This document shows, in pieces, positions 1-60,000 of a stretch of DNA of 60,000 bases (position 1 is the stretch's first letter; each line of letters begins with the position of its first letter). The notes under the pieces were generated by a model, which ran no database searches, was not told the DNA's origin, and saw only the letters and a list, made by a program, of their open reading frames with translations. Origin of the DNA: Bolinopsis microptera (lineage: Eukaryota > Ctenophora > Tentaculata > Lobata > Bolinopsidae); NCBI RefSeq assembly GCF_026151205.1, contig NC_087081.1, positions 8,925,246 to 8,985,245 of the forward strand, read 5' to 3'. A program made the translations under genes and the position numbers.

Positions 1-270
1 TATCCGTCCTATAACCACATACTTTATGGAAAGTTTCGAGAAAATCGTACGGTAGGATCCGACATAAACTATTGTTCGAATAACCTATTTTCTGAGTCGG
101 ACAGATGTCGCTGTCGGACAGATGTCGCCCAATCTATTTGAGCTCTTTTACAGTTAGTATTTGAGCTCTTTTACAGTTGGGAGGCACTAGCTAATCGTTT
201 ATATTGAAGATACACTTCATGCTAAAGTTGAACTAAAGTAGTAAAGTACATATTATAAGCTTCTCATGGA

Positions 271-289
271 CCCCCCCCCCCCCCCCCCC
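271..289. repeat. poly-C tract, 19 nt
   Basis: An uninterrupted run of 19 cytosines. Nothing around it suggests a gene. Its length in the assembly may not be reliable. Confidence 0.95.
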
Positions 290-356
290 TTCATCCTCCT
301 ACATAGTAGGGGTCTGGGGTAGCCGTTATACCCCTGGAAAGAGACTTATTGCACAT

Positions 357-1014
357 CAGTCCCTGTCTAGACTCTAGATTTAGATGATAATCTATCGACC
401 GGCAGTAGCTTTAATCTTCACCAAATCAAACACTTGTCAATACCACTATTATTCAGTCCCTGTCTAGATTTAGATGATAATCTATCGACCGGCAGTAGCT
501 TTAATCTTCACCGAATCAAACACTTGTCAATACCACTATTATTCAGTCCCTGTCTAGACTCTAGATTTAGATGATAATCTATCGACCGGCAGTAGCTTTA
601 ATCTTCACCAAATCAAACACTTGTCAATACCACTATTATTCAGTCCCTGTCTAGATTTAGATGATAATCTATCGACCGGCAGTAGCTTTAATCTTCACCG
701 AATCAAACACTTGTCAATACCACTATTATTCACTATTCAGTCCCTGTCTAGACTCTAGATTTAGATGATAATCTATCGACCGGCAGTAGCTTTAATCTTC
801 ACCAAATCAAACACTTGTCAATACCACTATTATTCAGTCCCTGTCTAGATTTAGATGATAATCTATCGACCGGCAGTAGCTTTAATCTTCACCAAATCAA
901 ACACTTGTCAATACCACTATTATTCAGTCCCTGTCTAGATTTAGATGATAATCTATCGACCGGCAGTAGCTTTAATCTTCACCGAATCAAACACTTGTCA
1001 ATACCACTATTATT
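357..1014 (+). repeat. tandem repeat, 7 copies of a 90/97-bp unit
   Basis: Units begin with CAGTCCCTGTCTAGA at 357, 454, 544, 641, 738, 835 and 925, so the periods are 97, 90, 97, 97, 97, 90 and 90 bp. Most of the 7-bp difference is an extra ACTCTAG near the unit start; the copy at 641 instead has a duplicated CACTATT at its end. Copies are otherwise almost identical, with an A/G difference in CACC(A/G)AATC. The 90-bp period is divisible by three, which produces a spurious open frame across the last copies. Confidence 0.95.
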
Positions 1015-2233
1015 CAGCTATATGGGTGAAGTAAAGGTTTGATTCAAAATTCGATCAAATTTAAATTAAAATATGATTGTCTTAATAATGTGTCTAACAG
1101 GAAAATACGCATGTCTCTGTTATCTTCAGCCATTCCTTGTCAACAAAATAAAACTGATCCTGATTCCTGAACAAAGTTCCCAATAGAATTATGTGTGCTC
1201 TTTTGTATGTAGTCCTGAAGTATTACATATTGTTTCATCCAAATGGAAATTATCCTAATGTTCAGAATAAACTTAAGTTTAAGATAAACTTAAGCTTTAA
1301 TCTGGACACTGATCAGTGGCTCAACTTTTAATTTCCTTTTAGTTACCCACCCCTCACCCCTCCCTTCTCTCCCCGTGTAAGAGTTAAGCGAGATCAAAGC
1401 TATGCAGTGGGTGTTGCAAGAGATCTTGTCTAGTCTGAAATAGAAGCTATTTAACCATTGGTACTGGTACCCTTATTCTTCAACAAACTTGGCAGATACT
1501 GTCGATCGTAGATAGTAGTATTAAAATGGTTCTACAAAATTCGATCAAATATTAAATTAAAGTGTGATCGTATGAGGTACGTGTTTTGATCTTTGCAGGT
1601 CGCATATAAAAGAAGCAGTTCATAAAGAAGCAGTTCATAAAGAAAAACTAGAAATTCATAAAGCTGATGAGTGACCGACCCAACGTACTTCACAAGTGCA
1701 GAATAGTTGATGTCAACGACTAGGGGGGCTTGGCATATTAAAATCGGTACAGGTTTTTAACCCCGAATCCGATAGCCAAGACATTTGCTGATGATGTCCA
1801 CTTAGAAATTTGTCTTCTTCTTTTCCTTTATCCTTTATTTCTCCTGATTTACCCAGGACCTGGATTACGGAAAGGGTTTATCTCTTGGTACTGGCGCCTC
1901 TTTTGTTAATTTCTCTCTTATTTTATACAGTATATTTTTAATATGTTTTTTTGAGATATATATGAATATTCCGTCTGGTATAACTATTGCAATATTCAGT
2001 AGGTCTCTTTTCTTGTATTAATCAAAGTCAGCGTTCTCTTCTATCTTGCAGTCATATTCATACTGTTGACTTTTTGTGTTTATATACCTTTAATTGTCTT
2101 CAAGTACAACGTTCAATCTGAATAGTTCGTCCCATTTTTACAAGACAATTTCCGGCGAACTATTTTTATTTTTATTTTTTTGATGTTAAAATTGTTGTGT
2201 TAAAATGAATAACCTTTATTTCTCAGTAGAGAA
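1015..2233. other. AT-rich non-coding stretch upstream of the GPCR
   Basis: No convincing exon or mobile-element end was seen. A short motif, AAAATTCGATCAAAT, occurs twice (about 1047 and 1537). The stretch presumably holds the promoter and 5' UTR of the GPCR gene, but no core promoter element could be assigned. Confidence 0.4.
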
Positions 2234-3416
2234 ATGACATTTACAGACGAAATATTCGGGGCGATAGAAATCAGTTCCTGCCTTATAGGTGAGACCATTA
2301 TTTTACCCCAAGAAACATATTACAAATATGCAAATAAATTACTGGCAGTTGGTCAGCTAAAAATTATAAGTAATAAGTTGAAGTTTTTTGTTATGAGACA
2401 AAACATTAAATAAAGATTAGATTTGAAACAGATATTTTTCCAGGCCTGGCGCTGAATTCGTTGTGTCTCCCGTCATTCTACAGACGATCAGACAAAGCTA
2501 CGTTTCTCCTGTACCTGGTGGCAACAGTACCAGACATAATGACCTGCCTCTGCTGTCTCCCCTCTGCTATCAGCATGGTATACAGCAGGGACCCTGTCCT
2601 TCTCTCCAGCCCCCCGCTTTGTATCCTCACCGGATTTCTCTTCAATGTGTCCTCCAGAATGTCTGTGTTTGTGGTAGCCACACTAAGTGTGGTCAGATGG
2701 ATGACTATATGTGATATGGTACCTCGTCCCACGAACCGCAATATTCTTCTCTCCGCCTTCTTCTATCTCCTCTTCCAATTAGCCCAAGCAGCCCTCCCCC
2801 TCTTCTTCAGCACCAAGTCTCCCCCATCTACTTTGCTCCCCAGGTAGGGGCATGTTCCTGGGGCCTACCTGATCTTAACTTCCGGGATTACAACACAGCA
2901 GCATACAATGTAGTGTCCTACTCCCTGGTTATAATAACCTGGGTCCTACCTGCAGTCCCAGTCTTTATTTGCAGCGGATATATCCTGATGATCACCATCA
3001 AGCACCGGAGCCATCTTCAGCAGCTCTCTGCCTCTGTAAACCCAGGAAGCTGGACGGAGAGAGCTGCTGCTATCAGCAAGGCCTCCATAACCATCGTCCT
3101 CTACACAGTCACATACGCTGTCTTCAATGTCCCTATCTGGCTCTGCATTTTGGTGGTTCTCCTGAGCGTTGAGGATCACATAGCTTTCATTGGCAATGTG
3201 GTGTACGTCAACATATTCCTTTCTCGGCTTAGTGTCGTTATGAACGCTGCTGTGAATCCTGTCATCTACATTTTGAGACTTTCTGAAGTGAAGGAAGACT
3301 TAGCTGGGCTGGTTTCAATTGTCACCCAGCAAGATGAAGGACCCAAAAATGGGGATTCCAGAGACAAACCCTTCACCGATAAGAAAAGACCGAGGGCTAC
3401 GAGAACTAAATTGTAA
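2234..3416 (+). CDS. rhodopsin-family (class A) G-protein-coupled receptor, two exons, one-base frameshift
   Basis: Exon 1 is 2234-2288 (ATG start, donor G|GTGAGA). Exon 2 is 2444-3416 (acceptor TTTTTCCAG). They join in phase to give a TM1 with the motif GLALN. Exon 2 then encodes TM2, TM3 ending in VRW where DRY is usual, TM4, an extracellular loop with the expected cysteine (GACSWG), TM5, TM6 and TM7 ending in NPVIY. The frame breaks in the C5 run at 2821-2825: the upstream frame stops at 2845-2847, while the downstream frame runs on through loop 2 with no intron able to fix it. One more C would give an open frame of about 342 codons. It is therefore either a young pseudogene or a homopolymer error. 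The ligand is unknown. The N terminus before TM1 is very short, so a further upstream exon is possible. Confidence 0.8.
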
Positions 3417-3506
3417 TGAACAGCATTGGTAACGTCTTGAAATGAATCTGTGTTGTTAATTTATGTTTAACTTTAACTATGATACCAATTATTGTTATCA
3501 TTACAT

Positions 3507-3597
3507 TGTAGGTTTACAACCTACCAGGACGCGCGCCGAGTTGGACTCGTCGAATGTCCAATATATGGAACAGATATTTTACGAGTATCACCCGTTA
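3507..3597 (+). mobile_element. very short retroposon-like element, copy 1 (exact 10-bp TSD)
   Basis: A 91-bp insert starts TGTAGGTTTACAACC, contains ACGCGCGCCGAG and ends CACCCGTTA. It is flanked by direct repeats ATCATTACAT (3497-3506 and 3598-3607). The same sequence recurs at 46158-46240 and, diverged and inverted, at 45796-45881. There is no poly-A tail and no inverted repeat longer than a few bases. The GC-rich centre recalls a tRNA-like promoter, but no A or B box could be assigned with confidence. Confidence 0.75.
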
Positions 3598-3949
3598 ATC
3601 ATTACATTGTCATTGACATTAGACTTAGAGCATTATAGGCCTGATCAGAAATCATAGCTTTACTGTTTGTGCTTTAAAAATCTAACATTTAAGAATGGTT
3701 TTTTTTTCAAAAAAATACGTTGTTGTTTTGAATATTATTAGATCTGTATATTGGTTTGGAAAACATTGAAAGTTGAAGAGTTTTCGAGACTCAAAAAACT
3801 TACTGTTATTGATAGTGTGAAAAAAATTGTGAATTAAAACATCTACAAATTTCATTATCAATAATTATTTGTTGTTCAATGAATCACCGTTCTTGTAGTT
3901 GTTATACTTTTAACACAATAACAGTATAATGTTTGATTTTGGTATATTG

Positions 3950-4335
3950 CTCTGGCCAGCGCTGGCTGACGAGTAATATCGCAAACATTTTGCGCTGGCC
4001 ATCGCTAGTTGTCGCTATCCAGCGCTAGTTGTCGCTATCCAGCGCTAGTTGTCGCTATCCAGCGCTAGTTGTCGCTATCCAGCGGTAGTTATCTAACTGT
4101 TTTCTGCGATGGCCAGTTGCGCTGGCCATTGCAAACTGTCGGGTGCGACAATGTTGCATAGCCGGCGTTAACCAGCACTAGTTGTCGACAACTAGCGCTG
4201 GATTGCGACAACTAGCACTGGATTGCAACAATTATCGAACATTTATATTTTGCGCTAGATATAATATCTTTTACCAGCGCTGGATCGATAGCGTGCTAGT
4301 TGTCGCCATCCAGCGCTAGTTGTCGCGTTTACACT
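3950..4335. repeat. palindromic repeat cluster based on CCAGCGCTAG/TTGTCGC
   Basis: Direct copies of a 20-bp unit containing CCAGCGCTAGTTGTCGCTAT run through about 4008-4090. They are followed by inverted copies (GCGACAACTAGCGCTGG) at about 4165-4230 and again direct copies to 4325. The cluster can fold on itself at many positions. Related GCGCTAG/GTTAGCGC motifs occur near 50905-51030. Confidence 0.85.
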
Positions 4336-4763
4336 TAAATCGCAAAAGAACCCGATTTTTCACCTTCTTATTATATATTGTAGGAAGCTAATTTTTAATT
4401 TAGGCCCCAAAAATATTTGGCGGCCAAATTCTGAATTTTGCCGGGCAAATTTTGAAATTGGGCCGCCAAATTTTTTTGTAGGCCTAAAACAAAAATCGGC
4501 ATTCTACATTTACAATAAAGTGGAAATGCGATTTAGAGTCGATTCCGAAAATTTCATGCAAAAATTTTGAAAAATGATTTTGCGAATAAAATAGATAGAA
4601 TAAACGAAGATACGAGCAAATTTTGTTCATTTTTTGAGGTATTTTCGCCCTATAATCCACATTAAAACAGATATAAAGCTATAACTTACAAATTTGAGGC
4701 ATATTTTTGCTACTATTTAATAATCGCAACCTGTTGCTAGCGTACCAAATTACCGCTAGGAAT

Positions 4764-5298
4764 CAGTGATGCACGCCGCCGCCGGACGCCGCCGCGCCGG
4801 CACATTTTCACACGCCGCCACGCCGATACCTCTCAAGTCGGTGTGGCGTGAAAATTAAAAAAAAATTCAAAGCAAATTTTTTTGGACTTCTCCCAAGGAG
4901 AATCCTTCCCGACTCAAAAATCCTTCCACGCTCAAACAGAAGCTGGGCCTGGGGCCTAAGGAGAGACAATTTGAGGCCAAGCGACAGCAGATTGACCTCA
5001 TTAAACGATTTAGTATGCCTGCAGCAAGCAAAGACGCTAAGTCTAAGTTACAGGCTGAGGTCGCCACCTACGTACCAAAGTGAACACGTAGACCTGAATG
5101 ATATGGACAATGATCTCTTTTTATACTGGAAGAAAAGTGCGTCTAATTTTCCCATTCTTAGTAAGATTTTTTGTGGGCCTGGAAATTCAAACCTAAATTT
5201 TGACAAAATTATGTTCCACGCCGCCGAACGCCGCCACGCCGGGCCATTTTGGGCACGCCGCCGCCGGTTGGCGAAAAATGAACCGGCGTGCATCACTG
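4764..5298 (+). mobile_element. hAT-type DNA transposon, decayed and internally deleted
   Basis: Terminal inverted repeats CAGTGATGCACGCCG and CGGCGTGCATCACTG bound 535 bp, with an exact 8-bp target duplication CTAGGAAT at 4756-4763 and 5299-5306. The 8-bp duplication and CAGTGATG ends are typical of hAT elements. Inside, the + frame near 5100-5165 reads NDLFLYWKKSASNFPILSKI, which matches the start of the hAT C-terminal dimerisation domain. The rest of the transposase is missing or unreadable. The subterminal GCCGCC repeats are unusually GC-rich for this window. Confidence 0.88.
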
Positions 5299-5302
5299 CT
5301 AG

Positions 5303-7735
5303 GAATTGAGAGTCCCGCCCTACAAATCAGGAATTGAGAGTCTCGCCCTACAAATCAGGAATTGAGAGTCTCGCCCTACAGATCAGGAATTGAGAGTCTC
5401 GCCCTACAGATCAGGAATTGAGAGTCTCGCTCTACAGATCAGGTTAATTGAGAGTCTCGCCCTACAGATCAGGAATTGAGAGTTTCGTCTTACAAATCAG
5501 GAATTGAGAGTCTCACCCTACAGATCAGGAATTTAGAGTCTCGTCCTACAGATCAGGAATTGAGAGTTTCGCCCTACAGATCAGGAATTTAGAGTCTCGC
5601 CCTACAGATCAGGAATTGAGAGTTTCGCCCTACAGATCAGGAATTGAGAATCTCGTCTTACAAATCAGGAATTGAGAGTCTCGCCCTACAGATCAGGAAT
5701 TGAGAGTCTCGCCCTACAAATCAGGTTAATTGAGAGTCTCGCCCTACAAATCAGGAATTGAGAGTTTCGCCCTACAGATCAGGAATTTAGAGTCTCGCCC
5801 TACAGATCAGGAATTGAGAGTCTCGTCCTACAGATCAGGAATTGAGAATCTCGATCATCCTTCAGATCAGGAATTGAGAGTCTCGTTCTACAGATCAGGA
5901 ATTGAGAGTCTCGTTCTACAGATCAGGAATTGAGAGTCTCGTTCTACAGATCAGGAATTGAGAGTCTCGCTCTACAGATCAGGTTAATTGAGAGTCTCGC
6001 CCTACAGATCAGGAATTGAGAGTTTCGTCTTACAAATCAGGAATTGAGAGTCTCACCATACAGATCAGGAATTTAGAGTCTCGTCCTACAGATCAGGAAT
6101 TGAGAGTATCGTCCTACAGATCAGGAATTGAGAGTTTCGCCCTACAGATCAGGAATTTAGAGTCTCGCCCTACAGATCAGGAATTGAGAGTTTCGCCCTA
6201 CAGATCAGGAATTGAGAGTTTCGTCTTACAAATCAGGAATTGAGAGTCTCGCCCTACAGATCAGGAATTTAGAGTCTCGTCCTACAGATCAGGAATTGAG
6301 AGTATCGTCCTACAGATCAGGAATTGAGAGTTTCGCCCTACAGATCAGGAATTTAGAGTCTCGCCCTACAGATCAGGAATTGAGAGTTTCGCCCTACAGA
6401 TCAGGAATTGAGAGTCTCGTCCTACAGATCAGGAATTGAGAGTTTCGCCCTACAGATCAGGAATTGAGAGTCTCGTCCTACAGATCAGGAATTGAGAGTT
6501 TCGCCCTACAGATCAGGAATTTAGAGTCTCGCCCTACAGATCAGGAACTGAGAGTCTCGTCCTACAGATCAGGAATTGAGAATCTCGATCATCCTTCAGA
6601 TCAGGAATTGAGAGTCTCGTTCTACAGATCAGGAATTGAGAGTCTCGTTCTACAGATTAGGAATTGAGAGTCTCGTTCTACAGATCAGGAATTGAGAGTC
6701 TCGTCCTACAGATCAGGAATTGAGAGTTTCGCCCTACAGATCAGGAATTTAGAGTCTCGCCCTACAGATCAGGAACTGAGAGTCTCGTCCTACAGATCAG
6801 GAAAAGAGAATCTCGATCATCCTACAGATCAGGAATTGAGAGTCTCGTTCTACAGATCAGGAATTGAGAGTCTCGTCCTACAGATCAGGAATTGAGAGTT
6901 TCGCCCTACAGATCAGGAATTGAGAGTCTCGCCCTACAGATCAGGAATTGAGAGTCTCGTCCTACAGATCAGGAATTGAGAGTTTCGCCCTACAGATCAG
7001 GAATTTAGAGTCTCGCCCTACAGATCAGGAATTGAGAGTCTCGTCCTACAGATCAGGAATTGAGAATCTCGATCATCCTTCAGATCAGGAATTGAGAGTC
7101 TCGTTCTACAGATCAGGAATTGAGAGTCTCGTTCTACAGATTAGGAATTGAGAGTCTCGTTCTACAGATCAGGAATTGAGAGTCTCGCTCTACAGATCAG
7201 GTTAATTGAGAGTCTCGCCCTACAGATCAGGAAAAGAGAATCTCGATCATCCTACAGATCAGGAATTGAGAGTCTCGTCTTACAAATCAGGAATTGAGAG
7301 TCTCGCCCTACAGATCAGGAATTGAGAGTTTCGCCCTACAGATCAGGAATTGAGAGTCTCGCCCTACAGATCAGGAATTGAGAGTCTCGTCCTACAGATC
7401 AGGAATTGAGAATCTCGATCATCCTTCAGATCAGGAATTGAGAGTCTCGTTCTACAGATCAGGAATTGAGAGTCTCGTTCTACAGATTAGGAATTGAGAG
7501 TCTCGTTCTACAGATCAGGAATTGAGAGTCTCGTCCTACAGATCAGGAATTGAGAGTTTCGCCCTACAGATCAGGAATTTAGAGTCTCGCCCTACAGATC
7601 AGGAACTGAGAGTCTCGTCCTACAGATCAGGAAAAGAGAATCTCGATCATCCTACAGATCAGGAATTGAGAGTCTCGTCTTACAAATCAGGAATTGAGAG
7701 TCTCGCCCTCGGCCCTACAAATCAATCCAGTTATT
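5303..7735 (+). repeat. satellite array, 28-bp unit, about 85 copies
   Basis: The unit is AGGAATTGAGAGTCTCGCCC followed by TACAGATC (28 bp). Variants differ at a few sites (GTCC, GTTC, GTCT, TTTC, ACAAATC). Rarer forms recur at spaced intervals and imply higher-order units: ATCATCCTTCAGATC near 5850, 6580, 7068 and 7412; GGAAAAGAGAATC near 6799, 7229 and 7629; and a 2-bp longer GGTTAATTGAG form near 5443, 5723, 5982 and 7200. Because 28 is not a multiple of three, a frame repeats only every 84 bp, so the 67-100-codon open frames here are artefacts. Confidence 0.97.
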
Positions 7736-8404
7736 CTAGACTCTACTACTATAATTATTGTCACCCCCAAACCAAATATAATATAAATCCCTGTCACAAT
7801 TCTTTGATCCACCTTACATTATGAAAGGGGAATATGATTAATTAAGAAAACTCATAAAGAACTAATTAAAAACTAGTGTAGTTACTAATAATATAACAAC
7901 TTAATATCACATAGGATCCTACCATTCAAGCATTGTAATTGTAATACTTATCAAACTGTTCATGAGTCACTACACCCATATTATGTAATAAAGCCTTCAC
8001 TTTTCTATAAAATTCACGACACAAATTTTCCATAACAATTAGAGTTAGTGGTTTTTTATACCCACAAACTTCCTGAAAATAACGTTAATATGTTCACTGT
8101 GAGCTAAGTTTATGATTCTCTGTGGTCATGCGTTGTGCTTTATCGTACAAATTGGTTTTCTGAATTTCTAAGTAGAGAAGCGATCGTTTTCGTTGTCTGT
8201 TATCCTTCAATAATTTAGAGATTTCAAGAAACTTGACTCTTTTCAGCAAAGCATTAATATGGGGCCTTAATACTCATCTTTATATCAAAAACCCCAAAAT
8301 GAAGCCAAAAATGTTACTCATTGGAGAAAAATTTAGCCAACATTTAAGCGGACACTTTTTAAAGTATTAAGCAAAATATCGCAACGCCTGAGAATCCAGT
8401 GACC
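7736..8404. other. unassigned DNA between the satellite and the K2P start
   Basis: AT-rich, with no exon or repeat recognised. It should include the 5' UTR and promoter of the K2P gene. Confidence 0.4.
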
Positions 8405-11400
8405 ATGTCTGAGATACGAACATGTTGTTTAGAGGGTGAGGATACATCGTTTATTACCGATCACGATAACAGTCTTAGCACTGGTGATATTGGAATACCA
8501 GTCTTCGGATTTGTGAGCAAGGTATTTTTCAACTTGTGATTTTCTTGGCTTTAGTTATTCTACTTAGTTATAAACTGTGAATCATGGTATCAATTGTAGA
8601 TGATTTGTTATATTAATAGCCACGGTCTTAGTCAGTGTAGATGCAATTGCTTATTTCTGTATAGTAAATTTTGCCTTCCAGTCGTAGCTACTAATTCCAC
8701 TAACTTAATGACACCACATAATAATGTATTCCTTATAAGTTTTACTTAATTTTTTACCCACAGATAAAACATCTGTGCTCTGGGCTTCTTAGGATACTCT
8801 TTCAGAACATATTCATTGTAGTGTACTGTAAACAAGGGCGGTCGAACTATTCGATGACCCTGTATAGGAATCTACGAACTTTACAAATCATACAAATTAT
8901 TACAGGTAAAACATCTGAAGTTCCGAAGCTCAAGGCTGATTCTACTGTTGCTGATAAACATGGTATTCGTCGGAGCTTCAAGTTTGGCTTTCATGCGGAT
9001 TGAGAACAAGTCACTGTGGGTTTATTATCAGTACGATATCTAAACATAAATACTGTATGGTGTTACCGCGCATTTATTAAGTTTATATTACCAGTAGGCA
9101 ATATTTGCACATATATGGCAACCTTATCTTTCAGTCCCGTGTGTCATGGAAGGTTTGTCAGTCTCATGGCGATTACAACTGACGTCAAAATTTATTAAGT
9201 TATAAATGATTGAAAATTTAATTCTTGGACATTTTGACGAGTCTCTGCTATCTTGCGATCGGGCATGATGATCAGATTAGCTAGCTGCTTATAATTACTA
9301 GTTTCTCGATTTTATTTCTGGGGACGGAAAGAAAGTCAAACTCGATTTTAAGTAACATACCGGTGACCATATACCAGATACTTATATAAGTACATGTTTC
9401 TTGGTAGATAATGGCTGTATTTTCAGACCAGTGCACCTAGAAACAAGAAAAGAAAGTCTTAGCTATCTTCTTGAAGGGATGCATAGTCAAAGATATCATC
9501 ACCGGCACAGAGGTAATATAGGCGCTAAATTTGTTCAATAACCAACATGCAGCCAACATTTTACCCATCATCATGCTGTGTGCTGCCAGTTTGATGATAT
9601 GGCATGGTTTATATTACAAGTTAACTCATGACAAATCACTTTAATTAAATTTACTAGCATGCTGTTTTAGTGGCATCATGCACAAAGCAAGAGAGGACAT
9701 TAATAGCGAAAAACAAGATTGTTACATTTTTGTTTCGCAAATGGCATAATAACATAAACCCGCCACGCAAAGGGTTTATATAACAGATCATCCCGCGCTA
9801 GCGGGATGATCTGATAAACACATACGAGTGCGCGCAGCGCACGAGTTTTGTGTTAATATGTAATCCCGAAGCGCCAGCTGAGGGATTACATTTATTTAGC
9901 CCTGAGCGTGAAGTGTTTATGGATTATAATTATCTCCGGCGATTTCGACAAGGGATTTATACTTTAGAAGAGAGTGATAAAATAGTTTTTACTGTACTGT
10001 CCGGAACACGATTGGAAAGCAGTTCATCAATCTGAATGTCAAACCGATCTGTCATAGTGGAGCAATAGCTTGAACGTTAGCAGGAACAAGAGCTGGAAGG
10101 AGAGCAAGCAAAACAATACTATTTTTAGGGCACGGACAAGGGTAGCTGGCTAGTCGCCAACTTCTCACGCCACGCGTTGGAGAAATTCCAAGAATTAGCT
10201 GCTTTGGCAACGTTCCCAGGAATTTGCGTGTAAAAGAAGTGGACGGTTACGATGTTTCATATCACGTGGTGCGCTTTCGTGTCACGTGGTATAGACTCGG
10301 CGTATGCTATTGGTGGCACGTGGTACGCACGTGACGCGCCCACGTGATCGCGCGTCTTACTGTTCTACTATTATCGAGTTCTAATCAGCAGTATCATTGA
10401 TTATTGTAAGTCGGAGAATTGAATGATAAACATCAGTTACGACTAAAAAGCGGGCCGGGTTTATACAAATTTCCGGGGCGGGATGATATCACCTTGAGAT
10501 GTTTATCTAACAGCGGGCCGGGCTGAGTGATAATATGATCCCGCGTCGAAATCCCGGAGATATTTATAATCATGGTAAAACTTTCTTTCAATATGCTTTT
10601 AGAGTTTTAGTGCACTATTATAGGACTGGTCGTTCATTTTTTACTGTCAAGTTTAAGTCACGAGTTGATGTTTTAACAAATGGTATTGGTAGTATGGACT
10701 ATGTGGATACCTTCGCGTCAGTTTACTAGATCCTTTAAGTTTAAGAACTATGATTTGTTTATCAACGTAACCTGCGAAAAGGTTGATTCCCTCCCTAAAT
10801 AGTCAAAGTAACGGTTCCCTCCTTAGCCTGTGAGTTTATATCTATTAACATTTACCTGGTAACCGAAACATGGCTTAAACTTTTAACTAAATATTATGAA
10901 CTGTAGTTGACTAAGATCATTTAATTTTTGTACGTACATTTTAAACAGAAGTAGCACTATGGTCGCGTTTGACATACGCACGACATACATACGCACGGCA
11001 TACATACGCACGGCATACATACGCACGGCATACATACGCACGGCATACTTACGCACGGCATACATACGCACGGCATACATACGCACGGCATACTTACGCA
11101 CGGCATACATACGCACGGCATACATACGCACGGCACACGTTCGCGTCTCAGACGTGATTCGTGGGCCCACTTATACTTTTATACGTGTGGGTAAGGATTA
11201 ATATTTTTGGACAACCAGCGCCGCTGTGAGGATTGGAACGGAACTAAACTGATTTGCATTCAACAGAGTCACAGAACCTGACTATTATTGCATCATCCCT
11301 TTTATCCCTTTAGCTTTGTAGCTCTATCACTGATATAGTCTATCAGGCATAAACTAAAGTTACTGGAGCGCTCTAGCGGACCCCCACAGACCAATATGCT

Positions 11401-14400
11401 ATATATTAAATTTTAGACATTGTTAATTGATGTCAGACCACTAACTTATATTACCATGTCTAGTCTAGAGCAACCTGCAAAAAATTCTTTAAATAAATAT
11501 CAACAACTACTTGCAAAAAGTTCATCAAACTATCAAATAAATGACAATAACTACCTGTAGCTACATTGAATCGAAGTTACGGTGCAGTAAACGAATGTCA
11601 GACGGCAGATAAGACCCTGAAATTTCATTAGGTAAATTAAAATGAGGGGTTGCGGATAAACTCAACAGTAGTAAATGTTTAATCTGTACTTTTGGTGCAG
11701 TCAGCATCACTGTATACTGTTTGGGGTGATTGGGGAATTTAGACCCTCTTAAGTTTAGTCCGGAAAACGTCTAAAATTTGTCCGAAATACGCGCGCAGAT
11801 CAAAATTTATTGTAAAAAATCGTTCTCACTCCACAGTGGAAATCGAAATATGCGAATTTTCGGCGACAAATACGTTTGCGTATGCATCAGCATACGTTTG
11901 CTTGAAACGCTACGTATTTAACAGCATTGATGTTGAGGAATCTGAACAATTTAATTTATTAAATTGAGTTCTGTGAGCATGAAGAGTGGAGGGACTTTAT
12001 CGCATCGTTATATTATATTAAGTGGCAGTAAACTAGTGGGTTGTGATGAATGGGATTTGACACTGGACAGTGGACACCTCATGGCAACATTGAAATATTT
12101 TATCGACTCTATTTCATCGCTTCTTTATAACCGTTTATGAATGTTGAGGAACCTGCACAATTTCATTTATTAATTTGAGTTTAGAATCAACATTATCCGG
12201 CTTGTTGAAACATTATCGCGCGATTGTAAATACTAACAGTATAACTCATAGTTATTATATGGGTCACGAAATCCTCTCCGAACCTCCACGTGGTGTGGCC
12301 TGGTTGGCACTAACGGGTGGTGTGCTCTCTTGTTGAGTACAAAGGTTGGGCCTTGCCAACTCAAAGTTCCCATAGGAACCAGGAAGTCAACACTAACAGC
12401 TACCAAGCACCAGGAAATTTCTCTTTCAGATATCAGGTTACAAGATAGTACACACACAAATGACGATACATTAGACACAGATACCTAGCTCTAAGAGCTA
12501 CTAAATCACCAGGAAATTCTCTTTCAGCTTTCAGGTCCCATCGAAGTCACCCACCACAGAGCTAGGGATTCCAATTCGCTCATCCTGACTACAAGGACAC
12601 ACTGATAATGAGTAGTCCTGGCACTTCTCCCTCCAGTAACCACTTTTCAGGTCTTTTCAGTTAAGACAGCTAATGCGTAAGGGCTGACACACGCTAGACA
12701 CAGGCTCGTGATAAGACAGAATTAGGGATTTAAACTCTGAATACGAGGACACACTGATAGCGAGAATTCCTGGCACTTCTTCCTCCAGTAACCACTTTTC
12801 AGGGGACCGGGTTAGCTTTGCCACACTCTTCATTGAAGTGTGACTGGACGCTCTACAATCATCTAGTAGCAGCAGAGTTTGACTGACACCCTTACTGGTT
12901 CTATTCAGTTTCTACAGCGGAAGATCTCAACACTCGAAAACAGTTCATCTCGGACATCCTGCAGAGCTGCTTTTTCACAGCCTGCCCCATTACACGGGGA
13001 ACCCTTAGATCTACAGTACCCTGGTGGCGAGCATAGCTCACTAAAGCAAAGTGGACCTCTTTAGTTCTGAGACGCAAAGCTAACCGGATCAGGAATAAAC
13101 GTCAATGCAATGCTTAGGGGATGCAAATAGAACATACAATGTTTATCGAATGCATTACTCAATCTTTTGATTCATTTTTTTAGCTCGACGTTACATGGTA
13201 ACATTTCAGGACTGACATTCCTCCTTCAGGTTAATTGAGGAAATCATACCCGCTATTTGCGTTATACATGGCAAGTATCTGGACTTATGATAACTTAGGA
13301 TCTCCATCAATCATAAATTCCTCTCAGATTCCCAGGCTGCATTTAAAGCGCTTAACAGCACCAGTTTTAACTCCAGGTTCGTTCTGAACATCTCAGACCA
13401 ACTCACTAGGTATTCACATCGAGTAGGACTTCGTTCCAGGACATTAAGGAGTATACGGTAAAGAACTAGCGGAAGAATTCGCAAGGGACGATCAATCCAA
13501 CAACATCCCCATAGGACCAGAACCCTTCCTCCCAAATAGGCCACACTCAGTGACAAAGGAACATTCCACTTGTGATGTTCCTCCACAAATTAAATACAGG
13601 AACTTTTATTTTTCTGGAACTCACATCAGATTGCTAACATGGTCGCTTTCAGAATAGGTCACAGCCCACTAGTTTATTTTCAGAACGTGGCAAACAACGT
13701 CAACTTCAAGACGCAAGATTGCGAACACTTTTCAGGAGAAGCAGCAACATCCCAGCACTTCCTCTACAAGTGCATCCAGATCATGACGTTCAGAATGAGG
13801 ATAATTGGTAAACTCTACCTTAACAACAGTAAACTACATCATATCTTCACATTTGTGGAACAGTCGACAAGAATGGATAGGGAAAACCCTTTTGGGTAAC
13901 CTCCTTGGATTCTTCACCAGGAACTTTCGCTAAATCCCATACTAGGAACTCAACCTAGGCCCATCTCCGCATAGAGACAATATATCTCCCAGGCTTTGAC
14001 CTTGCTCGGAAGTCCCTTGTCTACCCGCAGAAGTACTACAACGGAAGTGGGTTTGCTCTGAGACAGGTAGTGACAGCTTCAAGACTCCAGGGGTCTGTTG
14101 CATTGATATTTATTATTTTATGATTTCGTATATACTTTGGGAGTCCTGGCGTGCAGCTAGCAGGAGTTGCATTCTGTGGGCACGGTGAGAAGGCCTCCAT
14201 CTTAACGTAAGAGGCCAGAAACCGTTGACCAGAACAGAGAGAGAGAGAGAACTCATAGTTATACACCTATACTGTTTATATTTCATCGAGCGATTGAAGA
14301 TGATAAGGGGTTGTGAATATCCACTAAATTGAAGTTATGGGTTTATTTTGTTGAACAACCAACTTCTCTGTTAGGATTGGTGCAATTTGATCGCATATTT

Positions 14401-17400
14401 AAATACAAACAATATTACTGGTACAACACAGATAACTACATGTATGAGTTGGTTTTAGTTGTACGCTTAAGCAGTTTGTAAATATGGGAAATGAATTTAC
14501 GTAAAAGATAACCGGAACTAACACTTTATTTAACCGATCAAAAGGTTTAATCTTGAACTATCAGAATCGCTATGGAGAGTGAAAGAATATTTATACCAAC
14601 ATATTTCAAAGTTATGCACTAAGACAATTTATGAAATTGGTTTCTAACATTTTTATATAGCTTGATCATATAGTGAGAACTACATATACTGTATATAAAA
14701 GGTAAACGAAATCAATGCTGTATAAAGTCCTAGGAAATAGTGCAGGAAATATTTAAGAATTCGTTTAAAAACGTTTGAAACCCACTGAGCAATTGACAGT
14801 CATTAAAGTGGCTCTGTATTATTCCCTCTGTCCCTCTATCAGGTATAAACGAAAGTTACTGGAGAGCTTTAGCGGACCTCCACAGACCGAGATGCTATCA
14901 GATCAACAACCGGCATACTGAGAACAACTTGTGGAATTTCTGGTCGTCCCTTGACTTTTGTGCCACCCTACTAACCACTATTGGTATGTGCCACCCTACT
15001 AACCACTATTGGTATGTGCCACCCTACTAACCACTATTGGTATGTGCCACCCTACTAACCACTATTGGTATGTGCCACCCTACTAACCACTATTGGTATG
15101 TGGCACCCTACTAACCACTATTGGTATGTGGCACCCTACTAACCACTATTGGTATGTGGCACCCTACTAACCACTATTGGTATGTGGCACCCTACTAACC
15201 ACTATTGGTATGTGCCACCCTACTAACCACTATTGGTATGTGCCACCCTACTAACCACTATTGGTATGTGGCACTCTACTTTCTACCGAATGTATTGAGG
15301 TTTTCATGTTTTTCGGACTTTCGTAACGTTTCTTTAAAGTTCTAAACCCATGGTGCTACCAGTACCAACCATTAAGTTATTCTCCACTGCAACCTCCCTG
15401 ATAATGGATATTACCTATTTTGTTAATTCCTCCCAGGCGGAACTAGTTTGCTGAATAACGAATGCTGCTGTATTGTGTCACTAATGGCCGTAATGCATGA
15501 TATTGATTGTACATGATTTCTGTTGGCATCACGAACCATACAATTTTGAAAAATTTAGAAATGCTTGGAATCTAATTTTCCAGGGTATGGAAACATGTCG
15601 CCAAGAACCAGTGCCGGGAGACTCTTTACTGTGGTGTACTCCTCTGTTGGAATACCTCTTATGGCAATGTACCTAGCACTTTTCAGTAAAGGTTTGGTAT
15701 TTTAATAAAACATTTATAATTGTTAGTCTTAACATTTTTTACCCAGGTCCAAATGAATTGAAAATGACGGCGAGGTGTACATATTTCAGGTATATAATCT
15801 TGATATTTTTGCAGGAATCTACCGCCTGTCAAGAGTGTTTATTCGATACTGTGTCAACTGTCTTAAGAGAATACAGGTAGGTCCTTATGAGTAACATGAA
15901 TGTTGTAGCTTTTCAAGGTCGAAGAATATAATAATTATACTAATACGGACAGTGGGCATATTCAATTGATTCCGCTACGCTGTTTATGACATGTGCTAAA
16001 TTTAGAGAGAAAAGACAGTTTCTTTCAGGATTCATGCCCAAAGAAATTTGGCGACATGGATGTCTGTTACTTTAACGATTTATGCCCAAAGCTGTTCACT
16101 ATTTTAACGAAATAAGACTTGGCACCGCATGAAAATATTTATCAAGTTGAATTTAGAGTGATAAGTAGTACTTAGAAGTAAGTATATATCTATCATTTTG
16201 GAACAATCAACATTACTCCATGGGTTGGAACATTATTGCGTCGGTAAATACTAACAATATAACTCATAGTTATACATCTATGTCCTATACTGTTTATATT
16301 TCATCAAGCAAATGAAAATGATCATAAGGTTCTACGATTTTCCAATAAACTGAAGTTATAAGGATATATATATTCGGAGTTAATATTTCCGAACAGCCAG
16401 CTTCGCTGTGAGGAATGATTGCATATTTAAATACTGAACTACAAGCAGTATAAGTATAACTGGTAGAAAACAGTAAATATAACACACATAACCCCGGCAT
16501 GCGCAGGGATTATATTTCAATTTTTCCCGCGACGCGCGGGAAAAATTTATAATGATTTCGAGTGCGAAGCACGAGGGATTATTATGAAAATAACCCCGAC
16601 GTGCTTTAGCACGAGGGGTTATTTTAATATAACTTAAGCGTGCCGGTGTTATGTGTTATAAACCCCTCCGGGTTAGTGCTAGGACCAACAAATTTGACAT
16701 TTTACTCTTAATTCTAGCTATATGAGATCATTATGGAAAATATGAAATGGAATTGGGGACTTCCAAATAAATACAACTAAGGTACTATGACTTTTGAAAT
16801 TGGCGTTATATCTAAACATTATTCCTCAGTCAGAACGTTGAATGAATATGAATATCGATAAGGGGCGTCGAGTTAAGCCTGGCAAGCGATAAAAGCTAAT
16901 AATGATATCGTGTCATGAAGTTCATCAAAGTAGGACGACTATAATACATGGCTTATATCAAACTCGACAAAATTAAGCGAACCGGACAAAATCAAATGTA
17001 ACCGTCGAGACAAGTTTTGGAACTGGTCCAATTAATGTAAGAGTTTAAGTAATGTAGTGTGCTGGAGTTTTGCCAGCGCCTGCAATTAGACCGATACGTA
17101 GATCGAGTGTATTTATAGTTCTTACGTTAAGCCATAGGTCACGTGACATTTTTTACCAATGCGCGTCGTAGTAGTTAGTCACGTGATACACGTCATCAAA
17201 ACACGTGACAGTACGCGGTTGAAATTCTCATGGAATATCAAAACAAAACAAATCTTGTTGAGCCAAATTAGCGGGGCGGGATTATAAAAGCTGTGCCGGG
17301 GTTATTTATTCAGCGGGAAAAAACTAACAGCGGGAGCCGGGATTATCAGAATCTATTTAGCGGGAGCCGGGATTATCAGAATCTTATTCTATCCCGGAGG

Positions 17401-20400
17401 GGTTTATAAACTAGTAAACTCAAGTTAGGGGTTGATACTTTTGAACAACCAGTGTCACTGAGAGGATTGGAGGAATATTATCGCATATTTAAATACAAAC
17501 AGTATAACTAGTATCTTAGTATACTATCCGGATAGGAACATTTTTCATGATTCGCATCGTTGTGATGCTTCTGATGGAAATTTCTGATGATTCCGTGTAT
17601 TGCGGCAAAGTTAAAATTCTCTTGTTTTTAGGCGAACGAAATTGGTCGACATTGCAATTTTTTTTTTTTATTTTTTTTAGAGAGGCTGGGCCTGGTTGGC
17701 CCACGAGAGGATAGCATATGAATGCTTTGCCTACCTCTGGGGTATGGCAGTCCTGTGGGAGGATGCCAGTGGAATCAAGATGTGTAATCAAGGATGATGG
17801 TAAGTGTTGTGGGGTGTGTCATGGATAAACGCTTAAGTGGTGGTTGAGTGTGGAAGAGAGAGGCGAAATAAGACGGCGTTAAAATAGTCGCTATGTTACA
17901 CCTGTCTGGTCCAACTCCTCTGGCACCACTAAGCGTTTAGTGTGGTTTGTAAAGTTGACAATGGTGGAGATGTGTTGGTTGTCGAATATGTCATTGACAG
18001 AGAGGTAGTAGTCCCGGAAATATTGACCTCTTATTTGGGCAATAGCCGGGCACTGTCCGAGAAAGTGTGAGACAGTCTCCTCTTCGTCGCCGCATTTAGG
18101 ACAAGCACTTGTGTCTGATTTGCGAATGGTGTGTAGGTGTTTGTTGAGGCCACAATGTCCCGTGATGAGGTGCACTCCAGTACTATAATTTTGTCTGTTG
18201 TTACTGAGTGTAGTGTTGAGATTTTTGATGATGTTGATGTTTTTATGTCCAAGTGTCAGTTTAGTGTGTCTGGGACCATCAGTAATCCATGATTCTTGAT
18301 TAAGTTTTGTGACTTTGTCGTTGATCAGGCGTTTGATGTAAGATTGTGGAATTGGGCAATTCAAAGTGGATTCACTGGTTGTACCATTTTTGGCCAGCTC
18401 GTCTGCTTTTTCATTACCCCACAATCCAATGTGTGCAGCTATCCATCTGATCTCTAAGGTGTTAGTGGATCCGAGTGTATTGAGGGTGTCGTAACAGTCT
18501 CTAGTAGTCCTACTCCTCGTTGAAGGTGAGGATATGGCTTGAATAGAAGAGAGACTGTCTGACCATATGATGATATGTGTGTTTGTGTAAGTTGATAGAT
18601 ATTTACAAGCTTCGATGATGGCAGTGAGTTCTGTTTGATATACGGTGCAATAATCGGGAAGCTTGAATGATCTTTCATCTAGTGTAGTGTTGTTGTTGTC
18701 TGTGGTGATAATATAACCAGCCCCGCTACCTGAGTCTGTGCGTGACCCGTCTGTGTAGCAGGTGATGGTTTCACTGGGGATGTTGTCGATGGTGTTTTGG
18801 AGTGAGCCTCTATATCCAATGTTGTCAGCTCCAGGAGTGGTGACCGTGAAGCGTCGTTCAAGCATCATGGTTGGTATAGATAGGTCTCTCTCTGCTTTGA
18901 GTGGTATGTTGAGATCTACCATGAATTGTTTGTTGATAGTGGTGTGAGTTGTGATGGTACCTTTTCTGGGGGCGATAGTTTCATGAATAATAAGAATATA
19001 ATGTCGTGACATTGCAATGTCACGACATTATATTCTTATTATTCTCCAATTATTTGTTATATAGTAGTGCTGAAAGTATCAAACAAATTTAATACTTTCG
19101 GCAACCACACAGTCAATCAACAATACAGTTTATCATTCAAACAGTCTATCTAACACTCTAACAGCAAGGAGAACCTCACTTAAAACTCTTTACTACAGCT
19201 GGAGGTAGCGTCTACTACGATCAGTATTTTATCCCTCCTTGTGTTAACCCTGCTGCTCGGGACTTACATAGGAGTTCTTAGCTACGTGGGTTTAACTTCT
19301 ACTTTTACTAATTTTACATTTTCTGTTGATCATTTATTTGCTTCAATTCATTTTAGTTATATATTTCACTGGTTCGCCTGCTTCTATGTAAAGATATAAA
19401 TTTAGCTGATGTTTTCTTTCAGCCATAATGTTTAATCTAGAAACATCCTGAATTTGTATTTGGCAACATATACCTATAATGCATTATAAATTTTCAAATT
19501 TTGCGCCACTTCCACATTTTGAGTATCTTAGCGTACTTTTAGGCATTTTAAAAGCGTACAAAAACATCATTTGTGATTTTTCAGATCATGACAGAAACCG
19601 ACTCAACGGACAGCTTGGTCCAATGTTTTTACTTCTACACAATAACATTGAGCACAGTCGGGCTGGGGGACATGGCCATGACTGAGGCGCTTCCCTACGT
19701 CCTCATAAGAATATTACTCGTCTTCTGTGTGGGTAAGTTATTAGGTAATTGGATAATTGGATAATTAGTGGCTTATTATGTATCATGCTGACTGTGGTTT
19801 TGTCACAGCTGCTGCAGTATGAGTAAGTTTGTCACAAACTGGTAAGTTTACACTTTACATAATTTATATCAAATAATGATGTTTTGTCGTAATAATTCAT
19901 CAATATTAATGCGCTGATAACAGATAATGCCTAATAATATAAATATCGAGGCTTGTGAAATCGCATAAATTGAGCTTGGTCATGTCTTCGGGATTGATGA
20001 AATTAAAAGGCCTCGTTAAAAGGTTTACTGGTATAACTATAAAGTTGCATTTATTGATACAGCAACAATAAACATCCCTATCCTTATATTATATCCACCA
20101 GCGTGCGCTTTTTCGCATAGCGGGCTCTCACCAGCTTATATTATAACCATGTCTTTAAAATATTCATTACAAAAACGTGTCTTTCAGACAGCTCGCTCTT
20201 GGCGCATTAAATGAAATAACAAATTTGACTAGATGTGATGATTGATTTTATGAGGTAAGGTATCAAATGAACATAGGTTATAACTACCTATAATCGTATA
20301 ACCAGCTCCAAAATAAGAGATAGTACTTATTCCACAGGGCTAACGTTAGTAACTGCCGTCTTTAACGCTCTGAGACACTTGATAGCTTCCAAAAAACGGT

Positions 20401-23400
20401 AAGATTATTGACTATTTTATGTTTGATAACTTAGCTTCCTACTTAGTGAATAACTTAGTCAAATTATTAATTTGTTGACGCATGACACTGATTTAATGCT
20501 TAGTGAGCGCCCATTCTTTATGTTTTCGAACTGTCTTTTCAATAATAATATAATAATCAAAGAAACTATAACAATTTGACACCGAAAGAAACTATATACG
20601 AAAGAGTCATTCTCTGTTCTTAAACCTTAACCATGTCTAGCTCACAAAATAATTTAGTACCGGTTCATGTGAGGTATGTAAGGTATGTAGTTAGGTATGT
20701 AAGGTATGTAGTTAGGTATGTAGTTAGGTATGTAAGGTATGTAGTTAGGTATGTAAGGTATGTAGTTAGGTATGTCTAATTATAGTTGATTTTTTAACTC
20801 TACTCCACACAACATTTAAGTGAAACTGGCACTCCTTTTCTATCAAAACAATATTTGGAGGCTAAATTCTGACGTCTCTTCCTGGAACTATATCATTATT
20901 ATGGTAGAGACTAGAGGCGGAAAAGTGAACCGTCAACCTTGCGTACGTGACACTCTCTTCTAATGTTACATGGGAGTGCCACGTTTCGCGCAGTGTTCAT
21001 GTAATTTATATTGACACTGCAGAATCAAATCGTGAATAGAATTTGAATCGTGAAATAAAGTGAAGGTGGGAAACACTACCTGCCAATCCGTGACCCGGCG
21101 CCAACATTTTGTCATTTGACCGTCCAATCTGTCAGTGTTTTAATATCCCTGCATGTTCATGGCATGTGCATGGCAAGGGATAGAAAGTTAAGTCTTGAAA
21201 TTAGAGTTCAGACCAGACTTTTGATCATGCATCAACTGTCATTTCACCTTCCGACAAACCATCGCTCAAATTAGATTACGCAAGGTTTTTGACTATACTC
21301 GTCAGCAGACAGCAGTTCTATAATAAGTTCTGATAATGTGCTTTGGTACTGCACAAGACAACGGTCTTGGGATAATTTTCCGACCAAAATTTGGATACTT
21401 GCTACATTTTAACCATGTAGGTTTGAAAAAAACCGTAACAACTTCCGATACATCAAAAATTGACTGAGTTATGAACTATGATTAAAAACGGTGCGACCAA
21501 ATTTTGATAGATTACAGTCCATAAATTGGTAAAATACCAATATTTAAAATACCAAATTGATAAAATACCAATAATTAAATAAAAATCTACATATTCTCTG
21601 TGATTAACAGCTCAGATTTTTAAAGTGTTCAGGAGACTAGTTCAATTCCTTCTGGTAGCATCTTGAATGGATATTTACAGGCCTGCAACACCTAACACCT
21701 AACACCTAGCAACACCTAGCAACACCTAGTAGCAACACCTAACAACACCTAGTAGCAAAATACTAATCGTATTTCTCAGGGTGGTGAATAGGTCGAGGGT
21801 GAAAATGCAAGCAGCCTCATACTTCATCACCAAAGCAAATGCGAATAGAGTGAGACGAGCTAGCATGAGGTAATATGATTTTTTATTTACAAAATAGAAT
21901 CCTATAAAGCTATAAGATAGATATAATTATCAAAAAGATATCTTTAATAATAATGAAAAGTCTGTCTGTTTGTTGTTCATTCGTTCGTTTGTTATTTCCA
22001 AACCACTTAATGAAGAAAACTCAAGTGTGAGTAGTCTCATAACTTTATAAATACTAGCAGGAACCCGTATAATATAACTCTAAACGGTTTCAAGACTCAA
22101 CAGACCAAAATAATTATTACCTATTTAATTCGCGTTTTTGACACCACTTGGGGGTCCAAATTTTGGGCTCTAAAATCACTAATTCTTGGCCAATTTTTAT
22201 TTTTTCATGCTGAATTGGAGGTTATTAAAGCATTTGACCCAGTCAAAAAAGTTTCAGTTGTATATCTTTTACGGTTTTTGCGGAAATTCGCTTTAAAGTT
22301 GATGCCGTGGTGTCAGTAAAATGGCACGGATAAATATATATATATCGTCTCGCTTTATATATAGTAAGATAAAGTGAAAGTAGAAAGTAGAAGTAGCGAA
22401 ATTAAAATAGCTTTAAAATATTGGTATTCGTACAATCCGCACAGATTATGCTTTATACTTCATGTTTTGTTTATATGCATTACATTTTGATTAATGGCAC
22501 CACCACTGTCCACTACCACATTATTTACCAAATATTATTAAGCTTAACCAATTCGGACACATAAAAGTGAAAAACACTCATTATAGTTTAAGGATACGTT
22601 CATTGAAGTTTGAGGATATTGGTAAACAAACAAAGATAGTGTTTTCAACGATAGTGGCCTAATTTTAGCATCTATTAATCTAGCATGTTCAGACGCTAAA
22701 CGTTTTGACCAGCACTTATATTATTTCCCAGGTGGCTGAGAAGGGTATCAGAAAAAAGATCAGTCAGGGAGACAACAAAGGATCTTAAAAAGAGTTCAGA
22801 TCCGAGAGAAATTAACGATAAAACGATTAGGGATGAACTTGGCACTGTTTTTCAAGAAGAACCTGATCCCGAAAACAGCCGTGAGTCACTTTTAACCTTA
22901 TCTTTACTTATCAAGATAACACAAGGAAATTTTCCTCTTGGTTGGTAATATACTCAATGATGGAAGTGTAGTGTATTGGCTATGCCCCGCTTACTAGTTT
23001 AGCTCTTTCTAGTCCCCTGCTACACGGCATGTAAACAGGGATTGGCTAGTTAGAGGCGGTCCGTGTAGGCCTTACACTGTGCTTTCAGCAATACTCATAA
23101 GAGACAGTTTACATATATTTATAGCGTATGCCAGATTTTGATCCTTTGATAATGTGACATGTGTCCAGTGTCTATATGTGAAATATGGTACCGCGACAAT
23201 TGACCCCCTATGTAATTACACTGGGGTCAATTGTCGCGAAATCTAGGGTTTAGTACGACAATTGACCCCCATGTAATTACACTGGGGTCAATTGATCGGG
23301 TTAAGGTCAGGGTCCTGGGTCCTGGGTCCTGGGTCCTGGGTCCTGGGTCCTGGGTCCTGGGTCCTGGGTCCTGGGTCCTGGGTCCTGGGTCCTGGGTCCT

Positions 23401-25580
23401 GGGTCCTGGGTCCTGGGTCCTGGGTCCTGGGTCCTGGGTCCTGGGTCCTGGGTCCTGGGTCCTGGGTCCTGGGTCCTGGGTCCTGGGTCCTGGGTCCTGG
23501 GTCCTGGGTCCTGGGTCCTGGGTCCTGGGTCCTGGGTCCTGGGTCCTGGGTCCTGGGTCCTGGGTCCTGGGTCCTGGGTCCTGGGTCCTGGGTCCTGGGT
23601 CCTGGGTCCTGGGTCCTGGGTCCTGGGTCCTGGGTCCTGGGTCCTGGGTCCTGGGTCCTGGGTCCTGGGTCCTGGGTCCTGGGTCCTGGGTCCTGGGTCC
23701 TGGGTCCTGGGTCCTGGGTCCTGGGTCCTGGGTCCTGGGTCCTGGGTCCTGGGTCCTGGGTCCTGGGTCCTGGGTCCTGGGTCCTGGGTCCTGGGTCCTG
23801 GGTCCTGGGTCCTGGGTCCTGGGTCCTGGGTCCTGGGTCCTGGGTCCTGGGTCCTGGGTTCTGGGTCCTGGGTCCTGGGTCCTGGGTCCTGGGTCCTGGG
23901 TCCTGGGTCCTGGGTCCTGGGTCAGGGTCAGGGTCAGGGTCAGGGTCAGGGTCAGGGTCAGGGTCAGGGTCAGGGTCAGGGTCAGGGTCAGGGTCAGGGT
24001 CAGGGTCAGGGTCAGGGTCAGGGTCAGGGTCAGGGTCAGGGTCAGGGTCAGGGTCAGGGTCAGGGTCAGGGTCAGGGTCAGGGTCAGGGTCAGGGTCAGG
24101 GTCAGGGTCAGGGTCAGGGTCAGGGTCAGGGTCAGGGTCAGGGTCAGGGTCAGGGTCAGGGTCAGGGTCAGGGTCAGGGTCAGGGTCAGGGTCAGGGTCA
24201 GGGTCAGGGTCAGGGTCAGGGTCAGGGTCAGGGTCAGGGTCAGGGTCAGGGTCAGGGTCAGGGTCAGGGTCAGGGTCAGGGTCAGGGTCAGGGTCAGGGT
24301 CAGGGTCAGGGTCAGGGTCAGGGTCAGGGTCAGGGTCAGGGTCAGGGTCAGGGTCAGGGTCAGGGTCAGGGTCAGGGTCAGGGTCAGGGTCAGGGTCAGG
24401 GTCAGGGTCAGGGTCAGGGTCAGGGTCAGGGTCAGGGTCAGGGTCAGGGTCAGGGTCAGGGTCAGGGTCAGGGTCAGGGTCAGGGTCAGGGTCAGGGTCA
24501 GGGTCAGGGTCAGGGTCAGGGTCAGGGTCAGGGTCAGGGTCAGGGTCAGGGTCAGGGTCAGGGTCAGGGTCAGGGTCAGGGTCAGGGTCAGGGTCAGGGT
24601 CAGGGTCAGGGTCAGGGTCAGGGTCAGGGTCAGGGTCAGGGTCAGGGTCAGGGTCAGGGTCAGGGTCAGGGTCAGGGTCAGGGTCAGGGTCAGGGTCAGG
24701 GTCAGGGTCAGGGTCAGGGTCAGGGTCAGGGTCAGGGTCAGGGTCAGGGTCAGGGTCAGGGTCAGGGTCAGGGTCAGGGTCAGGGTCAGGGTCAGGGTCA
24801 GGGTCAGGGTCAGGGTCAGGGTCAGGGTCAGGGTCAGGGTCAGGGTCAGGGTCAGGGTCAGGGTCAGGGTCAGGGTCAGGGTCAGGGTCAGGGTCAGGGT
24901 CAGGGTCAGGGTCAGGGTCAGGGTCAGGGTCAGGGTCAGGGTCAGGGTCAGGGTCAGGGTCAGGGTCAGGGTCAGGGTCAGGGTCAGGGTCAGGGTCAGG
25001 GTCGGGGTCAGGGTCAGGGTCAGGGTCCTGGGTCCTGGGTCCTGGGTCCTGGGTCCTGGGTCCTGGGTCCTGGGTCCTGGGTCCTGGGTCCTGGGTCCTG
25101 GGTCCTGGGTCCTGGGTCCTGGGTCCTGGGTCCTGGGTCCTGGGTCCTGGGTCCTGGGTCCTGGGTCCTGGGTCCTGGGTCCTGGGTCCTGGGTCCTGGG
25201 TCCTGGGTCCTGGGTCCTGGGTCCTGGGTCCTGGGTCCTGGGTCCTGGGTCCTGGGTCCTGGGTCCTGGGTCCTGGGTCCTGGGTCCTGGGTCCTGGGTC
25301 CTGGGTCCTGGGTCCTGGGTCCTGGGTCCAGGGTCAGGGTTAATTGTATTAAATTATATTGTCGGGGGGTCAATTGTCGCCCACCCGTGAAATATCCATT
25401 GTTTAAGTATCACAAACACAAACCGAGTGCTCATTGATCGTGCTGAATATTATGGGGAAATTGGCATTGAAACCTTGTTCATATACAATTAACACGTAAA
25501 CAGGCACATCATTAACATTATATATTTCAGTTAGAATCTGTGACGATCTCTCTCAATCGATAGATATTGTGTCCGTGTAA
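8405..25580 (+). CDS. KCNK-like: two-pore-domain potassium (K2P) channel, 11 exons recognised, first pore-helix exon not found
   Basis: Predicted role: potassium leak channel in the plasma membrane. Exons: 8405-8521 (ATG, N terminus), 8906-9009 (TM1, SSRLILLLLINMVFVGASSL), 9427-9512 (cap helix), 15584-15691 (filter 1 YGNMSPRTSAG plus TM2), 15815-15876, 19199-19285 (TM3), 19585-19732 (pore 2, filter TVGLGD, start of TM4), 20338-20398 (rest of TM4), 21780-21869, 22732-22880 (basic then acidic tail) and 25531-25580 (stop TAA). Every junction keeps phase; these exons total 1062 nt, 353 residues. The junction 9512/15584 is phase 1 on both sides, where K2P genes usually have an exon ending TTI-G. 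That exon, with the rest of the cap and pore helix 1, was not found in the 6-kb intron, so it is lost or unrecognised. The donor at 9010 (GTCACT) is weak. Introns carry most of the mobile DNA listed between 9.7 and 25.4 kb. Confidence 0.85.
9754..10575. mobile_element. hairpin-island element, copy A (K2P intron)
   Basis: The left part is a row of adjacent hairpins: 9754-9779 (ATAAACCC/GGGTTTAT), 9784-9813 (13-bp stem CAGATCATCCCGC, loop GCTA), 9828-9842 (GTGCGC/GCGCAC, within weaker outer pairing) and 9859-9890 (TGTAATCCC/GGGATTACA). The right part (about 10449-10560) repeats single arms of these stems in the same order: CCGGGTTTATA, GCGGGATGATAT, TGTTTATCT, GGGCTGAGTGATAA. Between them lie five CACGTG palindromes at 10263, 10283, 10317, 10328 and 10341. 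Copy B has the same plan with different stem sequences. No protein is encoded. The class is unknown to me, so mobile origin is inferred from the two copies. Confidence 0.6.
10972..11137 (+). repeat. 15-bp minisatellite (TACATACGCACGGCA)n
   Basis: About eleven copies of TACATACGCACGGCA, with TACTT variants. The 15-bp period is divisible by three, so it gives open frames on both strands that are not genes. It lies in the long K2P intron. Confidence 0.95.
12588..12802 (+). repeat. imperfect tandem duplication of a segment of about 150 bp
   Basis: ACACTGATA, then CCTGGCACTTCT and CTCCAGTAACCACTTTTCAGG occur in the same order near 12600-12651 and 12749-12801. The segment lies just upstream of the degenerate retrotransposon remnant and may be part of it. 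Confidence 0.6.
13290..13890 (+). mobile_element. degenerate non-LTR retrotransposon, RNase H region and C-terminal tail
   Basis: Broken + frames show an RNase H pattern: SINHKFLSDSQAAFKALNS near 13305-13365, KELAEEFARDDQSNN near 13459-13505 (the GNE-AD-LA motif position), then CEHFSGEAATSQHFLYKC followed by RMRIIG near 13720-13810. The last piece matches the C-x2-C-x-EEET-x-H-x4-C tail of RNase H-bearing non-LTR elements, with the second cysteine lost. Stops and frameshifts make it non-functional. Upstream DNA from about 12.5 kb may belong to it but could not be read. Confidence 0.65.
14228..14247. repeat. short GA-rich microsatellite
   Basis: AGAACAGAGAGAGAGAGAGA, in the K2P intron. Confidence 0.7.
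14255..14420 (+). repeat. dispersed repeat family V
   Basis: The core includes CTGTTTATATTTCATC, GAACAACCAAC.TCTCTGT.AGGATTGG and GCATATTTAAATAC. Related copies lie at 16235-16470 and 17425-17515, with fragments near 11195-11230 and 12180-12260. All are in K2P introns on the same strand. The copies at 16.3 and 17.4 kb flank hairpin island B as direct repeats. Confidence 0.65.
14960..15275 (+). repeat. 28-bp minisatellite, about 11 copies
   Basis: The unit is GTGCCACCCTACTAACCACT followed by ATTGGTAT. Some units have GTGGCACC instead of GTGCCACC, and these cluster in the middle of the array. It ends about 310 bp before the K2P filter-1 exon. Confidence 0.95.
16235..16470 (+). repeat. dispersed repeat family V, copy left of hairpin island B
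   Basis: Same family as 14255-14420, with GAACAGCCAGCTTCGCTGTG and GCATATTTAAATACTGAAC. It abuts the left hairpin cluster of island B. Confidence 0.6.
16478..17408. mobile_element. hairpin-island element, copy B (K2P intron)
   Basis: The left cluster contains hairpins at 16488-16513 (ATAACCCC/GGGATTAT), 16519-16547 (perfect 12-bp stem AATTTTTCCCGC, loop GACGC), 16549-16585 (inner GTGC-GAA-GCAC) and 16587-16625 (perfect 11-bp stem AAAATAACCCC enclosing CGTGC-TTTA-GCACG). An outer stem (TATAACAC...ATAAC at 16478 with GTTATGTGTTATA ending 16659) closes them like a multibranch junction. The right cluster (17271-17408) carries GCGGGATTATAAA, CCGGGGTTATTT, GCGGGAAAAA and two copies of GCGGGAGCCGGGATTATCAG. 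ATAAACCCCTCCGGG at about 16659-16673 pairs with CCCGGAGGGGTTTAT at the right end. Three CACGTG motifs lie between (17140, 17180, 17202). Confidence 0.6.
17425..17515 (+). repeat. dispersed repeat family V, copy right of hairpin island B
   Basis: GAACAACCAGTGTCACTGAG and GCATATTTAAATACAAACAG repeat the family core directly downstream of island B. Confidence 0.6.
17658..18984 (-). mobile_element. 5'-truncated non-LTR retrotransposon, RNase H domain
   Basis: The reverse strand has one open frame of more than 350 codons ending at 17891. It encodes RNase H (YTDGSRTDSGSGAG, QTELTAIIEACKYL, IWSDSLSSIQAI, GNEKADELAKNG: the catalytic D-E-D-D pattern) and then a C-terminal zinc-finger-like tail CPKCGDEEETVSHFLGQCP. 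A 3' UTR of about 200 bp ends in a poly-A tract (poly-T on + at 17658-17679). A target duplication GACATTGCAA lies at 17648-17657 and 19008-19017. RT and endonuclease regions are absent, so this is a 5'-truncated copy that looks fairly young. The apparent first residues upstream of 18984 are flanking DNA, not element protein. Confidence 0.88.
18985..19044. repeat. perfect 60-bp palindrome at the retrotransposon 5' junction
   Basis: The 30-nt arm 18985-19014 is the exact reverse complement of 19015-19044, with no loop. The centre is GACATTGCAATGTC, which contains the right-hand target duplication of the adjacent retrotransposon. The left arm is therefore an inverted copy of the genomic flank. 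Confidence 0.95.
20654..20776 (+). repeat. short repeat (GGTATGTA(A/GTTA))n
   Basis: Alternating GGTATGTAA and GGTATGTAGTTA units, about ten in all. K2P intron. Confidence 0.9.
21685..21757 (+). repeat. short repeat (AACACCTAGC)n
   Basis: About seven copies of AACACCTA(GC) with small insertions, ending about 20 bp before the acceptor of the K2P exon at 21780. Confidence 0.85.
22052..22373 (+). repeat. dispersed repeat, about 320 bp, forward copy
   Basis: The segment from ACTAGCAGGAACCCGTATAA to TATATATAGTAAGAT matches the reverse complement of 29806-30133 over its whole length, with scattered differences and small indels. Shared landmarks are TTGACACCACTTGGGGGTCC and TGCCGTGGTGTCAGTAAAAT. 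It lies in the K2P intron before exon 22732. Confidence 0.85.
23310..23922 (+). repeat. (GGGTCCT)n heptamer array, about 87 copies
   Basis: Nearly perfect; one GGGTTCT variant near 23857. It precedes the hexamer core. Confidence 0.97.
23923..25026 (+). repeat. (GGGTCA)n hexamer array, about 184 copies
   Basis: About 1.1 kb of GGGTCA with a single visible variant (GTCGGGG near 25002). In the other register it is TCAGGG, one base from the telomeric TTAGGG. Runs of three G every six bases could form G-quadruplexes. Confidence 0.97.
25027..25329 (+). repeat. (GGGTCCT)n heptamer array, about 43 copies
   Basis: Same heptamer as on the left, perfect. Single GGTCAGGG-type hexamers mark the outer borders of both heptamer arrays, giving a symmetrical 6-7-6-7-6 order. 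Confidence 0.97.
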
Positions 25581-25851
25581 TGACAGCTCGGGAGTTTCTT
25601 GGAGTTTCTGCAAAAAAACATCAGTATTTCTGACGCTAAACACTTCCTCCCTTATGAAGTTGACCAATCCCTGAACGTGAAGCAAAGATAATTGATAAAT
25701 TTGCTAAGCTTCATGGTGATCAAAGTAACTTCTTCTGTCTGAGAATTTAACTTTACAGGAATTCATGAATTAAGTGTCGAGTTTTTTGATAAAGCAAACA
25801 GCTTTTTCAGTATACATGAAGTGAAATGAAATGTATTGCTGTATGGACTAT

Positions 25852-26331
25852 ACATACATGTTACATGGCGAGATCTCCATCCAAAAGGATTAGTCTGCGT
25901 CATCTGCGTCATTACTTTGTATTATACAACTTCGGCGGGTAATATTTCTCCATCCTTTTCGATCTGCAGCCAATCTTCTCATACAATCAATCGTGAGTCC
26001 ATTACGATCCAATCTCTGCTCAGCATCTTCAATAAATACATCATTTAAGCTCTTCCTAGGCCTGCCTCTTGATCGTTTCCCATGCTTGGGTTTCCATTCA
26101 AGTAGATAGTTAGGTAACCGATCTTCAGGCATTCTACTGACATGTCCAAACCAACGTAGCCGTTTTGTTGCTATTATGTCAGTAAGAGCAGTTATTGAAG
26201 CCCTTCTTAAAACATCTTCATTTCTTACTCGATGGAACCACCTCACTCTCAGGATTCTGCGTAAGCAGTACTGATGGAAAGACTCTAATTTTCTTGTCTG
26301 CACTTGAGTCGTGTTCCATATCTCACTTCCA
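25852..26331 (-). mobile_element. 5'-truncated non-LTR retrotransposon 3' end, 10-bp TSD
   Basis: Reverse-strand coding from about 26331 to 25890 reads YGSEIWNTTQVQTRKLESF, CLRRILRVRWFHRVRNEDVL, RLRWFGHVSRMPEDRLP and KRSRGRPRKSLNDV. This is the conserved tail after the reverse transcriptase of RTE/LINE-like elements. Exact direct repeats TATGGACTAT at 25842-25851 and 26332-26341 bracket it. The frame ends in a short GATGACGCA repeat. Only the last 480 bp of the element are present. Confidence 0.88.
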
Positions 26332-26341
26332 TATGGACTAT

Positions 26342-29300
26342 GGGTGTTTTTTTTTCTTCTAGAAATTGAAAGTGCAAGTGTTTCAGAGAATTTCGAATTT
26401 CTGATACTTGATAAGTTGAAAATACTCTTAACAGCATTTTCTATGGGAATCAAGGGAATCGAGGGATTTGGCTGCTCATCTTTTAAGATTAACAAAAATG
26501 CTGATACGAAAAATAGCTCTTACTGTTATTATTCAGGTAAAACTGATGCTTATCTATAATACGATCACCGCATATCCACTGTCTAAGATTTAAAATTGAA
26601 CAAATAGTTCTACAATGCTTATGATTATCTATCAATGGTGATTCTACAATTTACAAGCTCCACTGACAATACGATTTTCAGATTTTGGCTGTTGGCACCT
26701 GCATCAGCTGTGTGATAGCTTAATTTTATTGACACATAAAAATCATAATTTTCTGTTTTGCAGATTTCAACCTTCCTTTATAATCAGTTTATTTATTTAC
26801 AAATTACAATTATACTGACATTACATCTCGTGAGTAAACTTACCTATTTATTTGCGTGGCTTTGGCACTATGTTAAAACAATACACCACAGTGCCATACA
26901 CTTACAACTACAAGCCGACAAGCGTTACTGTAACTAATAAATTAATAAGTTATACAAAATAACTTGCACTAATTGTCCGCCTACAAGGTATCGGGTTTCA
27001 TCCTCACAATTAACACTTGTTTCATACTACTACCACCCGGAATTTATAGTAAAAGTAAACCTATCACTTGTAAGGCACCTCAATTAACTGCAGCTATACA
27101 GTACATACCGGAATGGTTGACCCACCTTTTGGGTCCTTTTGAAATGTAATTGGATGAAAACTGGTCACATGATGTGATTTCTCGTATCTGATTGGTCAAT
27201 ACCTTCAACCCACGGGTCAACTATAAATAGTTTCCTATACTATAATTGTAATAACAACTGCAGTTACTTCCTACCAGGAAGCTAACAGAGTTGGGATTCC
27301 ACCAGGGACACTATTTAGTTGCGACGGATAAGGAATATCATAATTTGTCGTTTTTCACAACTCTGAACCTCACTTCTTATGGCCGTGTGTCATGGTCACG
27401 CGTAAACTTAGCGCTACACAGACACTAATAACGTCACAAATATCTGGTTTAAATGTTGTTAATGAACCAACCAGCACTAATTTTTGCCTATTTTTTATAC
27501 GGCCAGTTCAGAACTCGCAATTCTACTCCTGGTTTCTAGGTTTTTCAAGTTTCATCTTTTAGAATAGTTATTAATTGCTTCTAGTTATATAACCTCATGA
27601 CAGTAGAGCAGACACTGAACAATCAGTGAAAGGTTCATTATAGCATACACCTTACCAGTTAAATTGTACGAGTTTATAAATTGTAAGGTCTCGCCCCCGT
27701 GACCTCACAACAACAGAATAACTGATATAAGACCATCCTCAGTCCTCGCACAAATGACTCCGAGTCCTGCAGATGTAAAACAGTTAAGGTCACTGTTAAA
27801 TCATCACATCATGTGCTTTTGGGCATGTATAGGCTTGCCAGTTCCTCCTACTCCTCGTCAGCTCTATTACTCGAGTTCTCCGGGCTCACGAGAGTCACTA
27901 CACGTCAGGCTTGGTATTCAGAAAATGTTGAGCTACGTCATTCATTGCCAACAACAGTTAACGTTCCAGTATTTAATATTGATTTTTAAGTTGGACAATT
28001 GTATCTATGTGTATGAATTGAGCAGCATTTTATGACCAAGAAACTTTCGGTTCGCTCTTCCTAGGTTCGCTGGGGTCGAAAGCAAAAACATTACCTAAAC
28101 TTAATTACGCTATACTGCTCCTTGGTATCCCAAGAATGCGGCCTGGTTACCAAGGTAACCAAGTTGGTATCTTGAAAGTTCGGGGAGGGATCTTGGCAGG
28201 AGTCAGGAGAACCCACACAAACGTTACTTCTTTCCTCTGCCAGCATAACAGCACATGTTGTTTGGACTTGTGCCAGCATTTCAGCTGATGCCAACCCGCG
28301 TGACATGACATTTTGGTATGTGATGTTGAGTGATTCTAATTCTCTCGGCTAACCTCGTGCCGCAGCCAGCGGCCTGTATGTGATGTTAGGACTTTGTAAT
28401 CCTGATTTTCTTTACCTCGTGATGTAGGAAGATTAATTAGGCTCGTTTAGGTTTACGTATAACTATATAATCGGTTAAATGCCCTTTTTTTGGTTTTAGG
28501 CCTGCGCTTATGTTCCGTTATAACATCTATATATACATCTATATATATGTACTTATATATAAGTACACCGAGTAGAGTTAGTAAATGGGAGAGGGGTAGG
28601 AGTGGTCGGAGAAATGTTGAGATCTCTTAATCAGAATAATCTCATAATATAGATAGCTAATTGGCTCATCAACCAATTAAGTACTTGTTACTTGTACAGT
28701 ATTAACGTGTACCACTACCAGTTATTCACCATGGTTACGTTATTACGTATCAAATTAATTACATGATAAATCACGAGGCTACCTAATATACTGATACAAA
28801 CAAGTCGCATGATTACGCACGTATGTACAAATACCTGTAACTACATGTAATGAATTATGTAACGAATCACGAGATGATATTTTAATAAATGTACTAATCA
28901 CAAGACTATATTTTAATAAATGTACTAATAAATTTGTACACATAGTCTCAACAAAACAAAGTGACATAATAGTAAAGGAAGTGTGCTGCACAAATTACAA
29001 GTCATTATCTCATTAAACGCTTCATTACCTACCTTATTACCGCCCTATTGTCTAATTGAGAGAGCTTGTGTTAATAAGTTTATAATGAACTTACTTAACG
29101 TTTTAAGAAGCTTTATCTTAAACTTAGTAATGCAAACTGTTGACTTGTGTCCGGATATATTTCAAATCTCATTCGCCCTTCACAGTCAAGATTAATGTAA
29201 AGTCACCGTTATCGGTGTGATAAGCTATCACTATAAGTATAATAATTAGTATGGTTACTGAGTTCTACAATTACGTTTATTATTTCAACAATATAACCGT

Positions 29301-29805
29301 CTGTGGACGTTTAAAACTTAATGAATTTCCGCCTCGTGGTTTATGTGACACCACATGACAGGTGTTAATTTATTGTGATGTTAACGCCTGCATGCAGTAC
29401 TGAAGGGTAACGTGTTGCAGTTCTGCTTTTATTTTTAAGTTTAACATTTCTTTAATTTGTTTCCAAAGTGAAATTCTAATCAATTTAGATTTTGAATCCA
29501 AAATTATTGCTTTATGGCTATCAACTAAATTTTAACAATCGAATGTACTAATTGTTTTACCATTTATCGAAAAGAGCTTCAGAACACAGTACTATTTTCC
29601 CGTTTTTTAAACTGTACATGTTTCTTCATATTGTAGCTATTTTATAAAAGAAGTTATAATAAATTGTGTCAATATCAGAATTACCTAGATATCTGTTCTG
29701 ATATAAACCAGGTTGTTGCAGTAATGATATTAATAATAGTTTTATAGTGCGACATTTTCCGTATATTTCCATATTCCAGTCGTTTTCAAAGCTTCAAAAA
29801 GGCCA
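26342..29805. other. unassigned region between the K2P and C-CAP genes
   Basis: No secure exon. An open frame at 27754-28035 has an ordinary ATG but no domain I recognise. TATA-like ACTATAAATAGT lies at about 27219-27230. An AT palindrome with TACTTATATATAAGTA sits at about 28550. A 5' exon of the C-CAP gene may hide here. Confidence 0.35.
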
Positions 29806-30133
29806 TATCTTACTATATGTAAAGCGAGATGATATATAGATGTATACATATATATGGATCCGTGCCATTTTACTGACACCACGGCATCAACTTTAACGTG
29901 ACTTTCCGCAAAAACCGTAAAAGATATACAACTGAAACTTTTTCGACTGGGTCAAATGCTTTTATGCTTTTCAAATCAGCATGAAAAAATAAAAACTTGG
30001 CCAAGGAATAGGAGTTTTAGAGCCCAAAATTTGGACCCCCAAGTGGTGTCAAAAACGCGAATTAAATAGGTAATAATTATTTTAGTCTTTTGAGTCTTGA
30101 CACCATTTTAGGGTTATACGGGTTCCTGCTAGT
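29806..30133 (-). repeat. dispersed repeat, about 320 bp, inverted copy
   Basis: Reverse complement of the 22052-22373 repeat. It ends about 105 bp before the first recognised C-CAP exon. The two copies form an inverted pair 7.4 kb apart that brackets the K2P 3' end. Confidence 0.85.
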
Positions 30134-30255
30134 TCATTATATTTCAAAACACCTTATCTTAATTCTGCATTCTGAATCTTTTGAACCCTGCTACAATCTA
30201 AAATTAAAATGATATTTAGAAATAACCACTAATCCCAGGAAGACTTCACGGAAAG

Positions 30256-33200
30256 ATGTCGTATAACCCGTTTCTACAGTCCCGAGCTAGGTCCATGGTA
30301 ACTGGTTACCATGGTACCACCATATCAGTAGAACCCAAGACCAAGGAAGGTCTTTACATTTGTAATAGTACGGACGCGTCTATAAGGATAACACAAAAGT
30401 GTGCTAAAGCAGGAATTGAAGCTTGTAATAATCTGAGGTGAGATTATCATGTTCCTTAGGCTAATTAACTATAAAATATAAGTATAATTTGTTTTGAATA
30501 ATACTTGAAACATTTTTTACCGTCGATTTGGGTAACATCTAAAAGTCTATAAATGCCCTGCAAAATTTCAGATCTCTAACTCAGTTTTAACGTGGTTTTT
30601 AACTTTAAGGCATCTCAATATGGCGATTTTGGGTTTTTACCGAATTTCGTATAACACTAACAGTGCTGGCGCATCGTGTGCGCAAATTTCTTAAAAACCT
30701 CCACATAACTATTTTTATAATTCCTGTCATCTTTGACATTGACATTGAATTGTTTGGACTTAAAATATGACTGCTGAAATACTTTTGGCGAGTCTCAATG
30801 CAATGCCTGAACAACAGTTAAGGGGGTATAATAGAAATAGTATAGGTGGTAAATAGGATAGTGATACCAGAATGTACATAAGAGCCACGGTCAATGGTCA
30901 TGCTTGCCACTGCCAGCAGTAGCACTGTGATTAATTTTTAACGTTAAACTTAAAAGCTTTAGATAAAATTGAATAAAAGTTATCATCGATCATTTATACC
31001 TGCTGGCATTGAGAAATCCTGGCAATCCTAATTAACAACGTATAACTATAAAAAATAATTTGTTAAGACTGAATACTGGTTTGAAAAGGTTATGACGCAA
31101 TGACTCGTGTCACGCGACGCGCGTTACGCGTGGTTTGATCTGCAAACCTACGTTGGGCCGGCGAGCGTACTAAATCACTCTACAGTCGATCTTCGAGATT
31201 GTTCTAAAAGGGCCCCCGACAGTTGAAACCAACTTCAATCGATGTATTTTCGGACGCTGATTCCGAATCACCCCCCATGATATAGGGTTAAAATGCTCCC
31301 CTGACGAGATATAGGCGAAAAACTGTATCGATCACGTGATATGGCCGTATAAGGAAGTAATTCTAATTTCTCGTTAGGGTTAGGGTTTCAGCTTATGCTT
31401 TTGTTAAGGATTGGGTTAGGGTTAGGGTTGGGATCAAATAAGAGGGTTAGGGTTTCGAATAGTCGTTCAGGACCAGCTAGAGAACGGGTTGAAAAAGTCA
31501 CGTGACAGTCGAGTGTAGAGTGATTAATTATCATCCTTGGGCCGGGGACTTGGTGCCGAACCTTTTATACAGTATAAAAGGAGTATAAATTATACTCTTT
31601 TACTAGTCAATTTTAGTGGCTAAATTTTGTTAGAAGTTTCACGAATTGCCATTTGTAATATTTCCAGTAATCGAAAAAGGTCAAAGGTGCTCGTCCTCGC
31701 TTTTATAGTCTTTGAGTCTTGACCTGCGTGGACGACAAGTCTGACTCTGATCACAATCTTTGATAAACTATTTACAACTACAAGCGTTTCTAGTTTAACG
31801 TGGACGGCCGACGGTAGACATTTTTGTTGATTCACGATGTCAATCCTTCGCAGCTCGGTGAGGCACAGTGGTGCATCTCGCCGATCTACCGAAGCATTAT
31901 TTGATGCGAGAAGCATTATTTGATGCGCGCGCGACCCAGTAGTGCATCGCGCTACGAACATTTTTGCATTTGAGTTATTAAGTGCTCTCTTAACTTTGAA
32001 AGTAATTCAAGCTGGTACTAATAGTAATATCAATCATCAAAGAATGGGTCGGTAATATAATCGTGGCTTTTATATATTAACGAAATAATCTTTTTATATT
32101 TCTGTTCACTTGCGAGGAACAGGAGCAAAGGACCAGCCGGCCAGCTTTTGATCGCTCCACCATTTCCATGTTGACTGCTTGTCATTAGGGCTATATCGGT
32201 TTTTTCCTTTTATAACTGGGTTTATTTAAAAACATTCAATTCTGTATAATTATGTATTGTTTGAAAAGTATTAGATTTTAAAAAATTTAAAAAATTATCA
32301 ATATTAACTCCCTTATTTCAGTGTGTACTTTAATGCACCGGTAATGACGGAGATGTGCGAAATTGTCAGCTCAGACAACGTTGACCTTTACATACGACGA
32401 GGTAACAGCTTCACTTCTATTTTATTTTTATAGCTGTCATATACATTGTCTTTCTAATTGCGCAAATATTCTCTGAAGCAGCAACATGTTGAGTTCGAAA
32501 AGATGGGAATTGGCATGACAATATAGTGGCAGTGCTTTTTGAAACCATCAAGAGAAGTACCATTTTACAGTTATTAGAGAATAGAGGCCTGGGATTGACC
32601 AGGTTGTTGAGGTTGTTAATTTCCAGAACAACTGTAGTAGTGAAAGTGAATATTATCGAAACTACAACTGCTTTTATCGGCACTTTTCCAAGGCGTGAGC
32701 TTGCAGCTGAACGGAGCAACATATAAAATTGCGAGTGGCCTCCTCCCGCGACCGGACTAGGGAGGCGCCAAAGGAGGATGGTGAAGATGACCTGGTCGGA
32801 CTTCAGAGGCCTTCATGCAATGGCCGGGCCGGCGAATCTGGCGCGTCTCTGCACGAGTACCGATGCTATGCCTATAGGTGGGAAAATGTATAGGAGCCCA
32901 GATACTTGAAATCATCAGCCTGCTCTAGTTTAAGTTAATGCAAGCTTCCAGTTGGAGCCATGTTTGATGGTAATAAAGGTGTTCATGGCAAGTTCGACCT
33001 GTAATGCAGCATGTTCGAGATCGCTTAGCAGCTTTTGTACTCTATGATGTAGCTCTATGATGTCTGCAAAGAGCCAGCTCTCTACAGTGCCCTTTACCCC
33101 AGCTGGAATCCAAGTTGAATATCAGCTTTACAATATAGGCCCCCCTTTCATTGATATAACATTGCCTCTTCAGGTTTAAAGGTAAACTAATTCTATGATC

Positions 33201-36200
33201 GCAGGAGTAACGCTGAGAACAATTACAATCGACATGTGCTCCAACATAAATATCCACGTGCAGAACGCTGGCGAACAATTGTTCAAAATATACTATCACC
33301 AGGTAAGTTATTTCAAGTAAAATATTTTAATTTTGTTATTTCAAACTTCCTTACATATTTTACATATTTTACTTTCTTCTTGTCTGTGCAGTGTTGAACA
33401 GTTTAATAATATCTGATGAGATTGCGTAAAGGAGATACTGGAAGGTGGCTATCATCCCAACTGATATCAAATGTTCTCATGAAAATAGGTAGTTTTGTGG
33501 CATACATCATATTTGATTTTGTTGTGAAAATTGATTTAGAGATGAACTTTTGAGAGGTTCCGGACTCCAGGTGGCCACCGGTGCCCGCGGGACAGCCACG
33601 CCCATTTTTGGTCCCAATTATGCCCAATTATGCCAAATCACCTTGACATGCTCAAAACCCAGATTTTATATGCTCTTTCGTCTTTAATCTACTCGGACTC
33701 TTAATCTACACTAATTTCTATCGGTTGTTTCTATAAACCTATACTATAAATCCTAAAATATTAAACTACTCCCTGTAACCAGCTTACCACATTACACTAG
33801 TTGGGACGTCATTTTACAAATCAATTCTAATTTAAATAATTTTTTCCTCATTCCACAGTCCACACGTCGACGTTTATAAAAAGTGGCCTCTTACAAAAAT
33901 GCGTCATTTTTTGTTTTATTATAATTTTCCTGAGCTACAATTCTTTATTTATAAATCGATTAAATAATGTACCAATCAAATCGACTCATACATAAGCTTA
34001 GGAGAAGTTTGCAAACATTCGCCAGAATGTATGTATTTAACAAATTGTGAATCTTTAAAAATTCACATCTTCACAAAAATCCGATTACGGGGTGGCCGTA
34101 TTTAGGTTGACGTGGATTGCAATTGTTTATTTATTTTCATCAGTCACCACCACCACCATCATAACCCCCACCACCACCATCATAACCCCCACCACCACCA
34201 TCATAACCCCCACCACCACCATCATAACCCCCACCACCACCATCAAAACCCCCACCACCACCATCATAACCCCCACCACCACCATAACCAGTCACCCACT
34301 TTAATAGTTTAAGGTATCAATATCTTGTTAACGTCATTACATTATACACCCTAACAATAACAGTCGTGAGTCTAACGGTCTACAATTTGAATGTGCACAG
34401 AGTGTGTATATTGTACTTCTCCCTCCTTCCCTCCCTCCCTCCCTCCCTCCCTCCCTCCCTCCCTCCCTCCCTCCCTCCCTCCCTCCCTCCCTCCCTCCCT
34501 CCCTCCCTCCGATGGGAGAGGAGGGAGGGAGCTCAGATCTATCTACTTCAACAGAACTCAGATCTATCTACTTCAATAGATCACTTTCTCATCAAAGTCA
34601 GGGCGACCCAACTACATATTTTATTATATTTTAAATTTCACACCCAATCCGGTTATGCCCTCCAAGATATCTGTCTCTCCGAGTCACCGATCTAAAACAT
34701 GCTACACTTCTTAAATTTTTAAATTGGTATGTGAACTAAAACTCTACTGAGCTTTCCTGTGTCTCCAAAGAGAGAGCTTTTGAGGACGAAAATTTGCTTT
34801 TTAAACTCTTTAAGTATATTTTTATTATTTGTGTAATGACATAGCGCTAGTGGAGAGTTGAGCACATTAATCCGTGAAGTGAGTGACAACTTGAAACTAC
34901 CTCAAGCCTTCACTGATTTGTGTATCATATTTTGTTCATTCATATTGTTAAGCAGCAGCTGCATGGTTGGTATATTGATATTTACTGTGCCGTAAAAATT
35001 AGTAATTGTTTTAATGAATAATTGTTTTATTAACCCAGTATAATTATCAGTCACGTGACACTAAGCTGGTAAAGCACGAGGGTGGCCCTGTACAGAGAAT
35101 CAACCTGGATACCCTCCCAGTCAACAACGACAGACAGATAGTCCAGTTCGTCTGTAGGATTCACCAGGATGGACAGGTCAGCTTTCTTTCGTTGTCAACA
35201 ATGATTACAATGATTACAATGATTACAATGATTACAATGATTACAATGATTACAATGATTACAATGATTACAATGATTACAATGATTACAATGATTACAA
35301 TGATTACAATGATTACAATTTGATTACAATGATTACAATGATTACAATGATTACAATGATTACAATGATTACAATGATTACAATGATTACAATGATTACA
35401 ATGATTACAATGATTACAATGATTACAATGATTACAATGATTACAATGATTGATGCCAATAATTACCATAGTTAGCATAACATGTGTTTCTTGGTTTTTG
35501 ATCTGTTAATTAGTCAATCCGGTTAGGATATCCGGGATATTCGGCTTCAATATCCGGCTCCAGTTTCGGTCCTATTTTAAAGCTGCTTAGCCGGATATCA
35601 TCAGGGAATTTCTAAAAATATCAGAGAATTTTTATATCCATTGATAATTTGATTTTGGAAATCGAGTAACATGCCTGGTTCTTATTTTTGGATGTCGGCC
35701 CTCGGGGTTGAGTGAGATATTTCAGGATCTGATGTCAGGTAATTAAAACACGTTCAAAATCATGAAAGAATCGTTTACGTGTTTTTCTAAAGAACAAGGA
35801 AGTATTTAAAAACATTCAAATTTCGCTACTGTAATCTTCAAGTTTAATTCTTCATGTTTTAGTGATCAGATAAATAGCAGGTATTCAGAACAAGTTGCAA
35901 GAACGAGACCAGGTTCTTGTCAAATTAAACAAATTTATTGGCTTTTCCGTTTTCGTGCAGCATTTTAAAACGAGGTTCAAAAGGAATAAATAGTTCCGGC
36001 ATCCTAAAATTTCTTCTATTAAACACCCGGTTCTTTTTCGGCAAAATCCGGCTATCCGGAAAAGATATTGATATCCGGCCGTTTCCGGTCCGGCTGCCAA
36101 AATCCTAGACCGGTCGGTTCCTAAATCTGATACTCATGGATCGAGTACTATCAGTATCAACTTTGTTTTAAAGATTGTAATACTCGCATATTTAGTTTTT

Positions 36201-36676
36201 AATTTAATATAATCCGGACTTCCCTCTCAGATCCAGATAGACCGCGTAGTAAGGGAAGGTAAAGGTTACCCCACCACAGAGATAGAACTGGCTGAACACC
36301 AAGCGAACGAGGATGCCTTACTCCAGAGCTTCAGGTAAGAGTTCATCACGTTGTTACCATCCTTGTATATAATGTATAGTCTAGACGGGAATGTTATTGC
36401 AGTATTGCTACCTCTTTCATGAATAATTCATAAGTATAACTTATAAATTTACTTCCCCTGTACTGACAACCATGATGACTGGATTTTAACATGTTTAAGC
36501 TAAACTGGATTTTAAGCAAAACTTAATTTAGGATATTTATTATTTAAGTCCGCAGCTGTCTAGCCACTATATAACCAGTGGTGTGACTTCATGTCACTGG
36601 CTAGACTTATTGAAATCGAAGTTATAAGACTTGTCAATCTCGAACGTTCTGATTGAGATTTAACAGTAATCAGTAA

Positions 36677-36709
<33 letters not shown>

Positions 36710-37091
36710 ATTAATGATTAGAATTAGATCCAGTTGCAGTCACAACATATGACAGAAAGGGTTGAAATTAATTGTATTTGTCAATACATGATACACGATG
36801 GTCAGCATCATCTTATCACCGCGCTCACCATTATAAGATTATAGACTACAATCCACGTAACACCAGCTTCTATGTTGTAAAACCACTGATCGTGTGGTGA
36901 TTCCTATACACTGAACACAGTTTGAAAAGTAGTCACTATTTTCCAAGTTCATTAAAGCACAATGAATCATAATTTTGACTGTATAAATAAATAAACTTAC
37001 CTACCTCCCCAGGGATCAGATTTACATTCTCTCTGGGTTAGACGACATAGCAAACAGTGACGGTTCCCCTGGTAACTCCCCTCCTATTTGA
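30256..37091 (+). CDS. C-CAP/cofactor-C-like beta-helix domain protein, six exons
   Basis: Exons: 30239-30437 (first ATG 30256), 32322-32401, 33205-33302, 35051-35176, 36231-36334 and 37013-37091 (stop TGA). All junctions are GT-AG and keep phase, giving 222 residues from the ATG. Residues about 35-120 show short repeated beta strands of the CARP type: LYICNSTDASIRITQK, MCEIVSSDNVDLYIRR, VTLRTITIDMCSNINIHV. This resembles the C-terminal actin-binding domain of cyclase-associated proteins and the tubulin-cofactor-C domain. The CAP N-terminal and WH2/proline-rich parts are not seen. The C-terminal third (VKHEGGPVQRINLDTL...) is not a motif I know. The first exon has an acceptor (CCCAG) 17 bp before the ATG and its frame is open to it, so an earlier coding exon is possible. 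A role in actin or tubulin handling is inferred from the fold only. Confidence 0.65.
30505..30930 (-). mobile_element. repeat family X, copy 1
   Basis: Contains the family landmarks ATGGCGATTTTGGGTTTTTA, GAATTTCGTATAAC, ATTCCTGTCATCTTTGACAT and a degenerate GGGGGTATAATAG segment. It lies in the first C-CAP intron. Other copies are at 41031, 54852, 56688 and 58160. Confidence 0.75.
31171..31527. mobile_element. small inverted-repeat element containing TTAGGG repeats
   Basis: The ends TAAATCACTCTACAGTCGA (31171-31189) and TCGAGTGTAGAGTGATTAA (31509-31527) are inverted repeats with few mismatches. Inside are telomere-like GTTAGGGTTAGGGTTT at 31374, GGGTTAGGGTTAGGGTTGGG at 31413 and AGGGTTAGGGTTTC at 31442, flanked by CACGTG sites near 31333 and 31499. 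The inverted ends make this look like an element rather than a chromosome-fusion scar. Confidence 0.5.
34145..34290 (+). repeat. 21-bp minisatellite (CACCACCACCATCATAACCCC)n (unit shown in two parts: CACCACCACCATCATAACC + CC)
   Basis: Seven near-identical units, one with CATCAAAAC. It lies in a C-CAP intron. The period is divisible by three, so the histidine-rich frames across it are artefacts. Confidence 0.93.
34420..34511 (+). repeat. (CCCT)n microsatellite, about 22 units
   Basis: Tetranucleotide tract on the + strand in a C-CAP intron. It is followed by a short GA-rich stretch and a duplicated CTCAGATCTATCTACTTCAA. Confidence 0.96.
35200..35453 (+). repeat. 9-bp minisatellite (AATGATTAC)n, about 28 copies
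   Basis: Perfect except for one AATTTGATTAC unit near 35320. It begins only about 23 bp after the splice donor of C-CAP exon 35051-35176. Confidence 0.96.
35518..36125. mobile_element. possible degenerate TIR element rich in ATATCCGG
   Basis: ATATCCGG/CCGGATAT motifs cluster at both ends (35528, 35549, 35592 and 36027-36100) in opposing orientation around about 430 bp of AT-rich DNA. Exact termini and target duplication could not be fixed. It lies in a C-CAP intron. Confidence 0.35.
36679..36709. repeat. poly-C tract, 31 nt
   Basis: Uninterrupted run of C in the last C-CAP intron. Its length is likely to be error-prone. Confidence 0.95.
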
Positions 37092-37096
37092 TAATC

Positions 37097-37436
37097 ACTG
37101 GTAACTACTGGTAACTACTGGTAACTACTGGTAACCACTGGTAACTACTGGTAACTACTGTTAGCTACTGGTTACCACTGGTAACCACTGGTAACTACTG
37201 GCAACCACTAGTAACCACTGGTAACTACTGGTAACTACTGGTAACCACTGGTAACTACTGGTAACTACTGGTTACCACTGGTAACTACTGGTTACCACTG
37301 GTAACTACCGGTAACTACTGGTAACTACTGGTAACTACGGGTAACTACTGGTTACCACTGGTAACTACCGGTAACTACTGGTCACTACTGGTAACTACTG
37401 GTAACTACTGGTAACTACTGGTAACTACCGGTTACT
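37097..37436 (+). repeat. 10-bp minisatellite (CTGGTAACTA)n just after the C-CAP stop
   Basis: About 34 units of CTGGTAACTA with CTGGTAACCA, CTGGTTACCA and CCGGTAACTA variants. It starts within 10 bp of the TGA stop at 37089. The last codons contain CCCCTGGTAACTCCC, similar to the unit, so the array may have grown out of the terminal coding sequence. It would lie in the 3' UTR. Confidence 0.93.
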
Positions 37437-39058
37437 CCCGTCCTGCTTGATCACCTGGCTTCTGCCCATCACTCTAATGTCATACTGTCATATAGTTGAC
37501 GACGTCATGATTGGTACATTCGACGTTTTGCTTGAGTGGTATGAACTATTGTAGAGCGAATGATACATAGTATAAAAGGTAAAATCTGGGCGATGTAAGT
37601 AATACTACTCTCGGTGTTGACCTGTTGTGTCCCTCTGGACCATATTTAAACATTAAAAGTAGCAACTAATGATCAAAGTGGAACGACACAGTAACTTACT
37701 AAGCAAGGCAACTCGCGTGAAGCGATAGATACAGACTTCATAAAATCGACTATTTTTAATGAAAAATGTATAACTATTAATTTACAAGTAGTGACGATAT
37801 TACTAATTAGTTAATAACGTGGTTTGTCGTAGTGAAAGTTGTGCTAGTTGAGCTGTTTTAGAACTGAAGATACCCACGCTAATGACCGTTGTAGAAACTA
37901 CTGTTTATTCCACTGTTCATAACATAACATTTTAACAGTGTGGAATGAGGAAATAAAATAAAAAATAAAATGTTATTTGGGAAATTAACTTAATAGTACA
38001 ATAAAACAATTTTAACCACCAGAGGGTAATAGGGCATGAAGCTTTCAAGATTTGAAACGCTTGTTTTGTATTAAAATATTAACATAAAACATTACTTTGG
38101 ATCAAAATATCATTATCTGTAAAAGATTATATATCTAATAAAGTAATAACGGGCCTCGGTGACCGTGCAATATTTATTTGATCGATGAGTTGCACAGTAG
38201 CTGATTCGGAGCGCAAGTCGGTAAATATAAGTTAAATATAGTAAATATAAGTTAAAATAGCCTACAATTATTTATTGCCCGAACCCACAAACCAACCAAC
38301 CCTCTCTCGCAAACCAATCGACAGAAAATTATTTAGGAAGATATCTGCAACAGATTGAGTATCCGTCAACCCCAGTACCCATCAAACATATCTTTCTCAA
38401 GTGAGCCATGTGACCCAATATTAATATGAAAAATAATGAAATTTTGTACATTAACAGCACAAAAACTCGTGCTTATGCTCCGTAGCGGTAGAGTTGAGAG
38501 TATAATTGAATATTTTATAAAAATTAACTGATTATGCTATAATGCATTGTGGTCAATGCATTGTGGTCAATAATTTCCCCCGTACGAGGTCCAAGTTTTG
38601 TTAACCGTAGCTTTAATAAATCTCGAAATCTTTTAAGTTCCAATTTTACCAGTATAAGATCTAATAAAGATAAATAAAAATAAATTTTTTTTGCTGCAAG
38701 AGACAAGATATGTTGATACCTACTTCATTAATTCTCCCCTTATCCTGCACCGTTAAGAGATAGTTGAAGAAAGTACAGAAATTAGAAACTAAATCAAATT
38801 TATCATCTCTTTCATACACAGAGCGAGAAGGCTGTTATCTATAATTCAAATCGGCGAAAATGTTCTTGAATAAGCAATAAGCAATAAAATAAATATTATT
38901 TTGAATATAAGTATAACTGACTAAGCTGAGTGTCGAGTGAGTATTATTCACATTAAAACTAAGGTTATGTAAGTATTTCAGAATAGAATTGATAAATAAT
39001 ATTAGCCTTAAAACTATGATTAGCTGAATTTGAATATTTTCGTGATCAGTTGAACTAT
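37437..39058. other. AT-rich unassigned DNA downstream of the C-CAP gene
   Basis: No exon seen. AATAAA-rich sequence at 37950-37970 may hold a poly-A signal for the C-CAP transcript. Confidence 0.3.
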
Positions 39059-39066
39059 ACAAATAC

Positions 39067-39188
39067 CAGGGACAAAAAGAAATCGCGTCATGTACGGAAT
39101 CGCGATTTTTCCCATTATTTGCGACAAATTTTATGTATAGTTTAATGTATAGTCTGTTAAAATCGCGGTATCGCGAATTTTGTCCCTG
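39067..39188. mobile_element. hAT-type MITE, copy 1
   Basis: The ends CAGGGACAAAA and TTTTGTCCCTG are inverted. The flanks ACAAATAC (39059-39066) and ACAGATAC (39189-39196) are an 8-bp duplication with one mismatch. The interior (GGAATCGCGATTTTTCCC) matches copy 2. Confidence 0.85.
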
Positions 39189-39649
39189 ACAGATACTGTC
39201 TATCATGCACCAAGTTATTTATAGCGAACAGTCCAAATTAAAGCAATACAATAAAATCTTGTTGAGAAGGACAGTTTTGTATTACGGCTCGTTTTTTAAG
39301 CTTTGAAGTTCAATCTGAGATATGTTCAATGGTTCAATGTGAGTCCACATTTTTGATATGTCAGGATCGATGATAAGAATACATTTTGGCGTGTATTATC
39401 ATTAAACTCTTGAACTTCATTATGCATGAATTTATTTAATTTAATTTGTTATGACACTTGACCAAATTCTCTGCTTTAACATTAAAATAAAAAAGGCAGC
39501 GCCTCGACCAAATAAAAGTAAAACTATTTTTCAGATTATTTGAATCAAATAATATAATTCCTGTAATTTAATTTCCTTATTACTTGACTCTTAAGGGTGG
39601 GGGGGGGGGCAATGGGTATTTTTTGGGAAACTTGATTTCGAGATAGCAG

Positions 39650-39900
39650 TTGACCAACAAACTGGGACTAGTGACCGGACTTTTGAGGGGCTCCCGGACC
39701 CCAACCGCCCATATTTGGTCCAAATTAGGCCCAATTTAGCAAAAATACCCTGAAAATGCCCGAAACCAAGGTTTTAGGTGCTCTACTTGTAGCTATAAGT
39801 GGTCCCCTGAACTCGTACATATAAAATTTCATCAAGATTGGACAAAAAGTGACTGAGTTATGAGCGAATATCGGGAAAGTTTTGTTATTATTATTATTAA
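39650..39900 (+). repeat. dispersed repeat fragment related to 33535-33670
   Basis: GGACTTTTGAGGGGCTCCCGG, CCATATTTGGTCCAAATTAG and CATGAAAAT-like segments parallel TTTTGAGAGGTTCCGGACTC and CCATTTTTGGTCCCAATTAT at 33545-33620. The ends are not defined. Confidence 0.45.
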
Positions 39901-40023
39901 GAAAAGCGTTCCAAGTATTTTATCCAGTTTTATACTCTCAAGTGTTATTGTGTTCAACACTAAAATCAACCTTAAATCAGTAATCAATAAAATGTAAACT
40001 AAAAGATTAAGTAAATATAACTA

Positions 40024-40777
40024 CCTTACTCGGGATTATTACGACGGGTTTATTAACGACCGGTAAAAATATGGTTCGGGAAAAATATGGCGAAATTGCT
40101 CAAAACCCACCACATTTTCCCGGTCGCCATTTTACCGGTGTCCAACCTTTCAATTTTAGATTCAAAAATTTTGTCTCAGATGTAAATTTTCTTATTAGAG
40201 CTAAGCAAGTTTAGAAATTTTCGCATTGCTAAAACTTGAGAAACAAGTCGAATTATCAATAATTAAATGTTTACGTGTATCAAATAACCATTATGACTCA
40301 ATTTGTAGAAAATCTTCGAAAGAATGCATCGTTCACATTGTTTAGAATTATGAATAAATGACTGATGAAACTGATTCATGTAATTGACAGTTTTAATTAA
40401 TTCAAGTTTTAATTTAACTGTTACTTTTACTTTGAGTCCTATTTCATTATGTAGAGATAGTCAATACCTAAGAAATTAAAAATTGGCCTATTTAAATCAA
40501 CTTTGACAATAAGGATATATGACAAGAATTGGGTAAAAAGGTGAATTTTTTGCAATTTTAGCCAAATGAAGTCGAAAAACCTACAACAAGTGTCCCAATA
40601 GTCTTCTTTAGTGAATATACGACAACGATTAAAATATGAGCACCCATACCCCTTGGGAAGCCTAAAAGCTGAGTCGGCGGGTTTATTAACGACCGGTGAA
40701 AATGTGGTTCGGGAAAAATATGGCGAAATTACCCTAAACCCGCCACTTTATCCCGGTCATAATAATCCCGAGTAAGG
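40024..40777. mobile_element. non-autonomous TIR element with TA target duplication
   Basis: CCTTACTCGGGATTATTACG at the left and its inverse AATAATCCCGAGTAAGG at the right, each flanked by TA. Next to each end lies a second, direct copy of GGGTTTATTAACGACCGGT plus GGTTCGGGAAAAATATGGCG (about 40048-40096 and 40679-40728). No transposase frame is present. Confidence 0.8.
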
Positions 40778-41030
40778 TATGTTAATGTATAAGGATTAGT
40801 GTTTCGAACTAAATTATTGAAGGAACCGATCTTCATAGTTTAATAATCAATATGCTCTTTCATGAGACCTCATTCATTTGATAAATAATAAGTACTGTTA
40901 AAATATTCATTCATATTGAATTTGTTTTTTTATTTGTCCAATAATCAAAACAAATTAATACCTGAAGTTCTCGCAATATGCAGTTTCGTGGGCCTCCGCC
41001 AAATAAGTAGATCTTCTCAGCATGATACTA

Positions 41031-41335
41031 TGTCACATTATCACAGTGCTGGCAAGCACGACCTGCACGATCAGCGTTGTCTTTATTGGGGGTATACTAT
41101 GTACCCCGTTTACTATTATACCCCCTTTGATACACACGTTGCAAGCCTCTTTCGTGCACGTGAAGCAGATTTATTTTTAGTTCAAAACATTCTATTTCAA
41201 TGTTAAAGATGACAGGAATAAGTAATAGTTATGTGGATTGTGGAGGTTTTTAAGAAATTTGCGCAAAATATGCGCCATGAGCATGTTATACGAAATTAGG
41301 TTAAAAACCCAGCAAACAGATTGTCGTGAAGTACC
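41031..41335 (+). mobile_element. repeat family X, copy 2
   Basis: Starts TTATCACAGTGCTGGCAAGC, includes TACTATTATACCCCCTTTG, AATGTTAAAGATGACAGGAA and GAAATTTGCGCAAAATATGC, and ends ACAGATTGTCGTGAAGTA. The middle part seen in copies 3-5 (ATCTCTAACTC region) is deleted here. Confidence 0.8.
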
Positions 41336-41359
41336 TTATCGGACCTTATTTGGACGGAC

Positions 41360-41480
41360 ATTAATTGAACGCTGTAGGCCCTAACGTTCATCTTAATGTC
41401 CGTTCAAATAAAGTCCGTTCATCTTAATGTCCGTTCAAATAAAGTCCGTTCAGTTAAGGTCCGTTCAAGTGAAAGTCCAT
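41360..41480 (+). repeat. short degenerate repeat (GTCCGTTCAA.TAAA)n
   Basis: Five or six copies of a roughly 17-21-bp unit with GTCCGTTCA(A/T). Confidence 0.75.
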
Positions 41481-41825
41481 TGATTTTTTTAAAAATGTTT
41501 CCACTGCGAACCTTTATGTCTGTCGATCCAGAATATGACAACTATGATCATGAGAAATTTCTTGTGCCGTAAGTTTACAACGGAAAGGTTCATCTTGGTC
41601 TGCCGGAGGCACAGAAAACTCTACTAGTAGTATAGTATATGATGTTTTCAAGGTGTTATATACTCGTTTTAGCAGTTTTAGTACTAGACATGAAACAGTA
41701 TTTTAGCGTAGTATTTTAGGGCTTTTATCAGTGTACGACATTTAGTACAGCAGGGTAGTGCAGAGAGTTTAGTTTAACACCTCTGTTTTGGCGAGTAGAG
41801 AGTTCATTTTAACATTTCTGTTTTG

Positions 41826-42621
41826 ATTATCAGAGGGTGCATTCTCCCTTTGTCTCAAAAGTTTGACTTGAATGATCTTATTTTTTTCCACAAAGTTCTG
41901 AACAATTTAATTCCTGTATCGCTGCCTCACTATCTATCTCTATATCAGGGCACTTCTCGACTAAGACGTTGCCACCTCGACAGTCTGTCTATTGTGTCAT
42001 CAATTTTACCTAAGTTAAGTCAGAATTCACACACCTTATGTACCTCAAATAGCCCACTGGCAAAATCATTTTTCTACAGAACTCATATACTGTGGAATGG
42101 ACTCCCTTTACAGGTAAGACAGATTGTGTCTACTAGTCTTTTCAAAGCTGAGGTCACTAAGCATCTATGGAAATGTTTATTGGATAGTGAAACAACAGCC
42201 TAGCCTAGTCTCTTTGCTCCCCATATTATTATTATTTTTGTTTTATTAATTTTTTATCTACCTTCCTATACTTTCAACATCATATCACACTTCACCCGCA
42301 CACCTTCTCACACATTAATGACCATATCAGACCTGTATCTAATGTATCTGGAATTTGACGTATTGAAATACCAATTTTGACTATATATCCACAGTTATAC
42401 ACCATAGATTTGTTTGTTATTAAATAGTTTTTCATAAATTTTTGGATTTAGATTAATTCGATGTAATGGGTCCAAGTTACTGCGGACATAGTTCACTATG
42501 TGTTTACCGTGTTTGGGTGCCCATCATATTTTACAGATGGGGGCGATATTTTGAACGATTCTATTTTATATTCATCTATTGCTGTACTCTGTAAAATTTG
42601 AAAAGTATTTAATAAAAAAAA
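41826..42621 (+). mobile_element. 5'-truncated non-LTR retrotransposon, RT C-terminal tail
   Basis: The frame 41823-42203 encodes FDLNDLIFFHKVLNNLIPVS, SPLAKSFFYRTHILWNGLPL and STSLFKAEVTKHL, the characteristic tail after the reverse transcriptase of CR1/Jockey-like elements (W-x-LP...F-K). A 3' UTR of about 400 bp follows. Imperfect 19-bp direct repeats TTTTAACATTTCTGTTTTG (41807-41825) and TTTTAACATCTTTGTTTTG (42622-42640) flank it. Only the last 0.8 kb of the element is present. Confidence 0.83.
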
Positions 42622-42704
42622 TTTTAACATCTTTGTTTTGGTTACAAGGAGGATAGTTTGGGAATTGTTAAGAGATTTCTAGAACGAGTGGGAGATTGTT
42701 TATA

Positions 42705-43604
42705 CAGGGTGGGCTAAAAGTCAGTGGGCATACGTTGGCCTTAATAGCTTCTTCACTGATTGCCCAATTGAAATAATTCTTTCTGGTATTACTTACTACC
42801 ACCACTGGCTCGAGGAATTTGTCAAATCAAAAAATATTCGAGTTCATTTTTTTTTCAAATGAAGGTTCATTTTTGCATTTATTTGACTGTTTGAATAATC
42901 GGATCGAACTAAATTTTATTGGATTGTGTTTGGTTATTCGAATTACGTTTGTCCTTTAAAAAATTAGAACTGTAGCTTCTCAGATGACCGAGATATGAAG
43001 CATAACGAGTTTATTCATTACGTGTGATCAGGTGATTGGTTTACCTAATCACTTGATTAGGTGAACCTGTTAACCACCCCGTTAAACATTATGGAAATTG
43101 TTAAGGGTGCCCAATGAAGGTGTCGTGTCACGGTGTCACAAAATCACCTAGTCAATTTTGCTAACGAAGTACAACTACACAAAATGCTTGATAACTTTAA
43201 ACTTCGTCATTTCTAATCTGTTTTGCCTCATGTTTTCAGATCATATGCAACATTTAATACTCTACCTTGATTGACTATGTCAACCAATCGAGATCGTTGC
43301 GAAGCAAGAATGCTAGTTCGCGCGGCGCGTCGAAGCGGCGAAGTCCTTCAATACTCTACCGTCTCTGAAAAAATTAGGCCTTCGGCATGTTCAAAGAAAA
43401 CAGTATAGGTGTTTTAATATCGTTTTAATATTGAATGGGCGTGGTCTAAAATATTCGAATTTGCAAATTTTGACGACGGAATCCTCGAACCAGTAAGTAG
43501 TAAAGTACAGTATGCCATCTGCAAAGCAACAGCTCTCAAATATAAAACATGGTCGGTGGAGCTATTAAGGCCAACGTATGCCTACTGACTTTTGGCCCAC
43601 CCTG
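42705..43604. mobile_element. mariner/Tc1-like non-autonomous element, 900 bp
   Basis: TIRs of about 48 bp begin CAGGGTGGGC(T/C)AAAAGTCAG and are inverted at the right end (CTGACTTTTGGCCCACCCTG). They differ at about three sites. A TA dinucleotide flanks each side. No transposase frame remains inside. Confidence 0.88.
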
Positions 43605-43921
43605 TACTATCTGGGGATATTTAAGACTAAGAGTGGGCCTGTTGGATGGCAGGACACACTTTTTGGTTTTAGTACAGTACTTTAGTAATCGCAAATCTGA
43701 ATTTATGGGATATTAATATTATATTGAGGAGCTAGTCCCCGCCAAAATGACAAACTTGTTCCAGCCTCTAGATATTATTATTACGGTAAATCGTGTTGCC
43801 AAGGACATTGTCCGACGTTGTTATCAGGCACGTAGCCAGGATTTTTGTTTGAGCCTGGGGGGCCCTCGGCGGGCGAAGCGAGCCGACGCGTCCAACCCAG
43901 CTGCGGCAGGGCTAGTACTAG

Positions 43922-45206
43922 TAGTAGGTAGTGCGCCATCGACAGTGAGCCGCGCGTGCCGACTGTAGGATGGTTTTTTAGCGCTAATTTCGGCCAGCAC
44001 AATTTTTTCAAACAAATAGATATTACGTATCCTTCCCGACCTCCGATTGCAACAAAAATTGGTAAGCTTACTCATAGATTTACAAGGAAAGTGTCCGAAA
44101 AGTTTAAAGCATATCCAACGTAACCATCAGACATTATGTTACAGCTAAAAGCAGCGTATTTTGCCCCATTTTTATCACTATATCAACTCCGATATCCACT
44201 AAATTTTTCGGACAGTTGTGAAAGCCCTATTGGAAGGTCGTCGCCAATTTTCAGAATGATCTCATGCAAGGAACTGAAGATATATCCAAATAATACGACA
44301 AAAATCAACGAATTTGGTCAAATTTGGTCAAATTACGCGACTTTTACAGCTAATTTTGCTCCAAAAGCCGCGCATCATCAAATATGGCACCTAGGCGAAA
44401 CTCACTGATATTTCCAAAAAGGTATAACAAATTTGGTATTGTGAAAATTCTCACAGTCTCTAGAAAACAATGGTACAAAAATTTTTTAAATCCGAGCAAG
44501 TTTATTTTTATGGTGCACCCCCTACTAGTAGTAGTAGTGAAATTAAAAAAAAAAAACAAAAAATGAAAAAAATTTGGATTTTCGATGGTTTTGAATGCCA
44601 TGTGCCTTCTAGTATAGTGTTCATAATATTACAAAGTCCAATATATAAGGTATCGCTTTATCAAACAGTGTTAAACCAATAATTTTTATTTAACCTTAAT
44701 TTTGCTTCTGGTAGGGGGTACGGTGCACGATAAAAATAAACTTGCTCGGATTTTAAAATTTTTTGTACCACTGTTTTCTAGAGACTGTGAGAATTGTCAC
44801 AATACCAAATTTGTCATACCTTTTTGGAAAGATCAGTGAGTTTCGCCTAGGTGCCATATTTGATGGTGCGCGGCTTTTGGAACAAAAGTAGCCGTAAAAG
44901 TTGCGTAATTTGACCAAATTCATCCAAATTTGACCATTTTTGTTGTATTATTCGGATATATCTTCAGTTCCTTAAATGAGATCATTTTGGAATTCCAATT
45001 TAATCAATAATGTCTGATGGTTGGATATGCTTTAAATTTTTTGGACACTTTCCTTGTAAGTACAGTCTATGAGTAAGCTTACCAATTTTTGTTGCAATTG
45101 GAGGTTATTTGTTTGAAGAAAATTGTGCTGACCGAAATTAGCGCTAAAAACCATTTTACAGTCGGCACGCGCGGCTCACTGTCGATGGCGCACTACCTAC
45201 TTCTGG
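43922..45206. mobile_element. foldback element, arms of 500-600 bp
   Basis: The left arm (43922 to about 44530) begins GTAGTAGGTAGTGCGCCATC and is the inverse of the right arm (about 44704-45206), which ends GATGGCGCACTACCTACTTC. Shared inner landmarks are TGGTAAGCTTACTCATAGA, TCTGATGGTT (inverted) and CATACCTTTTTGG. The spacer is about 170 bp. The two arms have diverged by substitutions and a deletion. Fragments of the arm recur near 49570-49625. The open frames inside are artefacts. Confidence 0.85.
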
Positions 45207-45404
45207 AACATCGATTTTTACTCATTTTACAATTACATGATTCAAAAATGACTGTTTTCGGGCGGTTGAAATTGAAGCTGTTGCTCCAGCACAGACTAAT
45301 TAAAAGCCCATGAATACAATTTTAATTACATTTAATTTTATGGAGGAGCCCTTATTTTACTGCAACTATACTAGGTACTACTATGATTTTAACCAATTTT
45401 AATA

Positions 45405-46095
45405 TCCCGTATGCGATTTATTTGGCAGGAATTATAGATCACATACAGAATATCAAAAGTAGAACATTTTACTTCCTGTATGCTGTAATTATATATTTTC
45501 TTGACTGATCTATAGCTATTGTGTCAGGAAATTCGAAGAAAATATAGAATAGGAATGTGTTGTCGATTATGCTCACAACTTTCCTACACAGAAAAGCATA
45601 TCTCTGGATAACGTGGTTAATTTCGCCATGTGGTATCACGTGACACAGTTGCATGCCTAGTACTAGTTACCTGGGGACCCCAGGCTATTATGAATATGTT
45701 CATAAATTTAAAGATTCGGCGGAATGACAGGCTGAGCGCCGCCCAGTAAATAAAGTACTAGACACTAGTAAATGGTCGCTGGCCCTGTTAGGAGTTAACG
45801 GGTGATACTTTTATAAAATATTTGTTCAAGACCGTCGAGGAGTCCCACTCGGCGCGTGTCTTGGTTCGTTATAAACCTACAATACAAGTTATATAGTAGC
45901 AAGTTTAAGTGACGTATTAAAGTTAACCACTGCTCGAGAATGATTTATTATTTAACGTGGCCCTATCAGCTTGAGCTACGTGTTTGTAAATTGTTTGTCA
46001 AAGTATATAATAATCTTTTATTTTCGAGATTTATTCTTCGATTCACCTGTTTCCTTTATTCAAGACTAACTGTACTTAGGAATCGAATTCCCGTA
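45405..46095 (+). repeat. tandem duplication, unit 1 (about 690 bp)
   Basis: Unit 1 from CCCGTATGCGATTTATTTGG to CTAACTGTACTTAGGAATCG is repeated as unit 2 (46090-46650). Shared blocks are GGTCAGGAAATTCGAAGAAA-type sequence, GTGTTGTCGATTATGCTCAC, CGCTGCTCGAGAATGATTTA-type sequence and GTATATAATAATCTTTTATT. The last block resembles the end of an LTR, so a tandem or solo LTR origin is possible. Confidence 0.75.
45796..45881 (-). mobile_element. very short retroposon-like element, copy 3 (diverged, inverted)
   Basis: The reverse strand begins TGTAGGTTTATAACGAACC and ends AGTATCACCCGTTA, matching copies 1 and 2 with many substitutions. No clear target duplication. Confidence 0.6.
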
Positions 46096-46650
46096 TGCGA
46101 TTTATTGGGCAGGAATAAATCACATGCACATACAGGAAATCAAAAGTAAAACATTTTTGTAGGTTTACAACCTACCAGGACGCGCGCCGAGTTGGACTCG
46201 TCCAATATATGGAACAGATATTTTACGAGTATCACCCGTTAAAACATTTTACTTCCTGTATGCATACAGCATATATCCTGTATGTTTTCTTATTAGATCA
46301 TTGATCTAATGGGTCAGGAAATTCGAAGAAAATATAGGATAGGAATGTGTTGTCGATTATGCTCACAACTTTCTTGCACAGAAAAGCATATTTCTTGATA
46401 ACCGTTGGATTTGTATGTAAGTTTAATAGGTTATGCGGAGTATAAGTGTATCGATGTTTGAGTGTAGACACGTGTTAGTCGGGTGGACTAGTTTTAACTT
46501 TTAACCGCTGCTCGAGAATGATTTAACGTGACCCGATCAGTTACGTGTTTGTACTTGTAGTTGTTTGTCGAAGTATATAATAATCTTTTATTTTCGAGAT
46601 TTATTCTTCGATTCACCTGTATCCTTCATTCAACACTAACTAAGGAATCA
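46090..46650 (+). repeat. tandem duplication, unit 2
   Basis: Second copy of the 45405-46095 unit. It contains short-element copy 2, absent at the matching place in unit 1, so that insertion came after the duplication. Confidence 0.75.
46158..46240 (+). mobile_element. very short retroposon-like element, copy 2 (exact 10-bp TSD)
   Basis: TGTAGGTTTACAACCTACC to TATCACCCGTT, flanked by AAAACATTTT at 46148-46157 and 46241-46250. It is nearly identical to copy 1 at 3507-3597 except for a 7-bp deletion (GAATGTC). The empty site is visible at 45461 in the first duplicate unit. Confidence 0.8.
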
Positions 46651-47098
46651 AATTCTAGCCATTGGATCGTAAAATCGTATTACAGCACTAAATTGTGTGT
46701 AAGATTCGAATTGAAGTAGTAAGTGATACTCGATTTATATCGTATAATTAAACCTGTTACAGCACTGACTGCTTGTGAAGGTTTTTAGTTCTACTTCTAT
46801 TATTGTACGATACTAATTTAATTAATTTTATTTATCGTACCTTCGTAACATTTTACGATATCACCTTATCGTATCTTCAGCTCTTTAACTTATTTTGCGA
46901 TAGCCATAATAGGACTAGTTACTAAATATTGTATTTACCGTGTTGAACTAGTGTACGATACTGTTCATCGCATGCGTTATTGTGATTATTGGTCGCTGTA
47001 CCTCTGAGTGAGTGCAATGTGACTGCGTATTGTGAGAGTTTATCACAGGTACGCACTTCAGACAGCACTTTTACTTCTAGGAATAGTCTGGTTGGGAC

Positions 47099-47247
47099 CA
47101 GGGACAAAAGGAAATCGCGGCATGTACGGAATCGCGATTTTTCCCATTATTTGCGACAAATTTGATGTGTAGTTTAATGTATAGCCTGTTAAATTTCGCG
47201 GTATCGCGATTTTTGGCCAAAATAATCGCGAAATCCTTTTGTCCCTG
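47099..47247. mobile_element. hAT-type MITE, copy 2
   Basis: CAGGGACAAAA to TTTTGTCCCTG ends with an exact 8-bp duplication GTTGGGAC at 47091-47098 and 47248-47255. The 149-bp body matches copy 1, with an extra AAAATAATCGCGAAATCC near the right end that lengthens the terminal palindrome. Confidence 0.93.
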
Positions 47248-47295
47248 GTTGGGACTAAGTTTCTCGATTCAGTGATAAATACTAATAATCCCAGA

Positions 47296-47618
<323 letters not shown>

Positions 47619-47649
47619 ACGGGGCTGATTTTTTCGGTATAGTGCGGAC

Positions 47650-48373
47650 AAAACTCTGACCAAGCCTAATGATTAAGATTTTATAAATCGGCCGGTTGTA
47701 AATGGTTAAATTGATCATTTTGTGATCAAATGTAATACTTAAGTGTGTGTGTGTGCGTTTTTTATTAACAGCTTCTTTATTTTATTTAATATAATTGACT
47801 TAAAATACCGGCCTTAGTACTTAATAGTACAAACAGATCCGTCTGAAAAAATGTATATACCGAAATATCAAACATTTTTCCATTTCGAACTTTTCGAACA
47901 TCTGCATCCCGAACCCATTTGATGAAGTTGATATGTGATATAAGACACTGATTATGTGCACATATTTCAACATTTTTACTGCAGCTGTTTTAAAATAGTT
48001 TCTTAGATTTTCTGCATTCAAAATTGTTTTATTCATGACTCTGAAGTCTGAAGTTTTATCGAAATCGAAAAACATTTTAAAACTTATACTGCTTTACAAA
48101 AGTTTTACTTTTACTCGGAAATTAAACTGTCCAAAAAACTCCTGTTCTTATTGTCAATGTCATTGAGACTGTGGGAGCTTGCTCACTTGACCAAGAAGAC
48201 GTTTCTTCTTTCTGTCTCCTACTCCTAGATTCTAGAACCTACTTAAATTAATTCTCCATTCGGTGGTCAGCACGTCGACGGCACACGACTACGTTAACTC
48301 CAACTAAAAGTACCACGTTTACGTCTTAGAAGAGCCATCCAAAATTAAATGTAATAGCTAATATATAGCTTCG
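47650..48373. other. AT-rich unassigned DNA
   Basis: No exon or mobile-element end recognised. Confidence 0.3.
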
Positions 48374-48511
48374 ATGTCCTCTTTGTTTGATAAGCTCAAT
48401 CTCGGTGGACTATTAGTGAAGCATGAATCACTCATGATGAGTGAACATCAACAAACAGTAGATTTATTGGCAACCGCTATTGTTTCAGTATTCAGAGAAT
48501 TGAGGAATTAA
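48374..48511 (+). CDS. possible small ORF, 45 residues
   Basis: ATG to TAA reads MSSLFDKLNLGGLLVKHESL and continues to FRELRN. The composition is protein-like (mixed charged and hydrophobic, heptad-like spacing), unlike the repeat-derived frames nearby. No family is recognised and no splice context is clear. It could be a small gene, a lone exon or chance. Confidence 0.2.
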   Translation: MSSLFDKLNLGGLLVKHESLMMSEHQQTVDLLATAIVSVFRELRN

Positions 48512-48892
48512 CAATTAAGGGATAGCAGTCTTACACAAATAAATTTTCTGAAAACATATTTCACCCAGCTAATGGACAAACAATGATCTGAAAAATTCCT
48601 GAAATAACAACAGATGTAAACTTAAAGAACAATAGACTTCCATGCAAATAGATCGTACTCTCTTGAAGTGCCAGTTTATAGTTCTTGATGACGTTTTCGA
48701 TGTTGTAAATTTGTTTGTAGATAGATATATCATATGTGACACTTTTCAATAACATTTCGATCCATCTATTGAACCAAAAGAGGTTTTATGGTTTCTACTT
48801 TTCTGGTGGTTCTTAATTGAAACGGCCTTAGATTTAGTGTTCAAACATAGTATTATACATATGACCACGGTACGACCACGAAAACCAGCTTG

Positions 48893-49385
48893 ACAAGTGG
48901 CAGAGTGGCTATGAACAAGTGGCAGAGTGGCTATGAACAAGTGGCAGAGTGGCAGAGTGGCTATGAACAAGTGGCAGAGTGACTACTGGCTATGAACAAG
49001 TGGCAGAGTGGCTATGAACAAGTGGCAGAGTGGCTATGAACAAGTGGCAGAGTGGCTATGAACAAGTGGCAGAGTGGCTATGAACAAGTGGCAGAGTGGC
49101 TATGAACAAGTGGCAGAGTGGCTATGAACAAGTGGCAGAGTGCTATGAACAAGTGGCAGAGTGTTATGAACAAGTGACAGAGTGGCTATGAACAAGTGGC
49201 AGACTGGCTATGAACAAGTGGCAGAGTGGCTATGAACAAGTGGCAGAGTGGCTATGAACAAGTGGCAGAGTGGCTATGAACAAGTGGCAGAGTGGCAGAG
49301 TGGCAGAGTGGCAGAGTGGCAGAGTGGCAGAGTGGCAGAGTGGCAGAGTGGCAGAGTGGCAGAGTGGCAGAGTGGCAGAGTGGCT
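48893..49385 (+). repeat. minisatellite: 22-bp unit passing into an 8-bp unit
   Basis: The 22-bp unit TGGCAGAGTGGCTATGAACA-AG is repeated about 16 times with deletions (48893-49285). The array ends in about 12 copies of the 8-bp sub-unit TGGCAGAG (49286-49385). The short unit is the first third of the long one. Confidence 0.95.
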
Positions 49386-49559
49386 TGGTTTGGTTGTAGA
49401 TCATTTTATATTTTGCGCAGTTTGTTTCGTGTTAACGTTGCGTATCATGTCACGTCATATTATTACATCTACAGCACGATCGACTATATACGATTCTTTA
49501 AAAGCATACCGCAATCTTGATCTTCATTCTTCGGCAAGAGTAGGGAAAAAATTCATTTG

Positions 49560-51050
49560 CTAAATTTTTTTTAATTGTCAAAAAAAAGATTCGGATTTTT
49601 GATGGTTTTGAATGCCTTGAACATGAGAAGGCACTACCACCTTGGTAATTGCCCGGCTATCTGTATTATCACTGACACTAGTCTAGAAGGAGCACTTAGC
49701 ACATAATCGAATTTATGATGGAAATCCGTATCACTTCAAGACTTCCTCGGTTCTACTTCTATTCGATTCTTCAGTGTAACCACGGATCTTAATGTCTCTA
49801 ATTAGAGACGAAAAAATTTATGTTGTATATCAACGAAATTCAATTTCCCTGTGAAGTTGGACGAATTTATTCGATTTAGACTCGTGCAAAATGATATTAT
49901 AAACCAATTCAGCCACGAAATACCGTACAAAAATGTGATAAATTTCCTGAGCTGACGTGGGCTGATCTTGGGGGGAGGGGGGGGGGGGGTTATTGTTTAA
50001 AGGTGTGCTTAGTTGGTTTATTTCCCTTGTCTTGCTTATAGTTATAATTCAAAAGATTATGTTTGTTTGTCTGTATATAGCTTGACCTATGGCATCCTTT
50101 TCTAATGTTGCAAAATATTTGTCGCACGTGTTGAATTTAGTTTTATAATAAATTTGCGGCGGCGCAAATCAGAGTCTTAGAATTACGCGGGAAATTACGC
50201 GGGAGTAATTGGAGTATGGGTCAGTTCGTTTTATGACGTATCGACTACGTTTGCTTAGTATACTTTATTCCTACCGTTTTATTACATTTTTTACTTTATC
50301 TACCTATCACTATACAGTATACATATTTAATCTTAAATTATCATTTTAGTGGAACTATGTAAAAGGGGATCGTTGCTAGCGTTAAAACTGTTTTAACCCT
50401 GCCATAGTCAGTTGAAAGTCTGATAGCATATGTTCCGTTTGATTTGACCAAACTAATGCATTTCATTGCTTTATAATGTATGTACGACCGCCCACGTGCA
50501 AATTAGCCATTAGGTAGAAAACAGGGAGTTGCATAGTAACTATGGTAACGGTGGTGAACATGCACGTGCAAAGATTTGTGAGCGACATTTTGATCGATTT
50601 TGCTGTTAAAACATTAACGTTGTGTTTAACTTAAGAAGCAACATGCTCTTTGAGCAGTTTAAATTAACTTGCTGATTTTCTGCACACTAAATTAGCTATT
50701 AGCGGAGACTTGGATGAAGTCCTGGCAAGCACAACTATGAGTATGGTAGCCATGTAGAGTGTAGATTCTGTACGGCAGCAGCAGCTTGCTTCTGAAAAAC
50801 TTTCATTTTATTATTCGTTTTATTTGCGATAATCTAAATAGCGCTATGTGCTATTTGTGCGAAAGTGTCGCACCCGATAGTTTGAAGAGTTTGTGATATT
50901 CGATAGCTAGCGCTGTTGTCAGTTAGCGCAAGTTAGCGCTAAGTAGCGCAAAATGTCTAAGTAGGACTTTGCAATATTATTCGTCAGCTAACCAATGCTA
51001 ACGAGTACTTTCGACAGCTAGCGCTAGCAATATATTAAAATTTCGACTTT
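49560..51050. other. unassigned DNA with repeat fragments
   Basis: 49565-49630 is a fragment of the foldback arm at 44.5 kb. 49970-49990 is a G-rich tract. 50905-51030 has GTTAGCGC/GCGCTAGC motifs like the 3.95-4.34 kb cluster. No exon seen. Confidence 0.4.
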
Positions 51051-51052
51051 GT

Positions 51053-51300
51053 AAAGGCACCCTGACATTATAATCAAAAAGATATGATATTTGACCAAAC
51101 CCATAATCATGGGTAGAGTGGACTGCTGCCATTGTTTCTCTTTCCCAAACAAAAGGAAATGATATTAATTTGAATAACCGTCCGCAAATGCAAAATGATA
51201 CCGAGATTGAAACCGGTCGCTCGCTTTTCCCATTCATATACAATTGTAATAGATTAAGAAGAACTACCCGAAGGCAACTGTACTCGGCAATAAAGATTCA
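51053..51300 (+). repeat. repeat family Y, single-arm copy
   Basis: Starts CACCCTGACATTATAATCAA, includes ACCCATAATCATGGGTAGAG and CGGTCGCTCGCTTTTCCC, and ends AGAAGAACTACCCGAAGGC. It has the arm plus the loop of the 55.3-kb foldback but no inverted second arm. Confidence 0.75.
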
Positions 51301-52019
51301 ATAAACATCAGCTAATTGAACACTTACTACCACCCTTATCCCGAAATACCAAGTATCGACCCGAAAGCAACCCAAAGAGATTTTTACAGCATGTGATTCA
51401 GATTGATGTAATTTATCGAAACTTATTAAAATCCGTAAGCCGTGAATGAATGGGAAATAGTTAAGGAATTATTCACAATGTCTAGGAAAACATTTTCGAC
51501 AAGCAGTTTTCTGCAGGAATGTGTTATCCATATAGTGTCAGGAACCACCCCAAAGAGTTTTGAATCTGGATCTGATTGGGAAAAAAGTTAGAGCAATTTT
51601 CTCCAAGCGCCTGACTCAGCCTGAGAACCGCACTTCTATTCAAAACTCGTTATTATTGTTAGAAAGACACCTATAAGGAGCCCTATAGGGGGTGCAAAAT
51701 GACCGCAATAATGACAATATGTGGGGCGAATCAGTGTTTCAGGGTTATCATAGTATTAGTTCAATTGATCTATTTAATTTCATCCTGTTCGGCGAGGTTG
51801 GAATCCAAGTACTGTCCAGTGTCCGGTTATTATTAATAATTTAGCACGTGAATTTGCACTGCTAAAGTAGACACTTAAATTTACTTATATATTTCTATTC
51901 CACTTCATCTTTGCAGGTGCACTATTTTTGTTGTCTTTGTTGTGCTAAATCCAGTAATTCAAATAAAAAATTAACCATTTTTTCTTGTTCTCATCATTTT
52001 CTGTTAATGTTATTCCAGG

Positions 52020-54136
52020 ATGCTCCAATGTTTTACCGGGACTTGCAAATCAAGGAAGTGGAAATTAAAATATGGTGTAAGTCGTTACTGTTTGTAATTC
52101 GAATCAATAAATCAATTATTTCATAGACTGTAATCATCATTATACACAAAGGTATTGGCTAACTCTCAAATGTTCTCAACCAACTGTCCTATAGTAATAG
52201 AAATTCATAATTTTTTTTTGTTTGTAAAATGGGGCTAAATCTGACGTCCAGAATTAAGTTTTTAATTCAATTCCTATCACTTTTTACCGAACCATATCAA
52301 TGCTATGTTTAGAACCTGTAATATTAAAGTAATATGCTTTTCAAACAGTGAAATTAATTTAAAACGTAAACCCATTGCAAATGTGATTTATGAACAAAAC
52401 TTTGCTTGATTTTTATTACATTTTAATAATTTGTTCATGTTGTCATTATTGTGCCATTAAATTAAAGATTAAAAATTGATATGCCATTAATTGCAGTTTG
52501 ACGATTCATTACATTTGACCTCACTTTTCCCTTAAGGTTTGATAGAAGTAATGTTTTCAGGGGTGCCCATCGGGGTTTTTATTTTTAACTGGTTGTGATG
52601 TTAACATTAAATTAGTCCATTTGAGACGATCCCCTTACGAGGGGCTTTCAAACATTTAACTACTATAATAATAATAGTAATAATAATATGCATAGGTATA
52701 TATAAGTATAACGTATTTTTCTTTCATTTAAATTCCATTTTTCTTTACAGATAAAACTGTTGCTGTTGGTTGCTGCAGGGGCGGCACTATTTGAATATCC
52801 GATCATGCCGGTTTCTTTTTCCTACTCCTACACTACGTTCAACAAAACAGATTCAAGTTTGGAGCAAGCGGGCTACGACACAAACAAAGACACAGGAGAA
52901 ACATCTGCAGCAGTGTTTCAAAATGAAACAGAAAACGTCTTAGTCGACGAAGCACTGCAAGGGGGCACGGTGGGAACCGAAGTGCTTTCCTTTCAACGCG
53001 ACGAAAGAAACACTATCACACCTTCTTTTAAACAGAAAACTACACATATCAAACCTTCCTTAAATCAGAATTTGTCTGAATCTATCGATAAAGTTGAGAG
53101 CTTTTTGGCCAAAGAAAAAAGTTTACAAATACTGTTTGAGGAGTCAAATGACGTGTTTGATCTTTTACCAGAAACATATATGCCTGATTACAAGAGTTTT
53201 TGTTGGTATGATAGTCAGGAGGAATTTCAGTGTTTAGCGTCTGTGTATTTAGCAGGGATGCCAAAATGTGGCACCACGGACCTGTTTGATAAACTCATGT
53301 GGCACCCTCAGCTCACTGAACAATCTCATTGCGAAAAAGCTACCGATTCTCAAAAGGAGTATTTCTATTGGTCAAGATTAAGAATTGGACGACCGAGATG
53401 GTTTCTAGCGAAACCAAAGGGCCCCGTTCCCAAACAATTATTTAGTCAGTTTTTAGCGGGCACAGGGTCAGAGAAAGTGAAGAATAACAAAGAGGCAAGG
53501 ATAGTAGATGGGACACCCTCTTTATTGTGGGACTTGCGAGGATGGGAGACTAGATACCCGGGACTAGATGAGCCCCCTTATCACAATGCAGACTTAATTC
53601 ATGCTGTTACTCCGGACGCTAAAATATTGGCTATGGTTAGAAACCCTACTGAAAGACTCTATTCAGAGTATCTCTACTTTGGGCGTGGTGGAACTCCACA
53701 GAAATTTCACCTCGAAGTTGTTGTGGAATTAAAAAAATTTAATAGTTGCCTCGAGAAGAAAACACTTAAAAATTGCTGTTACTCTTCAGATCATGGTCTC
53801 AAATTGAGGATTGCACTTGGGGTTTATGTTTGCTTCATCAGCGACTTTTTAGACGTATTTGGGGGTAACCTTTTAACAGTAAGTTTGAATGAATATCATT
53901 CGACTCCGATAGAAACTCTCACCAAAATTTTTAATCATATTGGTGTAACAAAACCAAATTTAGAAGATTTGGGGAATTTTATAGAAAATTCTAAGACAAA
54001 CAATGTGAACACAATTGCGAAGTTGAGCATTGGTAATATGCTTAATGAAACTGAAAAGTTATTGGATGAATTCTATAGCCCTTATAACTCCGAGCTATCG
54101 AAGCTTTTAGGGGATACCAAATTTCTTTTTCGTTAA
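52020..54136 (+). CDS. CHST15-like: CHST15-like Golgi carbohydrate sulfotransferase, two exons, 480 residues
   Basis: Exon 1 is 52020-52076 (ATG to TATGGT|GTAAGT) and exon 2 is 52751-54136 (acceptor TTCTTTACAG, stop TAA). They join in phase 0. The protein is a type II membrane enzyme: about 20 cytoplasmic residues rich in K/R, a signal anchor KLLLLVAAGAALFEYPIMPV, a variable stem to about residue 165, then the catalytic domain. The 5'-phosphosulfate loop is LAGMPKCGTTDLFDKL (PKCGTT at residues 190-195) and the 3'-phosphate site is MVRNPTERLYSEY (about 314-326). FCWYDSQ before the loop and the HPQL after it fit the family of N-acetylgalactosamine 4-sulfate 6-O-sulfotransferase (CHST15), which uses PAPS to make chondroitin sulfate E. 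The exact acceptor in this animal is not known. The frame is intact. The assigned start has an in-frame lysine/arginine-rich tail; an acceptor-like CCAG lies just before it, so a 5' UTR exon is likely. Confidence 0.9.
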
Positions 54137-54477
54137 ATCTATTATTGTTGTAAATATGAAAAAGCGTGTTTCATTGTTTGGATCACTGATTTGTGATTGC
54201 TGGACTTGGCTTGGGTTTGATCGCCTGTCAGCTATGGATTGAGACTATGGATAATTCAGTATAATTAAGTTAATTAATCTGAATACTAATGTTTTTCAAT
54301 AGAACGATATTAGGATTGGCAGATTATCTTGATTTATCAGCGAAATTGTATTGCTTCAAGTTTTCAAGTTTTTTTCGATGGCCTTAATTACTACCGACTA
54401 AATGAAATATTAGTGGATCGGATATTTCTGAATCACCCACTTTTCTGTCATTATCCAACTTTATCGGAATTTGGATC

Positions 54478-54690
54478 AAATATTTTACCAAACCCCATAA
54501 TTAGGTAGAGTTTGATACGTGTTGCGGTGAAAAGGGGCATGCAACGTATGTCAAGGTAGTCAGGTAGAGTGGACCGTTGCCAGTGTCTCCTTTTCCCAAT
54601 AAAGGAGAAATGATTATCAATTTGAATATCTGTTCTCAAATCTGAAATGCAAAATAATACCGCTTTTCCCTAATTCGGTGATCTGTGAAG
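54478..54690 (+). repeat. repeat family Y, diverged copy
   Basis: Contains ACCCCATAATTAGGTAGAG, GGTAGAGTGGACCGTTGCCA and TTTTCCCAATAAAGGAGAAA. It is more diverged than the other Y copies and carries an extra segment of about 55 bp. Confidence 0.65.
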
Positions 54691-54851
54691 CTGTGACGCA
54701 GACGTGAGGATGTGAGTGTGATGGTATCTAAAACTCACAATTTAGTGATCAGAGCCGCGCCTGACGCCTCATCCAGTAATTTTATCCGCTCAGTCGAAAA
54801 AGTTAACAAATTAGGCGAGAATTACAGACCACAGTTAGTAATCCAGTAAGC

Positions 54852-55280
54852 CATTATCACAATGCTGGCATTATATTTGCCCTTATATTCACAACACTAT
54901 TTACCCCCTATACTATTATATCCCCTTTATTGTTTTCCAGCATTAGGACTCATCGAAAGTAGTTCGGCAGGTATATTTAAGTAAAAAACATTCTAATTCA
55001 ATGTTAAAGATGACAGGAATAAGAAATAGTTATGTGGAGGTTTTTAAGAAATTTGCGCAAAATACGCGCCAGCATGTTATACGAAATTAGGTAAAACACC
55101 CAAAATCGCCATATTCAGGTGCCTTAAAAACCATGTTAAAATTGAGTTAGAGATCTGAAACTTTGCAGGGCGTCTAGACCTTGTCCAAATCGACTGTTAA
55201 AAAATTTCATGTTTCAGGAGTATCGGGAAGTGGGTTTTCTGGAACCCCTGTTTTACAACAGATTGTCGTGAAGTATAGTA
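54852..55280 (+). mobile_element. repeat family X, copy 3
   Basis: CCATTATCACAATGCTGGC to ACAGATTGTCGTGAAGTATA, including AAAATCGCCATATTCAGGTG and TCGGGAAGTGGGTTTTCTGG. Same orientation as copy 2. Confidence 0.82.
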
Positions 55281-55298
55281 GGTATATAATATGTATAG

Positions 55299-55642
55299 AT
55301 GTATTTTACCAAAACCCATAATCATGGGTAGAGTGGACCGCTGCCAGTGTCTCTCTTTCCCAAACAAAAGGAAATGATATTAATTTGATTGACCGTTCTC
55401 AAATGCAAAATGATACCGAGAATGAAATCGGTCGCTCGCTTTTCCCCCACAGATGCCTTTGGGTAGTTCTTCTTAATCTATTACAATTGTAAATGAATGG
55501 GAAAAGCGAGGGACCGATTTCATTCTCGGTATCATTTTGCATTTGAGAACGGTCAATCAAATTAATATCATTTCCTTTTGTTTGGGAAAGAGAGACACTG
55601 GCAGCGGTCCACTCTACCCATGATTATGGGTTTTGGTAAAAT
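55299..55642. mobile_element. repeat family Y foldback (144-bp arms)
   Basis: Left arm 55303-55446 and right arm 55499-55642 are near-perfect inverted repeats around a 52-bp spacer. Arm landmarks are CATAATCATGGGTAGAGTGG, TGACCGTTCTCAAATGC and CTTTTCCC. The spacer matches the sequence that follows the single arm at 51.25 kb. Confidence 0.93.
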
Positions 55643-56690
55643 ATCATCTCTTTTTGATTATAATGTCAGGGTATTTTATAACGTCGAAATATAAACTGAT
55701 ATCTTCATTAATATTAATAAGGAGGAAGTTTCCACGATTTAGAAATTTTTCCTTTAAAAACATTTCCTTGTGTTTAGGTAAGCATATCGGTCGATCACTG
55801 ACTGAATATGCCACTTTATACTCATTCAAGTTGGCATTAAATTCATATATAATGACATTAAAAAGCAGAATTTGTTGGAAATCACGAATGAGCAAAATTC
55901 TCACTTTTCGCACGTGCAAACTTTGAGCGGACGTTGCGTGCGCATCCAATATTGAATCGCCGTAAATTTTTGCGTGTAATTGTTTTATATATAGCTTGAT
56001 AAGCATGCAAAGTTTCAAAGTATTTCAAGAAGAACTGTAATCACAACGGCACTCTAAAGTTGACAGAAAATGACGAAAACAGCAATTTTCAGTGATTTTA
56101 GCAATTTTCTATCAATTTGGGCGTGTCCCCACGTGTGCAACTTTTCGATTTTCAACTTTAAAACTAGCCTAATGCACAATTTATACCTATAGGAAGCAGA
56201 ACTGAGCTCCACAACCCAAGGCATGGCCCAACACCAGAGAATACTAAATCACAAAATATTGACGTTTTTATAAAATAATTCTTCAAAAAAGCACAAACTT
56301 CAATCACGAATATCTTTATGAAAGAGCAAGCTAGAAAAATTTTCCGGTAGATTTTCAGAATGCTTGAACAATTATCTAAGATAAAAATTCCTCAGATTTT
56401 GAATTCAATTACTTTTTAATGGTGTAAAATCATTTTTAAAAGTTATTACTTTGTCAAAAATCAAGTTTTAAAAACGGTTAACTTGATGACGTCATCAAGG
56501 GGTGTTCATGACGTCAAATAATTTGTTTATACAATGTAAACTAAAGTGCAAACAATTATTTTCAAGACCTGTGGTCGGAAATGGCTGTATCTAAATCTTT
56601 TATACTTTTGAATCTATGGACAATTAAATACAGGCTACAATTGACTGGCAAAGCGTCTATCCCTGAATATATGTATGTATGTATGTATCA
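55640..56690 (+). mobile_element. repeat module Z, copy 1
   Basis: About 1 kb from TAAAATATCATCTCTTTTTG to CTGGCAAAGCGTCTAT. Landmarks are TTTCGCACGTGCAAACTTTG, GGGCGTGTCCCCACGTGTGC and two CRE-like palindromes TGACGTCA at 56487 and 56509. The open frames here are shared with no conserved start and look non-coding. Confidence 0.82.
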
Positions 56691-57218
56691 CGACAATCTA
56701 TCGTAAAACAGGGGTTCTAGAAAACCCATTTCCCGATGATCCTGAGACCTGAAACTTTTTTTGCAGTCGATTTGGTCAACGTCTAGACGCTCTGAAAAAT
56801 TTCAGATCTCTAACTCGATTTTAACATGGTTATTAAGGCTCCTGAATATGGCGATTTTGGGTTTTTTACCGAATTTCGTATAACAGTGCTGGTAAGTATT
56901 TTATGCAAATTTCTTAAAAATCTCAACATAACTATTTTTTATTCCTGTCATCTTTGACATCAAATTAGAATGTTTTGAACTAAAATTAAATCTGCTGAAC
57001 GACTTCCGATGAGTCTTAATGCCTGAAAAACTCCTGCCGGAGGCGGCGGCCTTCGGCCGCCTCCTCCGGCCGGAGGGCACGCTTCGCGTGCACGAAAGAG
57101 GCTTGTAACGTGTACCAAAGGGGGTATAATAGTAAAGGGGGTATAATAGTAAAGGGGGTACATAGTATACCCACAATAAATGCACCGGTCGTGCTTGCCA
57201 GCACTGTGATAATTATAA
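56688..57218 (-). mobile_element. repeat family X, copy 4 (inverted), with GC-rich hairpin
   Basis: Inverse of copy 3, with landmarks CACGACAATCTATCGTAAAA and GGCGATTTTGGGTTTTTTAC. It has an inner GC-rich palindrome at 57030-57070 (GGCGGCGGCCTTCGGCCGCC) and three GGGGGTATAATAGTAAA units. Confidence 0.85.
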
Positions 57219-58160
57219 AGATGCAATTTCAACGGTTTAAAATTGCCTTAAAACATTTCCTTGTGTTTGAGATAGCATATCTATCGATCATTGACTGAAT
57301 ATGTCAATTTAAATTCTTTCAAGTTGGTATCAAATTCATATAATATATTGTTTTACTGTTGTGGGAAAGCAGAATATATTCGAAATCACGAATGAGCAAA
57401 ATTCTCACCTTTCGCACGTGCAAACTTTGAGCGGACGTTGCGTGCGTATACAATATTGAATCACCGTAAATTTTTGCAGAGTGGTATTTAATATATAGTT
57501 TGATAAGCATGCAAAGTTTCAGAAGATTTCAAAAAGAACTTGGATCACAACGGGACTCCAAAGTTGATAAAAATCGTGAAAATCAAAATTTTTAGTGATT
57601 TTAGCTATTTTAAATCAATTTGGGCGTGACCCCACGTGTGCAACTTTTCGATTTTCAACTTTAAAACTAGCCTATAACACAATTTAGACCTTTAGAAAGC
57701 AAAATTGAGCTCCACAATCCAAGGGATGGCCCAACACCAGAGAAAACTAATTCACAACTTTTGTGTTTTTATAAAATTGTTCTTCAACAAAAGCACTAAC
57801 TTCAATAGCAAATATCTTTATGAAGGAGCAAGGTAGGAAACTTTTCCGGTAGATTTTCAGAATGCTTGAACAATTATCTAAGGTGAAAATGTCCTCAGAT
57901 TTTGAATAAAATTACTCCTTAATGGTTTTAAATCGATTTGAAAAGTTGTTACTTTGTCAAAAAACAATTTTTAAAACACTTAATTTGATGACGTCATCAA
58001 GTGATTATGATGACGTTAAATTATTTTTCAATATAATCAAAACTGAAGTATAAACGATTATCTTCAAGACTTGTGGTTCAAAATGACTGTATCTTTTATA
58101 CTTTTGAATCTACGGACACTTAAATGTAGGCTACAATTGACTACCAATTGACTGCCAAAG
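57216..58160 (+). mobile_element. repeat module Z, copy 2
   Basis: Same orientation and landmarks as Z copy 1 (TTTCGCACGTGCAAACTTTG, TTGATGACGTCATCAAG). The 5' part joining to Y is missing. Confidence 0.82.
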
Positions 58161-58735
58161 CGTCTATATTATATATGCTTCACGACAATCTGTTGTAAAA
58201 CAGGGGTTCCAGAAAACCCACTTCCCGATACTCCTGAAACATGAAATTTTTTTTACAGTCGATTTGGACAAGGTCTAGACGCCCTGCAAAGTTTCAGATC
58301 TCTAACTCAATTTTAACATGGTTTTTAAGGCACCTGAATATGGCGATTTTGGGTTTTTTACCTAATTTCGTATAACATGCTGGCGCGTATTTTGCGCAAA
58401 TTTCTTAAGAACCTCCACACAACTATTTTTTATTCCTGTCATCTTTAACATCGAATTACAATGGGGGTAAACAGTAAGGGGGGTAAATAGTAAAGGGGGT
58501 AAATAGTAAAGGGGGTAAATAGTAAAGGGGGTAAATAGTAAAGGGGGTAAATAGCAAAGGGGGTAAATAGTAAAGGGGGTAAATAGTAAAGGGGGTAAAT
58601 AGTAAAGGGGGTAAATAGTAAAGGGGGTAAATAGTAAAGGGGGTAAATAGTAAAGGGGGTAAATAGTAAAGGGGGTAAATAGTATTGTGAATATAAGAGC
58701 GGCGGTCATGCTTGCCAGCATTATGATAAACGCTT
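58160..58735 (-). mobile_element. repeat family X, copy 5 (inverted), with 16-bp array
   Basis: Inverse of copy 3. It contains a 16-bp array at 58463-58685, (GGGGGTAAATAGTAAA), of about 14 units, one with AGCAAA. It is the spacer between Z copies 2 and 3. Confidence 0.87.
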
Positions 58736-59700
58736 TTTGCAGTCAATTGTAGCCTAAATTCAAGTGTCCGTAGACTCAAAAGTATAAACGATACAGTCAT
58801 TTCGAACCAAAGGTTTTAACGATAATCGTTTATACTTTAGTTTACACTATATCGAAAAATAATTTAACGTCATCATCATCACTTGATGACGTCATCAAGT
58901 TAAGTGTTTTTAAAACTTGATTTTTGACAAAATAATAACTTTTCAAATCGAATTTAAACCATTAAGGAGTAATTGTATTCAAAATCTGAGGACATTTTCA
59001 CCTTAGATAATTGTTCAAGCATTCTGAAAATCGACCGGAAAATTTTCCTACCTTGCTCCTTCATAAAGATATTCGCTATTGAAGTTAGTGCTTTTTTGAA
59101 GAATAATTTTATAAAAACACAAAAGTTGTGAATTAGTATTCTCTGGTGTTGGGCCATCCCTTGGGTTGTGGAGCTCAATTTTGCTTCCTAAAGGTATAAA
59201 TTGTGTTATAGACTAGTTTTAAAGTTGAAAATCGAAAAGTTGCACACGTGGGGACACGCCCAAATTGATTTAAAATAGCTAAAATCACTGAAAACTGTTA
59301 TTTTCACGATTTTTACCAACTTTGGAGTCCCGTTGTGATCCAAGTTCTTTTTGAAATCTTCTGAAACTTTTCAAGTTTTCATGCTTATCAAACTATATAT
59401 TAAATACCACTATGCAAAAAGTTATGGTGATTCAATAATCTATGCGCACGAAACGTTCGCTCAAAGTTTGCACATGCGAAAGGTGAGAATTTTGCTCAAT
59501 CGTGATTTCGAATATATTCTGCCTTCCCACGATATTTAAATGGCATTATATATGAATTTAATGCCAACTTGAATGAGTAAAAAGTGCCATATTCAGTCTG
59601 TTATTGACAGATATGCCTACCTAAACACAAGGAAACGTTTTCAAAGGTAAAATTTCGAAATCGTTGAAATTACCTCCTTATTAAGTTTCGACTGTTTAAA
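58733..59700 (-). mobile_element. repeat module Z, copy 3 (inverted)
   Basis: Inverse of Z copy 2 over its length, including TTGATGACGTCATCAAGT at 58880 and GTTGCACACGTGGGGACACG at 59239. With Z copy 2 it forms the arms of a palindrome about 2.5 kb long. Confidence 0.87.
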
Positions 59701-59704
59701 TTAT

Positions 59705-60000
59705 CCTGACATTATAATCAAAAAGAGATGATATTTGACCAAAACCCATAATCATGGGTAGAGTGAACCGCTACCAGTGTCTCTCTTTTCCAAACAAAAG
59801 GAAATGATATTAATTTGAGGAACCGTCCGCAAATGCAAATTGATACCGAGAATGAAATCGGTCGCTCGCTTTTCCCATTCAATAAGCTTTATTACAATTC
59901 GTAAGCCGTGAATGAATGGGAAAAGCGAGCGACCGATTTCATTCTCGGTATCAATTTGCATTTGCGGACGGTTCCTCAAATTAATATCATTTCCTTTTGT
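59705..60000. mobile_element. repeat family Y foldback, cut by the window end
   Basis: The left arm starts CCTGACATTATAATCAAAA and runs to CTTTTCCCATTCA at about 59880; the right arm begins TGAATGGGAAAAGCGAGCGA at 59912 and continues past the window. The spacer is about 30 bp. The arms match each other exactly at sites that differ from the 55.3-kb foldback. Confidence 0.9.

Follow-up and report, generated by a model that had tools for sequence, protein, structure and literature searches.

What is the origin of an island in a ctenophore genome in which a row of GC-rich hairpins with unrelated stems is followed by a cluster of CACGTG palindromes and then by single hairpin arms in the same left-to-right order? 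The island lies in the window analysed here, that is, the whole stretch of 60,000 nucleotides of Bolinopsis microptera DNA (contig NC_087081.1, positions 8,925,246 to 8,985,245 of the forward strand). The hairpin island is an internally deleted non-autonomous copy of a Crypton, belonging to the family designated F1; it occupies window positions 9744-10569, and its gene direction is minus. The minus strand corresponds to the gene direction of the full-length relative, with the 3' end of the island at 9744, the 5' end at 10569 and the first element-derived base at 9748. The boundaries proposed in the sequence-only reading, 9754..10575, enclosed a real island but missed the true limits of the element, which spans about 9744-10569.

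The four stem-loops seen on the left by that reading, the five CACGTG palindromes in the middle and the uninverted order of the single arms on the right were all found again (Table 1). The fold of window positions 9744-9932 reaches -51.2 kcal/mol, compared with a shuffle mean of -20.1 (z -11.1; none of the 200 shuffles was as good); the right block by itself folds weakly (z -1.9; matched by 7 of 200 shuffles). The whole window contains 25 CACGTG motifs versus 7.4 expected, a number not reached in 100 shuffles. When the right block was aligned with the left block in the same order, the score was 72.2 and the maximum of 500 shuffles was 61.4, so that no shuffle attained it; the inverted comparison scored 55.2, which was reached by 13 of 500 shuffles. 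The same-order single arms are therefore part of the layout as described, but next to them, within the 3' block, lies an inverted counterpart of the joined ends that had been overlooked. A 35-nt inverted match in the island, between 9922-9956 and 10538-10571, had escaped notice and turned out to be the key feature. The window also contains tandem arrays (GGGTCA/GGGTCCT, a 28-mer in about 85 copies and a (TG)n run) at 23308-25340, 5301-7709 and 47297-47616.

Table 1. Features of the two islands, in window coordinates; an empty strand cell means that no strand is assigned.
Feature	Position	Strand	Basis
Non-autonomous Crypton F1	9744..10569	-	95-100% identical dispersed copies; full-length relative L059:3132-5691
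3' junction core	9744..9749	-	TTATGC in gene direction versus element core TTATAA; table of 57 distinct 3' junctions
3' block, predicted cloverleaf of outer stem and three arms	9744..9932		Fold z -11.1; same shape in L059, L084, L093
Terminal palindrome ATAAACCC..GGGTTTAT	9754..9779		Part of the predicted cloverleaf outer stem
Arm III, perfect 13-bp stem	9784..9813		Outer pairs, F1 versus F2
Arm II, C-GA-stem-loop-stem-GA-G, loop GCA	9818..9853		Motif on window + strand
Arm I, C-GA-stem-loop-stem-GA-G	9858..9891		Motif on window + strand; outer pairs, F1 versus F2
Internal inverted copy of the circle junction (3' arm, TTATAA, 5' arm)	9907..9956		Scored on the full-length relative
Recombinase gene-start remnant (MTDRFDIQIDELLSNRVPDSTV..), first codons	9984..10055	-	Match row G000:C10:8935229-8935300 of the F1-exon search
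Five-CACGTG cluster, upstream of the recombinase gene	10263..10346		Motif count
5' terminal block, single half-site-like motifs in the order of the hairpin arms, ending in the 5' core	10446..10569	-	Half-sites by eye
5' junction core TTATAA	10564..10569	-	Junction table
Second island, non-autonomous Crypton F2, same layout	16478..17409	-	Similarity to F2 element and fold

Many further copies exist in the same genome (265 Mb). Scoring of 40 of the 195 candidate places gave at least 64 match rows, 95-100% identical to the window copy. In the copies taken with their flanks, unrelated flanking sequences begin at the same points, and an internal deletion is the main difference among most of them. 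One copy richer in internal sequence (L046) pointed to two further places: L059, where positions 3132-5691 represent the full-length F1 element of 2,560 nt, and L060, which matches only the first 1,385 nt of it. By eye, the full-length copy has no second long open reading frame. Strongly reduced F1 copies are possibly under-sampled, since copies were retrieved by their resemblance to the gene and, with 40 of 195 candidates scored, to that of the window. At one place (L024, G000:C10:14750000-14752400) two F1 copies with the same internal deletion lie inverted about 116 bp apart with different flanks, and more inverted neighbours occur among the rows of the F1-exon search (C4:4295489/4295821, C7:18178815/18179657). 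Local hopping or inverted intermediates could be the cause of such neighbours.

The F1 gene lies opposite to the + strand of the window and, by eye, looks split by introns. Its first exon matches Pfam DUF3504 (PF12012) with E 2.8e-11 and 44.2 bits, above the cut-off of 29.7. A search of the genome with this exon, in which all 129 candidates were scored, produced 100 match rows and led to related elements. Recombinase identity to F1 is 46% for F2 (L084; L082/L083 form an inverted pair), 34-41% over pieces for F3 (L093, L094, L095) and 30% for F4 (L091), and the F2 and F4 tyrosine recombinases (YRs) are 27% identical to each other. DUF3504 was likewise detected above the cut-off in F2 (E 7.4e-16) and F4 (E 1.1e-12), and F3 was assigned via similarity to the F1 exon only. 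The F2 protein matches Phage_integrase with E 3.5e-4, under the cut-off of that family, and its sole PDB sequence match up to E 1 is QRICH1 (E 6e-4), which is among the genes derived from Cryptons in the account of Kojima and Jurka (PMC3212892). In the F2 open reading frame, putative catalytic R, R, H and Y residues can be recognised by eye in LRGGDE, RSIR, TGHSS and NQYTR; the AlphaFold model of this protein is too poor for use (mean pLDDT 41.5). Hairpins also occur at a more deeply diverged YR locus (L092), whose identity to F1 is 27%.

Judged by its recombinase sequence, the parent of family F1 is a Crypton. It encodes a DUF3504-type tyrosine recombinase and carries a TTATAA-like core on each side, corresponding to the short direct repeat of 4-6 bp at both Crypton ends, and the F2 motifs supply the probable catalytic R, R, H and Y. 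Long terminal or subterminal repeats, reported absent from animal Cryptons although their absence is not a defining requirement, do exist here, in the form of an internal inverted junction copy and a predicted cloverleaf. The supposition of a new mobile class holds as regards mobility and an unusual layout, but the full-length relative encodes a DUF3504 tyrosine recombinase and is a Crypton; a class unrelated to known transposons is ruled out by the DUF3504 matches in F1, F2 and F4. The full-length elements have 5 (F1), 4 (F2), 3 (F3) and 1 (F4) CACGTG motifs upstream of the gene. The second island of the window is 97% identical to F2 over element positions 2169-2406, 93% over 1-152 and 80% over 246-345, and consists of a half-site block, three CACGTG motifs and a cloverleaf block. 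The F2 3' block has 230 candidate places in the genome, 40 of which were scored.

The insertion points were compared using 61 junction sequences (one repeats another locus), which give 56 distinct 5' and 57 distinct 3' junctions. In the gene direction, position 1 of the 5' core is T in 33, A in 18, C in 3 and G in 2 cases, and positions 2-6 read TATAA in 55-56 of the 56. In the 3' core, T occupies positions 1 and 2 in 56 and 57 of the 57 junctions, respectively; positions 3-6 are variable, ATAA being the commonest tetramer. We read this pattern as an element that probably gives TATAA at one side and TT at the other, the target giving the rest. Insertions into tandem arrays (L021, L040), which serve as built-in empty sites, are by eye consistent with it, and an F2 copy nested in another F2 (L082) shows TTATAA at both ends, also by eye; one locus (L045) deviates from the core pattern on the 5' side. 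No clear fixed-length target duplication was seen by eye in the F1 copies. A DDE transposon or MITE with terminal inverted repeats is excluded by this and by the ends, TATAAATATC and GTTATT.

Several unusual junctions can also be noted. At two places that are near-identical to each other (L109, G000:C3:20199226-20199669, and L110, G000:C4:9140037-9140482), 3' blocks of the subfamilies F3a and F3b stand tail to tail with a shared core. At a third (L094, G000:C11:19842300-19845200), an F3 3' end is by eye directly followed by a sequence like the F3 5' end, as in a head-to-tail arrangement. Similar head-to-tail-like junctions occur in F4 (L091) around 877 and 3750 in gene orientation.

Natural internal deletions indicate which parts of the element are retained. 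Sixty F1 loci comprise one full-length copy (L059), 53 deleted copies with both ends and six that, by the criteria used, are without an end (L034, L060, L067, L071, L072, L073). The 53 loci have 43 distinct breakpoint pairs and are not all independent insertions: L024 holds two copies, and L038 and L039 have identical flanks. The 3' block aligns across its whole length in 52 of the 53, the remaining locus (L030) having lost part of arm III; among the 52, two (L026, L062) have an insertion within the block, and in five (L015, L045, L063, L078, L099) the alignment of the 3' part contains 3-19 gap letters. In 37 of the 53 loci the breakpoint falls at 2300-2346, just before the start of the internal copy (about 2349 in the same coordinates). 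On the 5' side, the deleted copies retain at least about 560 nt, with the exception of an internal gap in L064, and this part includes the CACGTG cluster and the first codons. By eye, some deletion junctions (for example in L037, L039 and L022) seem to contain a short filler that was copied from other parts of the element, which points to template switching or to a repair process that was interrupted.

The overlooked component of the layout was examined using a model of the circle junction, composed of the last 36 nt of an element and the 30 nt after its 5' core, with which the rest of each element was searched. An inverted copy of this junction is present in all four families, with scores of 55 (F1), 50 (F2), 39 (F3) and 38 (F4) against shuffle maxima of 28, 28, 34 and 30 (0 of 500 in each case); scores in direct orientation are 17-24. 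The internal copy tracks the ends of its own family, since the junctions score merely 16-25, the background level, against elements of the other families. It ends about 76-161 nt from the 3' end, and hairpins fill the stretch between. When the joined ends are folded with the 3' block, 6, 6, 5 and 6 of the 6 core letters (F1-F4) are paired with the internal copy on the gene strand. The corresponding numbers for the other strand are 6, 3, 6 and 6; in the F2 copy that was folded, one core letter derives from the target. The z values of the other strand are -12.0, -16.8, -10.8 and -6.7 for F1-F4 (60 shuffles each).

In the gene direction, the 3' block consists of the internal site, three arms and the 3' core. 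The predicted folds of F1, F2 and F3 follow one plan, in which an outer stem formed by the internal site and the 3' terminus encloses the three arms (z -9.7, -11.3 and -8.0, respectively; 0 of 200 shuffles each); the F4 version has a single arm. The F1 element has no DNA similarity to the F2 loci by blastn; given this and the background-level junction scores between families, the cloverleaf plan is shared more than the sequence. When arms I and III of F1 and F2 were compared in a register set by hand, 7 of the 15 counted outer pairs were changed on both sides and none on one side (4 of 8 in arm III and 3 of 7 in arm I).

The expectation that the stems stay paired while their sequences change was borne out by covariation in the related family F3 of the same genome. 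For F3, 40 of 231 candidates were scored; 20 stretches with 22 blocks were taken and L093 was added, resulting in an alignment of 23 blocks, 22 of them distinct, that are 83-100% identical to L093. In this alignment 98.3% of cells are paired, compared with 30.7-58.3% when the partners are slid, and 7 of the 69 consensus pairs are altered on both sides in at least one sequence. The number of double-change cells is 34 against a shuffle mean of 11.6, and the covariation score is 0.085 against 0.040 (0 of 500 shuffles for both). Counts of pairs with a double change (7 versus 5.6) and of further pair types (17 versus 15.6) were each reached by 25 of 500 shuffles. The covarying changes lie mostly on one subfamily split, F3a/F3b.

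The arms also have a recurrent interruption. In six arms, two in F1 and one each in F2, F3a, F3b and F4, the strand opposite the gene carries the pattern C-GA-stem-loop-stem-GA-G, which was found nowhere on the gene strand of these blocks. Elsewhere in the window, with the two Cryptons excluded, there are five instances of a looser GA pattern closed by other letters and a single one (59510, minus) closed by C..G. In single-stranded DNA, tandem GA pairs and GNA loops are known to be stable. The computed fold energies of the opposite and gene strands are -52.2/-52.0 for F1, -55.6/-56.9 for F2, -60.9/-55.2 for F3a, -60.8/-61.8 for F3b and -27.4/-24.7 for F4, and those of the two window copies are -51.2/-51.2 and -51.2/-51.6. 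There is no consistent strand preference in these energies, which counts against a strand-specific folding model.

The best reading of the 3' block, which we hold tentatively, is that it is a recombination platform in which a folded single strand may rebuild the double-stranded recombination core, as in integron attC sites. With slightly less assurance, the whole element may be regarded as a eukaryotic tyrosine-recombinase transposon that moves via a folded single DNA strand and has a splint built in, namely the inverted copy of its joined ends. The element would become single-stranded as an excised circle or as a strand exposed in replication. The joined ends would then pair with the internal inverted copy on one strand, so that both arms and a full double-stranded core are restored at the base of the cloverleaf. 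The folded strand recognised by the YR would probably be the non-gene strand, whose arms bear the GA/GA mismatches. Like an integron integrase acting on attC, the enzyme would carry out an exchange between this strand and a double-stranded target resembling TTATAA. The half-sites that occur singly on the 5' side may be binding sites of the YR, and the CACGTG cluster may be a promoter driven by a host factor. Several observations stand against this model. F4 is one-armed, and in L092 the layout of cloverleaf and internal copy was not seen on a quick look at the hairpin list and the self-comparison. Arm III is partly lost in L030, and L026 and L062 have insertions in the block. The kept 5' part of about 560 nt is left unexplained by the folded-strand model and counts against it.

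Inverted double-stranded DNA sites would leave the same sequence signature as the folded strand. The internal copy may be an ordinary double-stranded att site. YR recombination between the junction and this copy in the excised circle could invert the intervening segment, turn theta replication into a double rolling circle and so amplify the element, an alternative that we consider rather unlikely, although it is the closest rival. In the yeast 2-micron plasmid, Flp acting on inverted FRT sites causes just such an inversion, followed by double rolling circle amplification, and the elements described here resemble this plasmid in having inverted copies of a YR site in one circle. The core and both arms are inverted in four families, the palindromic TTATAA core would make orientation irrelevant, F3 3' blocks stand tail to tail with a common core in L109 and L110, and candidate places are numerous although the enzyme is of the cut-and-paste type; all this agrees with a double-stranded site. 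However, frequent inversion predicts a mixture of orientations, whereas all 53 F1 loci have their 3' block in one and the same orientation to the 5' part (the orientation was counted in F1 alone), so that a frequent inversion switch is rejected. Permuted or tandem F1 copies were not seen either: a pattern search for the intact F1 junction returned a single match, with 2 mismatches, beside the 3' end of the L067 copy. The single orientation and the lack of a permuted F1 copy speak against frequent flipping and not against rare flipping. Unlike in the 2-micron plasmid, the internal copy lies close to the 3' end with hairpins between, and the three arms and the GA/GA mismatches are not explained by a double-stranded att site.

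The paired arms can also be explained without folding, if they are inverted half-sites for YR dimers or another double-strand binder, accompanied by accessory arm sites on the 5' side, with pairing as a by-product of the dyads. By eye, many arms, and the 5' block too, show a half-site-like motif of CCC/GGG beside sequence of the TTAT type, and the order is identical in both blocks, which favours this explanation. Nevertheless, the arms within one element differ in sequence while each pairs with itself, and in arms from four families GA/GA, with identical letters on one strand, interrupts the dyad at one and the same point, which makes this explanation improbable. A lower probability still is assigned to palindromes made and perfected by template switching in replication or by hairpin repair and themselves functionless. 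The correction of quasi-palindromes can look like covariation, and inverted pairs and nested copies do exist. This process, however, does not account for the recurrence of arm number and order in three families despite the missing blastn similarity of F1 and F2, for the retention of the block in nearly all deletion derivatives or for the GA/GA mismatches that persist uncorrected. Finally, it is very improbable that the block acts as RNA, for instance within the 3' part of the YR transcript, where it might govern processing or stability, or as an antisense RNA: folding and covariation cannot tell RNA from DNA, but gene-less copies retain the block plus the terminal core, the outer stem includes the very end of the element, and a known RNA family or tRNA is excluded by the lack of any Rfam family at gathering score in window positions 9600-17600 and of any ARAGORN match in the whole window.

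The reading of the 3' block as a folded recombination platform can be compared with known systems. In integron attC sites, structure and strand-marking extra-helical bases stand in for sequence (PMC2727003). Both systems have a tyrosine recombinase, folded imperfect palindromes with conserved structure, and asymmetric interruptions that mark the strand (PMC2727003), and by analogy the 3' blocks appear to be attC-type palindromes with variable sequence, conserved structure and strand-asymmetric interruptions. Unlike in integrons, the parent YR is of the DUF3504 type and no cassette was seen, the predicted structure is a multi-arm cloverleaf, and the core would be completed by a separate inverted copy; the interruptions of attC are single extra-helical bases, in contrast to the GA/GA mismatches here, and single-strand use is here a prediction. 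Integron membership, which implies IntI and attI, does not apply to a parent with a DUF3504 YR, and we infer that the F1-F4 elements may work like attC without being integron members. Helitrons, Helentrons and foldback elements have terminal or subterminal hairpins and non-autonomous copies. They differ from the present elements, in which the parent has a YR gene and the core is TTATAA; the open reading frames of the full-length copy are also too short for the Rep/helicase of Helitrons.

Animal Cryptons (CryptonA/CryptonI; PMC3212892) are described as having a DUF3504-similar YR, short core repeats at the ends and non-autonomous derivatives keeping both ends, all of which are found here. Terminal repeats are reported absent from them by Kojima and Jurka in 2011 (PMC3212892), and a 2022 guide gives short direct repeats as the only distinguishing feature of Cryptons and describes them as usually present in few copies (PMC8969392). 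In a survey that covered nematodes and outgroups, one Crypton was identified, in Nematostella, plus a match judged to be contamination (PMC4157794). The elements described here differ from the published animal Cryptons in their predicted cloverleaf, in the inverted junction copy inside the element and in their number, with 195-231 candidate places for each family, 40 of which were scored in each of the searches. No description of this terminal architecture of a Crypton was found among the titles and abstract openings listed for the open-licence literature.

The predicted cloverleaf and the internal inverted junction copy are a possible clue to how Cryptons move. With about 200 candidate places per family, near-identical copies and a clear retention pattern, the question of how Cryptons recognise their ends and multiply becomes directly testable in this ctenophore. 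If the reading is true, an attC-like mode of transposition would exist outside bacteria. Should the folded strand prove to be the substrate, YR recombination directed by structure would no longer be confined to bacterial integrons but would include a eukaryotic transposon.
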